Positions 1 through 64,000 of a stretch of 64,000 bases of DNA are shown in pieces. Source of the stretch: Candidatus Rokuibacteriota bacterium (GTDB lineage: Bacteria > Methylomirabilota > Methylomirabilia > Rokubacteriales > CSP1-6). Location: the NCBI GenBank assembly GCA_003220495.1, contig QHSP01000031.1, forward strand, positions 1 to 64,000, read 5' to 3'. Position numbers and translations under genes: made by a program. Positions within the stretch are counted from its first letter, which is position 1. The number at the start of each line of letters is the position of its first letter. The notes beneath the pieces were generated by a model, which was not told the origin of the DNA, made no database searches, and saw nothing but the letters and a program-made list of their open reading frames with translations.

Positions 1-178
1 TGATCACGAACTGACGCCGCGGCGCCGGGTGCCAGTCGAGGAACTGGCCGGCGGGCCACTCGCGGAACGAGATCTGGCTCGCGGCGAGCCCCTTCAGCCA
101 GTCCGGCTTCGCCTTGAGCTCGATCTTCTCGATGTGCGCCTGCTGATCCACGCCCGCGTACATACGAAATGTCCCCAT
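1..178 (-). CDS. Cupin-domain protein, 3' end outside window
   Basis: Only the first 59 codons are present; the gene runs off the left edge. The ATG at 178 is preceded on the minus strand by a good GGAGGG ribosome site. The visible protein starts MGTFRMYAGVDQQAHIEKIE and later reads FREWPAGQFLDWHPAPRRQFVI. The pattern of a short N-terminal strand followed by D-W-H-x-A-P-R-R-Q is what I know from small single-domain cupins that bind a metal through His residues of the barrel. The substrate is unknown. It is divergent from the hydrolase at 228, with about 50 bases between them for both promoters. Confidence 0.6.
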   Translation of the reverse strand, partial: MGTFRMYAGVDQQAHIEKIELKAKPDWLKGLAASQISFREWPAGQFLDWHPAPRRQFVI

Positions 179-227
179 CGCACCCTCCGTGTTGATTATC
201 GGGGGATGCTAGCATAGAAGACGACCC

Positions 228-1109
228 ATGACCGGCCGCATGCCGGGACCGACGTCCCACACGTTCTTCTCGCAACGCCTGCGCCTGCACTACGTCGACT
301 GGGGTAGCCCCACGAAGACCCCGCTCGTGATGCTGCACGGCGGCCGCGACCACTGCCGCAACTGGGACTGGGCGGCCGAGGCCCTCCGGGACGACTGGCA
401 TATCCTCGCGCCCGACCTGCGGGGACACGGCGACAGCGCGTGGTCCACCGACGGCAGCTACGCCATCGCCGGCTATATCTACGACCTGGCTCAGCTCGTC
501 TATCAGCAGCGCCTGGCCCCGGTGACGATCATCGCCCACTCGCTCGGCGGCCAGATCGCGCTGCGCTATGCCGGCCTCTATCCCGACACCGTCGCTCGGC
601 TCGTGGCCATCGAGGGCCTCGGTCCTTCGCCCGCGCAGCTCGCCAAGTTCAAGACGAAGACGATCGTCGAGCGCATGGACGAGTGGATCGACGAGCAGCG
701 CAGCCTCGCCGGCCGCCTGCCGCGCCGCTACAGCTCGATCGAGGACGCCTTCCGTCGCATGCAGGAGGAAAACCCGCACCTCACCGCCGAGCAGGCTCGG
801 CACTTGACCGTGCACGGCGCGAACCAGAACGAGGACGGGACGTACAGCTGGAAGTTCGACAACTACGTTCGCGCGTGGCCGCCCTACGACATGCCGGGCC
901 GCGACATCCAGCTGCTCTGGTCACGGATCACGTGCCCCACCCTGCTGCTCTACGGCAAGGAGAGCCGCGCCGGCAATCCCGCCGCGGACGGGCGGGTCGC
1001 GCACTTCCATCACGCGGAGGTGGTCGGAGTGGACGGGGCCGGCCATTGGCTCCACCACGATCGGCTCGCTGAGTTCTTGCGCATCGTACGGACCTTCCTG
1101 AGCCGCTAG
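228..1109 (+). CDS. Alpha/beta hydrolase
   Basis: This 293-residue cytoplasmic alpha/beta hydrolase has no signal peptide. The HG oxyanion motif is at MLHGGRD (about residues 35-41), APDLRGHGDS follows near 61-70, and the nucleophile elbow is AHSLGG with Ser105. The catalytic His is probably in GAGHWLHHD near the C terminus. The fold and Ser-His pair are seen directly. The substrate (ester, lactone, C-C bond or epoxide) cannot be told from sequence. It stands alone between the divergent cupin gene and the DoxX gene. Confidence 0.85.
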   Translation: MTGRMPGPTSHTFFSQRLRLHYVDWGSPTKTPLVMLHGGRDHCRNWDWAAEALRDDWHILAPDLRGHGDSAWSTDGSYAIAGYIYDLAQLVYQQRLAPVTIIAHSLGGQIALRYAGLYPDTVARLVAIEGLGPSPAQLAKFKTKTIVERMDEWIDEQRSLAGRLPRRYSSIEDAFRRMQEENPHLTAEQARHLTVHGANQNEDGTYSWKFDNYVRAWPPYDMPGRDIQLLWSRITCPTLLLYGKESRAGNPAADGRVAHFHHAEVVGVDGAGHWLHHDRLAEFLRIVRTFLSR

Positions 1110-1338
1110 GGTCGGCGGGCTCTCTTCCTGATCGTGCCCGCCGCCGTCCTCGCGATCGTGGCTTACCGGCTCTGGCGGCGCCGGACGCGCTCAGTGGCCC
1201 CGCCGAGCCGGAGCGAAACAGAATCTTGCGGTGAGGGCCCCCATCCAGGCATCCTCCCTGCAGTGAAGCGACGGGTCTCCGGCGGCGCCAGCACCGAGGT
1301 CTCGGGCCTGACGGGCTCGAGAGAAAGGGAGGTCGTCC

Positions 1339-1779
1339 GTGCCACAACGGCTCGAGGGGTTGGAGCGGTTGGCCGTCCTGATCCTGAGGCTGTTCCTGGG
1401 CTTCACCTTCATGATGCACGGATCGCAGAAGCTCCTGGGCGCATTCGGCGGTGGCGGTCTCGCCGGGGTCGCGGGCATGCTCTCGAAGCTCGGAGTCGAG
1501 CCTGCCCAGATCTGGGCGTGGGTGCTCTCGATCACCGAGTTCGTCGGCGGCGTCTGTGTGTTCCTCGGCTTCCTGGCCCGGTTCTGGGCGGCCGGCCTCG
1601 TCATCGACATGGCGGTCGCGATCTTCAAGGTGCACATACACAACGGGTTCTTCGCGGGGAAGAACGGCTTCGAGCTGCCACTCGCCCTCGGCGTGATGGC
1701 GCTGGTGATCGTGCTGACCGGGCCCGGATCGCTCTCGGTGGATCGGGCGACCGGCATCGAAAAGGGCGGCGCAGGCTAG
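1339..1779 (+). CDS. DoxX-family membrane protein
   Basis: This 146-residue inner-membrane protein starts at GTG 1339, eight bases after an AAGGGAGG ribosome site. Four hydrophobic segments are visible (about residues 9-27, 50-67, 70-88 and 112-128). The conserved MHGSQKLLG stretch after the first segment and KVHIHNGFFAGKNG before the last are the usual DoxX signature. DoxX proteins are small quinone- or redox-associated membrane proteins of poorly defined role, originally noted near dibenzothiophene oxidation genes. It lies 28 bases before the double-VOC gene and probably heads that operon (1339-5169). A link to oxidative catabolism is inference from context. Confidence 0.85.
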   Translation: MPQRLEGLERLAVLILRLFLGFTFMMHGSQKLLGAFGGGGLAGVAGMLSKLGVEPAQIWAWVLSITEFVGGVCVFLGFLARFWAAGLVIDMAVAIFKVHIHNGFFAGKNGFELPLALGVMALVIVLTGPGSLSVDRATGIEKGGAG

Positions 1780-1807
1780 CGGGATAACAAGGCAGGAGGA
1801 ACGGACC

Positions 1808-3028
1808 ATGGCATCCAACGGCAATGGCTTCAACGTCGGCGGCGTGCTGCTGCAGCGGCCTTTCAAGATCCGGCGGCTCGGCCACTTCGGCTTCAACGCG
1901 GTCAGGATGAACGAGTCGCGCGACTTCTACGGCGACCTCCTCGGCTTCAAGCACTCGGACATCCTGGATTTCGGCAAGATGCCGTGGGCGCCCAAGCGCG
2001 ACGACCTCGGCGACACCCGCGGCTACTTCATGCGCTACGGGACGGACCACCACGCCTTCGTGCTCTTCAACAAGCGGGTGCTCGACCACCGGCCCGATCG
2101 GAAATTCGCGCCGGAGGTGACGATCAACCAGATCACCTGGCAGTGCGGCAGCCTGAAAGAGATCATGGACGCCCACGCGTACTTCCAGGACCAGGGCGTC
2201 CCCATCCAGCGCGTGGGCCGCGACATGCCCGGGAGCAACTGGCACGTGTATGTCTATGACCCTGACGGCCACACGATCGAGCTCTACTACGGCATCGAGC
2301 AGATCGGCTGGAATCAGCTGAGCAAGCCGACCGAGATGTACTACCGCGGCTTCCGCGAGAAGCCGTCGCTGCCCCAGGTCTCCGAGATCACCGAGGTGGC
2401 CGAGGCGCTCGACAAGGGGATCGACGTCTTCGCGGGCAATCGCACGCGCGAGGCGCTGAGCGAGACGTACGACGTGGAAGGCGTGCTGCTGCCGCGGCCG
2501 TTCAAGATCACCAAGATCGGTCCGGTGGGCTTGTTCGTCACCGACGTCCCGCGGGCCGAGGCCTTCTACACCGACCACCTCGGCTTCGTGAAGAGTGAGG
2601 AGACCACCTATCGCGGCGCGCGGTGCGTCTTCCTGCGCGCGGGGGCCGAGCACCACAGCGTCGGGCTCTTCCCGCGCGAGCTCCGCCGCACGCTCGGACT
2701 CTCCGAGCACACGACGTGCATGTCGTTTGGCGTCGAGGTCGGCAGCTACACCCAGCTGCGCGGAGCCGTGACGTTCTTGAAGTCTCGCGGCGTGAAGTTC
2801 GTCGACTCGATCCCGCCCGAGCTGTATCCCGGCATCGACTATTCGGCGTTCGCGCTGGATCCGGACGGGCACTGCGTCCAGCTCTACTACTATATGGAAC
2901 AGGTCGGCTGGGACGGCGCCGTACGGCCCGCCGCCCAGCGCCGCGCCGTGAACGGCGCGTGGCCGGAGACGCTCGAGCCGCTCTCGGACACCTACATCGA
3001 CCAGGTCTTCCAGGGCCCCCTCGGGTAG
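1808..3028 (+). CDS. Double VOC-domain protein, extradiol-dioxygenase-like
   Basis: The 406-residue protein holds two tandem glyoxalase/dioxygenase (VOC) modules, residues about 21-170 and 231-370. Each is introduced by the near-identical GVLLQRPFKI / GVLLPRPFKI, so the gene arose by duplication of a unit larger than the VOC fold. Module 1 keeps a plausible metal set: His26 (GHFGF), His81 or His82 (DHHAF) and Glu158 (HTIELYYG). In module 2 the matching positions are Pro239, His282/283 and Gln358, so its site looks lost. Two-module extradiol dioxygenases such as BphC cleave catechols with Fe(II). Whether this one does is inference. A GGAGGA ribosome site precedes ATG 1808. The gene is followed closely by two flavin oxidoreductases. 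Confidence 0.8.
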   Translation: MASNGNGFNVGGVLLQRPFKIRRLGHFGFNAVRMNESRDFYGDLLGFKHSDILDFGKMPWAPKRDDLGDTRGYFMRYGTDHHAFVLFNKRVLDHRPDRKFAPEVTINQITWQCGSLKEIMDAHAYFQDQGVPIQRVGRDMPGSNWHVYVYDPDGHTIELYYGIEQIGWNQLSKPTEMYYRGFREKPSLPQVSEITEVAEALDKGIDVFAGNRTREALSETYDVEGVLLPRPFKITKIGPVGLFVTDVPRAEAFYTDHLGFVKSEETTYRGARCVFLRAGAEHHSVGLFPRELRRTLGLSEHTTCMSFGVEVGSYTQLRGAVTFLKSRGVKFVDSIPPELYPGIDYSAFALDPDGHCVQLYYYMEQVGWDGAVRPAAQRRAVNGAWPETLEPLSDTYIDQVFQGPLG

Positions 3029-3037
3029 GACCGCGAC

Positions 3038-4117
3038 GTGAAGTTCGGCTACTTCACGCTCACCGACAATCCGCCGGCGTACGGCGCGAATCGGCGCGAT
3101 CCGAATCGATTCCTCCTCGACGTGGTCGAGGAGTGCGTCGAGGCCGAGGCGATGGGGTATCACAGTGCCTGGGTCCCGGAGCACCACTTCGGGCGTTTCG
3201 GCGTGCTTCCCTCGCCGACGATGTTCCTGGCGCACATCGCCAACCGCACGCGGACGCTCAAGCTCGGCCCGGCCACGGTCGTGCTCCCGATCAATCACCC
3301 GCTCCGGATGGTCGAGGAGTTCAACCTGCTGGACCTGCTGAGCAATGGCCGAGCCGTGTTCTCCGCCGGGCGTGGCTACGATCAGGGCGAGTACACGCCG
3401 TTCGGCGCCTCGTTCGCCGACAGCCGCGCCGTGTTCGACGAGCAAATGGAGTACATGATGGCGGCGTGGCGGCAGTCGCCGTTCGAGTTCCACGGCCGCT
3501 ACTACTCGACGCCGGAGCCGCTCACCGTGGTTCCGCGTCCGGTGCAGCACCCTCATCCCGAGGTCTACGTGGCGTGCTTCTCCAAGCCATCGATCGAGCT
3601 GGCGGCGCGGCTGCGCGTCAATACGATCTTCGCCCCGTTCGCCGCGGCGATGCTGTTCGGCTCGGTCCAGGAGGCGGCGCGCGAGAGCAAGCGCATGGCG
3701 AGCGAGGCCGGCCACCCCGATCCGAAGGTGATGTGCAGCTACTTCGTATCGGTCTCCCACAGTCGCGACGAGACCGATCGCGCCCGGGTCCGTCTGCTGC
3801 ACTATCTGCACAGCATCCTGCCGGTGTTCCCGAGCGATCGCCGCACCGCGCCGCCGCACATCGCATACTTCGTCGATATCGTCGAGCGCCTCCGGGCGAT
3901 GAAGCCGGATCAGGTGAGCGACCGGAGCATCGTCACCGGCGACGTCGAGCACTGCATCGAGGTGCTGAAGCGGTGCGAGGAGGGCGGTCTCTCCGAGGTG
4001 ATCCTGTACTTCAACTTCGGCGAGCTCGGCCACCTCGACACGCTCAAGGCGATGGAGCGGTTCGCCCGTGAGGTCATGCCGCACTTCGCCGAGCGCTCGG
4101 TCGCCGCCGGCCGATGA
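3038..4117 (+). CDS. LLM-class flavin-dependent oxidoreductase
   Basis: The 359 residues show the luciferase-like TIM barrel: MKFGYFTLTDN at the N terminus, VPEHHFGRFGVLPSPTMFLAHIANRTRTLKLG around residues 47-80, and the NHPLRMVEEFNLLDLLSNGR block that binds FMN phosphate and lines the active site. The family uses reduced FMN or F420 for monooxygenation or hydride transfer. It starts 9 bases after the double-VOC gene and overlaps the next LLM gene by 4 bases (ATGA), so the three are probably one operon. The two adjacent LLM proteins are clearly paralogous and could form a heterodimer like LuxAB. That pairing is inference. Confidence 0.88.
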   Translation: MKFGYFTLTDNPPAYGANRRDPNRFLLDVVEECVEAEAMGYHSAWVPEHHFGRFGVLPSPTMFLAHIANRTRTLKLGPATVVLPINHPLRMVEEFNLLDLLSNGRAVFSAGRGYDQGEYTPFGASFADSRAVFDEQMEYMMAAWRQSPFEFHGRYYSTPEPLTVVPRPVQHPHPEVYVACFSKPSIELAARLRVNTIFAPFAAAMLFGSVQEAARESKRMASEAGHPDPKVMCSYFVSVSHSRDETDRARVRLLHYLHSILPVFPSDRRTAPPHIAYFVDIVERLRAMKPDQVSDRSIVTGDVEHCIEVLKRCEEGGLSEVILYFNFGELGHLDTLKAMERFAREVMPHFAERSVAAGR

Positions 4118-5169
4118 AGTTCGGCCTCAACTTTTTTCCGTCGTTTCGCGCGAGCGACTCTTCGACGGCGGAGTACTTCGCCCAGTGTCTGCGTCTGGCC
4201 GAGCGCGCGGACCAGCTGGGCTTTCACTCGGTCAAGACGGTCGAGCACTATTTCTACGACTATGGCGGGCACTCGCCGAACCCGGTCGTGTTCCTCGCGG
4301 CCGTCGCGGCGCGAACCCAGCGGATCCGACCTATCACCGGCGCGGTCATCCCGGCGTTCAACCATCCGATCAAGCTGGCCGCGGAGCTGGCCGCGCTCGA
4401 CAACCTCAGCAACGGCCGGCTCGACGTCGGCTTTGGACGCGCGTTCATCCCGAAGGAGTTCGAGGTGTTCGGCGTGAGCATGGACGAGAGCCGCGCCCGC
4501 TTCGAAGAGGGCATCGACATCGTCACGCGGCTCTGGACCGAGGACCGCGTATCCTACGACGGCAAATTCCATCGATTTCGCGACGTCCACCTGAAGCCAC
4601 GGCCGGTCCAGAAGCCTCACCCGCCGATCTGGGTCGCCTCCGTCGCCTCGGTCGAGTCGTTCGTCTGGGCCGGACGGCGCGGCTACAACGTGATGGTCGT
4701 ACCCTACGCCGGCAGCGTCGAGAAGGTCCGCGACATGGTCCGCGCGTACCGACAGGCCTGGCGGGAGGCCGGTCACCCGCCCGGCGCGGAGCAAGTCCAG
4801 GGCTCGCTGCACTGCTACGTGGCCGCGACCCACCGTGAGGCGATCGAGGGCGCGCGGCCGCGCGTCGAGCGCTACATCGAGGTCTTCGCCGAGGCGATGC
4901 GTTCGTGGGCGACGGCGCGGTCCGGCCAGTACGCCGACTACGGCAAGCTGGTCGAGTCGATCGGCCGGACGACGCTGGACTCGATGCTGGCGGACCATCA
5001 GGCGCTGATCGGAACGCCCGATGAGGTGATCGAGCAGCTCCAGTATCACATCGACGTCTTCGGCGAGTTCGAGCCGTCGATGCAGATCAACTTCGGTGGG
5101 ATCGGCGACCGCGAGGCCTTCCGGACGCTCGAGCTCTTCGCCGGCCACGTCATGCCGAAGCTCGCCTGA
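4114..5169 (+). CDS. LLM-class flavin-dependent oxidoreductase
   Basis: This second luciferase-like protein has 351 residues and its ATG overlaps the stop of the preceding gene. It has the same hallmarks: MKFGLNFFPSFR start, TVEHYFYDYGG, AAVAARTQRIRPITGAVIPA, and FNHPIKLAAELAALDNLSNGRLDVGFGRA. FMN or F420 as cofactor is family knowledge. Its operon with DoxX, the double-VOC protein and its paralogue suggests consecutive oxygenation of one substrate. The protein has no signal peptide and is presumably cytoplasmic. Confidence 0.88.
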   Translation: MKFGLNFFPSFRASDSSTAEYFAQCLRLAERADQLGFHSVKTVEHYFYDYGGHSPNPVVFLAAVAARTQRIRPITGAVIPAFNHPIKLAAELAALDNLSNGRLDVGFGRAFIPKEFEVFGVSMDESRARFEEGIDIVTRLWTEDRVSYDGKFHRFRDVHLKPRPVQKPHPPIWVASVASVESFVWAGRRGYNVMVVPYAGSVEKVRDMVRAYRQAWREAGHPPGAEQVQGSLHCYVAATHREAIEGARPRVERYIEVFAEAMRSWATARSGQYADYGKLVESIGRTTLDSMLADHQALIGTPDEVIEQLQYHIDVFGEFEPSMQINFGGIGDREAFRTLELFAGHVMPKLA

Positions 5170-5218
5170 TCGGGGGAACAGCCGCGCCGACTCGGTGGTT
5201 ATTGTGTTTGGAGGCTCC

Positions 5219-5941
5219 ATGCAGGCGCTGCGGATCTTTCGACACGTCCAAGACACCCTCGCGAGATATGGCGCGAGCGCCGCCCTCCACGACATCGGAT
5301 GTCATGCGGTCAACGTCATCGCCGAGTTCCAGATCTTGAGGGGTATGACCGCTCGGCTGCGCGACATCAACGATCCCAGCCTCTTCGACGCGCCGGGCTT
5401 CCACGGGCGGTTCGTCTCCTCGGGCGAGCTCGCGGAGAGGTACGAGGGCGCTCACGAGCTGTCCTCGGCCTTCCTGCTCGAGGCGAGCCTCCGCGGCGAT
5501 CGTTGCTACGCCCTCTTCGAGGGCGATGCGCTGGCATCCTATGGCTGGTACTCCAACCTGCCGAGTCCGATCGACGAGCACTTCGTGCTCCACTTCGCTC
5601 GGGTCTATACCTACATGTACAAGGGGTACACCCTGCCGGCCTACCGCGGGATGCGCCTGCACGCGGTCGGCATGTGCCGGGCGCTGCGAGAATTCACCGC
5701 CGAGGGGAAGGCGGGGTTGATCTCGTACGTGCAATCGAACAACTTCGCGTCATTGCGTTCGGTGGCGCGCATGGGGTACCGGATCTTCGGCGAGGTCTAC
5801 CTCCTCCGGGTGGGGGGCCGCCGCCTCACCTACGCGACGAAGAGCTGCCGCGACTACGACTTCCGGGTGGAACCGACGGCCCGGCCGCGCCGCGGAGACC
5901 GATCATTGCCCAGGGTCTCGGGCTCCCGGGAATCGCCCTGA
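5219..5941 (+). CDS. GNAT-like N-acyltransferase domain protein
   Basis: ATG 5219 is chosen because GGAGG lies directly upstream, giving 240 residues. The middle and C-terminal part reads like a GNAT fold: CYALFEGDALASYGWYSNLPS (beta hairpin with substrate contact), then LPAYRGMRLHAVGMCRALREF in the place of the CoA-binding R/Q-x-x-G-x-G/A loop, then YVQSNNFASLRSVARMGYRIFGEVYLLR, the typical end with a strand after an N-x-x-S helix. The first 90 residues are not recognisable. The substrate is unknown. Its last 88 bases overlap the 3' end of the MaoC gene on the other strand. Confidence 0.65.
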   Translation: MQALRIFRHVQDTLARYGASAALHDIGCHAVNVIAEFQILRGMTARLRDINDPSLFDAPGFHGRFVSSGELAERYEGAHELSSAFLLEASLRGDRCYALFEGDALASYGWYSNLPSPIDEHFVLHFARVYTYMYKGYTLPAYRGMRLHAVGMCRALREFTAEGKAGLISYVQSNNFASLRSVARMGYRIFGEVYLLRVGGRRLTYATKSCRDYDFRVEPTARPRRGDRSLPRVSGSRESP

Positions 5942-6459
5942 GCGGCGCGCCCTTTCCTTGAGTCGCGGACCTCGGGAAAGAGATCGCGCGTCGGCGCGTG
6001 GGCTTTCTTCCACACGAGCACGCTCCGCACGTAGTCGATGACGACCTTGCCCTCCTGCTGGATCCCGCGGGTGCGGACCTTGACGACGCCTCGCCGCGGG
6101 TTCGACCGCGACTCGCGCTTCTCGAGCACGCTCGACTCGGAATAGAGCGTGTCGCCGGCGAAGAGCGGATGGGGCAGCTTCACCTCGTCCCAACCGAGCG
6201 CCACGCCGTTCTCGCTGACGTCGGCCACGCCCATACCCGTCACGATCGCCAGGGTGAGCGTGCTGTTGATGAGGCACTGACCGAACTCGGTTCGCCGGGC
6301 GAAGTCGTTGTTGAAGTGGATCTGGTTGGTGTTGCTGGTGAGCAGGGTGAACCAGATATTATCGGCCTCGGTCACCGTCCGGCCGAGGCGGCAGCGGTAG
6401 ACGTCGCCGACGTTGAAGTCCTCGAAGTAGCGCCCTTCCCATCCGGGGACGACTGTCAT
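5854..6459 (-). CDS. MaoC-family dehydratase (hot-dog fold)
   Basis: The protein has 201 residues, with ATG 6459 after GCGGAGGAAA. FEDFNVGDVYRCRLGRTVTEAD and NIWFTLLTSNTNQIHFN place it in the MaoC branch related to mesaconyl- or itaconyl-CoA hydratases. The hydratase Asp-x4-His dyad is represented by Asn-x4-His (SNTNQIH), a variant I associate with this branch. DTLYSESSVLEKRESRSNPRRGVVKVRTRG is the usual second half. The catalytic domain ends near residue 155. The last 45 or so residues are a charged tail that extends over the neighbouring GNAT-like gene and may be an artefact of a lost stop. It follows the 2-hydroxyacid dehydrogenase gene by 12 bases, so the two are probably co-transcribed. 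Confidence 0.85.
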   Translation of the reverse strand: MTVVPGWEGRYFEDFNVGDVYRCRLGRTVTEADNIWFTLLTSNTNQIHFNNDFARRTEFGQCLINSTLTLAIVTGMGVADVSENGVALGWDEVKLPHPLFAGDTLYSESSVLEKRESRSNPRRGVVKVRTRGIQQEGKVVIDYVRSVLVWKKAHAPTRDLFPEVRDSRKGRAAQGDSREPETLGNDRSPRRGRAVGSTRKS

Positions 6460-6471
6460 GGGTTTCCTCCG

Positions 6472-7536
6472 CTACCAGACGCTCGTGCCGCCGAAGCGAC
6501 GCTCCCAGCGCGGAATGACTTCCTTGTTGTAGACGTTGTCGGGGACTTCACCGCGCAGCGCGGCCAGGACCGATTCGGTCGCCCACGCGATGCCGGGACC
6601 GAGCCCGCTGCCCACGTTGGCCGAGACCATGTGAGGCGAGAGCAGCACCTTCTCGCCGAGATTGCGCAGCTGGCTGTCGAGCGCCAGCGGCTCCTCCTCG
6701 AACACGTCGAGGGCGGCGCCGCCGATCTGTCCTCGCAGGAGCGCCTCGATGAGCGCCGGCTCCTGCACGCACGGGCCGCGCGAGGTGTTGATCAAGATCG
6801 CGTTCCTCTTCATGAGCGCGAGCTGCTCGGCGCCGATCATGTGGCGGGTCTCCCGGGTCAGCACCACGTGCAGGCTCACCACGTCCGACTCGCGGAGCAA
6901 GGCCGGCAGATCGACACGCGTCACGCCGTGCTCCGAGAACTTGTTCTCCGGCACGTACGGATCGGCGGCCAGGATGCGCATCTTCCAGGGCCTCAGCAAG
7001 GTCGCGATCCGGCTACCGATCCGGCCGAGACCGATCAGGCCGAGCGTGATGCCGGTGTAGCCGTCGGCGCGAGAGCCGAGGTAGGTCCCCTGCAGCTTCG
7101 GGTCCCGCCAGGTTCCGCCGTCCTTGAGATGCCGGTCGCGCTCCCGGACCTTCTTCAGCATCGTGAGCATCGCGGTGATCGTGCCCTCGGCGACGCCGCC
7201 CCAGTTCGACTCGGTCGGTCCGTGGCACACGAGGATCCCCATGTCGGTGGCGGCCTCGACGTCGACGTCGTCGACGCCGATCGTGTACTTCGCGACGACC
7301 CGCAGCTCGGGCGCGCTCTCCATGATCGTTCGGCTGATCGGCACGTTCCGGATCGAGGTCCCCATGAGCGCGTGGGCGCCCTGCGCCATGCGGACCAGCT
7401 CGGGCTCGCTATTCGCGTGCGGCGCATCCCAGGAGGCTTTTCCCAGGCGCAGCTCGCAGCCTTCCGCCTCGAGCCGCTTGTGGCTCTCGCGCGCTTCCTC
7501 GACGGGCGCGAAGATGAACACTGTCGGCGAGCTCAT
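6472..7536 (-). CDS. D-isomer-specific 2-hydroxyacid dehydrogenase
   Basis: The protein has 354 residues, with a GAGGAGGAA ribosome site before ATG 7536. The NAD(P) loop GLGRIG is at 169-174 followed by the acidic region ADPYVPE. Catalytic residues are seen as Arg253 (NTSRGP), Glu282 (DVFEEEP) and His302 (SPHMVSA). The family interconverts 2-oxoacids and D-2-hydroxyacids such as glyoxylate/glycolate, hydroxypyruvate/glycerate or phosphoglycerate. No ACT domain is present, so serine-regulated PGDH is unlikely. It heads a two-gene minus-strand unit with the MaoC hydratase. Confidence 0.9.
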   Translation of the reverse strand: MSSPTVFIFAPVEEARESHKRLEAEGCELRLGKASWDAPHANSEPELVRMAQGAHALMGTSIRNVPISRTIMESAPELRVVAKYTIGVDDVDVEAATDMGILVCHGPTESNWGGVAEGTITAMLTMLKKVRERDRHLKDGGTWRDPKLQGTYLGSRADGYTGITLGLIGLGRIGSRIATLLRPWKMRILAADPYVPENKFSEHGVTRVDLPALLRESDVVSLHVVLTRETRHMIGAEQLALMKRNAILINTSRGPCVQEPALIEALLRGQIGGAALDVFEEEPLALDSQLRNLGEKVLLSPHMVSANVGSGLGPGIAWATESVLAALRGEVPDNVYNKEVIPRWERRFGGTSVW

Positions 7537-7670
7537 CGCACGGTTCCTCCTCGTTCGGCCTGCTTGCCAATGCCCATCGTGTCGGCCAGAATCCCGGTGG
7601 AGTCGGCTCCGCGAACCGAGGGGCTGACCGCTTGTACCGGGTGCCGGACCGAGCTGTCAAGGAGGGAGCG

Positions 7671-8729
7671 ATGCTCGATTTCCCCGTGAACGACGCCGAC
7701 GGCCACATCACCGAGTCGACCGAGCAGCTCCGTCCCTACTTCGAGGGCAAGCAGGGCGAGCGCGGCGCCTGGGCCGGTCGCCGCTCCTACTATCCCGAGG
7801 ACGGCTGGGACCGGTCGCTCGGCGGAACGCTCGGGAGCAGCGTGAACGACGCGAAGAGCTGGCTGCGCATCATGGACGAGGGCCGCATGGAGACGACGAT
7901 CCTCTACCCGACCGGCGGCCTCGCCATCGGGTGGGTCCGCGAGCCCGACTTCGCGGTCGCGCTCTGCCGCGCGTACAACAACTTCGTCCACCAGGAGTTC
8001 CTCACGGTGAGCCCGCGGCTGAAGGCCGTCGCGCTGCTCCCGTTCCAGGACGTGCCCGAGGCCGTGAAGGAGCTGCGCCGCGCGGTCACCGAGCTCGGAA
8101 TGTCCGGCGCCTTCGCCCCGGCGGTCGGGCTCCGGCTGCCGCTGGGACATCCGGACTTCCACCCGATCTACGCCGAGGCCGAGCGCCTGGGATCGATGGT
8201 GGCCTGCCACGCGACGGTGCGCGGCCCCCACGCCTTCGGCGCCGACGGATTCGACAAGTTCGTCGAGGTGCACACCTTGTCGCACCCGGTCGCCCAGATG
8301 ATCCAGCTCACCGGCATGATCTTCGAGGGCGTGCCCGAGAAGTATCCCAGCCTGAGGATCGGCTTCATGGAAGCGGGCTGCTCCTGGCTCCCGTTCTGGA
8401 TGGACCGCATGGACGAAGAGTGGTCCAAGCGCAAGGTCGAGGCGCCCCTGTGTCGCAAGAAGCCCAGCGACTACCTGCGGTCCGGGCAGCTCTTCTTCGC
8501 GGCCGAAGGCGACGAGAAGTCGGTGCCGGAGGTGATCCGACGGCTCGGCAACGACATCATTTTCTATGCGAGCGACGTGCCCCACTGGGACCACGATTTC
8601 CCCGAGAACATCCGCGAGCTCGCGACCCGCGAGGACCTGAGCGCCGAGTCGAAGCGCAAGATCCTCTGCGAGAACACCCGGCGGCTCTACGAGCTGACGG
8701 GGGTGGAGTCGGTCAGGGCCGCGCGGTAA
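7671..8729 (+). CDS. Amidohydrolase 2-family metal-dependent hydrolase or decarboxylase
   Basis: ATG 7671 follows AAGGAGGGAG, giving 352 residues. An upstream in-frame start at 7632 has no such site. The N-terminal NDADGHITES contains the metal-binding D-x-H pattern of the ACMS decarboxylase/amidohydrolase 2 family. Later features are YNNFVHQEF, LLPFQDVPEAVKELRRAV, ACHATVRGPHAF, GFMEAGCSWLPFWMDRMDEEW and the terminal metal Asp region YASDVPHWDHDFPENI. The family hydrolyses C-C or C-N bonds or decarboxylates aromatic acids. The gene ends 17 bases inside the convergent class II aldolase gene. Confidence 0.85.
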   Translation: MLDFPVNDADGHITESTEQLRPYFEGKQGERGAWAGRRSYYPEDGWDRSLGGTLGSSVNDAKSWLRIMDEGRMETTILYPTGGLAIGWVREPDFAVALCRAYNNFVHQEFLTVSPRLKAVALLPFQDVPEAVKELRRAVTELGMSGAFAPAVGLRLPLGHPDFHPIYAEAERLGSMVACHATVRGPHAFGADGFDKFVEVHTLSHPVAQMIQLTGMIFEGVPEKYPSLRIGFMEAGCSWLPFWMDRMDEEWSKRKVEAPLCRKKPSDYLRSGQLFFAAEGDEKSVPEVIRRLGNDIIFYASDVPHWDHDFPENIRELATREDLSAESKRKILCENTRRLYELTGVESVRAAR

Positions 8730-9444
8730 GCAGATCGCGACAGCCCGCGCGCGCCGCCCAGTATTCCCACGCGCGCCACATCGAGGGCTCGTCGGGCCTC
8801 ATCGAGGCGTGGGCCTCGATCTCGCCGCGCGACAGCGCCTTGACCTCGCCCAGACGCATCGCTTCGGACAGCACCCGCGCGTTGAGCGGCAGGTAGACGG
8901 CGATCCGGATCGCTTCGGGCAGCGAGCGGCCGGCGGCCGAGAATCCGTGACCCCGCATCAGGACGACGCGCTCGCCGCCGAGGCCGCGCGCCAGGTCGCG
9001 GCCCTGGGCCATGTTCACCACGAGCAGATTGGTATCGCCGAAGTGGTCCCGGATGTCCCAGACCGGAATGCGCGGGCCCATGAAGCTCGCCATGTGCACC
9101 ACCGGCCGGAGCGGGGTCGTCGAGATCGTGAACGGCAGGACCGCCTCGGCGTGCGCGTGAACCACTGCCTGGACCTCGGGCCGTGCCTCGTAGATCGCCC
9201 CGTGTATGAACCGCTCGAGATACGGCGGCCGCGCGTCGCCGCCGACCGCTTTACCCTCGAGGTCGAACTCGATGACGTCGCCGCGCTCGACGAGCGCCGG
9301 CGCCAGCGAGCGCGACAGCAGGAACCGGGTGGGGTCGCTCGGATGCCGCACGCTCACGTGGCCGTACGCATCGACCACGGCCTCGTTCGCGAGGATTCGG
9401 TTGGCGATCACCACGTCGCGGGCGGCGCGCTCGAGGTCTGTCAC
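8713..9444 (-). CDS. Class II aldolase/adducin-family protein
   Basis: The protein has 243 residues and a GTG start at 9444 with GGGGAGGA upstream. The zinc triad is visible: His96 and His98 in VVHAHAEAV and His166 in MRGHGFS. RFLLSRSLAPALVERGDVIEFDLEG is the phosphate/substrate loop. The family covers fuculose- or ribulose-phosphate aldolases and also decarboxylases of 3-oxo-tetronate-type acids. The sequence resembles the general catabolic group rather than FucA in particular. It lies 28 bases behind the diiron protein and is probably the third gene of the TetR operon. Confidence 0.88.
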   Translation of the reverse strand: MTDLERAARDVVIANRILANEAVVDAYGHVSVRHPSDPTRFLLSRSLAPALVERGDVIEFDLEGKAVGGDARPPYLERFIHGAIYEARPEVQAVVHAHAEAVLPFTISTTPLRPVVHMASFMGPRIPVWDIRDHFGDTNLLVVNMAQGRDLARGLGGERVVLMRGHGFSAAGRSLPEAIRIAVYLPLNARVLSEAMRLGEVKALSRGEIEAHASMRPDEPSMWRAWEYWAARAGCRDLLTARP

Positions 9445-9472
9445 GGTCTGTCCTCCCCGGTCGCAGATTACC

Positions 9473-10201
9473 TCAAACGAAGTGGCGGTCGGATGCCGTG
9501 TCGGGCACGGTCAGCCCGAGGCCTTCGATCAACGGGGTCACCTCGGCCACGTATTCGCTGCGCGCCGTCTCGTTCGAGCGGCGCTTGAGACCCCAGTGCT
9601 GGTAGCGAGCCGCGCGCCGGGAATTCGAGCGCCCGAACATGTCGAGGCCGCGAGGATACCACCGGTCGATCGCCGATTGGGCGGCGGCGCGGCCTTCCTC
9701 GGTGCGCACCATGTCGCGGAGCTTCACGTGGCCGTAGCCCACGTGCGTCTTCTCCTCCATCAGGATTCTCGGCAGCGCGCGGTCCAGCGGCAGGTAGGAG
9801 CCGCCGACGAATTCTTCGAGCTGATACTGTCCGACGCGATCGATGAGGAAGCCGAACGCGGCGACGTCCGCCCACGTCGGCATCGCCTGCCGGAACGCCT
9901 CGAGGTCACGCCGGGACTTCTCGACATACATTAGCTCGGAGGCGTCCTCACCGAGCTCGTTCAGGAGCCGGTTGATCTTCCGGAAGTGGTCGATCTCTTC
10001 GCCGGCGACCTTGGCCAGCATCCACTGGTCGTCGGCCGACGGCGCCGCCAGGAGCCACTCGCTCACGTAGAGGTGCGGCCCCCCGATCTCGCAGTCGGCC
10101 TGGATGCGCAGGACGCGCTTGAGCAGCGACTGATACTCCGCCGGCATCTTGGAGGCCTCGGGCGCCTCGACCTTGTCGCGAAACGGTCTGTCCTCGGTCA
10201 T
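9473..10201 (-). CDS. PaaA/PaaC-like diiron (ferritin-like) oxygenase subunit
   Basis: ATG 10201 gives 242 residues; longer in-frame starts would run into the tetR gene. This is a four-helix diiron protein of the phenylacetic-acid-catabolism family. Ligand candidates are Glu38 (ADCEIGG), Glu69-x2-His72 (GEEIDHF), Glu129 or 130 (QLEEF) and Glu150-x2-His153 (MEEKTHVGYGH). That is two E-x2-H pairs as in PaaA, the subunit that epoxidises phenylacetyl-CoA. No paaB, C, D or E lies nearby. The neighbours are a TetR gene 14 bases upstream and a class II aldolase downstream. The CoA-thioester substrate is inference from the family. Confidence 0.82.
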   Translation of the reverse strand: MTEDRPFRDKVEAPEASKMPAEYQSLLKRVLRIQADCEIGGPHLYVSEWLLAAPSADDQWMLAKVAGEEIDHFRKINRLLNELGEDASELMYVEKSRRDLEAFRQAMPTWADVAAFGFLIDRVGQYQLEEFVGGSYLPLDRALPRILMEEKTHVGYGHVKLRDMVRTEEGRAAAQSAIDRWYPRGLDMFGRSNSRRAARYQHWGLKRRSNETARSEYVAEVTPLIEGLGLTVPDTASDRHFV

Positions 10202-10215
10202 GGCGGCCCTCTCGT

Positions 10216-10812
10216 TCAACGTTTGACGCTCTTCATGATCATCTCGACGTAGCGATCCGCGATCGCCTCGGGCGACAGGCGACCGCCGTCCGCGAACCAC
10301 GTCGCCACACCGGTGCACATCGTCAGGATGGCCATGGCCGTCAGCCGCACGTCCGCCACCTGGAAGACTCCGGCGCGGACGCCGGAGGCGAGGAGGCCGC
10401 GGAACACGCGCTCGTACTCGTCGCGCCGGGTGAGGACGAGACGGAGATTGCCCTGCGTCAGCGAGCGCAGCTCGCTGTGGCTCAGGAACGCCTCGTGCTG
10501 GCTATCGGTGTGGAACAGCACGTGGAAGCGCACCGCCGCGCGCAGCCGCGCCTCGGGGCCGTCCGCCGACGCGACGGCGCGCCCCACGCCGGCCAGGAGA
10601 TCGTCGAGCGTATGGTCGAGGATCGCGAAGAGGATCTCTTGCTTGGACCGAAAGTGATAGTAGAGGCTCGCCGCTTCCATGCGGAGCGCGCGCGCCAGCG
10701 TGCGCATCGAGCTCCCGTGGTAGCCGCGCTCGCGGAAGAGGACGACGGCCGCGCGCAGGATGCGCTCGGCGGCGGTGGCGCGCTCGTGCGTGGCGACGAT
10801 CGTGGCGGCCAT
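10216..10812 (-). CDS. TetR-family transcriptional regulator
   Basis: The protein has 198 residues. The N-terminal HTH covers about 15-62: AERILRAAVVLFRERGYHGSSMRTLARALRMEAASLYYHFRSKQEILFAILD. The rest is the helical ligand-binding domain, which reads like the group that responds to acyl-CoA or aromatic effectors. That assignment is weak. It probably leads the operon tetR / diiron protein / class II aldolase and is divergent from the TctA-TctB gene. A near-perfect 16-base palindrome lies 9 bases upstream of its start, so autoregulation and control of both operons is likely. Confidence 0.92.
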   Translation of the reverse strand: MAATIVATHERATAAERILRAAVVLFRERGYHGSSMRTLARALRMEAASLYYHFRSKQEILFAILDHTLDDLLAGVGRAVASADGPEARLRAAVRFHVLFHTDSQHEAFLSHSELRSLTQGNLRLVLTRRDEYERVFRGLLASGVRAGVFQVADVRLTAMAILTMCTGVATWFADGGRLSPEAIADRYVEMIMKSVKR

Positions 10813-10820
10813 ACCGTACC

Positions 10821-10836
10821 TAACGTACGTTCGTTA
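10821..10836. promoter_or_regulatory. Candidate TetR operator
   Basis: TAACGTACGTTCGTTA matches its own reverse complement at 14 of 16 positions. It sits in the 78-base gap between the divergent tetR and TctA-TctB genes. Size, position and the ACGT-rich core fit TetR operators. It is AT-richer than the surroundings. Confidence 0.65.
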
Positions 10837-10890
10837 TGTAACCGGCGCGCGGCCCCCTGTCAAGCGATCGCGTGATAGCATCCCCGCCCA

Positions 10891-12888
10891 GTGGACTTTC
10901 TCCACGCCAGCGTCACCGGGCTCGTCCAGGTCTTCGCGTGGCCGACGTTCGGTCTGATGCTGCTCGGCATGGCACTCGGCTTCGTCGTGGGCCTCCTGCC
11001 CGGGCTCGGCGGCCCGACGACGCTCGCCCTCATGCTGCCGTTCGTGTTCAAGATGACGCCGATCGAGGCGTTCGCCTTCCTGCTCGGCATGCTCGCGGTC
11101 ACCGCCACCACCGGCGACATCACCTCGATCCTGTTCGGGATTCCCGGCGAGCCGACCACGGCGGCGACGATCGTGGACGGTCACGCCATGGCGAAGAACG
11201 GCGAGGCGGGGCGGGCGCTGGGCGCGGCGATGATGAGCTCGCTGGTCGGCGCGGTGTTCGGCGCGCTCGTCCTCGGACTCGCGATCCCGATCGTGCGGCC
11301 GCTCGTGCTGGCGCTGGGCTCGCCGGAGTTCTTCATGCTCGCTGTGCTCGGGATCACCTTTGTCGCCTCGCTGAGCGGCGAGGCGCTCGTCAAGGGCCTG
11401 CTGGCCGGCGGCCTCGGGCTCTGGCTGGCCACGATCGGCCTCGATCCGGTGACCGGCATCCAGCGCTACACCTTCGGGCAGCTCTTCCTGTGGGACGGGA
11501 TCGGGCTCGTGCCCGTCACCATCGGCTTCTACGCGATTCCCGAGTTGATCGAGATGGCCAACGCGGGATCGAGCATCGCGAAGCTCGACGTGGGACGCGT
11601 GGGCGGCGTGTGGGCCGGCGTGCGTGACACGTTCCGGCACTGGCGCCTGGTGATCCGCTGCAGCGCGCTCGGCACGTTCATCTCGATCATCCCGGGTCTG
11701 GGCGCGGCGACCACCCAGTGGCTCGCCTACGCGCACGCCGTCCAGAGCTCGTCCGGTCGAGAGCGGTTCGGCCGCGGCGCCGTCGAAGGCGTGCTCGGGC
11801 CTGGCGCCGCGAACAATTCGTCTCTCGGCGGCAGCCTGGTCACGACGGTGGCCTTCGGTGTCCCCGCCAGCGTCGCCACGGCCATTCTGATGGGCGCCTT
11901 CTTCGTCCAGGGACTCGTCCCGGGGCCGGCCATGCTGACGCCGGCGCCGAAGGGCCACCTGGCGGTGACCCTCGCGATGGTGTGGACGATCGTGATCTCC
12001 AACATCATCACGGTCGCGATCTGTCTGGCGTTCATGGGGCCGCTCGCCCGGATCACGCAGATCCGCGGCACGCTGCTCGTGCCGTTCATCTTGATCCTGG
12101 TCTACGTGGGCGCCTTCGCCGAGAAGAACGTCTTCGAAGATCTCGGCGTCGTCCTGGCCTTCGGCGCGCTCGGCTGGGTGATGGCGAAGCTCGACTGGCC
12201 GCGGCCGCCCCTGCTCCTCGGCCTGGTGCTCGGTCCTCTCGCGGAGAACCGTCTCTTTCTGTCGACCGACAACTACGGCGCGGCCTGGCTGTTCCGCCCG
12301 GGCGTAGTGATCATCGCGGCCGTCATGGCCGTCGGCCTGATCGTTCCGATCGTGAATCGGCGCCGGAGGCGGCTGACGTCATCGCCCATGGAAGCCCCTG
12401 GCGGCGCGCGCGGCTGGCGGCTCGACGGCGCGCTCGCATTCGATCTCGGCCTGGTGCTCCTGTTCGCCATGGCACTCTGGCTCAGTCGTCGCTTCGATGT
12501 GCGCGCCGGCCTCTTCCCGTGGACGATCACCACGGCCGCGCTCGGTCTGGCGCTCGTGCAGACCGCGCGCGACCTCACCAGTCGGCGCCCGGCGCGCGCA
12601 AAACCGGATACGCACGACCCCTCACCGGGCCCGCCGGGCGCAACGCGCCGAACCGTGGCGATCTGCGGCTGGATTCTGGGAATGTACGCGGCGATCTGGC
12701 TTCTCGGCTTGCCGCTCGCCACGCTCGTCACGACCGTCCTCTACCTCCGGACCGCGCGCGAGCGCTGGCCGATCAGCATCGGTCTGAGCCTCGCCGGCTT
12801 CGCGTTCGTGTACGGGTTGTTCGAAAAGGGGCTGAGCGTCCCGTTCCCGCCGGGCCAGCTGTTCGTCTGGCTGGGCTACGGCGGCTGA
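10891..12888 (+). CDS. Tripartite tricarboxylate transporter permease, TctA-TctB fusion
   Basis: This 665-residue inner-membrane protein starts at GTG 10891. Residues 1 to about 495 are TctA: GLLPGLGGPTTLALMLPF, TATTGDITSILFGIPGEPTTAATI, LGPGAANNSSLGGSLVTTVAFGVPAS and GNVF-like helices up to NRRRRR. After a short linker, residues about 510-665 contain four more helices (DLGLVLLFAMALWLSRRFDVRAG, FPWTITTAALGLALV, and two at the end) that match the small subunit TctB. Normally these are separate genes. The periplasmic binding partner TctC is not adjacent; a candidate lies at 52408. The system imports carboxylates by ion symport. Confidence 0.88.
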   Translation: MDFLHASVTGLVQVFAWPTFGLMLLGMALGFVVGLLPGLGGPTTLALMLPFVFKMTPIEAFAFLLGMLAVTATTGDITSILFGIPGEPTTAATIVDGHAMAKNGEAGRALGAAMMSSLVGAVFGALVLGLAIPIVRPLVLALGSPEFFMLAVLGITFVASLSGEALVKGLLAGGLGLWLATIGLDPVTGIQRYTFGQLFLWDGIGLVPVTIGFYAIPELIEMANAGSSIAKLDVGRVGGVWAGVRDTFRHWRLVIRCSALGTFISIIPGLGAATTQWLAYAHAVQSSSGRERFGRGAVEGVLGPGAANNSSLGGSLVTTVAFGVPASVATAILMGAFFVQGLVPGPAMLTPAPKGHLAVTLAMVWTIVISNIITVAICLAFMGPLARITQIRGTLLVPFILILVYVGAFAEKNVFEDLGVVLAFGALGWVMAKLDWPRPPLLLGLVLGPLAENRLFLSTDNYGAAWLFRPGVVIIAAVMAVGLIVPIVNRRRRRLTSSPMEAPGGARGWRLDGALAFDLGLVLLFAMALWLSRRFDVRAGLFPWTITTAALGLALVQTARDLTSRRPARAKPDTHDPSPGPPGATRRTVAICGWILGMYAAIWLLGLPLATLVTTVLYLRTARERWPISIGLSLAGFAFVYGLFEKGLSVPFPPGQLFVWLGYGG

Positions 12889-12897
12889 GCGCTCGGC

Positions 12898-13758
12898 ATG
12901 ACCGACGGCTGGGCATCGCGTGTCGTGGTGAACGCTGATCGCGCGCTCGCCGAGCGAGTTCGCGCGCTGGCCGAGCGTCGGATGGTCTTCGTCGCCGGGC
13001 TCCCCGGCACGGGCAAGAGCCTTCTCGTCCACCAGCTCGTCCACGTGGCGAGCGGCGCCGGGCGCCGAATCCATCTCCTCCAGTGGGATGTCGCGCGGCC
13101 GGTCTTCGAGGCCAGCCCGGCGGGCCAGCGATACCCGCTGGTCGACGGCGTCACGCACGCGGTCATCAGGAGAGCGGCCGGGTTGTGGGTCCGCGATGCG
13201 CTGGCCGACTGGAGCGAACGATACCCCGATCCGCGCCACCTCCTGGTCGGTGAGACGCCGTTCGTCGGCAATCGGTTCGTCGAGCTCGCTCGCCCGAGCG
13301 GCGACCGGGCCGAGGCGTTGCTGACGTCGCCGTCCTGTCGCTTCGTGATCGCGACGCCGTCGCGCGAGGTCCGCAGCTTCCTCGAGGCTCAGCGCGCGCG
13401 CCGGGCTCACGATCCTCTCCACCCGCGCGAGCGCGAGGACGCGCCGCCGCACGTGCTCCGCGATCTCTGGCAGAGCCTGGCGGCGGTCGCGGGTGGCGAT
13501 GCCGGGGCGCCTCGGCCGTACGATCCGGCCGTCTATGCGGGCGTCTATCAGAGGGTGCTTCGTCATCGGAACACGGAGCTCGTGGGCCTCGAGGTGATCC
13601 TGCCGACCGAGCGGCTCTCGGTCTACGACTTCGCGGTCACGCCGCGCGAGCTGGCGCCGACCGCGACGGAGGCCGACCGGTTCATCGGAGAGGTCGAGCG
13701 CCGGTATCCGGATCCGCGCGTGCTGGACGGTGAGATCGCCCGCTGGTGGCAGGCGTAG
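12898..13758 (+). CDS. P-loop ATP/GTP-binding protein of unknown function
   Basis: The protein has 286 residues and starts 9 bases after the transporter gene. A Walker A motif GLPGTGKS is at 34-41, followed by LLVHQLVHVASGAGRR. A possible Walker B/Asp is in HLLQWDVARPVFE or HLLVGETPFVGN. The C-terminal half (after about 180) has YDPAVYAGVYQRVLRHRN and a strand-rich segment. I do not recognise a family beyond P-loop kinase-like NTPase. Co-transcription with the TctA-TctB gene is likely from spacing. A short GC hairpin followed by TTTT lies just after its stop. Confidence 0.7.
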   Translation: MTDGWASRVVVNADRALAERVRALAERRMVFVAGLPGTGKSLLVHQLVHVASGAGRRIHLLQWDVARPVFEASPAGQRYPLVDGVTHAVIRRAAGLWVRDALADWSERYPDPRHLLVGETPFVGNRFVELARPSGDRAEALLTSPSCRFVIATPSREVRSFLEAQRARRAHDPLHPREREDAPPHVLRDLWQSLAAVAGGDAGAPRPYDPAVYAGVYQRVLRHRNTELVGLEVILPTERLSVYDFAVTPRELAPTATEADRFIGEVERRYPDPRVLDGEIARWWQA

Positions 13759-13764
13759 CCCGAT

Positions 13765-13782
13765 CCGCGTACGCGGGGTTTT
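13765..13782 (+). terminator. Weak intrinsic terminator candidate
   Basis: CCGCGTACGCGG followed by GG and TTTT, immediately after the P-loop gene stop. The stem is only four to five pairs, so the call is tentative. Confidence 0.35.
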
Positions 13783-13854
13783 CCGGATGGAGGAGTAGAG
13801 AATCTTCCCTGGTGTAGCTTCTTCGAGCGCGTGTAGGAATTGCCGGTAGAAATT

Positions 13855-14355
13855 TCAGGCGACGCGCATCGCCGCTTCGAGGTGGGCGGCGCGCAGCATG
13901 AAGACCGGAACGTCGGACATGCGTAGCACGGCTTCCGCGACAGACCCGAAGAGCAGACGCTTGAGGCCGGTTCGCCCGTGGGTTGTCATCGCGATCACGT
14001 CGGCGCCGATCTCCCTCGCCGCCGCGATGATCTCCTGCGGAGCCTCGCCCGAGCGTACGGTCGTGATCACCCTGAGCCCTTCGAAGAAGGGTGTCGCGGC
14101 GACGGCGCGGAGATACGCGTCGGCTTCCTCCAGCATTCTCTCAATCGACGGCGTCGTGTTTCCGAGCTCGACCGGCACCTCTTCGACCGCGGCAGGCTTG
14201 ACGGTAGGCACGACGACTCGGATCAGGGCTACCTCCATCCCGAGCGGGTGAGCCAGTTGAAGGAACGGAGGAAGGATCGCCTCCGCCACCATCGAGCCAT
14301 CCAGCGTGACCAGGGCGCGCTTGAACCCGAGCTCTGGCGTCTGTGATGTCTTCAT
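13855..14355 (-). CDS. Universal stress protein (UspA family)
   Basis: Starting at ATG 14355 gives 166 residues, the normal size for a single Usp domain; an in-frame ATG at 14427 would add an unlikely leader. KRALVTLDGSMVAEAILP is the first strand with the ATP-contact Asp. ADVIAMTTHGRTGLKRLLFGSVAEAVLRMSDVPVFML at the end carries the G-x2-G and G-S nucleotide-binding elements of the ATP-binding subgroup. The role in stress endurance is family knowledge. It is divergent from the CBS-domain gene, a pairing seen in many soil bacteria. Confidence 0.92.
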   Translation of the reverse strand: MKTSQTPELGFKRALVTLDGSMVAEAILPPFLQLAHPLGMEVALIRVVVPTVKPAAVEEVPVELGNTTPSIERMLEEADAYLRAVAATPFFEGLRVITTVRSGEAPQEIIAAAREIGADVIAMTTHGRTGLKRLLFGSVAEAVLRMSDVPVFMLRAAHLEAAMRVA

Positions 14356-14408
14356 GATCTCGCTATCCGTGCAAGCGAGATACCAGAGGGAAATCGAGAT
14401 CCCCGAGC

Positions 14409-14421
14409 GGGCCAATGGCCC
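14409..14421. promoter_or_regulatory. Palindrome in USP/CBS divergent promoter region
   Basis: GGGCCAATGGCCC is a perfect 6+1+6 palindrome lying 54 bases from the USP start and 88 bases from the CBS start. It may be an operator for co-regulating both stress genes, or chance in GC-rich DNA. Confidence 0.3.
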
Positions 14422-14508
14422 TGGCACTCGTGTTGCACCGCGAGCCGACGTCGATCACCGACACATTCCACTCGAAGGTCCTTCGTCGTTTCACGAAAGG
14501 AGAGCGCT

Positions 14509-15003
14509 ATGAAGATTCGAGACGTGATGGTCCGCGATGTCATCGCGATCGACCCATCCGCGTCGCTCGCTGAGGCCGCTCAGCTCATGCGTCAGGCGAA
14601 CGTCGGCATCCTCCCGGTCGTCGAAGACGGCCAGGTGTGCGGCGTGATCACCGACCGCGATCTCGTCGTGCGCGCCCTCGCCGTCGGCGCCGATCTCACG
14701 TCGACTCCCGTTGGTGAATGCGCCACCGGCGATCCAGTGGTCGCCCACCCGGACTGGAACCTCGATCAGGCGATGGATGCCATGGCGCGGGCGCAGATCG
14801 GGCGCCTGCCGGTGATCGACGACGACAACGCGCTCGCCGGCATCGTCACCCTGGGCTCCCTCGCGCTCCGGTCGAAGAAGGACAAGGAGACGCTCGCGGC
14901 CGCCAAGGAGGTCTCGCGTCGCTCGGTGAAAGAGGGCGATTCGCCTCGCGCGTCGTCCACGCAGTCGAAGCGCGCCGCCCGCGACAAGAGGCACGCGACC
15001 TGA
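14509..15003 (+). CDS. CBS-domain pair protein
   Basis: The protein has 164 residues, with an AAAGGAGAG ribosome site before ATG 14509. Two CBS motifs form one Bateman module: residues 1-58 (KIRDVMVRDVIAIDPSASL ... VCGVITDRDLVVRAL) and about 66-125 (VGECATGDPVVAHPDWNL ... LAGIVTLGSLALRS). The last 40 residues are charged and Ser/Arg/Lys-rich, likely disordered. Such stand-alone modules bind adenosyl nucleotides and act as energy or stress sensors. The target is unknown. Divergent from the universal stress protein gene. Confidence 0.9.
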   Translation: MKIRDVMVRDVIAIDPSASLAEAAQLMRQANVGILPVVEDGQVCGVITDRDLVVRALAVGADLTSTPVGECATGDPVVAHPDWNLDQAMDAMARAQIGRLPVIDDDNALAGIVTLGSLALRSKKDKETLAAAKEVSRRSVKEGDSPRASSTQSKRAARDKRHAT

Positions 15004-15053
15004 GCAGAAGGGCCGGCGATCTCTCAGAGGTCGCCGGACCCGACCGCTTCCTC

Positions 15054-15596
15054 TCACCGCGCGTGAATGACGCCGCAGGCGATACGCGGCCCCGCATCGC
15101 CGGCGGGATCGGTCACGTCATCGTCCCCTCGCTCGTGAACCACGAGGCTCGCGCCGTCGGCGTCGAGCAGCCGGTTCGGCCCGTTGCCGAGCGAGACGTC
15201 TCGCAGGACGATTTCGATCGCGCCCTGTTTCCGGTCGGAGACCTCGAGGTTCGGCATGTCGCCCGCGTGCGGACCCTGCGGGTTGTCGCGGCCGTGCTGT
15301 CGCTGCGTCGGGTTGAAGTGACCTCCCGCCGACTCGAAGGGCGGCTCGCAACGCCCTATCGCGTGCACGTGGAAGGCGTGCTGGCCCGGCGGCAGAGCGG
15401 TGAACGTGGCCGACACCTTCACGCCTCCAGGGATGTCCTGCAGGGAAGCTTCCCCCACTTTCACGCCGCCGGCGTTCTTCAGATCCGCCCGCGCGGTCGC
15501 CGCGTCGGCGATCGAGCCGAGCGCGAACCAGCCGATCGCGAGCGCGCCGATCCAGGCGGCGCTGAGCCGTCTCGGGTGGATCACTCGTGGCTTCAT
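15054..15596 (-). CDS. sodC: Superoxide dismutase, Cu-Zn family
   Basis: The 180-residue protein has an N-terminal signal peptide (hydrophobic 14-30, cleavage near ADAA), so it is periplasmic. Copper ligands are visible as His76, His78, His93 and His154. Zinc ligands are His93, His101, His110 and Asp113. The guidance Arg is Arg171 in GPRIACGVI, and Cys83 with Cys174 can form the conserved disulfide. All key residues of a working SodC are therefore present. The length is normal. It lies convergent to the CBS-domain gene with about 50 bases between stops. Confidence 0.93.
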   Translation of the reverse strand: MKPRVIHPRRLSAAWIGALAIGWFALGSIADAATARADLKNAGGVKVGEASLQDIPGGVKVSATFTALPPGQHAFHVHAIGRCEPPFESAGGHFNPTQRQHGRDNPQGPHAGDMPNLEVSDRKQGAIEIVLRDVSLGNGPNRLLDADGASLVVHERGDDDVTDPAGDAGPRIACGVIHAR

Positions 15597-15683
15597 CAGG
15601 CCCCTCCCCTACATGCCGCTCGCGCACTGCGAGCGACAGACTCACGACGAAGTTGCAGGGTCCGTGCCATTTGACAGCGGCAC

Positions 15684-17165
15684 TCAGTCCGCGGCGAGAC
15701 GGGCGCCGGTCTCGCGCACGGTTTCGACCAGCGCCGCGAGGTCCGATTCCGTCGTCGCGTAGTGCAGGACACACGCGCGCAGCGCGAAACGGTCGCCGAG
15801 CGTCGTCTGCGTCAAGAACGCCGCGCCCGACGCCTGAACTTCCTCCATCACGCGCTTGTTGAACGCGTCGAGGGCGCGATCGTTCCCACGGAGGCGCCGC
15901 GGCACGCAGCGGAAGCACACGATCGAAAGCTCGACCTCGCCGAGCCGCTCGAGATCGGGCGCGGCGTCGACGAGCCCGGCCAGGCGCTGGGCGAGCGTCA
16001 CGTGGCGAGCCACGAGGTCGCGCACGCCGTCGCGGCCCAGGTGCTGGAGCGTCATCCACAGCTTGAGGGCGCGAAAGCCCCGGGTCTGCTGGATCCCATA
16101 TTCCGAGTACCACGGAAGGCCTCCGAAGCCGCGGTCGGCTTCGGTGCGGAGATAGTCGGGGACGAGGCTGAACGTCTCGCGCAGGAGCGGCCCGTCACGG
16201 ACGAGGACGGCTCCGCATTCAACCGGAACCGACAGCCACTTGTGCGGATCGAGCGCGATCGAGTCCGCACGCGCCAGACCGGCGTAGCGCGCGCGATGAG
16301 ACGGGAGCACCGCGCCGACCGCGCCGTACGCGCCGTCGACGTGAAGCCAGAGGCGCTCGGCGGCGCAGACCTCGGCGATCTCGGCGAGCGGATCGATCGC
16401 GCCCGTGCCGACCGTCCCGGCGCTGGCCGCGACGCAGAACGGGCGCTTGCCGGCGGCGCGGTCGGCGGCGACGGCGGCGCGGAGCGCGCTGACATCCATC
16501 CGGTGGCTCTCGTCGCTCGCGACCCTGTAAATCGCCTCGATGCCGAGGCCGAGGATCTCGGCAGCCTTCTGGATGCAGCTGTGGCCGTCAGGGGACACGT
16601 AGAGTCGGAGTCCCGGGCGTGCGTGCTGAAGGCCCTCGGTCCGTACGTTCCAGCCGTCCTGGAGCGCGGCCCGGTGACGCGCGGCCGCCAGCGCGATCAG
16701 GGTCGCCGCCGAACCCCCGCTCACCAGCAGGCCCATGCTGCCCTCGGCGGGAAACCCGATCAGCTCCATCAGCCACCCCACGGCGGCCCGCTCGACGTAG
16801 ATCGCGGCGTGGTCGCCGCCCGCGCAGCTCGGATTCAGCGCCGCCGCGAGAAAATCGGCGACGACGCCGATGGGCGCTGGCGGCGAGTTCACCCAGCCGA
16901 AGAACCGCGGGTGGCCGTTGCCCATCGCGTGGGGCAGAACGGCCGTGCGGAATCGCTCCAGCACGGTCTCCGGTGCGACGCCGCCGGAGCCGAGTGGCTC
17001 CTGTATCAAGGTGGCGCGCTCGGCGGGACTCATCGGGTGGAAGACGGGCGCGGCGCGTATGCCGGCGAGGTAGTCGGCCACGAGGTCGACCGCTTCGTGG
17101 GCGAGCCGGCGGAAGTGCTCGGGGTCGAGCGCGGGCGGCGCGCACGTGTCGGGGTACGCGGTCAT
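15684..17165 (-). CDS. Group II pyridoxal-phosphate decarboxylase (aromatic-amino-acid type)
   Basis: ATG 17165 follows GGCAGGAGAAG, giving 493 residues. This is the PLP fold type I group II decarboxylase: HPRFFGWVNSPPAPIGVVADFLAAALNPS, SGGSAATLIALAAARH, CVAASAGTVGTGAIDPL, WLHVDGAYGAVGA with the PLP-pairing Asp, and the Schiff-base Lys in ALDPHKWLSVPVECG. The overall pattern is closest to aromatic L-amino acid (Dopa, Trp, Tyr) decarboxylases. Glutamate or other substrates cannot be excluded. It stands alone with no amine transporter nearby. Confidence 0.9.
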   Translation of the reverse strand: MTAYPDTCAPPALDPEHFRRLAHEAVDLVADYLAGIRAAPVFHPMSPAERATLIQEPLGSGGVAPETVLERFRTAVLPHAMGNGHPRFFGWVNSPPAPIGVVADFLAAALNPSCAGGDHAAIYVERAAVGWLMELIGFPAEGSMGLLVSGGSAATLIALAAARHRAALQDGWNVRTEGLQHARPGLRLYVSPDGHSCIQKAAEILGLGIEAIYRVASDESHRMDVSALRAAVAADRAAGKRPFCVAASAGTVGTGAIDPLAEIAEVCAAERLWLHVDGAYGAVGAVLPSHRARYAGLARADSIALDPHKWLSVPVECGAVLVRDGPLLRETFSLVPDYLRTEADRGFGGLPWYSEYGIQQTRGFRALKLWMTLQHLGRDGVRDLVARHVTLAQRLAGLVDAAPDLERLGEVELSIVCFRCVPRRLRGNDRALDAFNKRVMEEVQASGAAFLTQTTLGDRFALRACVLHYATTESDLAALVETVRETGARLAAD

Positions 17166-17270
17166 CGTGTTCTTCTCCTGCCGCCCGGGCGCGCGGCGCG
17201 GTCGTTCGGCGGTGCGATGGCGGGGCACCTTGCGCTCTAGATGGTGGAAGCCCGTCCGGTGCGGCCGGAC

Positions 17271-17298
17271 AAAAAAGGGGGGAGCAATTCGCTCCCCC
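17271..17298 (-). terminator. Rho-independent terminator of the VOC gene
   Basis: Read on the minus strand, GGGGGAGC, a five-base loop and GCTCCCCC form an 8-bp perfect stem, followed by C and six T. It lies 26 bases after the stop of the minus-strand VOC gene at 17325. Confidence 0.88.
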
Positions 17299-17324
17299 GC
17301 TCGGTTACGGTGCCGGTGTGCCGG

Positions 17325-17750
17325 CTACAGCCCGGAAGTCCCGACCCAGCCAGTCTCGGAGACATCGACCGTCACGCCGTCGGGACCGGTGTACTTCACC
17401 TCGACGTTACCGTACCGGTGGCCATGCTGGCCGACTCCGAGAGCCTTGTTGATGTCGTCGCGGGGCTCGGACCCGGCGTTCTTCAGCCTCTCGGTGATCG
17501 CCTCCAGGCTCTCGACCTGGAAGCCGATGTGATGGATGCCGCTCCAGCCCGCGCCGCGCTCGACTCCGGCGACTGCGTCGTTCTTGAAGTTCAGGATCGC
17601 CAGGTTGAGATCCCCGTCGCTCAGGTAGTAACCCCGGGCGCCCGGGCTGTCGATCTTCGCGATCTCCTTCATGCCGAACACGTCGATGTAGAACTTCGCG
17701 GTCTTGTCCACGTCCTGGGTCGAGAGGGCGATGTGCTTGATCTTCGGCAT
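17325..17750 (-). CDS. VOC-family (glyoxalase/bleomycin resistance) protein
   Basis: ATG 17750 is chosen for its AGGAGA ribosome site, giving 141 residues and one complete VOC module. MPKIKHIALSTQDVDKTAKFYIDVFGM carries the first metal His (His6). WSGIHHIGFQVESLEAITERL starts the second beta-alpha unit with His residues, and KYTGPDGVTVDVSETGW ends it. In the last strand the usual Glu ligand appears as Asp (VDVSE), unless the following Glu serves. The activity is unknown; the fold is shared by methylmalonyl-CoA epimerases and dioxygenases. It ends with a strong intrinsic terminator. Confidence 0.88.
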   Translation of the reverse strand: MPKIKHIALSTQDVDKTAKFYIDVFGMKEIAKIDSPGARGYYLSDGDLNLAILNFKNDAVAGVERGAGWSGIHHIGFQVESLEAITERLKNAGSEPRDDINKALGVGQHGHRYGNVEVKYTGPDGVTVDVSETGWVGTSGL

Positions 17751-17848
17751 GCCGTTTCTCCTGTGGAGGTGGTTCGAGCCCCGTCCCTGTACCTGTCCAG
17801 GCAGGGTACGCCAGGGGTCACGGAAAATCCAGGACAATGATTCACGTC

Positions 17849-18628
17849 TCAAGGCGGCAACAGGGCTCCCTGCTCGACCTCGCCGAGAAATCTCCGGATA
17901 TCGGTGAGGGGCGTCACGAGCGTCTGACCGGGGACCGGCACGTCGATGTACCAGGGCGGCGTCAGGCCCTGGGTCATCACGCGCGCGGTGCTGAAGCCCT
18001 CGACCACCCCGATGAGCCCGCCGGTGCGCACGTCGAAGACCCCGGCGCCGCTCACGCCGTAGTTCACGGGTGCATCGACGATGAGGCGCGCCGCGCCGGC
18101 CGGATCGCTCGGGCCATCGATCGCAACCTGGCTGACGACACCGCTCGAGAGCATGATGTGCCGGCCGAGCGGAAAGCCGACGACCCAGATCGGCTTGCCG
18201 AGCGACGGCGCCGGCGCGGGCGGCGCCGGGGCGCATCCCTCGACCTCGGCGCGCAGGAGCGCCAGGTCGGTGACGTTGTCGTCGCGCGACGCGACGAGCA
18301 GCGCCCGCGCCCTGCGTCCCTCGCCGGCGTGGCGACCGAACACCGCGAAGATCTCAGTCTTGCCCGCGAGGCCGGAGAACGTGTGCCCGCTCGTCAGGAC
18401 GAAGCACGACGCGCCCTCGGCGGTCCGGCGCGAGGCGATCGCCACACCCGAGCCGCTCTTGATGCGGCGACCCTCGCGTTGCTCGACGACGATCTGAACC
18501 GCGGACGGCAAGATTTTCTGGAGCACATCTTCGCGAGTGGGCTCGGGTCGCGTGATCGCGCAGCCCGCGCTCACGAGCACGATTGCGAGGACCGACAGGG
18601 CTCCTTGGGATGTAAGAGTTACCGGCAT
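17849..18628 (-). CDS. Trypsin-like serine protease, lipoprotein
   Basis: ATG 18628 gives a 259-residue protein with a lipoprotein signal peptide ending VLVSAGC (lipobox Cys23). The upstream in-frame ATG at 18712 would bury this signal. The trypsin-like triad is visible as His82 (LTSGHTF), Asp121 (NVTDLALL) and Ser193 (GVSGAGVF), with GSGVAIAS as first barrel strand. No PDZ domain follows, so it is not DegP-like in architecture. The GNSGGP motif is replaced by GVSGAG, which keeps the Ser but changes the oxyanion neighbourhood. Probably a membrane-anchored periplasmic protease. Confidence 0.8.
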   Translation of the reverse strand: MPVTLTSQGALSVLAIVLVSAGCAITRPEPTREDVLQKILPSAVQIVVEQREGRRIKSGSGVAIASRRTAEGASCFVLTSGHTFSGLAGKTEIFAVFGRHAGEGRRARALLVASRDDNVTDLALLRAEVEGCAPAPPAPAPSLGKPIWVVGFPLGRHIMLSSGVVSQVAIDGPSDPAGAARLIVDAPVNYGVSGAGVFDVRTGGLIGVVEGFSTARVMTQGLTPPWYIDVPVPGQTLVTPLTDIRRFLGEVEQGALLPP

Positions 18629-18832
18629 GTTCGCGCGCTGACAGTGGCGAATCGCGGAGCTCTGGCGTGCACCGAGAACCATGGTAACGCTTGCCACGAC
18701 TTGCGCGTTCACACCCTTTCTCGCAATTCACGGGCACGGCCATTGCTCATTCGGTGCGGCTGGGTACGCCGCACGGTGTGTCGCCGCACGGCCCCCGCGT
18801 AAGAATTACAGACTTCCGAGGAGGCAGACCAG

Positions 18833-19108
18833 ATGAAGAAGGCGGGTGCTCTGCTGGTACTGGCCGTGATCGCGGTCGTCATGACGCTCGCACCGATGGC
18901 GTGGGCCGATGATGTCCAGGGCAAGATCAAGAGCGTCGATCCGAGCGGCAAGATTGTGACCCTCGACGACGGGACCCAGCTCATGATCCCGCCGACCCTC
19001 TCGGTGGAGAAGCAGGCGCTCAAGCCGGGCGCGAACGTGAAGGCGAGCTACGAAGAGAAGGACGGCCGCAAGGTCGCGACGTCGTTCATGGTGATGCCGG
19101 CGCGCTAG
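18833..19108 (+). CDS. DUF1344-family small secreted protein
   Basis: The protein has 91 residues, with GAGGAGG before ATG 18833. A signal peptide covers residues 1-25 (cleavage after AWA). The mature part of about 66 residues, DDVQGKIKSVDPSGKIVTLDDGTQLMIPPTL, is the short beta-sandwich-like DUF1344 domain found in periplasmic proteins of proteobacteria and relatives. The function is unknown. It is the second of two secreted-protein genes here, divergent from the lipoprotein protease with about 200 bases between. That gap holds an inverted repeat (18754-18760 with 18768-18774) of unclear meaning. Confidence 0.82.
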   Translation: MKKAGALLVLAVIAVVMTLAPMAWADDVQGKIKSVDPSGKIVTLDDGTQLMIPPTLSVEKQALKPGANVKASYEEKDGRKVATSFMVMPAR

Positions 19109-19214
19109 CTTTAGAGAATTCCGGGCGGCGGAGCGGCCACCCGCCGCCTGGGTTCCCCCTCGCCTCCGCTGTCGGCGCGCTTGATTCTCGGCTCGAAGCG
19201 CGCGATAAGGGGGC

Positions 19215-20030
19215 ATGAACCTCCTGCGCCCGATCGATCGCACCGTCTCCGTCAAGGGTCTCAAGCTTCATCTGCTCGACTGGGGCGGCGAGGGACACAC
19301 TCCGTTGCTGCTGCTGCACGGTTTCACGGGCCACGCCCACGCCTGGGACACGCTGAGCATCGCGCTCCAGCCACACTTTCACGTCTACGCCCTCGACCAG
19401 CGCGGACACGGCGACAGCGACCCCGCCGACGTTTACAACCCGGCCGTGGCGTTCGACGATATCAGCGGCGTCATCGCGGAGCTCGGTCTGCGCTCGCTCG
19501 TGCTGGTGGGGCTCTCGATGGGCGGCCGCAACGCGATCTATTTCACGTCGAAGCGCCCCGACCTCGTCCAGAAGCTCGTCATCGTCGACATCGGGCCCGA
19601 GATCAGCAAGCGCGCGGCCGCCGCGCCGGCCGGCCCTCCCGAGCCGGACACGTGGGACAGCATCGAGCAAGCGGCGCAGCACCTCTATCGCGGAAATCCG
19701 AATCCGGGCATCCACTACTACCGCTGGGTCGTCACGACGAGCCTGCGCCAGCGCGCCGACGGGGCGCTCGTGTGGGCCTGGCACCCGAGCGTCAAGGAGC
19801 GGCGGTCCCAGCTCGACATCGATTGGTGGGCCGTCCTGAAATCCATCACGCCCCCCACCCTCGTGCTGCGCGGCGAAAGCAGCACCGTGCTCGACCGCGA
19901 CGTCGCCGAGCGAATGGGCAAGGAGCTCCCGCGCGGGCGCTTCGTCGAGATTCCGCGGGCCGTTCACACGCTCCACGAGGACAACCCCGAGGCAGTCCTC
20001 GCCGCGCTCAAGGAGTTCCTCGGGTTCTAG
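19215..20030 (+). CDS. Alpha/beta hydrolase
   Basis: The protein has 271 residues and no signal peptide. LLLLHGFTGHAHAWD gives the oxyanion motif, YALDQRGHGDSDP the following turn, VGLSMGG the nucleophile elbow with Ser101, LVLRGESSTVLD the acid region, and VHTLHEDNPEAV the C-terminal His. This is the common esterase/lactonase/epoxide-hydrolase-like group, and the substrate cannot be resolved. The stop overlaps the stop of the convergent binding-protein gene by 4 bases. Confidence 0.88.
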   Translation: MNLLRPIDRTVSVKGLKLHLLDWGGEGHTPLLLLHGFTGHAHAWDTLSIALQPHFHVYALDQRGHGDSDPADVYNPAVAFDDISGVIAELGLRSLVLVGLSMGGRNAIYFTSKRPDLVQKLVIVDIGPEISKRAAAAPAGPPEPDTWDSIEQAAQHLYRGNPNPGIHYYRWVVTTSLRQRADGALVWAWHPSVKERRSQLDIDWWAVLKSITPPTLVLRGESSTVLDRDVAERMGKELPRGRFVEIPRAVHTLHEDNPEAVLAALKEFLGF

Positions 20031-21571
20031 GGCTTCTTGAGCCGCAGATCCTCGTACGGCGCCGAGTACGCGTAGCCGCGGATCAAGCTGATCCCCGGTT
20101 CCTCGAGGCGCGGGCCGATGCCCCAGGTGAACGCCAGCTCGTAGACCGGGACGTGCGTCACCCGGTCGACCAGGATCTGCTGGATCTGGTGGATCAGCGC
20201 CTCGCGCCGCTTCAGGTCGGTCTCGCGCGCCTGACGCTGGAACAGGTCCTCGACCTCGGGAATGACACCGGCGGTGTAGGCCCCTTCCCTACTGACGTAC
20301 GCCTCGAGCCGCGTGGCCGCGTTCCCGGCCGCGCCCGTGATGCCCACGACCAGATTCTTGAGCTTCTTCTCTCGCCAGGCCGTCGTGAGGGCCGCCCGCT
20401 CCATCACGCGAATGCGTGACTTGATGCCGATCGCCTGGAGATACGAGGCCAGCGCTTCACCCATCGCCGTGTAGGGCGGCCACGGATAGAAATCGCCGGC
20501 GTCGAAACCGTTGGGATAGCCCGCTTCCGCCATGAGCTGCTTGGCCCGAGCCGGATCGAAGGCCGGCGGCTCGAACGACTTCGAAAACTCGAAGGCCCGG
20601 GGGATGATGCCGCCGGTCGGCTTCGAGAGCCCGAGCGTCTCGGCCTGGTTGAGCGCCTGGCGATCGATCGCGTGACTGGCGGCCAGGCGCACGCGCCGGT
20701 CGTGCCAGGGCGACTTCGGATCCCACTGATCGGGCATGTCGAGCCAGAAGACACCGCTCGATTGGCTCGGCGCGGTGAGCTTGAGGCCCGGCGTCCGCCG
20801 GATGTCTTCGGCGACGGGACCGGTGAAGAGATACCCGATGTCGATCTCACCTTTCTTGAGCGCGGCGGCCCGCGTGGTCTCCTCGGGCAGGCTTCGCAGC
20901 ACGAGGCGCTTGACGCTCGGCGTCTTGCGCCAGTAGCTCTCATTGGCCTCGAGCACGAGCTCCACGCCCGGGTTGAAGCTCACGAACTTGTACGGCCCGG
21001 CGCCGATCGGCGCTTTCTTGAATCCGTCGTCACCCACCTTCTCGACGTACTTCTTCGGCACGACCCAGCCCGCGCCGGTGGCGGAGGTGCCATAGAACGT
21101 CATGAAGTCCGGCCACGGCTCCTTGAGCACGAACCGGATGCGACCGGGGTCGACGATCTGAACTTCCTTCACCCGGTCCTTGAGGAGCTTCACGCCGGCG
21201 CCCCGGTAGCGCTCGTACGAGAACTTCACGTCCTCCGCCGTCACCGGATCGCCGTTGTGGAATTTGACGCCCTTGCGCAAGACGAACTCATAGGTCAGCC
21301 CGTCCTTCGATTGACTCCACGACTCGGCCAGGCTCGGCGTGTTCCATCCGGCCGGCATCGGCTTCACGACCGCGTCGTGCAGCGCGTAGAGGAACATGAA
21401 CGGGGTGATGATGCCCTCGGTCTCCGCCGGATCGAGCCACCGCGAAGCCAGCGTGATGTGAACGCCCCACGTCACCGTGCCTTCCGGCGCAGCCGCCGCC
21501 GGGCGAGAAACTCCGAACAGGACCAGCCAGGTCATCGAGGCGATGCCAAGCCGAAGGATCGAGCGCCTCAT
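20027..21571 (-). CDS. ABC transporter substrate-binding protein, family 5 (peptide/nickel type)
   Basis: ATG 21571 follows a perfect GGAGGT, giving 514 residues with a signal peptide ending SRPAAAA. SBP_bac_5 landmarks are LAESWSQSKDGLTYEFVLRKGVKFHNGDPVTAEDVKFSYERY, PIGAGPYKFVSFNPGVELVLEANESYWRKTPSVKRLVLR and VRLAASHAIDRQALNQ. Binding proteins of this family capture peptides, nickel or other small solutes in the periplasm. No permease or ATPase gene is adjacent, so it must use a transporter encoded elsewhere, possibly 48179-52411. Confidence 0.92.
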   Translation of the reverse strand: MRRSILRLGIASMTWLVLFGVSRPAAAAPEGTVTWGVHITLASRWLDPAETEGIITPFMFLYALHDAVVKPMPAGWNTPSLAESWSQSKDGLTYEFVLRKGVKFHNGDPVTAEDVKFSYERYRGAGVKLLKDRVKEVQIVDPGRIRFVLKEPWPDFMTFYGTSATGAGWVVPKKYVEKVGDDGFKKAPIGAGPYKFVSFNPGVELVLEANESYWRKTPSVKRLVLRSLPEETTRAAALKKGEIDIGYLFTGPVAEDIRRTPGLKLTAPSQSSGVFWLDMPDQWDPKSPWHDRRVRLAASHAIDRQALNQAETLGLSKPTGGIIPRAFEFSKSFEPPAFDPARAKQLMAEAGYPNGFDAGDFYPWPPYTAMGEALASYLQAIGIKSRIRVMERAALTTAWREKKLKNLVVGITGAAGNAATRLEAYVSREGAYTAGVIPEVEDLFQRQARETDLKRREALIHQIQQILVDRVTHVPVYELAFTWGIGPRLEEPGISLIRGYAYSAPYEDLRLKKP

Positions 21572-21662
21572 GGGCACCTCCGGGTAGGATGGGTCGCCCA
21601 ATCATGCCACAGACCATGCACCTCCTTGCGCTCGCCGGACGCTGCGCTCCGCTGGCGCGACG

Positions 21663-21866
21663 ATGCTCCTGGGCGTGGCGGTCCTGACGAGCGCGGCTCG
21701 CGCGCAAGAGCCCCGGATGGTGCCCGTCACGGTCGACGGCGAGAGACCGGGACCGGCACGAATCCGGCGGCGTTCACTCGGCCGCTCGATTTCCGGAGGT
21801 GGCCGGAGCCGCGTGGTGATCGGTGGGCAATCGCGCGGCGGCATCCTGAGCGTCGCCGGCGCGTCA
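21663..21866 (+). pseudogene. Remnant of a secreted alpha/beta hydrolase gene
   Basis: In one frame from ATG 21663 the DNA encodes a signal peptide (MLLGVAVLTSAARA) and EPRMVPVTVDGE. After about 20 unrelated Arg-rich residues it encodes SRVVIGGQSRGGILSVA, which has the form of a serine-hydrolase nucleophile elbow (G-Q-S-R-G-G). A normal protein would have well over 100 residues between these parts and about 150 after. The stretch therefore looks like a hydrolase gene with a large internal deletion and lost 3' end. It runs into the stop of the convergent SDR gene. Confidence 0.5.
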
Positions 21867-22640
21867 GCCGATGACCCGTCCGCCCATCACGCGGATCGAG
21901 TCGCCGGTGACGTAGGACGAGGCGTCGGAGGCGAGGAACACGCACGCGTCCGCGATGTCCTCCGGCCGGCCGAGACGCCGGAGCGGAATCTTCGCGAGCT
22001 CTTCGGGCGAGCCGGGCGGCGCCTGGCGGAACTCCGGGTACCACTCGGCGTGGCGCCGCTCGGTGTCGATGAACCCGGGCATCACCATGTTCACGCGGAT
22101 CCCGAACGGGCCGAGCTCCGCGGCGAGCGCGCGCACGAGGCCGAGCAAGCCGGTCTTGGCGACCGTCACGACGGCCGTGTTCGGCCGGCCGGTCAGGCTC
22201 GACATTCCGCCGAGAGCGATGATGCTCCCCCGCCGCCGCTCCTTCATCGCGGGCACCGCCGCACGCGCCAGATAGAACGCCGAGTGGAGATTGACGCCGA
22301 GCACGCGATGCCACTCCTCGACCGACGTGTCGGTGACCGACTTGTGCGGTCGAATTGCGGCGTTGCAGACGAGGACGTCGATCGCGCCGAGCTCGGCGAG
22401 GCCGCGCTCGACCATCGCCTGGCAGACTGCGGGGTCGCCGACGTCGCCGAGCGCGGTGACGACGCGGGCGCCCGCCTTTCGGCACTCGGCCGCGACCGTC
22501 TCGAGCTCGTCTGCGTTGACGCGCGTGTTCAGCACGAGGTCCGCGCCTTCGGCCGCGAACGCGAGCGCGACGGCGCGGCCGATGTTCCGGCTGGCGCCGG
22601 TGATGAGGGCGACTCTTCCCTGGAGCTTGCCGCCGTTCAT
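21864..22640 (-). CDS. SDR-family protein lacking the catalytic tyrosine
   Basis: The protein has 258 residues and its ATG at 22640 overlaps the stop of the LLM gene. A classical SDR Rossmann fold is clear: TGASRNIG (14-21), LGDVGD (64-69), CNAA (92-95), GVNLH (116-120) and MPGFIDT (188-193). The catalytic Ser is at 147 or 148 and Lys162 is kept. The Tyr expected four residues before Lys162 is Val158 (AVVTVAK). FabG-type oxidoreductases need this Tyr as acid/base, so the protein may have reduced or different activity. Confidence 0.88.
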   Translation of the reverse strand: MNGGKLQGRVALITGASRNIGRAVALAFAAEGADLVLNTRVNADELETVAAECRKAGARVVTALGDVGDPAVCQAMVERGLAELGAIDVLVCNAAIRPHKSVTDTSVEEWHRVLGVNLHSAFYLARAAVPAMKERRRGSIIALGGMSSLTGRPNTAVVTVAKTGLLGLVRALAAELGPFGIRVNMVMPGFIDTERRHAEWYPEFRQAPPGSPEELAKIPLRRLGRPEDIADACVFLASDASSYVTGDSIRVMGGRVIG

Positions 22641-23686
22641 CGGCACCCGGCGGCCTTCAGCTCGGGGAACACCGCGTCGCGAAACGTCCGGATCTCCTGC
22701 TCGGGGCCGACGAAGGTCTGGAGCGGCATGATGTAGAGGCGCTTCACCCCGGCGGCGGTCAGATCGACGATGCGGCGGGCGCAGTGCTCGGGCGTACCCA
22801 CCAGGCCGAGCGCGTCGCAGAGCTGAGCGATGACCTCGTCGGGGACGAACGAGGTCGCGGCGATCGCCTGCTCCCAGTCCTGCGCGTGCGAGAGGTCGGG
22901 ATAGATCTTGGAGACGCTCGCCGGGATCTCGAAGTGCGGAATGGAGAGCTTGGTGTGCTCGAGCCAGCGCGCGTGCACGCGCATGATGCCCTGGTGGACG
23001 ACGGTGGGGCGCGCCTGACGGTGCGCCTCGGCCATGGTCGCCGCCATGCCCGTACGAACGGCCCACACGATCTCGAGATCCTCGAGGCGACGCCCGCTGC
23101 GGCGGGCTCCCCTCTCGAGGTGAGTCAGCACGGCGTCGACGATGCCGCGATGAAACCCGACCAGCAGCATCACGCCGTCGGCGACCTCGCCCGCGAGCTC
23201 GATGGCCTTGGGCCCCGACGCCGCCATCAGGAGCGGCACCGGTCGACCCGTGGCATACGCGAGGCGGCCGGGCGTGCCGTGAAAGTCGACGGCCTGTCCG
23301 GACAGGAGCTGGCGCAGGTCCTCGATGCACGCGCGCATCTCGGCGAGCGTCGCCGGCTTGCGGCCGATCGTACTCGCCGAGGTGTAGCCCGTGCCGATCA
23401 CGACCTTGGTGCGCCCCGGCGCGAGCTCGGCGACGGTCTGGATCGCGCTGGCCAGCACCGAGACGTGCCGTGAGAACGGATTGGTCACGGCCGGGAACAA
23501 GGCCAGGCGCGACGTCTGCGTCGCCGCCTGTCCGAGCGTGACGAACGTGTCGCGGCAGAGCAGCTGGCTATCGAGGATTCCGGCGCCGTCGAAGCCAGCC
23601 GCCTCGATGTCCTGGATCAGCCGGATCAGCTCCGGCATCGGCGAGGTGCCCGGGATCCGGAGAGAGATCTCAACGGGGTGGGTCAT
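22637..23686 (-). CDS. LLM-class flavin/F420-dependent oxidoreductase
   Basis: The 349 residues show the luciferase-like barrel: EISLRIPGTSPMPELIRLIQDIEAAGFDGAGILDSQLL, FVTLGQAATQTSRLALFPAVTNPFSRHVSVLASAIQTVAELAPGRTKVVIGTG, and ARRIVDLTAAGVKRLYIMPLQ near the end. The N-terminal pattern is nearer to methylene-tetrahydromethanopterin-reductase-like (F420) members than the two LLM proteins at 3-5 kb. Cofactor choice is inference. Its stop overlaps the start of the SDR gene, so a two-gene operon with coupled translation is likely. Confidence 0.87.
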   Translation of the reverse strand: MTHPVEISLRIPGTSPMPELIRLIQDIEAAGFDGAGILDSQLLCRDTFVTLGQAATQTSRLALFPAVTNPFSRHVSVLASAIQTVAELAPGRTKVVIGTGYTSASTIGRKPATLAEMRACIEDLRQLLSGQAVDFHGTPGRLAYATGRPVPLLMAASGPKAIELAGEVADGVMLLVGFHRGIVDAVLTHLERGARRSGRRLEDLEIVWAVRTGMAATMAEAHRQARPTVVHQGIMRVHARWLEHTKLSIPHFEIPASVSKIYPDLSHAQDWEQAIAATSFVPDEVIAQLCDALGLVGTPEHCARRIVDLTAAGVKRLYIMPLQTFVGPEQEIRTFRDAVFPELKAAGCR

Positions 23687-23816
23687 CCCGACCTCCTTGA
23701 TTCGCAGGGCGAGGATAGGGCGTGCCCTCGGCCTTGTCCAGTCGAGGCCGGGTCCGGAGCGACGGCGCTTCTGCTGTGGCGAGCCCTTCTGCTAGGATGC
23801 GCAGAGCCAACCAGAG

Positions 23817-24455
23817 ATGCGCGGCACCAATCCGTGGACCACGCTCCTCTTCGCGACCGTCCTCAGCGGGACGGTCCTTGCGTCGCTGCCGGCAACGGCC
23901 CAGGAGAAGCCGGCCGAAAAACCAGACGAGGAACGAGCGGCGGAGGCGAAATCGGCGAATCCCTGGTACACGACGCTCGTCGGCGGCGTGTATTCGGGCA
24001 GCCAGCTCCTTGAGATCCCGGCTCGGCTCGATCTGAAGGACTCGTACACGTTCGGCGTCTCGGTCTCCAAGCAGTTCGCGGAGTGGACGCGGTACATGCG
24101 CCTGGAGGGCGAGCTGCAAGTCCTCAAGCATTTCGGCGAGCAGGACCACTGGGAATTCACGGGGTCCCTGAATCTCCGGTGGGTCGTGTTCCCGTGGAAT
24201 CGCTACATCGAGACGAGCGTCGCGCTCGGCGAGGGCCTCTCGTGGGCGACCGAGATTCCCGCGCTCGAGAAGGCCGATCCGACGAACAGCGGCAACTCGC
24301 AGCTGCTGAATTACATCCTTCTCGAGGTCACGTTCGCCATCCCGGAATCGCCCTGGAGCCTGGTCACCCGAATCCACCATCGCTCCGGTGCGTGGGGCCT
24401 GTTCGGGCACAGCGGCTCGAACATCCTGGAAGCCGGTATCCGCTACCGGTTCTGA
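23817..24455 (+). CDS. PagL/acyloxyacyl hydrolase-like outer-membrane beta-barrel
   Basis: The 212-residue protein has a signal peptide ending PATAQ and, after a charged linker, alternating strands ending in a C-terminal aromatic (IRYRF), typical of an outer-membrane barrel. His188-x-Ser190 in IHHRSG fits the H-x-S pair of PagL lipid A 3-O-deacylases, and Glu205 in SNILEAG could be the third residue, though three positions further on than in the Pseudomonas enzyme. The function would be trimming of lipid A or another acyl ester. It stands alone, divergent from the LLM/SDR operon and convergent with the DUF4239 gene. Confidence 0.65.
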   Translation: MRGTNPWTTLLFATVLSGTVLASLPATAQEKPAEKPDEERAAEAKSANPWYTTLVGGVYSGSQLLEIPARLDLKDSYTFGVSVSKQFAEWTRYMRLEGELQVLKHFGEQDHWEFTGSLNLRWVVFPWNRYIETSVALGEGLSWATEIPALEKADPTNSGNSQLLNYILLEVTFAIPESPWSLVTRIHHRSGAWGLFGHSGSNILEAGIRYRF

Positions 24456-24483
24456 GGGCGCCCCGCGGGCGCCGCGCCCGGCC

Positions 24484-25263
24484 TCACTTCATGAGCTCGC
24501 GAAGCTCGACGAGGGCCTGGTCGAAGCTATCGACGCGGATGAGCCCGAGGCGCGGGTACTCGATCTCGAGAATGACGTAGAGCGACGCGGCCATCGCGGC
24601 CGCGAAGCCCAGCACGTGCGTCCAGCTGCGCGTCTTCGCCGTCGACATGCCGTGACCGGCCAGGAGCGCGGCCGCCAGCGCCAGCGCCATGAGCATCGCG
24701 AAGATGATCCTCGGCGGATGGAAGCGGGTCGCCAGCGTCCGGGTCGTCGTGATATCGAACATCGCGTTCAGCGCCGGCAGGATCAGTATCGTGAGGTTCG
24801 GATGAGAGCCGGGCGCGCGCGTGGCCGCGACGGCCTGGCGCCAGATGTCCTTCTGCAGGCGATTCACTTCCGCGAGCGCGGCCTCGACCGCGGGCATGTC
24901 CGGAATCTTCCGGTAGACGTCGAGCCGCGCCTCGAGGTACCGGCGAAAGCTCTCCCGAAGAGCCGACTGTAGGTCGGGCGCGACCAGATCGACCCGCAGA
25001 TAGGCGGTCCCGATCGCGTTGGTCTCCTCCACGATCAGATGACGGCGCTGGTCGAAGCGCGCCGCCGCCCCCGAGAACGTGAAGGCGATGAGCAGCCCGA
25101 GCAGCGCGAAGATCGCCCCCTCGACCGCGCCGACGCCCTCCCGAGCGCCCTCCGCATCCCTCTGCCTGCGTCGGATGCCGATGCGGCGGCCCACCTCCAG
25201 GAGCACGACCATCCCCACGAACAGAGACAGGGCGGTGAGCAAGACGAAGAAGGTGAAGATCAT
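24484..25263 (-). CDS. DUF4239-family membrane protein
   Basis: The 259 residues show helices near 1-24, 48-66, about 186-205 and about 212-232 around a soluble loop. VEGAIFALLGLLIAFTFSGAAARFDQRRHLIVEETNAIGTAYLRVDLV is the recognisable core of DUF4239, a family distantly like bestrophin channels. NRLQKDIWRQAV and ALNAMFDITTTR follow as in other members. The physiological role is unknown. It is a single gene between the PagL-like gene and the divergent FAH gene. Confidence 0.82.
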   Translation of the reverse strand: MIFTFFVLLTALSLFVGMVVLLEVGRRIGIRRRQRDAEGAREGVGAVEGAIFALLGLLIAFTFSGAAARFDQRRHLIVEETNAIGTAYLRVDLVAPDLQSALRESFRRYLEARLDVYRKIPDMPAVEAALAEVNRLQKDIWRQAVAATRAPGSHPNLTILILPALNAMFDITTTRTLATRFHPPRIIFAMLMALALAAALLAGHGMSTAKTRSWTHVLGFAAAMAASLYVILEIEYPRLGLIRVDSFDQALVELRELMK

Positions 25264-25364
25264 GGCACGAGAGCGTACACTCCCTTCCCTGGCAGCGGGA
25301 TGAGACCAAGGGCGGGCGAACGCTGCTATAGTCCTGGCGTTAGACCAACCCGCAGGAGGGGACC

Positions 25365-26300
25365 ATGAAGCTGCTCTTCTTCGACGATTTCAGGCTGGGG
25401 GTGCTCAAGGGCGATGCCGTGGTCGACGTATCGGACGCGGTGAAGGACATACCGCACACCGGGCCGCACAACTTGATAACCGGCTTGATCGAGCGGTTCG
25501 CCGACTACAAAGGGCGCCTGGAAGGCGCGGCCGCGCGCGGCCAGGGCAAGCCGGTCAGCCAAGTTCGGATCAGGCCCCCCCTGCCGAAGCCCTACAACAT
25601 CGTCGCCATGGCCGTGAACTACATGGAGGACGGGACGCGCTCGGAGCCCGCGCCGATCAACGCGTTCCATAAGTCGCCCAACTCGGTCATCGGCGACGGC
25701 GACACGATGGTCCTCCCCGACGCGCCCGCGACGATCTTCGAGGGCGAAGCCGAGATGGCGCTGGTCATCGGCAAGAAGGCGAACGCGGTCAGTGCCGGGC
25801 AGGCGATGAGCTACATCTTCGGCTACATGAACTTCATCGACGGCTCGGCCCGCGGCCTGCCGCCGAGCGGCAACACCTTCTACCAGATGAAGTCGCGCGA
25901 CACCTTCTGCCCGATCGGGCCGTACATCGTGACGGCGGACGAGATCGCCGATCCGCACCGGCTCCAGGTCAAGCTCTGGGTGAACGGCGAGCTCAAGCAG
26001 AACTACAACACGAGCGACATGGCCCACAAGATCCCGCGCTGCATCGAGTGGGTCACCTCGATCCACTCCCTCGACGCCGGCGACGTCATCGCGACCGGCA
26101 CGAACCATCGCGGGCTCAGCGGCTTCCAGAACGGCGATCGCATCGAGATCGAGACCGAGGGGCTCGGCCGGCTGCGCTTCAACATCCGGGACGACCTCAA
26201 GCGGACCTGGGGCCGGGAGACCCGGCTCGACCGTCAGGAAAAGAAGCTCGAGGGCACGACGCCGCAGCTGACCGGGAAGTACACGCCCGCGCCGCGGTAA
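25365..26300 (+). CDS. Fumarylacetoacetate hydrolase (FAH)-family protein
   Basis: The protein has 311 residues, with GCAGGAGGGG before ATG 25365. Metal ligands of the FAH fold are seen in FEGEAEMALVIGK (Glu-x-Glu) and NFIDGSARG (Asp). TFCPIGPYIV, DMAHKIPRCIEWVTSIHSLDAGDVIATGTNHRG and NGDRIEIETEGLGRL are the following conserved blocks. Family members hydrolyse or decarboxylate ring-cleavage products such as fumarylpyruvate, oxalomesaconate or 2-hydroxyhepta-2,4-dienedioate. The exact substrate is not resolvable. The gene stands alone but fits the aromatic-catabolism theme of the region. Confidence 0.9.
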   Translation: MKLLFFDDFRLGVLKGDAVVDVSDAVKDIPHTGPHNLITGLIERFADYKGRLEGAAARGQGKPVSQVRIRPPLPKPYNIVAMAVNYMEDGTRSEPAPINAFHKSPNSVIGDGDTMVLPDAPATIFEGEAEMALVIGKKANAVSAGQAMSYIFGYMNFIDGSARGLPPSGNTFYQMKSRDTFCPIGPYIVTADEIADPHRLQVKLWVNGELKQNYNTSDMAHKIPRCIEWVTSIHSLDAGDVIATGTNHRGLSGFQNGDRIEIETEGLGRLRFNIRDDLKRTWGRETRLDRQEKKLEGTTPQLTGKYTPAPR

Positions 26301-26384
26301 CGGTTCCAGGAGTCCCGGCGCGGGCTGGCGCGGATCGAAGAGGCAGTGGCCGGCGGTCGACGCCCTCGGCCGCTGCCTCTCGAC

Positions 26385-26765
26385 CTACTGCGCGCGCCGG
26401 AGCGTGACGGGCATCCCGCCCGCGACCTCGCCGGTGATCGTGTTCTGCTGCTTGACCATCATTTGCCCGAGCCTCACCGCCGGCAGCGTGAGATTCAAGA
26501 GCTCGCCCTGGACGGTACCCTTGATCGGACCGGAGAGATCAGTCCGCCCGCCGACACTGATGGTGCCCGAGACGCTGGTCCCGGTCTGCGCCAGGGTCAT
26601 CGTCACGGGCATGAACACACCGCCGGTGCCGGCGCTACCCGTCCACGTGCCGGCGACGTTGGCCGTGGGCGCGTTCGCCGCGGCCTGTTGAGCTTCTCGA
26701 GCGGCACCGCATCCAGCCGACCCAGCCGCGAGCAATGCCAGAAGCCCGATCGCAACGATCTTCAT
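26385..26765 (-). CDS. Small putative lipoprotein, function unknown
   Basis: The 126-residue protein has a lipoprotein signal peptide with lipobox AGSAGC (Cys19). The mature part starts with an Ala-rich linker, then [40 protein letters not shown]. The repeated G-T-W / G-T-I strands look like a small lipocalin-like or calycin barrel, a pattern common in uncharacterised lipoproteins. It is divergent from the aldo/keto reductase gene, with a perfect palindrome between them. Confidence 0.75.
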
Positions 26766-26821
26766 CGTAGATTCCTCCGACCGCCGGAGTAGCAGAGGCG
26801 CCGAGCATCAGCTATCAGACC

Positions 26822-26839
26822 TTCGTCGCATGCGACGAA
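26822..26839. promoter_or_regulatory. Perfect 18-base palindrome, candidate operator
   Basis: TTCGTCGCATGCGACGAA is identical on both strands. It sits in the 103-base divergent gap between the lipoprotein gene and the aldo/keto reductase gene, 30 bases before the latter's start. An AT-rich GGTAATATA follows, which could be part of a promoter. No regulator gene is adjacent. Confidence 0.55.
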
Positions 26840-26868
26840 AGGGTAATATACCGCCCGGAGGTTTAGAG

Positions 26869-27735
26869 ATGATCGAGCGGCGACCTTTCGGCAGAACCGG
26901 CCACCTCAGCAGCGTCACCCTCTTCGGCGCCGCCGCGCTGGCGCGCGCGAGTCAGGCCGATGCCGACCGCGCGCTCGACGCGCTCCTGCGCTACGGCGTG
27001 AACCACATCGACACGGCCGCGCGATACGGCGATTCCGAGCTGCGCATCGGACCGTGGATGGCGCGTCACCGGAACGATTTCTTCCTGGCGACGAAGACCG
27101 GCTCGCGGACCGCGAAGGAGGGCCGCGAGGACATCCATCGCTCGCTCGACCGGCTGCGCGTCGACCACGTCGATCTGATCCAGCTGCACTCGCTCGGCCA
27201 CCCGGACGACTGGGACCAGGCGATGGGACCGGACGGTGTGCTCGAGGCGGCGATCGAGGCCCGCCAGCAGGGGCTCACGCGGTTCATCGGCGTGACCGGT
27301 CACGGCTGGACCATCGCCGCCATGCACCGGCGGAGCCTCACGCGCTTCGACTTCGACTCGGTTCTCCTCCCCTACAATTTTTTTATGGCCGAGAACGAGC
27401 GGTATCGCCGGAGCTTCGAGGAAATTGCCGCGATCTGTCGCGAGCGCAACGTCGCCGTGCAGATCATCAAGTCGATCGCGCGCGGCCCGTGGGCGACGTC
27501 GGACCGGACGCATACCACGTGGTACCAGCCGCTCGAGGACCAGGCGGACATCGACCGCGCCGTGCACTGGGTGCTCGGCTTGCCCGGCGTCTTCCTCAAC
27601 ACCGTCGGCGATCTCACGCTCATGCCGAAAGTTCTCGACGCGGCCAGCCGCTTCGAGCGCCGCCCGCCCGACGAGGCAATGGCGGGCATGGTCGAGTCGA
27701 AGCGGCTGACCTCGTTGTTCGGCCTCGCGACCTGA
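26869..27735 (+). CDS. Aldo/keto reductase-family protein
   Basis: ATG 26869 follows CGGAGG, giving 288 residues. It has the AKR barrel: [43 protein letters not shown] with the catalytic Asp and Tyr, FFLATKTG with the Lys, and [11 protein letters not shown] with the His. The C-terminal NADPH site is less typical: [12 protein letters not shown] instead of the standard S/R-rich loop, a pattern known from a radical-ferredoxin-like AKR subgroup. It is the first gene of the plus-strand run ending at 30682. Carbonyl reduction or dehydrogenation is inferred. Confidence 0.85.
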
Positions 27736-27748
27736 GCGCCGCTCGCCG

Positions 27749-28927
27749 ATGCCCCTTTCCACGATCGTCGTGGGCGGCGGGATCGGCGGGCTCTCCCTCG
27801 CACGCGAGCTCGGGCTGGCGGGGCTCCCCGTCGTCGTGCTCGAGCGGGCGCCGAAGCTGGCGACGGTCGGCGCCGGGATCATCATGAATCCGAACGCGAT
27901 GCGCGTGCTCGAGGCCAACGGCCTGGCGCCGTGCGTGCGGTCTCGAAGCGCGCCCTACCTCGCGCGCGACACCTTCGACCACCGTGGACGACAGCTGGCG
28001 ACCCGGGACTACCGCCCGCTCTACGCCGAGGGACGCCTCGCGATCGGGGCGCTGTGTCACCGGGCGCACCTGCACGAGTGCCTGTACGACGGCCTGCCGG
28101 CCGGCACCGTCCATCTCGACACACGCATCGTCGCGCTCGAGGCCGGCGAGGACGGGGTACGCGTCGAGACCGAGCGCGGCGAGGTCTTCGGCGCCGAGGT
28201 CCTGGTCGGCGCCGACGGGATTCGATCCACGGTGCGCGCGCAATTCTTCGGACCGAACGAGCCCGTGTACCTCGGCTACCGATCGCATCGCTTTGTCGTG
28301 CCCAACGTGGGCGGGCTCGAGCATTTCACCGAGTTCCTCGGACACGGCAAGCGCGTCGGGCTCGTCCCGATCGGCGGCGGTCAGCTCTACGTGTGGACGA
28401 CGTTCAATTCTCCGCTGGAGAGTCGCTCGTGGGCGCTCGAGAGCGTGGCGGCGCTCCGAGGCCTGTTCGGCGAGCTCACCGACGGGCGGGTGCAGCGGGC
28501 GTTCGGCGAGCTCACGTCGACCGATGGCGTCGTGTGCACCGACATCGAAGAGGTTCGCCAGGCCGCCTGGGCTCGCGGCCGCGTGGCGCTCCTGGGCGAC
28601 GCGGCCCACGCCCTGACACCGAACATGGGCCAGGGCGCGGGTATGGCGATGGAAGATGCCGCCGTCCTTGCCGAGGAGCTGTCGAGGGCCGCCCGCGGCG
28701 AGACGGGCGTGCGGGAGGCCCTGACGCGCTACGTCGTGCGCCGCCGGCGGCGGGTGGAGACGATCGTCCGGTTGTCGCGCGAGGTCGGCGAGGAGGGCCA
28801 GCTCACCGGCAAGCTGGCCTGCTGGCTCCGCAACCGTCGCATCCGGCGCGAAGGCCGGTCGCCCGAGCGGGCGCGGGCAGCCCTCGAGCGTCTGCTCGCC
28901 TGGCCCCCTCGGGGCGAGCCGGCCTGA
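27749..28927 (+). CDS. FAD-dependent aromatic monooxygenase (salicylate-hydroxylase-like)
   Basis: The 392-residue class A flavoprotein monooxygenase has a dinucleotide motif GGGIGG (9-14) followed by Glu at the end of strand 2 (VVLERAPKL). EVLVGADGIRSTVR is the D-G motif that senses FAD and NADPH, and ALLGDAAHALTPNMGQGAGMAMEDA is the G-D motif. The set is that of para-hydroxybenzoate or salicylate hydroxylases and 6-hydroxynicotinate-type enzymes. No signal peptide. It lies 13 bases after the aldo/keto reductase and 1 base before the ABC ATPase, so an operon is near certain. Confidence 0.9.
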   Translation: MPLSTIVVGGGIGGLSLARELGLAGLPVVVLERAPKLATVGAGIIMNPNAMRVLEANGLAPCVRSRSAPYLARDTFDHRGRQLATRDYRPLYAEGRLAIGALCHRAHLHECLYDGLPAGTVHLDTRIVALEAGEDGVRVETERGEVFGAEVLVGADGIRSTVRAQFFGPNEPVYLGYRSHRFVVPNVGGLEHFTEFLGHGKRVGLVPIGGGQLYVWTTFNSPLESRSWALESVAALRGLFGELTDGRVQRAFGELTSTDGVVCTDIEEVRQAAWARGRVALLGDAAHALTPNMGQGAGMAMEDAAVLAEELSRAARGETGVREALTRYVVRRRRRVETIVRLSREVGEEGQLTGKLACWLRNRRIRREGRSPERARAALERLLAWPPRGEPA

Positions 28928-28928
28928 G

Positions 28929-29699
28929 ATGAGCGCGCCCGCGCTGGAAGTCGTGGGGCTTCGAAAAGCGTACGCGCGCGACGGGCGAACGCGCGAGGTG
29001 CTCGACCTCGCGCGCCTGGCGGTCGCCGACGGGGAGTTCGTCACGGTCGTCGGCCCGAGCGGGTGCGGCAAGAGCACCCTGCTCCACGTCCTCGGGGGGT
29101 TCATTCCGTGTGACGCCGGACAGATCCGCGTTCACGGCCGCGAGGTCGTCGGGCCGGGGCCGGATCGCGGCATGGTGTTCCAGGAGTTCTCGCTCTTCCC
29201 GTGGCGCACGGTGAGCGGCAACGTCGGCTGGGGCCTCGAGGTGCGCGGCGCGCCGGCGGCGGAGCGAACCGCGGTCGTGAACCGGTATCTCGAGCTGACC
29301 GGGCTCTCGGAGTTCCGCGATCACCTACCGGCCGAGCTTTCCGGCGGGATGAAGCAGCGGGTGGCGCTCGCCCGCGTGCTCGCCTTCGATCCCGAGGTGC
29401 TCCTGATGGACGAGCCGTTCGGATCGCTCGACGCGCAGACGCGGGAGACGATGCAGGAGGAGCTGACCGCCATCTGGGAACGGACGCGGAAGACGATCTT
29501 CTTCGTCACCCACGACATCGACGAGGCGGTCTATCTGGGCGACCGCGTCGTCGTGCTCAGCGCCCGTCCAGCGCGGATCCGCGAAGAGGTCGCGATCGAG
29601 CTGCCGCGGCCGCGCGGCGTCGCGGTGCGGAAGTCGATCGCATTTCTGGAGTGCCGCAATCGAATCTGGGACCTGATCCGAGAGGAGAAGCCATCGTGA
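28929..29699 (+). CDS. ABC transporter ATP-binding protein, nitrate/taurine type
   Basis: The 256 residues show Walker A GPSGCGKST, Q-loop VFQEFSLFPW, signature LSGGMKQR, Walker B VLLMDEPFG, D-loop SLDAQ and switch His in FVTHDIDEAV. It belongs to the SsuB/TauB/NrtD family that energises uptake of sulfonates, nitrate or aromatic acids. Its stop overlaps the GTG of the binding-protein gene. The permeases are encoded on the opposite strand, just beyond (30702-32257). Confidence 0.95.
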   Translation: MSAPALEVVGLRKAYARDGRTREVLDLARLAVADGEFVTVVGPSGCGKSTLLHVLGGFIPCDAGQIRVHGREVVGPGPDRGMVFQEFSLFPWRTVSGNVGWGLEVRGAPAAERTAVVNRYLELTGLSEFRDHLPAELSGGMKQRVALARVLAFDPEVLLMDEPFGSLDAQTRETMQEELTAIWERTRKTIFFVTHDIDEAVYLGDRVVVLSARPARIREEVAIELPRPRGVAVRKSIAFLECRNRIWDLIREEKPS

Positions 29700-30682
29700 A
29701 CCGCCGGATGATCCTCGGCCTCGTCTGTCTGGCCGGCCTGCTGGCCGTCACGCCGCTCGCCGCTGACGCGGCCGATCCGCCCCTGATTCGCTTCGGCCAC
29801 GGCTTCGCCGCCGAGGAGCAGGCGTGGCTCATGGCGGCGCGGCCCGATCTAGCGCCCGGCCAGGGAACGAAGTATCGCCTCAAGCTCGTCTCGTTCCAGG
29901 GCAACCCGGAGCGTTTCCAGGCGTACCTCGCGAACGAGCTCGACGGCGGCACCGCCCCGGGCCTCGCCGTGATCTTCGCGCGCGCCCAGGGCCTGGACAT
30001 CAAGATCACCGCCGGGATCTGCCTCGAGGCGGACGGCAAGGACTGGTTCACGACGGCGTACATGGTCCGAGACGAGGCGCCCGTGAAGAGCGTGAAGGAC
30101 CTCAAGGGCGGCACCGCGGGCGTCCTCGGCTTCAAGACCGCGACGGATCTCTGGGTGCGCGCCGCGCTGCTCAACGCCGGGCTCGTTCCCGACAAGGACG
30201 TCAAGGTCGTGCCGATCGCCTTTCCCGCCATGGGTGCCGCGGTCCGCTCGGACAAGGTCAACCTGGGTACCTTCGTGGAGCCGTTCTATTCCGCGGAGGT
30301 CGCGAAGGGCGGCCTGCGGACGCTCTTCACGGCCGTGAAGGCGGTCGGCTACGATCACGAGCTCCTCGACGTGTGGTTCGGCGACAAGTTCCTGAAGGCT
30401 CAGCCCGACGCTGTGCGCGCGTTCCTCGCCGACTACGTCGCGGTGACCCGCTACTATCTGGCCAACACGGAGCAGGCCAAGCGCGATCTGCACAAGGCCG
30501 GCTTCGTCCGTACCCCCCTCGAGATTTATCTCAAAAATGCCGACTGGAAGCGCGATCCCAGCGGCCGGGTCGATGTCGCCAGCCTCCGCAAGCTCGCCGT
30601 CCTCATGCACCAGAAGCTCGGATGGCTCGAGAAGCCGGTCAACGTCGACGAGATGGTCGACCTGGGATATTTGCCGCGATAG
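29696..30682 (+). CDS. ABC transporter substrate-binding protein, NitT/TauT type
   Basis: The start is GTG 29696 inside the ATPase stop, with AGAGGAG upstream, giving 328 residues with signal peptide MNRRMILGLVCLAGLLAVTP (cleavage near ADA). KLVSFQGNPERFQAYLANELDGG, PVKSVKDLKGGTAGVLGFKTATDLWVRAALLNAGLVPDKDVKVVPIAFPAMGAAVRSDKVN are the usual NMT1/OpuAC-like fold elements. The ligand is likely a small organic anion. The aromatic nature is inferred from the dioxygenase and monooxygenase neighbours. Confidence 0.9.
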   Translation: MNRRMILGLVCLAGLLAVTPLAADAADPPLIRFGHGFAAEEQAWLMAARPDLAPGQGTKYRLKLVSFQGNPERFQAYLANELDGGTAPGLAVIFARAQGLDIKITAGICLEADGKDWFTTAYMVRDEAPVKSVKDLKGGTAGVLGFKTATDLWVRAALLNAGLVPDKDVKVVPIAFPAMGAAVRSDKVNLGTFVEPFYSAEVAKGGLRTLFTAVKAVGYDHELLDVWFGDKFLKAQPDAVRAFLADYVAVTRYYLANTEQAKRDLHKAGFVRTPLEIYLKNADWKRDPSGRVDVASLRKLAVLMHQKLGWLEKPVNVDEMVDLGYLPR

Positions 30683-30701
30683 AGCGCCGGTGAACGCGGC
30701 G

Positions 30702-31487
30702 CTACTCCGCGTAGTACGAGTCGAGACGGTCCCAGCGCACGAGCCGATCGCGAAGGCGGACGACCAGGCGATCGAGCGCGACGCCGATGAGCGCGATGAC
30801 GACCACGACCGCCAGCATGCGGTCCGTCTTGAACGAGGCGAGCGAGTACATCACCATGTAGCCGAGCCCGTCGGCCGAGCTGATCATCTCGGTGATGATC
30901 ACGACGATCATCGCGATGGGCAGGGCGATCCGGAAGCCGGCGAAGATGAAGGGCGCCGTCGCCGGGACGACGACGCTCCCGAGAATGCGCGCGCGCGAAG
31001 CGCCCATGTTGGCGGCCGACCAGACGAGGACGCGGTTCACGGCGCGGCCCCCCGCCTGCGTCGTGATCACGATCGGGTAGAGACACTCCAGGAAGATCAA
31101 CAGCACCTTGGAGAGGCTGCCGATACCGAAGAGATAGATGAAGATCGGGAACAACGCGATCTTCGGGATCGGATAGGTCCACGAGAAGAGCGGACCCAGG
31201 GCGGCAGCGACCAGCGCCGAACGCCCCATCAGCACGCCGAGGGCGACGCCCACGACGGCCGCGAGCGCGAAGCCGCCGAGCGCCCGGGCGAGCGAATACC
31301 ACGCCTCGACCAGCGACTCGGGCCGGGTCGCCAGCAGCCCGAGCTGGGAGCCAATGCGCGCGATCGACGGCACGATGAGCGGGCTGAACCAGCCGCTGCG
31401 GGCCGCCGTCTCCCACGCGACCAGCCCGACCGCGAGAAGCGCCACGCGGCGGACCACGGACGCCGGGTCCGACCACAGGACGCTCAT
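30702..31487 (-). CDS. ABC transporter permease, nitrate/taurine type
   Basis: ATG 31487 overlaps the stop of the other permease, giving 261 residues with about six helices. The cytoplasmic EAA loop reads SAANMGASRARILGSVVVPATAPFIFAG. It is the last gene of the minus-strand operon with Rieske dioxygenase genes. It differs clearly from its neighbour permease, so the two may form a heterodimer or serve two importers. Only one ATPase and one binding protein (28929, 29696) are present. Confidence 0.92.
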   Translation of the reverse strand: MSVLWSDPASVVRRVALLAVGLVAWETAARSGWFSPLIVPSIARIGSQLGLLATRPESLVEAWYSLARALGGFALAAVVGVALGVLMGRSALVAAALGPLFSWTYPIPKIALFPIFIYLFGIGSLSKVLLIFLECLYPIVITTQAGGRAVNRVLVWSAANMGASRARILGSVVVPATAPFIFAGFRIALPIAMIVVIITEMISSADGLGYMVMYSLASFKTDRMLAVVVVIALIGVALDRLVVRLRDRLVRWDRLDSYYAE

Positions 31488-32257
31488 CGGCTCGTGGCGT
31501 CCTGCCAGGCGAGGACCCGCCTTCGGACGAGCAGGAGCATCTGATCGCTGGCGTAGCCGAGCGCCGCGACCGCGACGATCGCGACGTACATCAGATCGAA
31601 TCTCAGACTGGACTCCGATTGGCGGATGAGGAATCCGAGGCCGGAGCGCGCGTTGATCATCTCGGTCGAGAAGAGCAGGACGAACGAGAGCGCCAGCGAG
31701 ACCCGAAGCCCGGCGAACACGAGCGGCAGCGCGCTCGGCACCACGACCTTCCGGAAGGTCTGCGAGCGGCGCGCCCCCATGTTGAGACCGCTCCACACCA
31801 TGATCGTGGACGTGCCGCGCGCGCCGTAGTAGGCGTTGATGAAGCACGGATAGAAGCACGCGAGCGCGATGACGGCGATCTTCGAGACGTCACCGATCCC
31901 GACCCAGAGCATCACGATCGGCAGAAAGACGATCTTCGGCACCGGATATGTCAGGAACACGACCGGGCTCAGGAGCTGATCCAGGCTCCGCACGACACCC
32001 GCCAGGAGCCCGAGCCCCACTCCGATCAGCGATCCGATGACAAAACCGGGCAGCGAACGGGCAAGGCTCGCGCCGACATGCGGCAGGAGCTCACCCGACC
32101 GGAGCGCCTCGACGACGTGCCGTGCGATCTCCGCCGGGCTCAGGATGAAGTCGGGATGGTCGAATCGAGTCGCGATCTGCCAGAGCGCAAGCATCGCCAG
32201 GAGCATCGCAAGACCAATCGAGCGAGAGCCAGGGGGGGCGATGTCGGGGCTCGCCAT
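31484..32257 (-). CDS. ABC transporter permease, nitrate/taurine type
   Basis: ATG 32257 overlaps the stop of the dioxygenase beta subunit gene (TGATG), giving 257 residues. Its helices include IGLAMLLAMLALWQIATRF and FVIGSLIGVGLGLLAGVV. EAA loop: SGLNMGARRSQTFRKVVVPSALPLVFAG. It belongs to the SsuC/TauC family. The tight overlap with both the dioxygenase gene and the second permease shows transport and ring oxidation are co-expressed. Confidence 0.92.
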   Translation of the reverse strand: MASPDIAPPGSRSIGLAMLLAMLALWQIATRFDHPDFILSPAEIARHVVEALRSGELLPHVGASLARSLPGFVIGSLIGVGLGLLAGVVRSLDQLLSPVVFLTYPVPKIVFLPIVMLWVGIGDVSKIAVIALACFYPCFINAYYGARGTSTIMVWSGLNMGARRSQTFRKVVVPSALPLVFAGLRVSLALSFVLLFSTEMINARSGLGFLIRQSESSLRFDLMYVAIVAVAALGYASDQMLLLVRRRVLAWQDATSR

Positions 32258-32748
32258 CAAAACAAACACACGATGCCGTCCAGCTCCGCCTCCGAATTGA
32301 CGAGGTCGACGCGCTTCGCGGCGATCCGCAAGCCCTCGGTGCTGCGCCGCAGGCGGTGCTCGACCAGCGCGCCCCACACGCGCTGCCGCTCGCGGCGGTA
32401 CTCGACCAGCACGAGCGTGGAGCCCACACGCACGTCGCCGCTTTCGGCGGCGTCCACGACGCTGACGTTCCCGACCTGATGCACGGTGCGCGGAGCGGGA
32501 ATACGGGCATGCGCGCGCGGGTGCCGGAGCTGGCGAACGCGGACCTCGAGCAGGCGGCGGTCGTCGTAGACGATCGACGAGGTGGTCAGCGGATCGGCCT
32601 GATTCGCCTGCAGCGGAATCCAGTACGTCGCGTCGTCGGTGAAGAGGCCGAGCCACTCGTCGAGCCGCCCCTGGTCGAGCAGCCAGGCCTCGTGATAGAG
32701 AAACTGCTCGATCTCCGAGCGCAGCTCGACGTCGTCCGCCGCGCGCAT
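32257..32748 (-). CDS. Aromatic-ring-hydroxylating dioxygenase, beta subunit
   Basis: The 163 residues have the NTF2-like fold of Rieske dioxygenase small subunits: EIEQFLYHEAWLLDQGRLDEWLGLFTDDATYWIPLQ at the N terminus, YDDRRLLEVRVRQLRHPRAHARIPAPRTVHQVGNVSV in the middle, LVLVEYRRERQRVWGALVEHRLRRS near the end. It is a structural subunit without metal. Its start is 1 base behind the alpha subunit stop. Together they form the terminal oxygenase, but ferredoxin and reductase genes are not in the window. Confidence 0.93.
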   Translation of the reverse strand: MRAADDVELRSEIEQFLYHEAWLLDQGRLDEWLGLFTDDATYWIPLQANQADPLTTSSIVYDDRRLLEVRVRQLRHPRAHARIPAPRTVHQVGNVSVVDAAESGDVRVGSTLVLVEYRRERQRVWGALVEHRLRRSTEGLRIAAKRVDLVNSEAELDGIVCLF

Positions 32749-32749
32749 C

Positions 32750-34057
32750 TCAGGACTCGGCCGTCATGTACTCGAGCCAGGCGGCGAACTGGTTGCGGAT
32801 GTGGACCTCGCTGGTCCCGCTCCGACCCCGGCGCGTGCCCTCGCGATCCGGCAAGTCCCTACCCTGCCCCCGCCCGAGAAACACCCAGTCGGAGCCGCGC
32901 GCACCGAGCCCCTGCTGAGTGCGCTCGTACACCTCGAGGTCGTCGGTGAGTACGGGCGAAGCCGTCCCGTTGACGACGTTCGAGAACGCGATGGTGTCGC
33001 GGAACATCCGCTCCGGCGCGCCCCTGAGCCTGAACGAGTACGCGTACACGACGGTTCGGTCCACCGCGATGGGATGGACGACGCGAAGCTGGCGGAACTG
33101 GCTCATGAAGGAGCAGTTGGGATAGGCGATGCTGTTCCAGCGCAGCTCGCCCAGCACGCGCGCCGCGCCCTCGGGCCCGAGACGTTGCTCCAGCGCGGCG
33201 CGGTACTCCGCGAAGGCCGGATGCGCCAGGGCCGCCACGAGCCGGCTGTCGTCGTGATAGTCGGCCATCCACGAATGTCCGTAGCCGGCGACCCAGAGCC
33301 CGGTGTTCTCCCAGACCTCCCACGGCGCGCCGTTCTGGAGCATCTGGCGCACGCCGATCTCCGAGTACGCGCCCTCGGCGGCTGCCGGCTCCTGGCGCGC
33401 GGCCCAGATGGAGGAGGCGTGCACGAACGCCGGGTGCACGGTGTCGTTGTGGTTCTCGAGCACGAGCTTCCAGTTCCCCTGATAGGCGTGCTTGAAGACG
33501 CCGCCCGCCACCTCGACCTCGCCATCCGGCGCGCGCTCGACGAAATCGTCGAACGACGTCCGCAGCGGGCCGAGAAACTCGGCGAGCGGCGGGCCGTGCT
33601 CGGCGAGCGAGGCGAACAGAAATCCCCGATAGGCTTCGACGCGCGGCACACGGGCGAGGCCGCCGCCGATCGACTCACCGGCCGGACGCGCGTAGCCGTC
33701 AGGCAGCGGCAGGCGTGCGAGGCGGCCGTCGGTGCCGTAGGTCCACCCGTGATACGCGCAGACGAACTCGGCGGTCGTGCCGGCCGCCGTCTCGCACACG
33801 CGTGCGCCGCGGTGAGCACAGCGGTTGACCAGAACGCGCACCGAGCCGTCGGTGTGGCGCGTCACGATGACGGGCTCGCGCCCCATGCGCGTCGTGAAGA
33901 AATCGCCCGGGCTCCGGACCTGGCTCTCGTGGCCGAGGATCAGCCACGCGCGCCCGAAGACCCGGGCCATCTCGAGCTCGAACAGGGTGGGGTCGGTGTA
34001 GACGGCGCGGTGGACCCGGTCGGGCTGAACCAGACCCTTGATGGATTGAATGTTCAC
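32750..34057 (-). CDS. Aromatic-ring-hydroxylating dioxygenase, alpha subunit (Rieske)
   Basis: GTG 34057 is preferred since an upstream in-frame ATG at 34114 would overlap the divergent racemase gene. This gives 435 residues. The Rieske [2Fe-2S] ligands are Cys80, His82, Cys100 and His103. Bridging Asp205 and mononuclear iron His208 and His213 lie in ENHNDTVHPAFVH, with the third ligand Asp probably in the C-terminal VLTDDLE region. It inserts O2 into an aromatic ring as cis-diol or by demethylation. The substrate is unknown. It heads the operon alpha, beta, permease, permease. Confidence 0.93.
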   Translation of the reverse strand: MNIQSIKGLVQPDRVHRAVYTDPTLFELEMARVFGRAWLILGHESQVRSPGDFFTTRMGREPVIVTRHTDGSVRVLVNRCAHRGARVCETAAGTTAEFVCAYHGWTYGTDGRLARLPLPDGYARPAGESIGGGLARVPRVEAYRGFLFASLAEHGPPLAEFLGPLRTSFDDFVERAPDGEVEVAGGVFKHAYQGNWKLVLENHNDTVHPAFVHASSIWAARQEPAAAEGAYSEIGVRQMLQNGAPWEVWENTGLWVAGYGHSWMADYHDDSRLVAALAHPAFAEYRAALEQRLGPEGAARVLGELRWNSIAYPNCSFMSQFRQLRVVHPIAVDRTVVYAYSFRLRGAPERMFRDTIAFSNVVNGTASPVLTDDLEVYERTQQGLGARGSDWVFLGRGQGRDLPDREGTRRGRSGTSEVHIRNQFAAWLEYMTAES

Positions 34058-34099
34058 GGAAGAGTATTGTAGGCGACCACAACCTCGAAGGAGACTCCG

Positions 34100-35188
34100 A
34101 TGAAAATCACGCACGTGACCACCCGCGCGCTGCGCACGCCGGCCGACAACCCGCTCGTGGTGGGCCTGCCCGCGCCTACCGACACGCGCGAGTTCGTCAC
34201 CCTGGAGCTCGGCACCGACCAGGGCGCGGTGGGTCTCGGCCTGACGTTCTTCGGCGGCGCGCTCACCCCGGCGCTCAAGACGGCGGTCGACGAGCTCGCG
34301 CGGCTCACCCTCGGTGAGGATCCGGCTCAGGTGGAGGCGATCACCGCCAAGCTCCGGCGCGCGGCCGGCAGCTCGGGCCCGGGCGGCATCTTTGCCCTGG
34401 CGCTGTCGGCCGTCGACATCGCGTGCTGGGATCTCAAGGGCAAGGCGATGGGCCAGTCCGTGTGCGCCCTACTCGGCGGCCTGCGCGACCGCGTGGCGAC
34501 GTACGCGAGCGGTGCCTTGATGCGTCCGCATCCGATCGACTATCTCGCCAAGGCCGGGCCGCGCCTGAGAGACATGGGGTTCCGTCAGATGAAGATGCAG
34601 TGCGGGAGCGAGCCCACCGTGGCCGCGTCGGTCGAGCGCGTGCGCGTCATGCGCGAGTCGATCGGGCCCGACATCGACCTGATGTGCGACATCAACCAGC
34701 TCTGGAGCGTGAACCAGGCGATCGAGGTCGGGCGGCGCATCGAGCCCTATCACCTCTTTTGGCTCGAGGACCCGACCACGCACGACGACTATCCCGGCAT
34801 GGCCCGCATCGCCGACGCGCTCACGACGCCGATCGCCGCCGGCGAGTATCACTACGGCATCGTGCCCTTCCGCCATCTGCTGGAGCACCGCTCGATCGAC
34901 ATCGTGATGATCGACCTCTTGCGCGTGGGCGGCATCACGCAGTGGATGAAGGTCGCCGGCATGGCCGAGGCGTTCAACCTGCCGGTGGTGAGCCATCTGG
35001 TGCCGGAGATCCACGTCCACCTGGTGGCGGCCATCCCGAACGGGCTCACCGTCGAGTACATGCCGTGGACCTTGAATCTCTACGAGCAAACGCCGCCCAT
35101 CGAAGGCGGTCAGCTCGTGGTGCCGAAGAAGCCGGGGCTCGGGCTCGCGTTCGATCAGGCGGCGATGAAGCGATACCAAATCGGCTGA
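34100..35188 (+). CDS. Mandelate racemase/muconate lactonizing enzyme superfamily member
   Basis: This 362-residue enolase-superfamily protein is alignable with mandelate racemase along its length. Mg ligands are Asp197 (MCDINQ), Glu223 (WLEDP) and Glu249 (AGEYH). The His-Asp dyad is His299 (VVSHL) and Asp272 (IDLLRVGG), and Glu319 corresponds to MR Glu317. In the K-x-K motif the first Lys is Lys165, but the second is Gln167 (MKMQ). That Lys is the second base of racemases, so a one-base reaction such as acid-sugar dehydration or epimerisation by another route is likelier. Divergent from the Rieske operon with about 40 bases between. Confidence 0.9.
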   Translation: MKITHVTTRALRTPADNPLVVGLPAPTDTREFVTLELGTDQGAVGLGLTFFGGALTPALKTAVDELARLTLGEDPAQVEAITAKLRRAAGSSGPGGIFALALSAVDIACWDLKGKAMGQSVCALLGGLRDRVATYASGALMRPHPIDYLAKAGPRLRDMGFRQMKMQCGSEPTVAASVERVRVMRESIGPDIDLMCDINQLWSVNQAIEVGRRIEPYHLFWLEDPTTHDDYPGMARIADALTTPIAAGEYHYGIVPFRHLLEHRSIDIVMIDLLRVGGITQWMKVAGMAEAFNLPVVSHLVPEIHVHLVAAIPNGLTVEYMPWTLNLYEQTPPIEGGQLVVPKKPGLGLAFDQAAMKRYQIG

Positions 35189-35193
35189 GCCGG

Positions 35194-36111
35194 CTAGCGG
35201 TCCTCGCCGCCGAGATCCTTCGGCGTGATGGTCTTCAAGAACTCGGGCAAACGCTCCCGGGCCGGCGCATAAGTCCGTGACTCCTGAGGCGGCTGCACGG
35301 GTTCCGCCTGACCGGGCAGAGCGGAGATCGTCGCGGGTTCTCGCGGTGCGGGGATGGGTGTCACGGTCTGCTCCGGGGCGGTCGGCGCGATCTGGCCCTG
35401 GGCATCCTCCCAGGAGGACCACGGGGCGAGCAGCCGGATGTCCACCCGCCGGGCCCTGGCGAGGGTCTCCGGACTTACCTTCTCGCCAGCCCCCAGCACC
35501 ACCTTGCCCATGGAGATCGCCCTCACCTGGCGCAGCTCGATGCCGTGACGCTGGACGAGATAGCGCACCACGGCCTCCCCGCGTTCGCGGGCGAGCTCGC
35601 GATTGTATCGGTCGCTCCCGCGCGAGTCGGCATAGCCTTGCAGCTCGAGGATCGCGTTGGGATCCGCGGCGAGAGCCTTGGCCACGTCCTCGAGCTCGTT
35701 GACGTCCTGGCCTCGGATTTCAGTCTGACCGGAGTCGAAGTAGACGAATTTCGTGTCCAGGAGCCTGTACCGGTTGCGACTCGCGAGGCGCTGCGAAAGC
35801 CGGGCTTCGACATCACGCGCGGCCCCCGTCGCCAGATCCGCCCGTGTCTCGGCGCTGCTCGCGCGGGCGCCCGCCTCACTCACCCGCAAGTCGAGGCCAT
35901 TGAGCCGCTGATCGGCGACGTCGACCGCGCGGCGGTTTTCCCCGGCGCGATCCGCCGTTTCACGCAGCTTCGTCTCGGTCGCGGACATCTGCTGGGTGAG
36001 CTTGCTCTCCGTCGCACCGACCTGCGTCTCTACAAAGCTCTTCGTCGCGCAGGCGGAGCCGAGCACGGCGACGCCGCCGCACAGGATCAAGGAAGCCAGT
36101 CGTCGCCTCAT
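35194..36111 (-). CDS. OmpA-domain lipoprotein
   Basis: ATG 36111 follows AAGGAG, giving 305 residues with lipobox LGSAC (Cys21). Residues about 30-105 are Ala/Glu/Arg-rich and predicted coiled coil. The OmpA-like peptidoglycan-binding domain follows (about 120-235): FVYFDSGQTEIRG, ILELQGYADSRGSDRYNRELARERGEAVVRYL, GKVVLGAG and ARRVDIRLL. The C-terminal tail is Pro-rich. The protein is likely an outer-membrane to peptidoglycan link in the Pal/YiaD style. The open frame continues upstream to 36417 without a stop. Confidence 0.85.
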   Translation of the reverse strand: MRRRLASLILCGGVAVLGSACATKSFVETQVGATESKLTQQMSATETKLRETADRAGENRRAVDVADQRLNGLDLRVSEAGARASSAETRADLATGAARDVEARLSQRLASRNRYRLLDTKFVYFDSGQTEIRGQDVNELEDVAKALAADPNAILELQGYADSRGSDRYNRELARERGEAVVRYLVQRHGIELRQVRAISMGKVVLGAGEKVSPETLARARRVDIRLLAPWSSWEDAQGQIAPTAPEQTVTPIPAPREPATISALPGQAEPVQPPQESRTYAPARERLPEFLKTITPKDLGGEDR

Positions 36112-36417
36112 GGACCGCTCTCCTTCCGACGCCGCCCGATCTTTCTTGGCTGAAGTTGAGCCCGGGCGGCCTGGGTGCGGGTCCTTCAGTCTCTCGATTT
36201 CCCAGATCTGAAAGCACTCATCGTGGAACCGGATCTCGCTCCAATCCGCCGCGTCGAGCCTCAGCGTCATTGTCTGATGCGCCGTGATCGCAGCACCGCA
36301 CCCGTCGCACGCTTGCCCGCTGCCTGGCCCGAACCCAAGTTCAACCGCGCGGTCACGTGGGAGACGACCATCCTGGAGTCGGAGTCGGATGAGTTGCCGC
36401 GTCAGCTCCGAGTCCAT
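36112..36417 (-). CDS. Upstream in-frame zinc-ribbon-like small domain
   Basis: The 102 codons from ATG 36417 read MDSELTRQLIRLRLQDGRLP, then CDGCGAAI and IRFHDECFQIWEIERL. This C-x2-C / H-x2-C arrangement looks like a small zinc-ribbon protein found as a separate gene in many proteobacteria. Here there is no stop before the OmpA lipoprotein start, so it is either an N-terminal extension that would bury the lipoprotein signal, or a gene that lost its stop by mutation or sequencing error. The ribosome site of the lipoprotein lies within its 3' end. Confidence 0.5.
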
Positions 36418-36574
36418 AGGCGCCTCAGAGTATTCACCGAGCGTGGGTGGCCGTCGAGATAGGCGGATTACCTATGGGGATACCAGGTCTTTTCCTGCTA
36501 GACTCCTGCTTCCCTATGGTTCTTGCCGAACTCCCGAGTTCCGCCTCGGCTCGAAACTTGATAGGGTGGTGGCC

Positions 36575-38791
36575 GTGAATCGCGCGAGGATCCTCTACGA
36601 AGCGCCGCGGGTCGCCGCCAAGCCGGGCGAGACCGTCGTGACCAGCACGTGCGGCCACAACTGCGGTGGCCGGTGCGCCGTCAACGCGCACGTGCGCGAT
36701 GGGCGCATCGTCAAGATCAGCACCGATCCGCGCCGCTGGACGCCGGAGATGCCGCCGCTCCACGCGTGCGTGCGAGGCTTCGGCCAGCTCGAGCGGGTCA
36801 ACCATCCCGACCGTCTGATGCGTCCGCTGCGGCGGACCGGCCCGCGCGGCTCGGGACAGTTCGAGCGGATCACCTGGGACGCGGCGCTCGACGAGGTCGC
36901 GCGCCAGATGCTCCGTGTCCGCGCCACGTACGGGCCCGCCGCGATCCTCGACTGCTCGCGCACCGGCAGCCTGTCGACTTTGCACGGCCGCGGCGTCAGC
37001 CAGCGGCTCATGCACATGTTCGGCGGCTGCACCGAGCTCTGGAGCAACCTCTCGGCCGAAGCCGAGATCTTCGCCGTCAAGCAGACCTACGGCGCCAAGG
37101 CGGAGTACAAGAGCGCCGGGCGCGAGCCCATCGACTACGTCAACTCGCGGCTCATCGTGATGTGGGGCTGGAGCCCGGGCGACGGCACGTTCGGCACGGG
37201 GACCATGCAGTACCTCAAGCGCGCCAAGGACCACGGGGTGCGCATCGTCTGCGTCGACCCGCGCCAGACGCGCTCGAGCCGCCAGCTGGCCGACGAGCAC
37301 GTCTTCATCCGTCCCTCCACGGACGCCGCGGCCTTGATCGCCATGGCCTACGTCATCGCGAGCCACGGGCTGCAAGACCAGGCCTACCTCGACCGCTACG
37401 TGCTTGGCTTCGACGAGGCGCACCTGCCGCCGGCCGCGCCGGCGGGCGCGTCGTACCGCGCCTACCTCATGGGCGAGGCGGACGGCGTCCGGAAGACGCC
37501 CGCGTGGGCCGAGAAGATCACCGGGATGCCGGCCGCCACGCTCGAGCGGCTCGCCATCGAGTTCGCGACCAGCAAGCCGGCCGCGCTCCACTGCGGCTAT
37601 GCGCCGGGCCGCACGTTCCACGGCGAGCAGTTCCACCGCGCGGCCTATGCGCTCGCCGCGCTGACGGGGAACGTCGGGATTCCCGGCGGCAACTCCGGCA
37701 CCAGCAACGGCGCGACCGGACGCTGCGGGATCCGTCTCTTGCCGGCCGGGACCAATCCGACCGGGGCGCGTGTCGCCTCGTCGATGCTCGCCGATCTCCT
37801 CGATCGCGGCCGGGCCGGCGGCTACCCGGCCGACATCAAGCTGATCTACTCGGTGGCCGGCGACCTCTTCAACCAGGCCCCGAACGTGCGCCGGATCGCG
37901 GACGCCGCCCAGCGCCTGGAGTTCATGGTGGTCCACGACAACTTCATGACGCCGACGGCGCGGCATGCGGACATCGTGCTGCCAGCGACCACCTTCTGGG
38001 AACGTAACGACGTCCACACGCCCTGGGCCGGCGCAGGTCACTACGCGATCTTCATGAAGCAGGCGATCGAGCCGATGGGCGAGTGCCGGAACGACTTCGA
38101 CATCTGCAGCGAGCTCGCGCGCCGGCTCGGGATCAGCGGGTACAACGACAAGACCGAGGACGAGTGGCTGCGCGAGCTGACCGGCGGTGTGATCGACGAC
38201 TTCGACACGTTCCGCGAACGCGGGCTGGCGCGTTTGCCGGCCCCCGACGACGCCGTCGCCTTCGCGCGCGAGATCCGCGACCCCGAGCACCATCCGTTCA
38301 CCACGCCGTCCGGGAAGATCGAGATCTACTCGATGAGCCTGGCCGCGAAGCCCGATCCCTACGGGCTCGGCGTCATCCCGCCGATCCCGACGTGGATCGC
38401 GGACGCGACCGACGCGCGATATCCGTTGAGCCTGGTCACGCCCAAGTCGCGCGCCCGCACGCATTCGATCCACGGCAACCAGCCGATCCTCGCGCGGGCC
38501 GACTCCGACGACGTGTGGATCAACATCGCCGACGCGGCCGCGCGCGGGATCGTCGATGGCCAGCTCGTGCGCGTCTTCAACGCGCGGGGGACCACGCGGC
38601 TCCCGGCGCGGGTGACGGACCGGATCGCGCCGGGCGTCGTCTCCATCAAGGAAGGCGCCTGGTTCGCGCCGGACGCCTCGGGAGCCGACACGCGCGGCTG
38701 CGCCAACGTGCTCACCGCCGACCGCACGTCGCCGGCCGGCGCGGCGCCGTTCAACTCCTGCTTCGTGGACGTCGCGCCGGCGCTCCCCTGA
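36575..38791 (+). CDS. Molybdopterin oxidoreductase, DmsA/DMSO-reductase-like
   Basis: GTG 36575 gives 738 residues. [4Fe-4S] ligands are Cys26, Cys30, Cys34 and Cys65 (CGHNCGGRC and HACVRG). The molybdopterin domains follow: DPRQTRSSRQLADEHVFIRPSTDAAALIAMAYVI, YAPGRTFHGEQFHRAAYALAALTGNVGIPGGNSG, VLPATTFWERND, and the C-terminal barrel with VTPKSRARTHSIHGNQ. The central part is very like E. coli DmsA, including the LPPAAPAG and TPAWAEKITGMPA stretches. No Tat signal precedes the iron-sulfur motif, and no DmsB/DmsC gene is adjacent. Substrate and electron donor are unknown. Confidence 0.9.
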   Translation: MNRARILYEAPRVAAKPGETVVTSTCGHNCGGRCAVNAHVRDGRIVKISTDPRRWTPEMPPLHACVRGFGQLERVNHPDRLMRPLRRTGPRGSGQFERITWDAALDEVARQMLRVRATYGPAAILDCSRTGSLSTLHGRGVSQRLMHMFGGCTELWSNLSAEAEIFAVKQTYGAKAEYKSAGREPIDYVNSRLIVMWGWSPGDGTFGTGTMQYLKRAKDHGVRIVCVDPRQTRSSRQLADEHVFIRPSTDAAALIAMAYVIASHGLQDQAYLDRYVLGFDEAHLPPAAPAGASYRAYLMGEADGVRKTPAWAEKITGMPAATLERLAIEFATSKPAALHCGYAPGRTFHGEQFHRAAYALAALTGNVGIPGGNSGTSNGATGRCGIRLLPAGTNPTGARVASSMLADLLDRGRAGGYPADIKLIYSVAGDLFNQAPNVRRIADAAQRLEFMVVHDNFMTPTARHADIVLPATTFWERNDVHTPWAGAGHYAIFMKQAIEPMGECRNDFDICSELARRLGISGYNDKTEDEWLRELTGGVIDDFDTFRERGLARLPAPDDAVAFAREIRDPEHHPFTTPSGKIEIYSMSLAAKPDPYGLGVIPPIPTWIADATDARYPLSLVTPKSRARTHSIHGNQPILARADSDDVWINIADAAARGIVDGQLVRVFNARGTTRLPARVTDRIAPGVVSIKEGAWFAPDASGADTRGCANVLTADRTSPAGAAPFNSCFVDVAPALP

Positions 38792-38897
38792 CCGTGCTCT
38801 AGCCCGTGGCGCTCCGGGCCCGGCGACAGTTGTGGCGACACGTGTTGCTCTCGACCACTTCATCCGCAGTCTCACCGCCACCGGCGCGAGCTGAGCC

Positions 38898-39860
38898 GTG
38901 GAGCCGGGACTGAGAACGTACATCCTCAAGCGCGTCGGCTTCGCCGTCCTGATGCTCGTCGGCGTCTCGATCATCCTGTTCACGATCATGCGGCTGGCTC
39001 CCGGCGGGCCCGAGGCGGTGCTGATCGGCGGCGAGTTCTCGCAGGAGGCCGCCGCGCAGATCCGCCAGCGGCTGGGGCTCGACCGCCCGATCGCGCTGCA
39101 GTATCTCGGCTGGGCCGGCGCGGCCCTGCGCGGCGATCTCGGGCGCTCGTTCAAGACCGGCGACCCGGTCGCCGCGCTGATCCGCGATCGCCTCGGCCCG
39201 ACGATCCAGCTCACCTTCGGCGCGCTCGCCCTGGCGCTCGCCGTCGCCGTCCCGCTCGGGGTCCTCGCGGCGGTTCGGCGCGGCACGATCTGGGACACGC
39301 TCGGCTCGGCGGTCGCGCTGTTCGGCGTGTCGTTTCCGAGCTTCTGGCTCGGGATCATGCTGATCCTCCTCTTCTCCGAGGTCTTCCATCTCCTGCCGCC
39401 CTCGGGGCTCAGCGAGTATGGACGGGAGGGCGACCTGACCGCCCGCGTGCGACACGCGATCCTGCCAACCTTGACGCTCGGCTTGATCCAGATGGCGTCG
39501 TTCATGCGCTTCACGCGCTCGAGCCTGCTCGAGGTGCTGCGTCAGGACTACGTGCGGACGGCGCGCGCCAAGGGGCTCGGCGGCGGCCAGGTCGTCTGGC
39601 GTCACGCGCTCCGCAACGCGCTCATTCCGGTGGTGACGGTGGTCGGTCTCTCGCTGCCGACACTGGTCGGCGGCGCCGTGCTCACCGAAACCGTCTTCGC
39701 CTGGCCGGGCATCGGGCGCCTGGCGGTCGGCGCCGTCTTCGAGCGCGACTACCCGGTGATCATGGGCGTCAACCTCATGGTCGCCGCCGTCGTGATCACC
39801 GCAAATCTGATCACCGACCTCGCCTACTGCGTGATCGATCCGCGGATCTCCTATCAGTGA
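38898..39860 (+). CDS. ABC transporter permease, dipeptide type (DppB-like)
   Basis: The start is GTG 38898, giving 320 residues with six helices. MEPGLRTYILKRVGFAVLMLVGVSIILFTIMRLAPGGPE is the conserved DppB N terminus. RTARAKGLGGGQVVWRHALRNALIPVVTVVGL is the EAA loop. It overlaps the next permease by 4 bases. It belongs to a set of permease B, permease C and binding protein (38898-42363) that has no ATPase genes. Confidence 0.93.
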   Translation: MEPGLRTYILKRVGFAVLMLVGVSIILFTIMRLAPGGPEAVLIGGEFSQEAAAQIRQRLGLDRPIALQYLGWAGAALRGDLGRSFKTGDPVAALIRDRLGPTIQLTFGALALALAVAVPLGVLAAVRRGTIWDTLGSAVALFGVSFPSFWLGIMLILLFSEVFHLLPPSGLSEYGREGDLTARVRHAILPTLTLGLIQMASFMRFTRSSLLEVLRQDYVRTARAKGLGGGQVVWRHALRNALIPVVTVVGLSLPTLVGGAVLTETVFAWPGIGRLAVGAVFERDYPVIMGVNLMVAAVVITANLITDLAYCVIDPRISYQ

Positions 39861-40720
39861 CGGCCGAGGCGCACGCGGAGCGGCCGTCGGTCTTGCGTCG
39901 GTTCACACGCAACCGGCGAGGCCTCGTCGGCGGCGTGGTCGTGGCCGTCATGGTCACCGCCGGCGCGCTCGCACCGGTGCTGGCACCGCAGAGCTACTCC
40001 GCGCAGTCGCTGTTGAATCGGCTCAAGCCGCCGAGCGCCGCGCACTGGCTCGGGACCGACGGGTTCGGCCGCGACGTCCTGAGCCGGGTGATCTGGGGCA
40101 GCCGCGTCTCGCTCGAGATCGGTCTCGTCGCCACCGCGCTGGCGCTCGTCGTGGGCACCGTGGTGGGCAGCGTCGCCGGCTACTTCGGCGGCGCCACCGA
40201 CACCGCGATCATGCGCGCCGCCGACGTCTTCCTCTCCGTCCCGGCGCTGTTCCTCATCCTCATCGTGGTGGCGCTCTTCGGCGCGAGCCTCGCCAACACC
40301 GCGCTCGTCATCGCGCTCGTCACCTGGGCGCCGGTCGGGCGCATCGTGCGCAGTGAGTGCCTGAGCCTTCGCAACCGCGACTTCGTCCACGCGGCCGCGG
40401 CGCTCGGCGCCGGGCACGCGCGCATCCTCGGCCGCCACCTGCTCGTGAACGCGCTGCCGATCGTGATCGTCCAGGCCAGTCTCTTGCTGGGCCAGACAAT
40501 CCTGATCGAGTCGGGCCTGAGCTATCTCGGGCTCGGCGCCCAGCCCCCGCTCCCGAGCTGGGGCAACATGGTCGTCGAAGGGCGGCAGTTCCTGGCCTTG
40601 GCCTGGTGGATCGCGACGTTCCCCGGGCTCGCCATCTTCGTCACGGTGCTGGGATTCAACCTGTTCGGCGACGGGCTGCGCGACGCATCGGATCCGACGT
40701 TGCGCGGGCGCACGCCGTAA
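39857..40720 (+). CDS. ABC transporter permease, dipeptide type (DppC-like)
   Basis: The GTG start at 39857 lies within the stop of the previous gene; 287 residues. DppC pattern: RRFTRNRRGLVGGVVVAVMVTAGALAPVLAP, LGTDGFGRDVLSRVIWGSRVSLEIGLVA, and the EAA loop AAALGAGHARILGRHLLVNALPIVIV. It ends with NLFGDGLRDASDPTLRG, the usual DppC tail. Partner of the DppB-like permease in the inner membrane. Confidence 0.93.
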   Translation: MTAEAHAERPSVLRRFTRNRRGLVGGVVVAVMVTAGALAPVLAPQSYSAQSLLNRLKPPSAAHWLGTDGFGRDVLSRVIWGSRVSLEIGLVATALALVVGTVVGSVAGYFGGATDTAIMRAADVFLSVPALFLILIVVALFGASLANTALVIALVTWAPVGRIVRSECLSLRNRDFVHAAAALGAGHARILGRHLLVNALPIVIVQASLLLGQTILIESGLSYLGLGAQPPLPSWGNMVVEGRQFLALAWWIATFPGLAIFVTVLGFNLFGDGLRDASDPTLRGRTP

Positions 40721-40737
40721 CCCACGGAGGACCGACG

Positions 40738-42363
40738 GTGATCCATCCCATCCTGATCGCGCTGCTCGCCACTAGCATCGGCCTGACGCCCACGGCGAGT
40801 CTCGCCGCCGGCAAGGACTTCGTGATCGGACTCAGCGGCGACGCCACGTCGCTGAACCCGGTCGTGGCGACCGACGGCCAGTCGTACATCGCCGAGTGGC
40901 CGCTGTTCGACAGCCTGGTCGAGCTCGATCAGGGCCTCAACGTGAAGCCGCTCCTGGCCGAGTCGTGGGAGGTGTCGCGCGACGGGCTCACGTACACGTT
41001 CAAGCTCAAGCGCGGCGTGAAGTGGCACGACGGCAAGCCGTTCACCGCCCGTGACGTCGCGTTCACGTTCTACTCGGTCCTCGATCCCAAGGTCACCACG
41101 CCGCATCGCGCCTACTTCGACGCGCTCGCCGGATTCCCCGAGCTGACGGCGAAGGAGAATCCCAAGCGGCCGGAAGAGCTGGCCGTCCGACCCATCGAGG
41201 TCATCGACGACCATACCGTGCGCTTCCGGCTGCGCTATCCGTCGGGGTCGTTTCTGGCGGTGCTCGTCAATCCGCGCGCGGGGATCGTTCCCGAACACAT
41301 CCTCAAGGGCACCGATCTCAACACCGCCGAGTTCAACCGGCGTCCGATCGGGACTGGCCCCTTCAGGCTGGTCGAGTGGCGACGGGGCGAGCGCCTGGTG
41401 ATGGAGGCGAACGCCGAGTATCACGGCGGCCGGCCGGCCCTCGACCACTTGATCTTCCGGATCATCCCCGACAGCGTCGTCCTCCTCCAGGAGCTGCGAG
41501 CCGGCGGCGTGGACTTCATCGAGAATCCGCCGCTGACCGAAGTGGCGCGGCTCAAGCAGACGCCGAATCTCAAGGTGCTCGCGGCCGACAACACCTCGTA
41601 CACGTATTTCGGCTGGCGTCAGGATCTGGCGCCGTTCACGGACGTTCGCGTGCGCCGCGCGCTCTACCACGCGATCGACGTGCCGAGCATCGTCCGCGAG
41701 GTGCTCCAGGGTTACGCCGCCGTCGCGACCGGCCAGTTCCCGCCGTCGAGCTGGGCGTTCGATCCGAGCGTGAAGCCGTACGCCTACGACCCGGCGCGCG
41801 CGAAGGCTCTCCTGGCGGAGGCCGGCTTCAAGCCGGGCCCCGACGGCGTGCTGGCCAAGGACGGCAAGCGGTTCAGCTTCTCCGTGCGCCACGACCAGGC
41901 GAACCAGAGCGTGAAGGACACGGCCGTCATCATCCAGGAGTACCTCAAGCGCGTCGGCGTCGAGGTGCAGCTCGAGCCGCTGGACTGGCCGACGTTCGTC
42001 AAAAAGCTCTTCGCCTCCGAGTTCGAGGGCATCGTCGTCGGCTGGACCAACCACCACGATCCCGACCCGTTCGCCTACACCATCTGGCACTCGAGCCAGT
42101 GGAAAGGCCGCAACTTCGCCCACTACAAGAACGCGCGGGTGGACGAGGCGCTCGAGGCGGCGCGCCGCACCGGCGTGACGGCCGAGCGCAAGAAGCACTA
42201 CGCGGAGCTCTCGAAGCTCCTGATGGAAGACGCGCCGTACGTCTTCCTCTACTTCCCGCAGCAGGTGTACGTGACGCGCGCGGGCTACGAGGGGTTCGTG
42301 CCGATTCCGACGTTCGCCGGCATCTACCAGTCGCTGAAGAGTGTGCGCTGGACGGGGAGGTGA
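40738..42363 (+). CDS. ABC transporter substrate-binding protein, family 5
   Basis: GTG 40738 follows ACGGAGGA, giving 541 residues with a signal peptide (cleavage near ASLAAG). Family 5 landmarks: LLAESWEVSRDGLTYTFKLKRGVKWHDGKPFTARDVAFTFY, NRRPIGTGPFRLVEWRRGERLVMEANAEYHGGRP and VRVRRALYHAID. It is the periplasmic receptor for the two permeases directly upstream. Peptide is the default ligand; many soil relatives bind other solutes. Confidence 0.93.
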   Translation: MIHPILIALLATSIGLTPTASLAAGKDFVIGLSGDATSLNPVVATDGQSYIAEWPLFDSLVELDQGLNVKPLLAESWEVSRDGLTYTFKLKRGVKWHDGKPFTARDVAFTFYSVLDPKVTTPHRAYFDALAGFPELTAKENPKRPEELAVRPIEVIDDHTVRFRLRYPSGSFLAVLVNPRAGIVPEHILKGTDLNTAEFNRRPIGTGPFRLVEWRRGERLVMEANAEYHGGRPALDHLIFRIIPDSVVLLQELRAGGVDFIENPPLTEVARLKQTPNLKVLAADNTSYTYFGWRQDLAPFTDVRVRRALYHAIDVPSIVREVLQGYAAVATGQFPPSSWAFDPSVKPYAYDPARAKALLAEAGFKPGPDGVLAKDGKRFSFSVRHDQANQSVKDTAVIIQEYLKRVGVEVQLEPLDWPTFVKKLFASEFEGIVVGWTNHHDPDPFAYTIWHSSQWKGRNFAHYKNARVDEALEAARRTGVTAERKKHYAELSKLLMEDAPYVFLYFPQQVYVTRAGYEGFVPIPTFAGIYQSLKSVRWTGR

Positions 42364-42450
42364 CCACGGCCGGCCCTCGCCCACCGACTCATAGAAGATC
42401 GTCGTGCCGTTGACCCGCAGCTCCACCGGCGTCTCTATACTCCGCCGCGA

Positions 42451-43158
42451 TCAGGAGTAGCGGTCGGCGGGATGCACGAGCGTGAGGAGCGCGCTGAAGA
42501 TCGGGCCCACCACGTGCGGGAACACTTGCCAGGCGATGAAGATACCCAGGATCGAGAAGGCCGGGCTCGACGTGAACGCCCGGAGCCGCAACGCCGTTCG
42601 CTCTGGCAGCACGCCCCCGATCGCGGAGGCGCCGTCGAGCGGCGGGACCGGGAGCATGTTGAACACGAAGAGCAGCAGGTTCTCCACCAGCAGAACCGAC
42701 GCGAGCGCGCCCAGCGCCGTGAGCCAGCCCGCACCGTTCGTGGCGTCGACGAGGTGCGAGAAGGTGACGTGTTCGGGTGACGCGAAGAAGCCGGCGAGCA
42801 GACCACCCCGGATCGCGCCGAACGCGAGCATCGCGATGAGCAGATTGCCCGCCGGGCCCGCCGCGGCCATCGTGGCGGCCCGGCGGGGATAGTTGGAAGC
42901 CCAGACCGGATCGTACGGCGTGCTCGCCCAACCGACCGCCCATCCGTTGGTGAACGTCGTGAGGAGCGGAACGACCAGCATGCCGATCGGCTCGCGACGG
43001 ATGTGCGGCAGCGGCGAGAGGGAAACCTGACCGCCGCGATACGCCGTCGGATCGCCGCCGCGGAGCGCGGCGAGCGCGTGGGAAGCCTCGTGGACAGTCG
43101 TCGAGACGAGGAACACCGCGAACCACAGAAGGCCCTGGATCAGTGCTTCCGGCTCCAC
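42451..43158 (-). CDS. Site-2-protease-type (M50) membrane metallopeptidase
   Basis: GTG 43158 gives 235 residues, all membrane core with no PDZ or CBS domain. The zinc site is HEASH (His23, Glu24, His27) in the first helix, and the third ligand Asp lies in NMLPVPPLDGAS, the N-x2-P-x-P-x-L-D-G motif. This is the minimal SREBP protease/FtsRL-like group often annotated as site-2 protease. A regulatory partner is unknown. It is divergent from the beta-helix gene, with only about 40 bases between starts. Confidence 0.88.
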   Translation of the reverse strand: MEPEALIQGLLWFAVFLVSTTVHEASHALAALRGGDPTAYRGGQVSLSPLPHIRREPIGMLVVPLLTTFTNGWAVGWASTPYDPVWASNYPRRAATMAAAGPAGNLLIAMLAFGAIRGGLLAGFFASPEHVTFSHLVDATNGAGWLTALGALASVLLVENLLLFVFNMLPVPPLDGASAIGGVLPERTALRLRAFTSSPAFSILGIFIAWQVFPHVVGPIFSALLTLVHPADRYS

Positions 43159-43200
43159 TCGAGAGCCAGTATCGCATCGAGGGCTGCTAGAGTAGTCATC

Positions 43201-44487
43201 GTGCTTCCGAGGACGCAGGCCGCCGCGCACCGCAGTCTCGCCACGCTCGGCCTCATCGGCCTGGCGCTGCACTGGGCCCTGGCGGCCGACGCCTCGGCGG
43301 TGCAAAGCTCCGCGTGCAGCGCTCCGCCCCTGCCGGCGCCCGGCGGCAACCTCGTCGCGGTCTCGACCGAGAGTCAGCTCCAAGCCGCCGTCCAGTCCCT
43401 GACTTCCGGCACGACGATCCTCATCCAGCCCGGGACGTATCTCCTCACGAGCACGCTGTGGATCACCCGCGACGTTCAGGACGTCGCCATCCGCGGGAGC
43501 ACGAACTCCTGCGACGACGTGGTGCTCGTCGGCCGCGGCATGTCCAATGCGAGCTACGGCGACGTGCCCCACGGCATCTTCATCGGCAACGCCCGTCGAG
43601 TCCTGATCGCGAATCTCACGATCAGGGACGTCTACTACCATCCGATCCAGCTCGATCCAGGGGCCGGCGCCCAGGCCCCGCGCATCTACAACGTGCGGCT
43701 GGTGGATGCCGGCGAGCAATTCATCAAGTCGAGCTTCAACAACGGGGGGGTGAACGACGGTGCCGTCGAGTATTCGGTCATGGAGTACACGACCACGGCC
43801 CGCTCCTGGTACACCAACGGCGTCGACGTCCACCAGGGCGCCAATTGGATCGTCCGCCACAATCTCTTCCGCAACATCCGGGCGCCGGCCGGCGAGCTGG
43901 CCGGGCCGGCCATCCTGATGTGGAACCGCAGTCGCAACACGATCGTGGAGGGCAACCTGCTCCTCAACTGTCAGGTCGGGATCGCGCTCGGTCTCGACGC
44001 CAGCCGGGCCGACGACCACACCGGCGGAGTCGTGCGCAACAACATCGTCCATCGGACCGGCGCGCAGAGCGGCGATGTCGGGATCACGATCAACAACTCC
44101 GCCGCCACCAAGGTGCTCAACAACACCCTCGTGCTGAGCGGGACCTACCCCAACGCGATCGAATACCGATTCGCCGGCACGACCGGCGTCGAGATCCGCT
44201 TCAACCTTGCCGACGCGGCAATACAGCAGCGCGACGGCGCGGCCGGCGTGGTCTCGGGCAACGTGGCCACCGCCCGGCCGAGCTGGTTCATCGACGCGGC
44301 CTCGGGAGACCTGCACCTGAAGGCGACGGTGACCGCCGCCATCGATCGCGCCGCGCCCCATCCGGACGTGACCCGTGACTACGACCAGGAAGTCCGCCCC
44401 GCCGGAACGGCGCCGGACATCGGCGCCGACGAGTTCAGGCCCGCCGACGTCTCGCCGACCGTGCCGATGAACCTGATCGTCCGATAG
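43201..44487 (+). CDS. Secreted right-handed beta-helix protein
   Basis: GTG 43201 gives 428 residues with a signal peptide (hydrophobic about 14-30, cleavage near ADA). The body consists of repeating strand-turn units rich in Asn, Ile and Val, e.g. RRVLIANLTIRDV, WIVRHNLFRNI, NTIVEGNLLLNCQVGIALG, VVRNNIVHRTG, KVLNNTLVLSG, ending RPAGTAPDIGADEF. This is the parallel beta-helix of pectate-lyase-like and polysaccharide-binding proteins. Catalytic residues of a known lyase are not evident. Export and carbohydrate interaction are inferred. Confidence 0.82.
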   Translation: MLPRTQAAAHRSLATLGLIGLALHWALAADASAVQSSACSAPPLPAPGGNLVAVSTESQLQAAVQSLTSGTTILIQPGTYLLTSTLWITRDVQDVAIRGSTNSCDDVVLVGRGMSNASYGDVPHGIFIGNARRVLIANLTIRDVYYHPIQLDPGAGAQAPRIYNVRLVDAGEQFIKSSFNNGGVNDGAVEYSVMEYTTTARSWYTNGVDVHQGANWIVRHNLFRNIRAPAGELAGPAILMWNRSRNTIVEGNLLLNCQVGIALGLDASRADDHTGGVVRNNIVHRTGAQSGDVGITINNSAATKVLNNTLVLSGTYPNAIEYRFAGTTGVEIRFNLADAAIQQRDGAAGVVSGNVATARPSWFIDAASGDLHLKATVTAAIDRAAPHPDVTRDYDQEVRPAGTAPDIGADEFRPADVSPTVPMNLIVR

Positions 44488-44556
44488 CGTCCCCGACCCT
44501 TGCGCCTCGCCCGGGTCGGGCGCTAGAGTCAGCCGAACTCCCACAGGAGGGACCTC

Positions 44557-46479
44557 ATGCCTGTCGACCGCTGGCTACGCCCGACGATGCCGGTCGCGTT
44601 GCTGCTGATCCTGACCGGCACGACCACCGCCCAGCCGACGAAGTTCCAGGAAGCGCCCGCGCTGGCCGAGCAGGTCAAGGCCGGCAAGCTCCCGCCGGTC
44701 GACAAGCGGCTTCCGAGCGATCCCCTCGTCGTTCCCGTCGTCGAGCGGACGGGCCAGTACGGCGGCGTATGGCGGCGCGCATTCCTCGGTCCGGCCGACG
44801 CCAACAACTACGTCCGCGTCGTCTACGACGCCCTCGTGCGATTCTCTCCGGACGGCGCCAAGATCGAGCCGAAGATCGCCGCGGGATGGGAGTCGTCGAA
44901 GGACTTTCGCGTCTGGACGATCAAGCTCCGCCAGGGTGCGAAGTGGTCGGACGGCGCGCCGTTCACCGCCGACGACATCGTGTTCTGGTATCAGGACGTC
45001 CTCCTCAACAAGGACCTCGTGCCCGCGATCCCCTCGTGGATGCGGAACGCCGACGGCACGACGGCCACGGTCGAAAAGGTGAGCCCGACGGCCGTGCGCT
45101 GGACCTACAAGCAGCCCAACACCCTGCTGCTCACCGCGCTCGCGAACCAGGACGGCGGCGACCGGACCTACGCCGTCTTCTTGCCGGCGCACTACCTGAA
45201 AAAGTTCCACCCGACCTACACCAAGAAGGAGGACCTGGACAAGCTCGTCGCCGCCGCGGGCTTCAAGGCCTGGACGGAGCTCTTCGCCGCGCGCAACGCG
45301 CCCCCGGAGAACCCGGAGCGCCCGACGATGGCGGCGTGGGCGCCGACGACACGGGTCAGCGATCAGGTGTTCACGCTCAAGCGCAATCCCTACTTCGTGG
45401 GCGTCGATCCGAGCGGTCACCAGCTGCCCTACCTCGACGAGGTACGCTTCACGTTCTTCGCCGACATCCAGGCGCTGAATCTGGCGGCGATCGCCGGCGA
45501 GTTCGACATGCAGGAGCGGCACATCCAGATGACGAACTATCCCGTCTTCAAGGAGAACGAGAAGACCGGGAAGTATCGCGTGATCACGTGGCCGACGTTC
45601 GGCGGGGCCGATGCGGTCATCCAGTTCAACCAGACCTACAAGGCCGACGCCGAGCTCGGCAAGCTCATGGCCACCCGGGAGTTCCGGATCGCGCTCTCCG
45701 AGGCGATCAACCGCGACCAGATCAAGGAGTCGGTTTTCCTCGGGCTCGGCGAGGCACGGCAAGGCGTGCCGTCGCCCGGGCATCCGTACTATCCGGGAGA
45801 CCAATACGCGAAGAAATACACGCAGTACAAACCCGACGAGGCCAACAAGCTCCTGGATCAGGTCGGCCTCACCAAGCGCGACGCGGACGGCACCCGGCTT
45901 CTCCCGTCGGGCAAGCGGGTCGTGCTGGAGCTGTCGGTCGTTCCGGCGTTCGCGGCCTGGCCGGACGTCGCTCAGCTGGTCGCGAGGGATTGGGAAAAGG
46001 TCGGCGTGAAGACCGTCGTCCAGCTCCGTGAGCGCGCGCTCCACTTCAAGATGCGCGACAACAACGAGCTCATGACCGAGATGTGGAACGAGGACACGAC
46101 GGGCTTTCCTTTCACCGGCAACGCCAAGTTCGATCCGCGCAACTCGCCGATCCTCACGCTCGGCCCGCTCTACGGCCGCTGGGCGCAGACCAGGGGCGCC
46201 GACGGGGTCGAGCCGCCGGCCCCGATCAAGCGCATCATGGAGATCGTCGATCAGGCCAAGACCGTCGCCGCGGAGCAGCAGGCGAAGCTGGCGCAGGAGC
46301 TGTTCAGGATCTGGGTCGACAATCTGTGGGAGGTTGGCACGGTCGGCCTGACCCCGATGGTGCAAGGCGTCGTGGTCGCCAACTCGAAGTTCAGAAACGT
46401 GCCGACGACGCTCGGCAACGACTGGCCGCTGCGGAGCCCAGGCAACGCGCGCGTCGAGCAGTTCTTCTTCGCCAGATAG
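44557..46479 (+). CDS. ABC transporter substrate-binding protein, family 5, long form
   Basis: The 640 residues are long for the family because of inserts after the signal peptide (MPVDRWLRPTMPVALLLILT...AQP) and in domain 2. Landmarks: YGGVWRRAFLGPADANNYVRVVYDALVRF, WTIKLRQGAKWSDGAPFTADDIVFWYQDVL, TLKRNPYFVGVDPSGHQLPYLDEVRF and EFRIALSEAINRDQIKESVFLGLG. The pattern is that of the ones serving oligopeptide/antibiotic-type systems. Its permeases and ATPases are probably those at 48179-52411, beyond two opposing genes. Confidence 0.9.
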   Translation: MPVDRWLRPTMPVALLLILTGTTTAQPTKFQEAPALAEQVKAGKLPPVDKRLPSDPLVVPVVERTGQYGGVWRRAFLGPADANNYVRVVYDALVRFSPDGAKIEPKIAAGWESSKDFRVWTIKLRQGAKWSDGAPFTADDIVFWYQDVLLNKDLVPAIPSWMRNADGTTATVEKVSPTAVRWTYKQPNTLLLTALANQDGGDRTYAVFLPAHYLKKFHPTYTKKEDLDKLVAAAGFKAWTELFAARNAPPENPERPTMAAWAPTTRVSDQVFTLKRNPYFVGVDPSGHQLPYLDEVRFTFFADIQALNLAAIAGEFDMQERHIQMTNYPVFKENEKTGKYRVITWPTFGGADAVIQFNQTYKADAELGKLMATREFRIALSEAINRDQIKESVFLGLGEARQGVPSPGHPYYPGDQYAKKYTQYKPDEANKLLDQVGLTKRDADGTRLLPSGKRVVLELSVVPAFAAWPDVAQLVARDWEKVGVKTVVQLRERALHFKMRDNNELMTEMWNEDTTGFPFTGNAKFDPRNSPILTLGPLYGRWAQTRGADGVEPPAPIKRIMEIVDQAKTVAAEQQAKLAQELFRIWVDNLWEVGTVGLTPMVQGVVVANSKFRNVPTTLGNDWPLRSPGNARVEQFFFAR

Positions 46480-46492
46480 TGGTGGGGCGCGA

Positions 46493-47452
46493 TCATCCGG
46501 CCATGAGAATCTCGAGCGGCCTCGCCTGAGGATCGCCCTCGACCGTCGCGGCGATGCCGCGCTCGGCCGATCGCGCGGCCACGAACGCGACGGCCGCCGC
46601 CACGACATCGGGGTCGCGCAGGATCCGCCGGTGTCCGAGCCCCTCGGTCATCAGCATCTCGGCGCCGCGCCACGCGCGCGCGATCGCCGCCCCGTGTTGC
46701 CAGGGAATCTCCGCGTCGCCGCGGTCGTGGATCACGAGGAGCGGCGCGACCAGGGCCGGCGCCAGCGCGACCGTGTCGAAGACCGACCACGACCGCCCCA
46801 CGCGCTGCTCGATCCGCCGGTGCATTCGCTCCCTCACGTCGCGAGAGAATCCGAACGTCTCGCTGAAACGAAGCGCCGGAGTCACCAGATCGGCAGCCGG
46901 GCCGACGAGAACCACGGCGCCGGCCTCGAGGCCTTCCCACAGGGCTCGCACGGTTGCCGTGGCCCCCACCGAATGCGCGACGATCGCGGCGAGCGGCCCG
47001 CGCGACTCGGCGACGGCGCGGATCGCGCGCGTGATCTCCGGGATCGTGACCATGCCTTCGTCCGACGCTCCGTGGCCGGGCGCATCGAACGTCACCACCG
47101 AGAACCCACGCGCGACGAGCGGACCGACGAGTGCGCCGAGCTGAGCGCCGCGGCCGCCCCAACCGTGGACCAGGAGCACGCTCGGCCCGGTGCCCCACAT
47201 CCACGTCTCGATGCGGCGCGCGCCGACCTGCATCGGCCTCGCGCGCGCGGTGGCGAGCAGCTCGACCTCCAGCGCGGGTCGTCGCGGTCTCGACGGCGTC
47301 GTGAACAGCCAGCCCGCGAGTCGCGCGGCGAGCGCCGGGGCGAGCGCGGAGAGCGCGCGGTTTCCGGTCCTGACGAGCGGGAGCAGGCGTGACGGCTTGA
47401 ATGATCGAACGATCGTGCTTTTCTCCATCTCCACGTAGTCCGCGTCGGTCAT
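46493..47452 (-). CDS. Alpha/beta hydrolase
   Basis: The 319 residues carry an N-terminal extension of about 80 residues (with a hydrophobic ALAPALAARLAGWLF) before the fold. LLVHGWGGRGAQLG is the oxyanion motif, FDAPGHGASD follows, and AHSVGATA is the nucleophile elbow with Ser161. LLVIHDRGDAEIPW supplies the Asp, and GLGHRRILRDPDVV the His. It lies 20 bases downstream of the TetR gene on the same strand, so the regulator probably controls it. Substrate unknown. Confidence 0.87.
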   Translation of the reverse strand: MTDADYVEMEKSTIVRSFKPSRLLPLVRTGNRALSALAPALAARLAGWLFTTPSRPRRPALEVELLATARARPMQVGARRIETWMWGTGPSVLLVHGWGGRGAQLGALVGPLVARGFSVVTFDAPGHGASDEGMVTIPEITRAIRAVAESRGPLAAIVAHSVGATATVRALWEGLEAGAVVLVGPAADLVTPALRFSETFGFSRDVRERMHRRIEQRVGRSWSVFDTVALAPALVAPLLVIHDRGDAEIPWQHGAAIARAWRGAEMLMTEGLGHRRILRDPDVVAAAVAFVAARSAERGIAATVEGDPQARPLEILMAG

Positions 47453-47471
47453 GATGGGTCTCCTCTCGAGG

Positions 47472-48116
47472 TTAGCGGCGCCGGCCCGGAGCCCGGCAGC
47501 GCTGCAGCAAGGTTTCGAACGCGCTCGCGGCCCGCGCGTACGCCTTGGGGTCGCGCATCAGGCGGGAGGCGTGCACGAACGCCAGGCCGATCCCTTGGCA
47601 GTCGTGGGCGAACTGCTCGCAATCGAGAGCGGCACGGAAGTGGCCTTCGTTGACCGCGATGCGTGCGGCGCCGGCCAGGGTGTCCATCCAGTCGCGCAGG
47701 TTCTGGACGACGAAGTCGCGTACCGGCCCGGGGCGATCGTCGAGCTCGAACGACGCCGCCATGAACGGACAGCCGCCCGGCAAGCTCGGCGACTGCTCCC
47801 ACGCGAGCCAGCGCTCGAACAGCGCGCGCACGCGCGGCTCGCCGCGCGGAACCGCGAGCGCCGGCTTGACGACGCTTTCGACCATGCGGGCGCCGGCCAT
47901 GCGGAGGATGTCGAGCTGGAGGGCTTCCTTCGAGCGGAAGTGGGCGAACAAGCCGCTCTTGGACATCCGGAGATCCTCGGCCAGGCGACCGATCGTCAGC
48001 CCCTCGAACCCGATCCGCGTCGCCAGTCCCAGGGCGTGCGCGAGGATCGCCTCGCGCGTCTGCTCGCCCTTGGACGGGGCCCGCGGCCGGGCCGCGGCCT
48101 TGCTCGCCGTCGCCAT
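47472..48116 (-). CDS. TetR-family transcriptional regulator
   Basis: ATG 48116 gives 214 residues with the usual basic leader (MATASKAAARPRAPSKGEQT). HTH about 20-66: REAILAHALGLATRIGFEGLTIGRLAEDLRMSKSGLFAHFRSKEALQLDIL. The C-terminal GGCPFMAASFELDDRPGPVRDFV belongs to the TetR_C_6-like subgroup that often controls exporters or detoxifying enzymes. It is transcribed with the downstream hydrolase gene and divergent from the ABC permease genes, which it may repress. Confidence 0.92.
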   Translation of the reverse strand: MATASKAAARPRAPSKGEQTREAILAHALGLATRIGFEGLTIGRLAEDLRMSKSGLFAHFRSKEALQLDILRMAGARMVESVVKPALAVPRGEPRVRALFERWLAWEQSPSLPGGCPFMAASFELDDRPGPVRDFVVQNLRDWMDTLAGAARIAVNEGHFRAALDCEQFAHDCQGIGLAFVHASRLMRDPKAYARAASAFETLLQRCRAPGRRR

Positions 48117-48130
48117 GGCAAACAAAATAG

Positions 48131-48144
48131 TACGACCGTTCGGA
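48131..48144. promoter_or_regulatory. Possible TetR operator
   Basis: TACGACCGTTCGGA in the 62-base gap between the divergent tetR and permease genes holds an imperfect palindrome (CGACCGTTCG agrees with its complement at 8 of 10). GACCG/CGGTC cores are common in operators of this TetR subgroup. Confidence 0.4.
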
Positions 48145-48178
48145 TCTGTCAAGGCCCATCCAGGGATCGTGCGAAGAT

Positions 48179-49183
48179 ATGGCGCCGATGACCCGATACG
48201 TCCTGAAGCGGCTGGTGCTCCTGCCAGCGCTGCTCTTCCTCTTCTCGGTGGCCGTGTTCGCGATCGTCCAGGCGCCGCCGGGCGATTTCCTCACGACCTA
48301 CGTCGCGACGCTCGCGTCGTCCGGCAGCTCGATCAGCGCCGAGCAGGTCGAGGCGCTCCGGCGCGAATACGGGCTCGACCGCCCGATCTGGGTCCAGTAC
48401 CTCAAATGGATGGAGAACCTGGCGAAGGGCAATCTCGGCCTCTCGCTCGAGTACCAGCGTCCGAATGCCGAGCTCATCGGTGAGCGGCTGGTCCTCACGA
48501 TGGTCCTGGCGCTGCTGTCGTTCGTGTTCACCTGGGTCGTTGCGATCCCGGCCGGCATCTACTCGGCCATGCATCCACGCTCCGCGATCGACTACGCGCT
48601 CACGCTGGTCAACTACGTCGGTGTCGCCACCCCCAACTTCATGCTGGCGCTCGTCCTCATGTGGGGCGCCTTCGCGTACCTCGACATGTCCGTCACCGGA
48701 CTGTTCTCGCCGGACTTCGTCGAAGCGCCCTGGAGCGTCGCGCGCGTCGTCGATTTGCTCAAGCACGTCTGGCTCCCCGCGGTCGTGCTCGGGGTGGCCG
48801 GGACCGCGCGGCTCACGCGCGTGATGCGCGCGAATCTGCTCGACGAGCTGAACAAGCCCTACGTCACGACGGCGCGCGCCAAGGGGCTGTCGGAGTGGCG
48901 CCTGGTCGTGCGCTATCCGGCGCGTCTGGCGCTGAATCCGCTCGTGAGCACGATCGGGTGGTATCTCCCTGCCCTCTTCTCCGGGAGCCTGATCGTGGCG
49001 ACCGTGATGAATCTGCCCAACATCGGGCCGCTCCTGCTCCGGGCGCTGATCAACCAGGACATGTACCTGGCCGGGAGCATTCTCCTCATCTATTGCTTCC
49101 TCACGATCGTCGGCACCTTGATCTCGGACATCCTCCTGGCCTGGCTCGATCCGCGGATCAGGTTCGAAGAGGGGATGAGATGA
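48179..49183 (+). CDS. ABC transporter permease, dipeptide type (DppB-like)
   Basis: The 334 residues begin at ATG 48179; a second ATG nine bases on (MTRYVLKRLVLL) is equally possible. DppB pattern: TRYVLKRLVLLPALLFLFSVAVFAIVQAPPGDF, then LRREYGLDRPIWVQYLKWMENLAKGNLGLSL, and EAA loop TTARAKGLSEWRLVVRYPARLALNPLVS. It is the first of four overlapping genes (permease, permease, ATPase, ATPase) that form a complete inner-membrane importer. Confidence 0.93.
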   Translation: MAPMTRYVLKRLVLLPALLFLFSVAVFAIVQAPPGDFLTTYVATLASSGSSISAEQVEALRREYGLDRPIWVQYLKWMENLAKGNLGLSLEYQRPNAELIGERLVLTMVLALLSFVFTWVVAIPAGIYSAMHPRSAIDYALTLVNYVGVATPNFMLALVLMWGAFAYLDMSVTGLFSPDFVEAPWSVARVVDLLKHVWLPAVVLGVAGTARLTRVMRANLLDELNKPYVTTARAKGLSEWRLVVRYPARLALNPLVSTIGWYLPALFSGSLIVATVMNLPNIGPLLLRALINQDMYLAGSILLIYCFLTIVGTLISDILLAWLDPRIRFEEGMR

Positions 49184-50304
49184 GCGTGCTCGCGCCGGCG
49201 GTCCCCGTGACAGCCGAGGAGCGCGTCTCCGTCGCCTCGAGCTGGCGCCTGATCTGGTGGCGCTTCCGGAAGCACCGCCTCGCGCTCGCGAGCGCGGTCG
49301 TTCTGATCACCCTCTACGTCGTCGTGCTCTGCCCCGACTTCTTCAGCACACAGGATCCCGAGGCCACCGACGCGCGGCTGGCCTTCATCCCCATCCAACG
49401 CCTCCACGTCTTCGATGGCCTTCACCCGAGCCCGTGGGTCCCCGACGTGGCGGGCAAGCGCAATCTCACGACGCTCCGCATGGAGTGGCGCGTGGACGAG
49501 ACCCGGCGGATCCCGGTGCGGTTCTTCGTCACCGGCTATTCGTATCGCCTCCTCGGCCTCGTCCCGACCCGGATCCACCTCCTCGGCGCCGCGGCGGCGG
49601 ACGGCCGCGCGCGGCTCTATCTCCTCGGCACCGACCGCCTCGGACGCGATCAGTGGTCGCGGCTCGTCCACGGCACGCGGACGTCGATGACCATCGGTCT
49701 CACCGCGGTCACCTTCTCGGTCGTCCTCGGCGTGCTGCTCGGCGGGATCTCCGGCTACTGCGGCGGGCCCGCGGACGCCGTGATCCAGCGGCTGATCGAG
49801 CTGCTCCAATCGTTGCCGACGATTCCGATCTGGCTGGCGCTCACCGCGGCGCTGCCGCGCGACTGGTCGCCGCAGCAGGTCTTCTTCGCGATCACCGTGA
49901 TCTTGTCGCTGGTGGGCTGGACGACGCTCGGGCGCGAAGTCCGCGGCCGGTTCCTGGCGCTCCGCGAGGAGGACTTCGTGCTGGCGGCGGAGCTGGCGGG
50001 GGCGAGTCAAGGGCGCATCATCATCCGCCACATGGTTCCGACGTTTCTGTCGCACATCATCGCGACCAGCACGCTCGCGATCCCGGCGATGATCATCAAC
50101 GAGACGTCCCTGTCCTTCCTCGGTCTCGGCATTCGGCCGCCGGCGATCAGCTGGGGCGTGCTCCTCCAGGAAGCGCAGAACATCCAGACGGTGGCGCTGG
50201 CGCCCTGGCTCCTGGTACCCGGCGCCGTGGTCATTCTTTCGGTCCTGGCGTTCAATCTGGTGGGGGACGGCTTGAGAGACGCCGCGGATCCGTACAGCCA
50301 GTGA
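49180..50304 (+). CDS. ABC transporter permease, dipeptide type (DppC-like)
   Basis: ATG 49180 overlaps the previous stop; 374 residues, long for DppC because of a periplasmic insert of about 110 residues after the first helix (PDFFSTQDPEATDARLAFIP to DRLGRDQWSRL). Such inserts occur in OppC-like permeases of oligopeptide systems. The rest is standard: IGLTAVTFSVVLGVLLGGISGYCGG, EAA loop AAELAGASQGRIIIRHMVPTFLSHII, end NLVGDGLRDAADPYS. Confidence 0.92.
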   Translation: MSVLAPAVPVTAEERVSVASSWRLIWWRFRKHRLALASAVVLITLYVVVLCPDFFSTQDPEATDARLAFIPIQRLHVFDGLHPSPWVPDVAGKRNLTTLRMEWRVDETRRIPVRFFVTGYSYRLLGLVPTRIHLLGAAAADGRARLYLLGTDRLGRDQWSRLVHGTRTSMTIGLTAVTFSVVLGVLLGGISGYCGGPADAVIQRLIELLQSLPTIPIWLALTAALPRDWSPQQVFFAITVILSLVGWTTLGREVRGRFLALREEDFVLAAELAGASQGRIIIRHMVPTFLSHIIATSTLAIPAMIINETSLSFLGLGIRPPAISWGVLLQEAQNIQTVALAPWLLVPGAVVILSVLAFNLVGDGLRDAADPYSQ

Positions 50305-51338
50305 CGACGCCGGTCCTCCGGGTCAACGATCTCCGGGTTCATTTCTTTCTGGATGAGGGGCTCGTCCGCGCGGTCGACGGCGTGAGCTTCGAGGTGCATC
50401 CCGGCCAGGTCGTCGGGATCGTCGGCGAGAGCGGGTGCGGCAAGAGCGTGACGATGAAGGCGATCCTCCAGATCGTCGAGCCGCCCGGGCGCATCGTCGG
50501 CGGCCAGATCCTCTTTCAGAAGGACTCGGGAGCGGCGATCGACCTGACCCGGCTCTCGCCGAAGGGCGCCGAGCTTCGGGCGATCCGCGGCGCCGAGATC
50601 GCGCTGATCCCGCAGGAGCCGATGGCGGCGTTCAGCCCGGTCCACTCGGTGGGCGAGCAGATCATCGAAGCGCTCACGCTTCACGAGCGCCAGTGGCGGC
50701 CGCGCGGCCCGCGCCTCTCCCGGGCCGAAGCGCGATCGATGACCGTCGATCTCTTCCGCAGCGTCGGGATCTCGATGCCGGCCGAGCGCATCGACGCCTA
50801 TTCGTGGCAGCTCTCTGGCGGGCTCCGCCAGCGCGCCATGATCGCGATGGCGCTGTCGTGCCGGCCGCGGATCCTGATCGCCGACGAGCCGACCACCGCG
50901 GTCGACGTGACCACACAGGCCCAGATCTTGAATCTCCTCCGCGACCTGCAGCGTCAGCACGGAACGGCGATCGTCTTCATCACGCACGACCTCGGCGTGA
51001 TCGCGCAGATGGCGCGCTACGTCGTCGTGATGTACCTCGGGCGCGTGATGGAGCAGGGCGCGGTGGAGGAGATCTTCCACGCGCCGAAGCATCCCTACAC
51101 GCGGGCGCTCCTGAAGTCGATCCCGAGCATGAACGTACCGCCCCGCACTTTGCTGCCGACCATCGCCGGATCGATCCCGCACCCCCTCGGACGCCCTCGC
51201 GGCTGCCCCTTCCACCCGCGCTGCCCGGACGCGATCCCCGGCGTTTGCGCCGAGCGGGTGCCGGCGCTCCGGCCGATCGGGTCGACTCAGCTCGCGAGCT
51301 GCTTCCTCTACAACCGGGACGAGGCGAGCGAGCCGTGA
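50301..51338 (+). CDS. ABC transporter ATP-binding protein, dipeptide type (DppD-like)
   Basis: The GTG at 50301 overlaps the permease stop; 345 residues. Walker [11 protein letters not shown]-loop IPQEPMAAF, signature LSGGLRQR, Walker [10 protein letters not shown], switch His FITHDLGV. The C-terminal oligopeptide ABC domain has [15 protein letters not shown], the cysteine cluster that binds an iron-sulfur cluster in some members. It pairs with the next gene to form the ATPase heterodimer. Confidence 0.95.
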
Positions 51339-52411
51339 GCGCGACGCGATGGCTCCTCGAGGTGCGCCGTCTGAAGAAATCCTTCCCGATTCGGCGCGGG
51401 TGGAACCGGAAGGTCGTGGGCGCGGTGGCGGCGGTCGACGACGTGAGCTTCACGATCCGCGAAGGCGAGACGCTCGGCCTCGTCGGCGAATCGGGGTGCG
51501 GCAAGACGACGACCGCGCGGTGCATCCTGCGCGCGATGGCGCCGACCAGCGGCGAGATCCTCTTCCGCGCGGCCGACGGCCGCGTGGTCGACCTGGCCCC
51601 GCTCTCCCGCGCGGAACTCCGTCCCCTGCGGCCGCAGATCCAGATGGTCTTCCAGGATCCGTTCGGCTCGCTCAATCCACGAATGACCATCTTCGATAAC
51701 GTCGGCGAGCCGCTGCTGGTCAACGGTCTCCGGGACCGCCGGGCTCGGCTCGAGCGCGTCGCCGATCTGCTCGAGCTCACCGGGCTGCGCCCCGAGCACA
51801 TGCACCGTTTCCCGCACGCGTTCTCGGGCGGCCAGCGCCAGCGTATCGGCATCGCGCGGGCGCTCGCGACCGAGCCCCGGCTCGTGGTGGCCGACGAGCC
51901 GGTGTCCGCGCTGGACGTCTCGGTGCAGGCGCAGGTGCTCAACCTCCTCCTCGAGCTCCAGCAGCGCCTGCACCTGACCCTGCTCTTCGTGGCCCACGAT
52001 CTCGCGGTCGTCAAGCACATCAGCGATCGCGTTGCGGTGATGTACGTCGGCCAGCTCGTGGAGCTCGCCACCGCCGAGGCGATCTTCCGGCATCCGCGCC
52101 ATCCCTACACCGCCGCGCTGATGCGGGCGGTGCCCGTACCCGACCCCCACGCGCCGAGCGGCGACGTCGCCCTGGCGGGAGAGGTGGCCAACCCCGCCAA
52201 TCCGCCGGCGGGCTGCTACTTCCACCCGCGCTGTCCGTTCACCATCGAGGCGTGCCGCACCGAGGCGCCGCCACTCCGCGAGATCGAGGCCGGGCACTTC
52301 GTGCGGTGCCATCGTGCGGACGAGCTGGTCCTGGCCGGCGTTGGCGCCGAGCCTGCGCGCGGCGCCCACGGCGTGGTAGATTCCCGGGGATCACAACGGG
52401 AGGACGTATGA
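51335..52411 (+). CDS. ABC transporter ATP-binding protein, dipeptide type (DppF-like)
   Basis: The GTG at 51335 overlaps the DppD-like stop; 358 residues. Walker [12 protein letters not shown]-loop VFQDPFGSL, signature FSGGQRQR, Walker [13 protein letters not shown], switch His [10 protein letters not shown]-terminal [13 protein letters not shown] as in the oligopeptide group. It completes the importer and overlaps the start of the TctC-like gene by 4 bases, suggesting read-through into it. Confidence 0.95.
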
Positions 52412-53430
52412 GCAAGCGGCTTCTCGCTCTCTCGACCGTCGCAATCTTGCTGGCCGCGGGTAGCGGCGAAGCCCGGGCTCAATCCTTCTACGAGGGCAAG
52501 ACCATCCGGCTGGTCGTGGGCTTCGCTCCCGGCGGCGGCTTCGACACGTACGCGCGGGTGCTCTCGCGTCACATGGGGCGCCACATTCCCGGCAATCCGA
52601 CCGTCGTCGTCGAGAACATGACCGGCGCGGGCAGTCTCATCTCGGCGAATCACCTCTATCGTGTCGCGAAACCCGACGGTCTCACCATCGGGCATTTCAA
52701 CGGTGGGCTCTTTCTCGGTCAGGCGCTCGGCCAGCCCGGGATCGAGTTCGACGCGCGCAAGTTCGAGCTCATCGGGGCCCCGATCAAGGAAGACTCGGTC
52801 TGCGCGCTGACCCGGGCGAGCGGCATCACCTCGGTCGAGAAGTGGATGGCCGCGAAGACGCCGGTAAAGCTCGGCGGCGTCGCGCCCGGCGGAACCCCGG
52901 ACGCCAACGCCAGGATCTTGAAGGCGGCGCTCGGGCTGCCGATCCAGCTCGTCTCCGGCTACAAGGGCACGGCCGAGATCCGGCTCGCCGCGTCGTCCGG
53001 CGAGGTGGCCGGGGCATGCTGGTCGTGGGAATCGATGCGGTCGACCTGGCGCAGCGCGCTCGACTCGGGCGAAGTGGTCGCCGTGCTCCAGACGAGCTCC
53101 AGGACGTTTCCCGATCTGTCGGGCATTCCGCTCGCGCTCGGCCTCGCGAAGACCGACGAGGCTCGTCAGCTGATCAAGGTCGGCATCCAGAACGCCGCCG
53201 CCTTCGCTCGCCCCCTGGCGCTTCCGCCCGGCACGCCGAAGGACCGCGTTCTGGTTTTGCGAAAGGCCTTCCAGGAGACGCTGAAGGACCCGGCGTTCCT
53301 GGCCGAAGCCGAGAAGGCCAAGCTCACGCTGGACCCGGCCACGGCCGAGGATCTCGAGCGGATGGTCGCCGAGGCGCTTGCGCTCGAGCCCGCGCTCCTC
53401 GCGAAGCTGAAGGACATCCTCTACAAGTAA
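52408..53430 (+). CDS. Tripartite tricarboxylate transporter binding protein (TctC/Bug family)
   Basis: ATG 52408 follows ACGGGAGGA and overlaps the previous stop; 340 residues with a signal peptide ending EARAQ. TctC/Bug features: [69 protein letters not shown]. It would capture a carboxylate for a TctA/TctB permease. The only such permease in the window is the fusion at 10891, more than 40 kb away. Placement directly behind an ABC operon is unusual. Confidence 0.92.
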
Positions 53431-54632
53431 CCGCGCCGCTCGGGGGGCGTCGAGGTGCCCAAGGTGAAGAACGCGCTACTCAGCGCGAGCCCCCCCGCGG
53501 CCAGGACGAAGGCCGGCACGTAGCTGCCCATCGCGTCGTAGATGAAGCCGGCCGCGGTCGGGCCGAGCGCCGCACCGCACCGCCAGCCGAGGCTCAAGAC
53601 ACCCATGACCGCGCCGATCGCCCGAACGCCGAACGTCTCGACCGCGCCCTTCACGAGCGTCGTGTCGCTGCCGGCGGCCGACAGCCCGAACCCGAACAGC
53701 AGGAAGTCGAGGGTCGACAGCGACGGCGCGGCGACGATCGCCAGGAGCGAGACGATCTGGATCGTCAGGCAGAACCAGAACGTCGGCTTCGTGCCGACGC
53801 GGTCGGAGACGACCCCGAAGAGAATTCGCCCCACGATCGTGCCGGTACCCAGGATCGTCAGCGCCAGCGAGGCGCGCTCGAGCGTGACGCCCTGATCCTT
53901 CACGTACGACACCAGGTGAATCGACATCATCATCTGGTTGAACCCGAGCAGCATCCACGCCGTCACCAGAAGCCACAGGCGGCGATCGGCCAGCGCCTCG
54001 CCGAGGCTCGAGCCTCCCGACGCGGCCGCGCGATCGGTGTCGGTGCGGCCGCCCGCCGCGGCCGGCGGGAACCGCGTGAGCATGCTGCCGGGGATGGCGA
54101 GGACCCAGACGAGGGCGCCGAGGACGAGATACGTGGTCCGCCAGCCGAAGCGCGCGATCAGGGAGGCGGACAGACGCGGACCGGTCACGAAGGCCAGGTT
54201 GAGCCCGGCCAGAAGGATGCCCAGCGCCAGACCGCGCCGATCGACGAACCAGCGCGACACCGTCGTGGTCGGCACCAGATAGACCGACGACATCGCGACT
54301 CCGAGCAGCACTCCGAGCACGAGATAGAGGTGCCACAGCGCGTCGATCCGCGAGGCGAGCGCGAAGAGGGCGCCGACGAACAGCGCGCTCGTCGTCAGGA
54401 TCAGGCGCGGGCCGTAGCGATCGCTGGCCGCGCCGACGGCGAACGCGATGAGGCCGCCGATGATCAAGTTCAGCGACGGCGCGATCGAGATCGCGCCGCG
54501 GCTCCAGCCGAACTCACCCGCCAATACCGGAAGGAACACGCCGAACCCGGCGTGCGAGTTCCAGACACCGAACATGACGAGCGAGCACGCGCCTACCACC
54601 ACCCAGCCCTGCCGGCGGCGGACGTCGGACAT
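53421..54632 (-). CDS. Major facilitator superfamily (MFS) transporter
   Basis: ATG 54632 is the start; 403 residues and about twelve helices. GAASDRYGPRLILTTSALFVGALFALASR is the loop 2-3 motif (D-R-x-G-x-R) of MFS. SDRVGTKPTFWFCLTIQ is its repeat after helix 8. The general pattern is near monocarboxylate/oxalate-formate antiporters (WNSHAGFGVFLPVLAGEFGWSRGAISIAPSLNL). Substrate not resolved. The 3' end overlaps the TctC gene end by 10 bases on the opposite strand. Confidence 0.9.
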   Translation of the reverse strand: MSDVRRRQGWVVVGACSLVMFGVWNSHAGFGVFLPVLAGEFGWSRGAISIAPSLNLIIGGLIAFAVGAASDRYGPRLILTTSALFVGALFALASRIDALWHLYLVLGVLLGVAMSSVYLVPTTTVSRWFVDRRGLALGILLAGLNLAFVTGPRLSASLIARFGWRTTYLVLGALVWVLAIPGSMLTRFPPAAAGGRTDTDRAAASGGSSLGEALADRRLWLLVTAWMLLGFNQMMMSIHLVSYVKDQGVTLERASLALTILGTGTIVGRILFGVVSDRVGTKPTFWFCLTIQIVSLLAIVAAPSLSTLDFLLFGFGLSAAGSDTTLVKGAVETFGVRAIGAVMGVLSLGWRCGAALGPTAAGFIYDAMGSYVPAFVLAAGGLALSSAFFTLGTSTPPERRGYL

Positions 54633-54797
54633 GTGGTCGCGATGATAACCGCGCGGCGGAGCGAAACCTACCAATGGCAACAGATCGACCAGGACGTCCG
54701 CGTTCACGCGCGCGGTTCCGGAAAGAGCGCTCACAATTTTTCAATCGTTTGGCTCTCGACGCGTCGTGGCACATCGGTTGCTCGTCTCACTAGCTCG

Positions 54798-56852
54798 GTG
54801 ACCCCGGCTGCTCGTCCCGAATTCGGGCCTCCTCGCCTGGTCGCGCTCCAGGGCGGCGCTCTCTCGATCCAGAACGGCGCGGCGCGCCGTCACGCCGCGG
54901 TCCTCCGGCTCGGCGACCTGCTCGTCTCCGAGGGTCTCGCGACCCACGCGCAGATCCAGAAGGCGCTCCGACTGCAGAGCCAGTCGAAGACGTACATGCT
55001 GCTCGGCCACATCCTCGTCGCCCAGAAGGTGATGACGCGGTCCCAGCTCCTGTCGGTCCTCGACCGCCATCGGCGACGCTCGAAGCTCGGCGAGCTGCTG
55101 GTCAAGTCGCAGGCGATCACGTCGAGCCAGCTCGAGATGGCGCTCACCGAGCAGCGCCGCTTGAAACAGACGCTCGGCGAAGTGGTCGTCCGGCTGAAGT
55201 TCGTGACCGAAGAACAGATGCGACGAGCGCTGTGCCAGCAGCTCCACATCAACTTCTTCGATCTCGACTCGATCGTGCTCGACCAGGCCTTGCGAGGGCT
55301 CATCAACCCGCGGTTTGCCCGCAAGCGGCTCGTCGTGCCGATCGCGCGCGTGGCCCAGACCCTGGTCGTCGCGTTGGACGACCCGACGCGGACCGCCGTC
55401 ATCGACGACCTCAAGGCGAGCACCGGACTCGACATCGAGGTGATCACGTCGACGACGGCCAGCATCCGCCGGGCCCTCGAGCAGATGTATCCCACGCCCG
55501 CGGCGCCGGGTGCCGCCGAGCCGGCGCTCGCCGCCGTCGGCCACCAGGCCCCCACGATCGTCGGCGAGCCGAACATCCTGAGCTTCGAGGAGATCGACCG
55601 GCTCACGGAAGAGAAGCTCACGTACGTCGACGTCCATCACGCCGCGGAAGGCACCGCGAGCATGGTGCGACGACTCCTGAGGCTGGCCATCGAGTGGGGA
55701 GCCTCCGACATCCATCTCGAAGCGGTGGAGCACGGGCTCCAGACGCGTTTTCGCATCGACGGCGTCCTGCAGGAGCTCGAGCTGGACGACCTCGACGAGA
55801 CGCTGAACGTGAATCGCGGCAAGCTCTTGTCGCGGCTCAAGATCCTGAGCAAGCTCGACATCGCCGAGCGACGCCGGCCTCAGGACGGTAGCTTCCGCGC
55901 ACGCCTGGCGCGCGACGGACAGACCGCCACCGTCGATTTCCGCGTCTCGATCATCCCGGGCTACTACGGCGAGAGCGCGGTGATCCGGATCCTCGACCCC
56001 CGCGGCCTTCCGCAATCGGTGGAGGGGCTCGGCCTGCGCGCACCCGTCGCGCTGCGGCTGCGGCAGCTCCTCCGATCGTCCACCGGGATTGTCCTGGTCA
56101 CGGGTCCCACCGGCTCCGGCAAGAGCACCTCGCTCTTCGGCGCGCTCAAGAGCGTCTACCAGCCGGGCATCAAGATCCTCACCGCCGAGAACCCGATCGA
56201 GTACGTCTGCGATGCCTTCCGGCAGCACGAGGTCGACGAGCGCCTCGGGAACACCTTCGCCAAGTTCCTGCGCTCGTTCCTCCGGCACGATCCGGACGTG
56301 ATCATGATCGGCGAGATCCGGGACGGCGAGACCGCGAATCTGGCGTTCCGGGCGGCCCAGACGGGTCACCTCGTGCTCAGCACCCTTCACACGAACGACG
56401 CGATCAGCGCGCTGCCCCGGCTTCTCGATCTCGGCGTCGACGCCAACCTGATCGCCTCGTCACTGCTGGGCGTGCTCTCGCAGCGACTGGCGCGGGAGGT
56501 CTGCGCCGAATGCCGCGAGCGCTACGCACCGCCGCGAGAGCTCCTGGAGGAAACCTTCGGGAAGCCGCCGCTCGACTTCGGATGGTTCCGGGGCGTCGGC
56601 TGCGCGGCGTGCAACTACACGGGCTACCGCGGTCGCATGATGCTCTCGGAGCTGTGGACGCCGAACGACGCGGACATCGTGCTGATCAACAAAGGGGCCC
56701 CCTTCGAGGAGGTCCGGGAGAGCGCCCGGAAGACGACGCTCTCCATGGCCGACGACGTCGCCGAGAAGCTCGCGCTGGGCCGGACGAATCTCGAGGAGCT
56801 CATCCGGGCGCTCCCCCACTCGGCGCTCCGCCAGCTCCAGCTCAGGACGTAG
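54798..56852 (+). CDS. Type II/IV secretion ATPase (PilB/GspE family) with MshEN-like N terminus
   Basis: GTG 54798 gives 684 residues; the frame remains open upstream but that part is antisense of the MFS gene. Four N-terminal repeats begin at residues 38, 69, 97 and 126 with L-G-x2-L/I/V. The first matches the c-di-GMP-binding MshEN consensus (R-L-G...G-L...L...Q). The catalytic domain has Walker A GPTGSGKS (436-443), Walker B region DPDVIMIGEIRDGE (498-511), His box LSTLHTND, and zinc Cys569, Cys572, Cys602 and Cys605. Such ATPases drive type IV pili, type II secretion or competence. No other pilus or secretion gene is nearby. Confidence 0.9.
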   Translation: MTPAARPEFGPPRLVALQGGALSIQNGAARRHAAVLRLGDLLVSEGLATHAQIQKALRLQSQSKTYMLLGHILVAQKVMTRSQLLSVLDRHRRRSKLGELLVKSQAITSSQLEMALTEQRRLKQTLGEVVVRLKFVTEEQMRRALCQQLHINFFDLDSIVLDQALRGLINPRFARKRLVVPIARVAQTLVVALDDPTRTAVIDDLKASTGLDIEVITSTTASIRRALEQMYPTPAAPGAAEPALAAVGHQAPTIVGEPNILSFEEIDRLTEEKLTYVDVHHAAEGTASMVRRLLRLAIEWGASDIHLEAVEHGLQTRFRIDGVLQELELDDLDETLNVNRGKLLSRLKILSKLDIAERRRPQDGSFRARLARDGQTATVDFRVSIIPGYYGESAVIRILDPRGLPQSVEGLGLRAPVALRLRQLLRSSTGIVLVTGPTGSGKSTSLFGALKSVYQPGIKILTAENPIEYVCDAFRQHEVDERLGNTFAKFLRSFLRHDPDVIMIGEIRDGETANLAFRAAQTGHLVLSTLHTNDAISALPRLLDLGVDANLIASSLLGVLSQRLAREVCAECRERYAPPRELLEETFGKPPLDFGWFRGVGCAACNYTGYRGRMMLSELWTPNDADIVLINKGAPFEEVRESARKTTLSMADDVAEKLALGRTNLEELIRALPHSALRQLQLRT

Positions 56853-56867
56853 GTCCTGAGCTCGCCG

Positions 56868-58010
56868 TCAGCGGATCAGCCCGTAGAACTTCCCCGCGTT
56901 CTCGCAGGTGATCTTGTCGACGACGCCCACCGGGAGATGGCCGAACTGCTCCTGGATGTAACGCGATGACTGGGGCCAGACGCCGTCGGGGTGCGGATAG
57001 TCCGACCCCCACATGAGCGTCTCGACGCCCATGTCCTCGATCAGCTTGGTGCCGATCGGATCGAACTGGAAGGTCGCGCGGCACTGCCGGCGCCAGTAGT
57101 CGCTCGGCTTCATCGTGAGCCCGAGGTCGCGGAAGCGGTCCTCCCACTCGAAGTCCATGCGGTCGAGCGCGTACGGGATCCAGCCGATCCCGCTCTCGCC
57201 GAACGAGATCCGGATGTTGGGGTAGCGCTCGAGGACGGCGGCCCCGATCACTGCCGCCAAAATGTTGACGAGGTTCATCTGGAAACCGGCCACGCTCGTG
57301 AAGAAGGCCGCGCGGCGGGTCTGACCCGTCTGGCGCTCGCGGACGCCCGGCGGAAGCGACGGGAACGTGTGGAAGTGCAGCGGCAGGTTCACGTCGTTCA
57401 CGGCTTGCCAGAGCGGCTCCCAGATCGGGTGCCACATGGGCTCCATGTCCCACGAGCACGAGAGCTCGAGGCCGCGCAGCCCGAGCCGCGCCACCCGATA
57501 GATCTCCTTGACCGCCGCGTCGAGGTTACCGTACGGCAGGCACGCTAGGCCGACGTGCCGCTCGGGGTAGGGCTTGCAGAACTCCACGAGCCAGTCGTTG
57601 TAGATCCGGAACATTTCCCCGGCCGCCTCGTGGTCGCCCAGTCGCGTCGCGGCGCCGAGGATGCCGAAGAGGACCTCCGCCTGGACGCCGTCACGATCCA
57701 TGTCCTTCACGCGCAGGTGCGGGTCACCCGGGCGGCGGATTCCCCTCTTGCCGTCGTCGTAGAGCCCGGTCGCCGCCATCACGTCCACGCGCCGATTCTG
57801 TCCGGGCACGTACTTCGTGCCCGTCGACCCGATGCCGCCGACGAGCCCGAACGGCGCGCCCTTTTTCGTGGTCCACTGCGGGCCGTCGGGCCCGTCCACG
57901 ACATAGGGCATGCGGTCCTTCATGAGCGCGGAGGCATTCGAGGTGAACAGATCGGGTGGCAGCCAGGGCATGTCGATGTGGCAGTCGGCCGAGATCCGCG
58001 TGTAGTGCAT
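56868..58010 (-). CDS. Amidohydrolase 2-family metal-dependent hydrolase or decarboxylase
   Basis: ATG 58010 follows AAGGAGG, giving 380 residues. The N terminus is ISADCHIDMPWLPPDLF with the metal D-x-H, then DMDRDGVQAEVLFGIL, YNDWLVEFCKPYPERHVGLACLPYGN, LPLHFHTFP with the second His region, FGESGIGWIPYALDRMDFEWEDR and WGSDYPHPDGVWPQS with the catalytic Asp. It is a paralogue of the protein at 7671. The substrate is unknown; aromatic decarboxylation or lactone hydrolysis are family options. Confidence 0.9.
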   Translation of the reverse strand: MHYTRISADCHIDMPWLPPDLFTSNASALMKDRMPYVVDGPDGPQWTTKKGAPFGLVGGIGSTGTKYVPGQNRRVDVMAATGLYDDGKRGIRRPGDPHLRVKDMDRDGVQAEVLFGILGAATRLGDHEAAGEMFRIYNDWLVEFCKPYPERHVGLACLPYGNLDAAVKEIYRVARLGLRGLELSCSWDMEPMWHPIWEPLWQAVNDVNLPLHFHTFPSLPPGVRERQTGQTRRAAFFTSVAGFQMNLVNILAAVIGAAVLERYPNIRISFGESGIGWIPYALDRMDFEWEDRFRDLGLTMKPSDYWRRQCRATFQFDPIGTKLIEDMGVETLMWGSDYPHPDGVWPQSSRYIQEQFGHLPVGVVDKITCENAGKFYGLIR

Positions 58011-58094
58011 GTCGCCCTCCTTCAAACTGACGCGATGCTAGTCCCGGAGCGCCCCCTGGGCAAGCGAAGACTCGAGCGGCTACACTCGACAGTC

Positions 58095-58676
58095 ATGGAA
58101 CGGAGCGCGCGGCAGCGCCGGACGAGCGACACGACCGTCGTCGGCGTCATCGCCGACACGCACGGGCTTCTGAGGCCCGAGGCGGTCGCGGCGCTGACGT
58201 CCGTCGACCTGATCGTGCATGCCGGGGACATCGGCTCCGCCGCGCTCCTCGACGAGCTCGCCACGATCGCACCGGTCCTCGCCGTACGCGGCAACAACGA
58301 CCGCGACGGCTGGGCGGCGTCGCTTCCGGAGACCGTGACGACCGAGATCGCTGGAGTCCGCCTGCACGTCGTGCACGACCTCAAGATGCTGCGGGGCGGC
58401 CCGGCCCGGCTGGGCGTCGACGTGGTCATCTCGGGCCATTCGCACAAGCCGAGCGTGGAGCACCGGTCGGGGGTCCTGCTCCTCAATCCCGGAAGCGCCG
58501 GCCCGCGCCGCTTCAGCCTGCCGATCGCCGTGGCTCGCCTGAGCCTCGGTCCCTCGGGCGCCCGGGCCGAAATCGTCGAGCTCGATGTCGCGCTCCGTAC
58601 GGGACCGCGTCGCCGCACGGCGCGCCGAAGCGGCCTTGACGGGGCCAAGGCGCGCGGCGCAGTATCGCCCCCATGA
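58095..58676 (+). CDS. Metallophosphoesterase, YfcE/MJ0936 type
   Basis: ATG 58095 gives 193 residues. Motifs of the calcineurin-like phosphodiesterase are in order: VIADTHG, VHAGDIGS, VRGNNDRDG, HVVHDLK, ISGHSHKPS. Together they bind two metal ions. The core ends near residue 160; a basic tail of about 30 residues follows. The group hydrolyses small phosphodiesters. Stop and the following UbiD-like start overlap by 4 bases. Confidence 0.92.
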   Translation: MERSARQRRTSDTTVVGVIADTHGLLRPEAVAALTSVDLIVHAGDIGSAALLDELATIAPVLAVRGNNDRDGWAASLPETVTTEIAGVRLHVVHDLKMLRGGPARLGVDVVISGHSHKPSVEHRSGVLLLNPGSAGPRRFSLPIAVARLSLGPSGARAEIVELDVALRTGPRRRTARRSGLDGAKARGAVSPP

Positions 58677-60202
58677 AAAAGGACATCTCGAGCCTTCGCT
58701 CGACCCTCGAATACCTGGAGGCCGCCGGCGAGCTGGTCACGACGGACGTCGAGGTCGATCCGCACCTCGAGGTCGCGGCGATCCAGAAGCGCTTCGACGG
58801 CGGCGCCGCGCTGCTCTTCAACAAGGTCAAGGGCTATCCGAACGCGCGCATCTGCAACAACATCTTCGCCAGCGCCGAGCGCATCGCCCGGCTCCTGGAC
58901 CTCGACGATCCGCGAAAGCTCAAGCACAAGGTCGCCGACGCGCTGCGGGCTCCCCTGCCCCCGGTCGAGGTGAACGACGGGCCTTGCCAGGAAGTGGTCG
59001 TGACGAAGGACATCGACGTGTGGGACGTGATCCCGATGATCTCGCACTCGGACAGCGATCCCGGCCGCACCCTGGGCGCCGGCACCACGGTCGTGCGGGG
59101 CATGCATTTCTGGGGCGGCTCCCACATCGGCTACAACCGCATGAACTTCCGCGGGCCCGACTACTCGAGCTTCCAGATCTCGCCGGGCTCGCACATGGAC
59201 CAGGTCGCGACCCACTGGTACCGCAAGGGTCCCATCCCCGTCACGATCAACATCGGGATCCCGCCGACCTGCACGATGATGGCGGGCTCTGGATTCACGT
59301 ACGTGATCCTGCCGCGCGGGTGCGACGAGCTCGGGGTGGCGGGCGCGCTCCAGGGTTATCCGGTCGAGCTCGTGCGCGCGCGGACGCAGGACGCCTGGTC
59401 GATCGCGAACGCGGAGTACGTCGTCGAGGGCTACATCGACACGACCCAGAAGGTCTGGGAGAGCCCGCTCGCCGAGAAGGACGACGCGCAGGGCGTTCAT
59501 CCGTTCCACCCGGAGTGGTCGGGCTACATGGGCAAGTCGTATCGGACGTACAAGTTCCAGGCGACGGCGATCACGCACCGGGCCGACCGGCCGCTCTATT
59601 ACGGGCTCATCGTCCACGGCATGGACGAGCACTTCATCGATGGCGTGGTGCGCGAAGCGTGCTTCCTCGAGCTCGCCGAGCGGATCGTGCCCGGCCTCTG
59701 CGTCGACACGCACATCCCCATGGGCATGACCGACTGGGGCGGCGTGATCTTCCAGGTCAAGAAGCGGCGCGCCCGCGACGAGGGCCTGCAGCGCAACATC
59801 CTGACGGCCGCGCTCTCGATCTCGCTGGGAGCGCGCCTCGGCATTGTCGTCGACGAGGACGTCGACATCTACAACATCGAGGACGTCCTGTGGGCGCTCA
59901 CGACCCGCGTGAACCCCAAGGAGGACATCCTGACGATCTGTGAGGGCGGCTTCGGCCAGACCTTCCAGCCTGCCGAGCGCAGCTCGGCCGGCGATCGCCA
60001 GTGGACGCAGAGCAACATCCGGTTCTCGGGCGCGCTGGGCATCGACGCGACGCGCCCGTTCATCTACAAGGACGCGTTCGAGCGGGCCCGCTACAACGTC
60101 GAGGTCGTGGATCTCGCCAAGTTCTATTCGCCCGAGCAGATCGAGAAGGCGAAGGCCGGACAACGCGACTACGCCAAGTTTCTGGCGGAGCGCGGGATCT
60201 GA
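58673..60202 (+). CDS. UbiD-family decarboxylase
   Basis: The 509 residues are alignable with UbiD/Fdc over the full length: SLRSTLEYLEAAGELVTTDVEVDPHLEVAAI, PRKLKHKVADALRAPLPP, GGSHIGYNRMNFRGPDYSSFQISPGSHM, INIGIPPTCTMMAGS, and VVDEDVDIYNIEDVLWALTTRVNP near the end. The family uses prenylated FMN, made by a UbiX partner, which is not in the window. It decarboxylates aromatic or alpha,beta-unsaturated acids. It probably reads through from the phosphodiesterase gene. Confidence 0.92.
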   Translation: MKKDISSLRSTLEYLEAAGELVTTDVEVDPHLEVAAIQKRFDGGAALLFNKVKGYPNARICNNIFASAERIARLLDLDDPRKLKHKVADALRAPLPPVEVNDGPCQEVVVTKDIDVWDVIPMISHSDSDPGRTLGAGTTVVRGMHFWGGSHIGYNRMNFRGPDYSSFQISPGSHMDQVATHWYRKGPIPVTINIGIPPTCTMMAGSGFTYVILPRGCDELGVAGALQGYPVELVRARTQDAWSIANAEYVVEGYIDTTQKVWESPLAEKDDAQGVHPFHPEWSGYMGKSYRTYKFQATAITHRADRPLYYGLIVHGMDEHFIDGVVREACFLELAERIVPGLCVDTHIPMGMTDWGGVIFQVKKRRARDEGLQRNILTAALSISLGARLGIVVDEDVDIYNIEDVLWALTTRVNPKEDILTICEGGFGQTFQPAERSSAGDRQWTQSNIRFSGALGIDATRPFIYKDAFERARYNVEVVDLAKFYSPEQIEKAKAGQRDYAKFLAERGI

Positions 60203-60209
60203 CGACCGC

Positions 60210-61262
60210 TCAGGGCGTGCCGCGCGAGAAGAGAAAGGCCAGCTGGTCGTTGCCGCTCGCGAGGTGATAGGAGGCGAGCACCACCAGCACGAGGCCGATC
60301 GCGATCGGCGCCGCCGTCAGCCAGCGCGGCCGAGCCGAGTCCGCGACGCCGATATGCGGAATGGTCACCAGCACGGGCAGCTTGCTGAACGCCTGGAGCT
60401 CCTCGACCGAATGGAACGAGCCGTCGAGCCGCTCGGCCAGCAGCACCGCGAGCGCCGCCACTCCGAGGCCGAGGCCCGCGCCGAACAGAAAGAACAAGAG
60501 ACGCCGGGGCGCGACCGCGTGCCGCGCGGGGCCAGCCGGATCCAGGATCCTGAACTCCTCCCCCACCGCGGCGGTCGCCTTCGGCGAGCGCTCGAGCGCC
60601 GTGATCTCCGCCTTCAGTCGGATGACGTCCGGATGCTGAGCGGTGTAGACCTCCTGCATCTGCATCAATTCCTGGTTCAGCCGGGTGAGCCGGGCGCCGC
60701 TCGCCTGCCGCACCAGGATCTTCGCGTTCTCCTCGACGTAGAAGGCGGCCAGAACGTTCGCGACCCGCGCCACCGTCTCAGGATCGCGCGCGCGAAACGT
60801 GATGCCGAAGGCCACGGTGGTCGGACGCCCCGCGGGCTCGGCCCTCACGAGCTTCACCTGGATGTCGCGCCGTAACCGCTCGACCGCGCTCGCGTGCGCG
60901 CCCCACTCCCGGAGCTCGGGATAGAGATCGAACGATGCCATGAGCGCCATGAGCCGGGCCTGGCTCAGCACTTCCTGGCCGATCGTCTGCAGGCGAGTCT
61001 CGAGCTCGCCGGCGATCAGCGATTTCCCGCTTCCCTCCGTGGTTCCGGGATGCTCGACCAGCACCGTCGCCGTCGCGCGATAGATGTCGGGCAGCGACAT
61101 CGCGATGGTCGCGACTCCGGCGAAGATCACGAGAAAGGCTATGGCCGCCAGCCACGCGTGGCGGCGTAAGGCGGTCAGCGCGCGCGTCGTCGCGCCGCCG
61201 CCGTCGTTGCGCGCCGCGCGGCTCACGAGCGTCTCGCCTGGCTCTCGCTGCGCCATGGCCAT
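60210..61262 (-). CDS. Polysaccharide chain-length / Wzz-GumC-type membrane protein
   Basis: The 350 residues have two membrane helices, near 32-54 (AWLAAIAFLVIFAGVATIAMSL) and 318-338 (APIAIGLVLVVLASYHLA), around a periplasmic coiled-coil region. DIYRATATVLVEHPG follows the first helix, and LTRLNQELMQMQEVYTAQHPDVIRLKAEITALE marks the helix bundle. No tyrosine-kinase domain is attached. It lies 1 base after the exporter gene. Together they suggest a Wzx/Wzy or synthase-dependent exopolysaccharide system whose remaining genes are outside the window. Confidence 0.88.
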   Translation of the reverse strand: MAMAQREPGETLVSRAARNDGGGATTRALTALRRHAWLAAIAFLVIFAGVATIAMSLPDIYRATATVLVEHPGTTEGSGKSLIAGELETRLQTIGQEVLSQARLMALMASFDLYPELREWGAHASAVERLRRDIQVKLVRAEPAGRPTTVAFGITFRARDPETVARVANVLAAFYVEENAKILVRQASGARLTRLNQELMQMQEVYTAQHPDVIRLKAEITALERSPKATAAVGEEFRILDPAGPARHAVAPRRLLFFLFGAGLGLGVAALAVLLAERLDGSFHSVEELQAFSKLPVLVTIPHIGVADSARPRWLTAAPIAIGLVLVVLASYHLASGNDQLAFLFSRGTP

Positions 61263-61263
61263 C

Positions 61264-61833
61264 TCAAGGCACGATCAGCGTGTCGCCGGGCCGGAGCAGG
61301 AAGGTCTCCAGCTGACCGTCGGAGACGACCTTGTCGTAGTCGCACGGAATCCGCGTCACCGTCGAGCCCTCCACGCGCAGGATCACCATCTTCGATCGAC
61401 GAGCAAAATCATTGAATCCTCCCGCGAGGGCGATGGCATCGAGGACGGACGCGCGGCTCCCGACGTCGTAGCGGCCGGGCTTCCGCACCTCGCCGAGCAC
61501 CGCGACCTTGCGGCTGCGGATCTCCCGAACGATGACCGACACTTCCGGCGACGCGATGAACTTGGCCAGCCGCCTGGTCAGATCGGCCTTGAGCTGCTTG
61601 GGGGTGACACCGGCGGCCTGCACGTCGTCGAGCAGCGGCAGGGAGATCTTGCCGTCGGGTCGAACCGGAACCGTCCGGCTGAGGCCGGCGTTGTTCCACA
61701 CGGTGACGTCGAGGATGTCCTCGGGGCCGATCGTGTACTCGTTCGTCGGAGCCGGCGGCGCGGCGAGGGAGCTTCCAGTCCCTAGCCCCAGCGCCGCCGC
61801 TGCGACCGCCGCACCCGCCCATCGCGTCCACAT
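61264..61833 (-). CDS. Polysaccharide export protein (Wza/SLBB type)
   Basis: ATG 61833 follows GGAGG, giving 189 residues with a signal peptide (cleavage near SLAAP). The Poly_export domain reads NEYTIGPEDILDVTVWNNAGLSRTVPVRPDGKISLPLLDDVQAAGVTPKQLKADLTRRL, followed by one SLBB-like unit VAVLGEVRKPGRYDVGSRASVLDAIALAGGF. It is shorter than E. coli Wza (which has more SLBB domains and a C-terminal helix) and has no clear lipobox. Forms a periplasmic/outer-membrane channel for polysaccharide. Operon with the Wzz-type gene. Confidence 0.9.
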   Translation of the reverse strand: MWTRWAGAAVAAAALGLGTGSSLAAPPAPTNEYTIGPEDILDVTVWNNAGLSRTVPVRPDGKISLPLLDDVQAAGVTPKQLKADLTRRLAKFIASPEVSVIVREIRSRKVAVLGEVRKPGRYDVGSRASVLDAIALAGGFNDFARRSKMVILRVEGSTVTRIPCDYDKVVSDGQLETFLLRPGDTLIVP

Positions 61834-62122
61834 CGCCGCGCCTCCGCGAGACCCGTTCGCTACGGACTCATGGGTCCGATTGCCCAACCGCACTACCACG
61901 ATAGAGGTGGAACCCCGCTGGGTACCACTCGGAGAATCCCCGATACGTCGGCGGAAATTCCCCGTAGCTGCCGGGCGCGCCCTTCCCAGAAATTCGTCGG
62001 GGTCGCGCGAACGATGAGTGCTGACGCTCACGGCCTCCTTGACGGCACGGTCGGCGCCGGAGCAGTATCGCTCCCGGGCAGGCCGTAACAGCGACCGGCT
62101 CCGGCCCGGGAAGGGAGAGCGC

Positions 62123-63169
62123 ATGGACTTCGGGATCTTCACGGAGCAGATACGGCGCGGGAGCAGTCAGGGCGAATGGTTCCGCGAGCTGCTCGAGCTC
62201 GCGGACGCGGGAGAGCAGTGGGGCCTCGACGTCGTATGGATGGCGGAGATGCTCGTCAACCCCGCCCGCTCGGTCCTATCGGCGCCGCTGCTGGTGGCGA
62301 GCTGGATCGTGGCCCGAACGCGCCGCCTGCGCGTGGGGACCGCCGTTCAGCTGTTGCCATTGAACCATCCGCTCCGCGTCGCCGGCGAGGTCGCGACGCT
62401 CGATCATCTGAGCCAGGGACGGTTCGACTTCGGGATCGGCCGCAGCGGCGGCCCGCGCGCGTACGACGCGCTCGGTGTCCCGTACGAGGAGAGTCAGGCG
62501 CGCTTCTTCGAAGCGCTGGAGATCATTCTCACGGCGTGGAAGGGCGAGCCCTTCAGCTACGAGGGCAAGTTCTATCGCTTCAGCGAAACGACGGTCACAC
62601 CGCGCCCGCATCAGCAGCCGCATCCCCCGGTTCGGATGGCCGCGACGACCGCTGAAACGTTTCCCCAAGTCGGCCGGATGGGTTTATCGATCTTCGTGGG
62701 ACTTCGCGGCATGGCCACCCCCGAGCTGGCCGTGCACGTGAAGCGCTACCGCGAAGCCTGGCGGGAAGCCGGCCATCCCGGCGACGGCGACGTGTGCCTG
62801 CGAATTCCCGTGTACGCCGCTCCCACCGAGAAGGCCGCGCTGGAAGAGCCGAAAGAGACGATCATGTACTACTTCCAGCGCCAGGCCGATCTGACCCGCG
62901 CGCCGGTCGGACGCGCCGGCACCGGCCCGGCCGAGCGACGGATCACGCAGGCCAGGACGCTGTCGAGCCTCTCGTATCCCGAGATCCTCAGCACCAAGGT
63001 CGCGTTCGGGACGGGCCCGGCGCTCGTGGATCGCTTCGCCCAGCTCCGGGAAGAGCTCAGCCTGAACGGCGTCGCGGCGGAGCTGAACCCCGGCGGGCTC
63101 CTGCCGATGGAGCAAGAGAAGCGCAGCCTCGAGCTCCTCACGCAGCAGGTGATGCCAAGGTTCAAATAA
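62123..63169 (+). CDS. LLM-class flavin-dependent oxidoreductase
   Basis: ATG 62123 follows AAGGGAGAG, giving 348 residues. Luciferase-like landmarks: MDFGIFTEQIRRGSSQGEWFRELLELADAGEQWGLDVVWMAEM, ARTRRLRVGTAVQLLPLNHPLRVAGEVATLDHLSQGRFDFGIGRSGG, YEGKFYRFSETTVTPRPHQQPHPPVRMAA. It is the fourth LLM protein in the window and nearest in pattern to those at 3-5 kb. It is followed by an enoyl-CoA hydratase gene after 12 bases, likely one operon. Confidence 0.88.
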   Translation: MDFGIFTEQIRRGSSQGEWFRELLELADAGEQWGLDVVWMAEMLVNPARSVLSAPLLVASWIVARTRRLRVGTAVQLLPLNHPLRVAGEVATLDHLSQGRFDFGIGRSGGPRAYDALGVPYEESQARFFEALEIILTAWKGEPFSYEGKFYRFSETTVTPRPHQQPHPPVRMAATTAETFPQVGRMGLSIFVGLRGMATPELAVHVKRYREAWREAGHPGDGDVCLRIPVYAAPTEKAALEEPKETIMYYFQRQADLTRAPVGRAGTGPAERRITQARTLSSLSYPEILSTKVAFGTGPALVDRFAQLREELSLNGVAAELNPGGLLPMEQEKRSLELLTQQVMPRFK

Positions 63170-63181
63170 GGAGCGTTCCCG

Positions 63182-63988
63182 ATGGCCACCCGCGACAACG
63201 GCGCCACGAAATTCGAGACCGTCCGCTACGAGCCCAAGGGCGCCATCTGCCACATCGTCCTGAACCGCCCGGAGAAGCTCAACGCCGCCACTGATCAGCT
63301 CGTCGAAGAGGTCAACGACGCCCTCTTCGAGTTCGACGCCGATCCCGAGCTGAAGGTCGCGATCATCAGCGGCGCCGGTCGGGCCTTCTGCTCCGGCGCC
63401 GACGTGCGTCAGCGCCAGCTCCGCACACGTGAGGAGCTCAAGCGACTGGGCGGGCCCGCCGGCCGGCGCTCGCGCGAGAACGGCCTCGGCGACGCCGTCA
63501 ACTGGAAGCCCGTGATCGCCGCGGTGCACGGCTACGCGCTCGGGCTCGGCTACTCGCTCTCTCAGTCCTGCGATCTGGTCGTGGCGGCCGCCGGCACGAA
63601 GTTCCAGATCCGCGAGGTGCAGCGCGGGCTCGCCAGCGGCCAGCACTGGGTGGCGACCTGGTTCTGGACGGGCAGCCGCTTCGCGAATGAGGTCGCCCTG
63701 ACCGGCCGCATGTTCACCGCCGAAGAAGCGCTCCAGCATGGCATGGTGAACCGCGTGGTCCCCGCCGAGCAGACGATCGCCGCCGCCGAGGCGCTGGCCG
63801 CGGAGATCCTCGAGAACCCGCCGCTCGCGGTCCGCGCCAACGTGCGGGTCATGCGCTGGTTCGTCAACGAGATGCAGCGCCAGTCACGCATGTACACCCA
63901 GGGACTCAGTCTGCACCTGAGCGAAGACTTCCAAGAATCCGCCCGCGCCTTCATCGAAAAGCGCAAGCCCACGTTCAGAGGCCGCTAA
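63182..63988 (+). CDS. Enoyl-CoA hydratase/isomerase family protein
   Basis: The 268-residue protein has a crotonase fold. Oxyanion-hole segments are AGRAFCSGADVR and HGYALGLGYSLSQSCDLVVAA. EVQRGLASGQHWV corresponds to the region of the catalytic Glu. RVVPAEQTIAAAEALAAEI and NPPLAVRANVRVMRW complete the fold. It acts on acyl-CoA (hydration, isomerisation or ring opening). The fold's usual second catalytic Glu is not obvious. It ends at the window edge with a complete stop. Confidence 0.92.
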   Translation: MATRDNGATKFETVRYEPKGAICHIVLNRPEKLNAATDQLVEEVNDALFEFDADPELKVAIISGAGRAFCSGADVRQRQLRTREELKRLGGPAGRRSRENGLGDAVNWKPVIAAVHGYALGLGYSLSQSCDLVVAAAGTKFQIREVQRGLASGQHWVATWFWTGSRFANEVALTGRMFTAEEALQHGMVNRVVPAEQTIAAAEALAAEILENPPLAVRANVRVMRWFVNEMQRQSRMYTQGLSLHLSEDFQESARAFIEKRKPTFRGR

Positions 63989-64000
63989 GCGACCGTCCGA

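Follow-up and report, generated by a model that had tools for sequence, protein, structure and literature searches.

A double-VOC and luciferase-like monooxygenase operon of Rokubacteria: a probable aromatic-catabolic unit with a non-canonical putative metal site

The window, the whole stretch of 64,000 nucleotides that was analysed, corresponds to contig 53 of the 5.98-Mb metagenome-assembled genome (MAG; G000) of a soil-dwelling member of the Rokubacteria. Five genes near its start lie on the forward strand: an alpha/beta hydrolase (ABH; 228-1109, 293 aa; PF00561, E 3.3e-24), a DoxX membrane protein (1339-1779, 146 aa; PF07681, E 1.5e-20), a double-VOC protein, VOC2 (1808-3028, 406 aa), and two luciferase-like monooxygenases, LLM1 (3038-4117, 359 aa; PF00296, E 4.7e-58) and LLM2 (4114-5169, 351 aa; PF00296, E 8.9e-70). 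The genes from DoxX to LLM2 run head to tail, spaced by 28, 9 and -4 nt, the last of these being an ATGA overlap between LLM1 and LLM2. A first-pass annotation had described these four as closely spaced genes, one of them for a duplicated VOC protein, and both descriptions were borne out: all four open reading frames are present, Pfam matches the families that it named, and VOC2 carries two Glyoxalase/VOC stretches (PF00903, E 1.3e-23) within one chain. ABH, the upstream member, ends 229 nt before DoxX and belongs to the same unit, since it directly abuts VOC2 in two genomes of the genus (46 nt in G004 and 25 nt in G002). A promoter scan found none, and the terminator-like matches returned were not interpretable.

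Behind LLM2 lies a 240-aa open reading frame (5219-5941) that has no Pfam or NCBIfam match and is kept at the same place only in G003 and G006 (70-80%). It overlaps tail to tail with a MaoC/RipB-like hydratase frame (5854-6459, 201 aa), the last 35 residues of which look like a read-on extension, because the gene call in relatives is 166 aa long. Elsewhere, the window contains an oligopeptide-type ABC transporter cassette with a TctC-like gene (48179-53427), a UbiD-family decarboxylase (58673-60202) and, away from the VOC2 operon, an FAH-family hydrolase (25365-26300).

VOC2 occurs in all eight other genomes of the genus (88-96% identity), and its neighbours recur with it, so the gene arrangement is not due to chance. 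Across the nine genus genomes searched, the unit is conserved, with losses. The layout of the window is repeated in G003 and G006, and from DoxX onward in G005, whose contig starts at that gene. The order in G007 and G008 is ABH, DoxX, a LIV ABC transporter, VOC2, LLM1, a bicupin and LLM2; G001 shares it without the LIV transporter and is interrupted by a contig end, while G002 and G004 carry ABH, VOC2 and LLM2 only. ABH adjoins VOC2 or sits just upstream of it wherever the contig extends that far, and every genus genome has an LLM2 orthologue. LLM1 orthologues are found in seven of the nine, as well as in G034 (80%), which has no VOC2, and none was detected in the whole genomes of G002 and G004. 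The neighbourhood comparison that had been suggested as a check on the four-gene grouping therefore gives a divided answer: the neighbourhood is conserved inside the genus, but the set was never found whole outside it, where parts of it recur in other ring-cleavage operons. Two further observations were made here. In G008 and G001, the LLM2 region is followed by a gene for lumazine synthase (L044 4095-4565 and L212 1432-1902), which possibly supplies flavin to the LLMs, and an 81% match confined to VOC2 residues 7-32 (L031, G031:C52:24675-24752) may be what is left of a VOC2 gene that was lost.

A PDB search with the single VOC2 sequence returned weak matches to extradiol dioxygenases, and a profile of 72 sequences matched 3b59, BphC (1han), HPCD (1f1r) and 3vb0 at E 5e-9 to 3e-8. 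The AF2 model built from the same 72-sequence alignment has a pLDDT of 92.6 (an earlier run from 11 close sequences, at 66.9, was set aside) and contains four beta-alpha-beta-beta-beta modules, at residues 23-88, 106-161, 234-289 and 304-360, giving the architecture of two domains with two modules each that characterizes type I extradiol dioxygenases. In a Foldseek search with this model, the best 50 PDB matches (E 7e-16 to 6e-14) consisted entirely of type I extradiol dioxygenases and the related 3b59, with BphC, catechol 2,3-dioxygenase and HPCD at about 1e-15. VOC2 is a distant relative of these enzymes; in NCBIfam, it scores far below the cut-offs for all named dioxygenases. It shares with BphC, catechol 2,3-dioxygenase, HPCD and HsaC the two VOC domains, the four modules and the aligned His26, His82 and Glu158, whereas its chain is longer, owing to a linker and a C-terminal tail. 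The first-pass label of a ring-cleavage-like protein is thus supported by profile and fold, and also by a full-length homologue in a carbofuran catabolic cluster, described below.

Residue conservation was counted over an alignment of 84 VOC2-family sequences; the codons given here are on the forward strand of the window. His26 (1883-1885; 83/84, with one gap) aligns with the first metal-ligand His of BphC (1han), Glu158 (2279-2281; 84/84) with the ligand Glu, and His81-His82 (2048-2053; 84/84) with the second-sphere “HH” of 1han and 3vb0, so that by alignment the second-sphere catalytic His is retained. At the position of the second ligand His, that of “LNHVAY” in 3b59, all 84 sequences have Gln (Gln108, 2129-2131), and for this reason VOC2 does not possess the 2-His-1-Glu triad. 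Positions 143-260 of the TIGR03213 profile align on VOC2 residues 24-158. The C-terminal domain retains His282-His283 but has no ligand His, the equivalent places being taken by Pro239 (2522-2524; 84/84), Ser306 (68/84) and Gln358 (78/84), which leaves no C-terminal active site of the usual kind. Catechol 2,3-dioxygenases have their active site in the C-terminal domain (PMC3943285). The ligand-aligned residues of VOC2, His26, Gln108 and Glu158, therefore mark a candidate metal site in the N-terminal domain instead, where the metal may be held by H26/Q108/E158 or by H26/H82/Q108/E158. Judged from these alignments, the VOC2 family represents a variant whose putative metal site is non-canonical and whose domain roles are reversed.

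A collection scan with VOC2 returned 80 loci, about 50-96% identical, in Rokubacteria, Alpha-, Beta- and Deltaproteobacteria, Tectomicrobia, Chloroflexota and Actinobacteria. Several of these phyla have full-length homologues, often beside FAH-family hydrolases, and among 45 dereplicated loci FAH genes, confirmed as PF01557, are over-represented at up to three genes from VOC2 (13/252 vs 4/424, p 0.001). LLM genes at the same distance are not enriched in these loci (10/252 vs 9/424, p 0.12), and a same-strand LLM lies near VOC2 in 7 of the 45, no more than background. A universal VOC2-LLM pairing was accordingly dropped, and we claim the link at the level of the genus only. Outside the genus, no LLM1 or LLM2 orthologue was found beside VOC2 among the loci fetched, except at L090, a Rhodospirillales MAG in which a 42% LLM1 relative (4938-5987) lies about 4 kb upstream of VOC2. 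In Variovorax WS11, whose homologue is on a large plasmid, and in UBA7691, VOC2 is accompanied by LIV transporter genes and by a gene cluster of which one member encodes a molybdenum hydroxylase subunit. The family is also present on MAG contigs assigned to Klebsiella pneumoniae and Rhizobium sp. Q54 (L092 and L064), assignments that are probably binning or naming errors.

Full-length plasmid homologues of VOC2 (48% identity over 402 residues) are found in Sphingobium CFD-1 and CFD-2, which degrade carbofuran, and they keep all the signature residues, H26, HH81-82, Q108 and E158. The gene order there is an HsaA/HpaH-type hydroxylase, FAH, the VOC2 homologue, an alpha/beta hydrolase, an enoyl-CoA hydratase and a CoA transferase, and no other ring-cleavage gene adjoins the VOC2 homologue in these clusters. 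In the operon cfdABCDEFGH, CfdC has been described as the flavin monooxygenase, and ring cleavage in carbofuran catabolism has been assigned to the dioxygenase CfdE, which is reported as “a new member” of the glyoxalase/bleomycin/dioxygenase family (PMC4498121, PMC8292978). The order in CFD-1 and CFD-2 fits that from cfdC to cfdH, and from gene order and family, rather than a sequence match to strain KN65.2, the plasmid homologue is probably CfdE. The cfd cluster of Novosphingobium KN65.2, of which the CFD-1/2 cluster is the putative counterpart, resembles the window in that the CFD-1/2 VOC homologue lies beside an alpha/beta hydrolase, and differs from it in having the HsaA/HpaH-type hydroxylase, FAH, enoyl-CoA hydratase and CoA transferase in place of the LLMs and DoxX. 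Our literature search found little characterisation of the VOC2 family. That CfdE-like double-VOC proteins form a separate class of ring-cleaving dioxygenases, whose active centre has shifted into the N-terminal domain and has a His-Gln-Glu (or His-His-Gln-Glu) metal site in place of the 2-His-1-Glu triad, is a tentative proposal that we regard as possible but doubtful.

The two LLMs had been called twin paralogues. They are indeed adjacent and members of one superfamily, but “twin” overstates their likeness, because they share just 29% identity and each is closer to other paralogues in the same genome than to its neighbour. The best solved relative of LLM2 is RslO1 of rishirilide biosynthesis (7BIP), likewise a luciferase-like monooxygenase, with an end-to-end alignment at E 1.3e-105. 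RslO1 is an FMN-dependent homodimer (PMC8093152). Unlike LLM2, which has no adjoining reductase, this biosynthetic enzyme has a presumed partner in the flavin reductase RslO2. No PF01613 flavin reductase gene was found on the window contig, and four matches lie on other contigs; as CofD homologues are present in the genome alongside flavin reductases, F420 is also a possible cofactor. The 6-Mb genome holds 118 PF00296 matches, a few of them fragments, an extreme expansion, so the presence of an LLM is in itself nothing unusual there. Two more of them are in the window, one (62123-63169) directly followed by an enoyl-CoA hydratase (63182-63988) and the other (22637-23686) overlapping a short-chain dehydrogenase (21864-22640). 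A literature search for luciferase-like monooxygenases in Rokubacteria found nothing.

The 357-aa protein inserted in G001, G007 and G008 is a pair of Cupin_2 domains. It is related to 5-aminosalicylate dioxygenase and to gentisate 1,2-dioxygenase, although its 284 bits against TIGR02272 fall short of the 442-bit cut-off. This bicupin is absent from the operon of the window, and only paralogues of about 43% are found elsewhere in the genome. Bicupins of the gentisate 1,2-dioxygenase type are thus co-encoded with the unit in three genus genomes, and they also accompany relatives of LLM2 in other parts of the phylum: LLM2 homologues (52-79%) lie directly beside a bicupin of the inserted type in G082 (where it is broken into two frames), G013, G092, G011 and G037, the exception being G034, whose LLM2 homologue has no adjoining bicupin. 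Among 31 bicupin loci inspected, an LLM neighbour was seen only in the LLM2-linked loci and in one other. In G037, from another family of the order, LLM2, bicupin, FAH, DoxX (L204, 58%) and a LIV ABC transporter follow one another in a single run.

Taken with the family assignments, these associations suggest that ABH-DoxX-VOC2-LLM1-LLM2 is an aromatic-compound catabolic operon for flavin-dependent hydroxylation, ring cleavage and hydrolysis, a reading that we hold to be probable. Gene order and its conservation, the family assignments by sequence and fold, the invariance of the putative metal-site residues of VOC2 and the recurrent pairings of VOC2 with FAH and of LLM2 with a bicupin are observed; what each enzyme does, at which step and with which cofactor, and what DoxX contributes, we infer as follows. 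LLM2, together with LLM1 where present, would use FMN (or F420) to add oxygen to an aromatic or phenolic substrate, by hydroxylation or otherwise; VOC2, as a CfdE-like two-domain VOC dioxygenase, would open the activated ring; ABH, the candidate hydrolase, would cut the ring-opened product; and DoxX would serve as a membrane accessory. Each LLM would most likely be a homodimer acting on its own, fed by unlinked flavin reductases. The replacement of ABH by FAH in relatives, or the addition of a bicupin, fits alternative ring-cleavage or hydrolysis steps around the same logic. The parts of the operon are of known kinds, and we found no named pathway with this gene set. Weighing against this reading are the Gln108 of every VOC2, the NCBIfam scores below cut-off, the LLM-VOC2 adjacency that is not significant beyond the genus, the identification of the CFD plasmid gene as CfdE by gene order rather than sequence, and the lack of a flavin reductase gene in the operon.

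The first-pass annotation had likened the LLM pair to LuxAB, in which one subunit is catalytic and the other supporting. The two genes do resemble luxAB in being adjacent members of the same superfamily, and in the window and its nearest relatives they are translationally coupled through the ATGA overlap. LuxA and LuxB are themselves only distantly alike. However, in a tree of 49 LLMs the two stand apart, and an AU test rejects them as one clade (p 0.015). A LuxAB-type pair would be expected to occur together obligately, whereas LLM1 has been lost from G002 and G004 while LLM2 stays, LLM2 stands beside a bicupin without LLM1 in G037, G013, G092 and G011, LLM1 is found without VOC2 in G034, and a bicupin separates the two genes in G007 and G008. 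Nor does either protein look like a subunit without a functional flavin site: Arg112 of LLM1 and Arg109 of LLM2 align with LuxA Arg107, and both have a His aligned with LuxA His44, which we take to be catalytic-site residues. Given also that RslO1, close to LLM2, is a homodimer, we rejected the LuxAB-type heterodimer on the tree test, the loss pattern and the conserved residues, and consider it very improbable.

The main doubt about the catabolic reading concerns Gln108, which leaves room for non-oxygenase VOC chemistry. VOC2 could be an enzyme that does not activate O2, such as an isomerase, lyase, epimerase or hydrolase-like protein, whose substrate would be a CoA ester or a ring-opened compound that the operon's other enzymes supply. 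Gln is one of the four VOC ligands in methylmalonyl-CoA epimerase and glyoxalase I, and H26/H82/Q108/E158 fit this four-ligand pattern; Gln replaces His at the second ligand position in all 84 sequences of the family alignment, and some relatives encode a separate ring-cleaving bicupin in the same operon. On the other hand, VOC2 has four modules and its top fold matches are two-domain extradiol dioxygenases, not single-domain epimerases, and in the CFD clusters, where no second ring-cleavage gene adjoins, the literature gives ring cleavage to CfdE. On balance, we judge a non-oxygenase VOC2 unlikely. There is a further, quite real possibility, a little short of even, that the unit is an adaptable cassette in which LLM1, DoxX, bicupin and transporter come and go around a functional core of ABH, VOC2 and LLM2. 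This would suit G002 and G004, where only the core is found and DoxX and LLM1 are missing together, yet both genes are in place in seven of the nine genomes, and the LLM2-bicupin operon of G037 again includes DoxX. Such a cassette is compatible with aromatic catabolism rather than opposed to it.

Annotation of the VOC2 family, including its members in carbofuran degraders and on the Variovorax WS11 plasmid, goes no further than “VOC family protein”. Should the family prove to cleave rings with an H-Q-E centre, a metal-site variant would be added to a textbook enzyme class, and many unannotated catabolic operons would gain a function. Such activity would also give a handle on the substrates of the more than 100 LLMs in this Rokubacteria genome, because LLM2 relatives travel with ring-cleaving bicupins.

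Follow-up and report, generated by a model that had tools for sequence, protein, structure and literature searches.

A seven-gene Rokubacteria cassette with a conserved, convergently split ABC importer and a Rieske oxygenase

Rokubacteria are uncultured soil bacteria which are known mostly from metagenomes. We analyzed a stretch of 64,000 nucleotides (the window) from a Rokubacteria MAG, a draft genome of 5.98 Mb that is 98% complete and has MAGs of Candidatus Rokuibacteriota as its closest named relatives. All nine genes from an aldo/keto reductase gene (AKR) to a mandelate-racemase-type gene (MR) are intact and belong to the families that were first noted for them. The features of this region are:

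25365..26300, + strand: FAH-family hydrolase (PF01557, E 3e-50); flank, outside the cassette, first gene of an older FAH-AKR-MR unit
26869..27735, + strand: AKR (aldo/keto reductase; PF00248); flank, older unit
27736..34065, no strand: cassette, about 6.33 kb extra compared with the genus-mate G054 (DNA alignment, both junctions)
27749..28927, + strand: class A FAD-dependent monooxygenase, FMO (PF01494, E 1e-29)
28929..29699, + strand: ABC importer ATPase, TauB/NrtD/SaoA-like (PF00005)
29696..30682, + strand: periplasmic binding protein (SBP) of the NMT1/SsuA type (PF13379/PF09084) with a signal-peptide-like N-terminus
30702..31493, - strand: ABC permease A, PermA (PF00528)
31484..32269, - strand: ABC permease B, PermB (PF00528)
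32257..32748, - strand: Rieske oxygenase (RO) beta subunit (PF00866, E 1e-28)
32750..34057, - strand: Rieske oxygenase alpha subunit, IadD-like (PF00355 and PF00848), GTG start
34066..34099, + strand: leader of the MR gene, common to the window and the cassette-free G054
34100..35188, + strand: MR, mandelate-racemase/sugar-acid-dehydratase-type gene (PF13378/PF02746); flank, older unit

The genes FMO-ATPase-SBP on the plus strand and PermA-PermB-RO beta-RO alpha on the minus strand face each other, with exactly 19 bp (30683-30701) between the stop codons of SBP and PermA. The plus-strand genes are spaced by 13 bp (AKR/FMO), 1 bp (FMO/ATPase) and -4 bp (ATPase/SBP). On the minus strand the spacings are -10 bp (PermA/PermB), -13 bp (PermB/RO beta) and 1 bp (RO beta/RO alpha), whereby the start codons of PermA and PermB were set by overlap and conservation and could move by several codons. 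For RO alpha the listed open reading frame reaches 34114; we chose the GTG start, which places the beginning of the gene at 34057 and leaves 42 bp to the divergent MR gene. The two permeases are distinct from each other and both TauC/SsuC-like. The earlier note had described convergent genes with a gap of 19 bases and overlapping or near-touching frames, two distinct permeases and a mandelate-racemase-type gene divergent from the minus-strand operon, and this description was confirmed at the level of single bases.

Some sequence elements of the region deserve mention. On the reverse strand (34058-34072) a TACAAT sequence a few bases ahead of the RO alpha GTG resembles a -10 box which, if used, would yield a leaderless RO alpha transcript; it could be a coincidence, since the identical bases are present in the cassette-free G054. 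A terminator-like hairpin lies on the minus strand within the SBP gene (30543-30562), about 140 bases beyond the PermA stop codon, and if it is real the convergent transcripts overlap. The region holds eight terminator-like sites, with 3.9 +/- 2.7 expected. Beyond MR, at 36566-42363, the window encodes a DmsA-like molybdopterin oxidoreductase followed by Opp/Dpp-type permeases and a binding protein. These genes are kept near MR in several genus-mates, and G054 matches only a piece of 90 residues of the oxidoreductase.

We compared the arrangement of the importer genes across lineages. The seven-gene order of the window is present in seven genomes of the genus (the others being AR14, AR23, AR34, AR22, AR27 and G048), with one extra gene between SBP and PermA in AR34, where it is of the MlaC type, and in G048. 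The identical arrangement with 70-80% identity is found in G063, which belongs to another genus of the same family. G092, from another family of the same order, has PermB-PermA facing ATPase-SBP, and a TPP enzyme gene overlaps its SBP gene. Six betaproteobacterial loci (L014, L015, L018, L179, L181 and L182) show the order ATPase-SBP-PermA-PermB along the DNA; compared with the Rokubacteria the SBP gene is inverted and lies on the permease side, with PermB-PermA-SBP facing the ATPase. Three of these loci (L015, L179 and L182) have the FMO gene on the far side of the ATPase; in L014 and L018 it is missing next to the importer. Wherever both were present in the orthologous loci that were read, the ATPase gene thus pointed towards the permease genes.

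SBP orthologues with more than 70% identity (71-93%) occur in nine of the 95 genomes of the phylum and PermA orthologues in the identical nine, namely in seven of the nine genus genomes, in G063 and in G092. The SBP orthologue is rare (three of 399 genomes sampled from the order to which L015 belongs). The split of the importer over two transcripts, as claimed in the earlier note, was thus borne out by the co-occurrence of both halves; in the orthologous loci no unrelated ATPase or binding protein was seen with the permeases, and RO and FMO genes accompany them in most. The recurrence of the cassette exceeds chance, the split importer is real and conserved, and recognisable copies of the cassette exist in other bacterial lineages.

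Several loci found in this comparison have features of their own. In AR27/G053 (L019, 10037-11123) RO alpha is in two frames and about 75 residues are absent between the matched parts, possibly a pseudogene or an assembly fault. In G092 a benzoylformate-decarboxylase-like TPP enzyme and a PaaA-like protein (L146, 10640-12394 and 6257-7087) adjoin the importer, which hints at a different route for an aromatic acid with the same importer. Upstream of the permeases, L015 (1577-3374) and L180 (1-1318) hold another RO alpha/beta pair, which is more distantly related (35-40%), at the position which is occupied by the RO pair in the Rokubacteria. A plasmid of the haloarchaeon Halostella pelagica (L128, L172) combines an RO alpha/beta pair (30-35%) with two permeases (38-39%) and an SBP (34%) whose gene runs in the other direction from the permease genes.

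With its NMT1/SsuA-type SBP, TauC-like permeases and TauB-like ATPase the importer resembles the SsuABC, TauABC and NrtABCD systems. It differs from them in scoring below all curated sulfonate, taurine and nitrate cut-offs (the ATPase below those of the NF040729, TauB and NtrCD models, the SBP below that of TIGR01728), in having two different permeases and in the strand of the ATPase, which is opposite to that of the permeases. SsuABC-type importers are normally encoded in one operon. For the SsuABC/TauABC type a single operon is usual, if not strictly defining, whereas the importer of the cassette is a convergent split. No protein of the cassette reached an equivalog cut-off of the curated family models, and an attempt to derive the substrate from these models failed, as every equivalog score was under its cut-off. 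AlphaFold, run on the SBP together with nine orthologues, gave an unusable model (mean pLDDT 34.5).

The FMO shares its full-length class A FAD domain (PF01494 over residues 5-342 of 392) with 3-hydroxybenzoate 6-monooxygenase, 6-hydroxynicotinate 3-monooxygenase and salicylate hydroxylase. Its nearest solved relatives are tropone 2-monooxygenase and 6-hydroxynicotinate 3-monooxygenase (about 119 bits), but unlike the known aromatic-acid enzymes it reaches no equivalog and its substrate cannot be read from similarity.

In a BLASTP search against the PDB the closest solved structures of RO alpha were those of IadD (9o71 and 7yls; 328 bits, 37% identity). The Rieske ligands C85/H87/C106/H109 and the iron ligands H216/H221/D377 (IadD numbering) are all conserved, and the beta gene adjoins the alpha gene as is the case for alpha/beta Rieske non-haem iron oxygenases. 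The contacts of IadD in its indole-3-acetate pocket are published (PMC10374108). At these pocket columns the window reads N-H-N-W-M-R-F compared with N-L-F-H-K-R-Y in IadD, and this signature is nearly invariant over the orthologues in Rokubacteria and betaproteobacteria. Neighbours of related ROs on plasmids (pCAR1, Agrobacterium, Sulfitobacter) were also inspected, but these plasmids carry other genes and the ROs other pocket residues, so that no substrate could be named. The benzoate, anthranilate and 3-phenylpropionate dioxygenases BenAB, AntAB and HcaEF likewise pair an alpha with a beta subunit and have Rieske and catalytic domains. On models of this type RO alpha scores only 193-230 bits, far under the equivalog cut-offs of 672-830, and the cassette differs from these systems in having no reductase or ferredoxin next door.

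Do importer and oxygenases act on the same compound? They could be mere neighbours serving different compounds, the importer for example taking up a sulfonate; its family models are those for sulfonate, taurine and nitrate, none of them over cut-off. Importer and RO can be uncoupled: G092 has the importer and only a weak best match to RO, and G042 and five proteobacterial genomes have the RO and lack this SBP. On the other hand, two phyla have loci in which the RO genes are joined to those of the importer, and SBP and RO orthologues co-occur in six of the 11 RO-bearing proteobacterial genomes. Moreover, among the five RO-bearing proteobacterial genomes without this SBP one has an unchanged pocket, and in the other four a pocket residue is altered (W to F in three, H to L in one). 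This tracking of pocket changes with SBP absence lends modest support to a substrate shared by oxygenase and importer, and we regard separate compounds as unlikely.

The limits of the unit became apparent from relatives without the cassette. In G054, which lacks SBP, PermA, FMO and RO orthologues, FAH, AKR and MR form one contiguous block with a fragment of a molybdopterin oxidoreductase, and AKR and MR are 47 bp apart. In the DNA alignment homology between the window and G054 enters the AKR stop codon (27733) and restarts at 34066 in the MR leader, with about 6.33 kb in the window opposite 12 bp in G054; these junctions mark 27,736-34,065 as a separable unit. In the likewise cassette-free G091 AKR and MR are 46 bp apart, in G087, G086 and G038 the two are separated by a further AKR-type gene and the cassette is again absent, and FAH precedes AKR in G054, G091, G086 and G087. 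We therefore take FAH-AKR-MR as the older unit. The cassette interrupts it, and the pathway unit is 27,736-34,065 and not 26,869-35,188.

The earlier note had joined the genes, AKR and MR included, into a single pathway with side-chain processing. For this view one can cite that AKR and FMO are closely spaced (13 bp) and that the genus conserves the block in its entirety. AKR relatives, however, are found in 39 and MR relatives in 32 of the 95 phylum genomes, mostly without RO, ABC or FMO genes, the two genes are neighbours or close together in the cassette-free genomes mentioned, and they are beside neither the betaproteobacterial cassettes nor the G063 cassette. Side-chain processing by the MR-type enzyme is thus an idea drawn from adjacency. 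We consider a nine-gene pathway improbable.

A separate sugar-acid route is more likely for FAH-AKR-MR. The combination of an enolase-superfamily acid dehydratase, an FAH-family hydrolase and a dehydrogenase is reminiscent of the non-phosphorylating L-fucose and L-rhamnose routes, and by analogy the older unit may be of this kind. MR scores 240.6 bits with the L-talarate/galactarate dehydratase model (cut-off 500) and does not reach the equivalog. Mandelate-racemase relatives carry a KxK motif; the MR protein (34100-35188) reads KMQ at this position, so that glutamine may take the place of its second catalytic lysine.

As to the history of the cassette, we found no direct or inverted repeats of at least 8 bases within 60 bp of its junctions and no foreign base composition (69.3% G+C, flanks 67.9 and 69.2%). 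In the trees of the cassette genes the copies of the genus mostly stay together, which together with the lack of a difference in base composition fits a long residence in the genus. The idea that G054 represents the ancestral empty site was not upheld. The DNA of AKR and MR groups G054 with AR23 inside the cassette bearers, and a tree holding the bearers together was rejected (p-AU 0.007). With this placement, loss or replacement by recombination explains G054 as well as retention. The outgroup genera are also oddly nested in this tree and, together with the position of G054, this makes recombination of the AKR and MR genes likely.

The Variovorax iad system (PDB 7yls, 8h2t and 9o71; PMC10374108, PMC12633357) shares with the cassette the RO subfamily, the metal ligands and the clustering with an ABC importer, and IadDE has recently been reported to act as a monooxygenase. 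That the cassette degrades indole-3-acetate in the manner of iadCDE is nevertheless highly improbable: although IadD is the closest solved relative and Asn210 and Arg329 of its pocket are kept, five of the seven contact residues outside the iron ligands are replaced, and nearly the whole group shares these replacements (L211H, F251N, H311W, K322M and Y362F), the cassette encodes no IadC-type reductase and has an additional FMO, and its SBP is of the NMT1 type whereas IadK2 is a class B-III SBP.

The cassette contains neither a ferredoxin nor a reductase gene. No PF00970-type reductase is encoded anywhere in the genome, and a BenC/IadC-like partner was accordingly not found. The genome has two Reductase_C-type reductases, of which one on contig C5 adjoins a gene for a Rieske ferredoxin of 102 residues, and this pair is the best candidate for an electron donor in trans. 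There is also no reductase among the scanned neighbours of the betaproteobacterial clusters, and electron supply in trans may therefore be usual for the group.

What could the substrate be? Orthologous RO genes stand near TctC (tripartite tricarboxylate-type receptor), CitMHS-type or NMT1 transporter genes, and relatives of the cassette lie near class II aldolase-type genes related to 3,4-dihydroxyphthalate decarboxylase, with PhtC-like scores of 70-77 bits that fall well short of the 200 set as the family cut-off. These neighbours suggest an aromatic carboxylate. The cassette contains no gene for ring cleavage. In an order of steps that we infer from the gene content, the SBP would bind the acid in the periplasm and the two permeases and the ATPase, made from opposing transcripts, would import it. 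The alpha/beta RO, fed by a ferredoxin and a reductase encoded elsewhere, would then oxidise the acid, and the class A FMO would hydroxylate and perhaps decarboxylate the product.

The seven-gene package thus probably serves to import an aromatic acid and to oxidise it. On balance we favour, with reasonable though far from complete confidence, the reading that it is a self-contained unit by which an aromatic carboxylate is taken up and oxygenated, placed between AKR and MR of the older FAH-AKR-MR unit. More speculatively, it might be a phylum-crossing cassette for an undescribed aromatic acid in which selection has kept the facing importer halves 19 bp apart, perhaps coupling the expression of uptake and oxygenation; this we put forward only tentatively. 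A literature search gave no paper on this cluster in Rokubacteria. Clusters for uptake and oxygenation of aromatic acids are already known as a type, and the unusual part is the conserved convergent importer.

The comparison defines, next to the IadD group of auxin degraders, a group of Rieske oxygenases whose pocket is conserved and distinct. At the same time it illustrates that adjacency misleads, because two of nine seeming pathway genes are in an older unit, which was revealed only by the relatives without the cassette. For the Rokubacteria the cassette provides a concrete and testable unit for aromatic-acid uptake and oxygenation.
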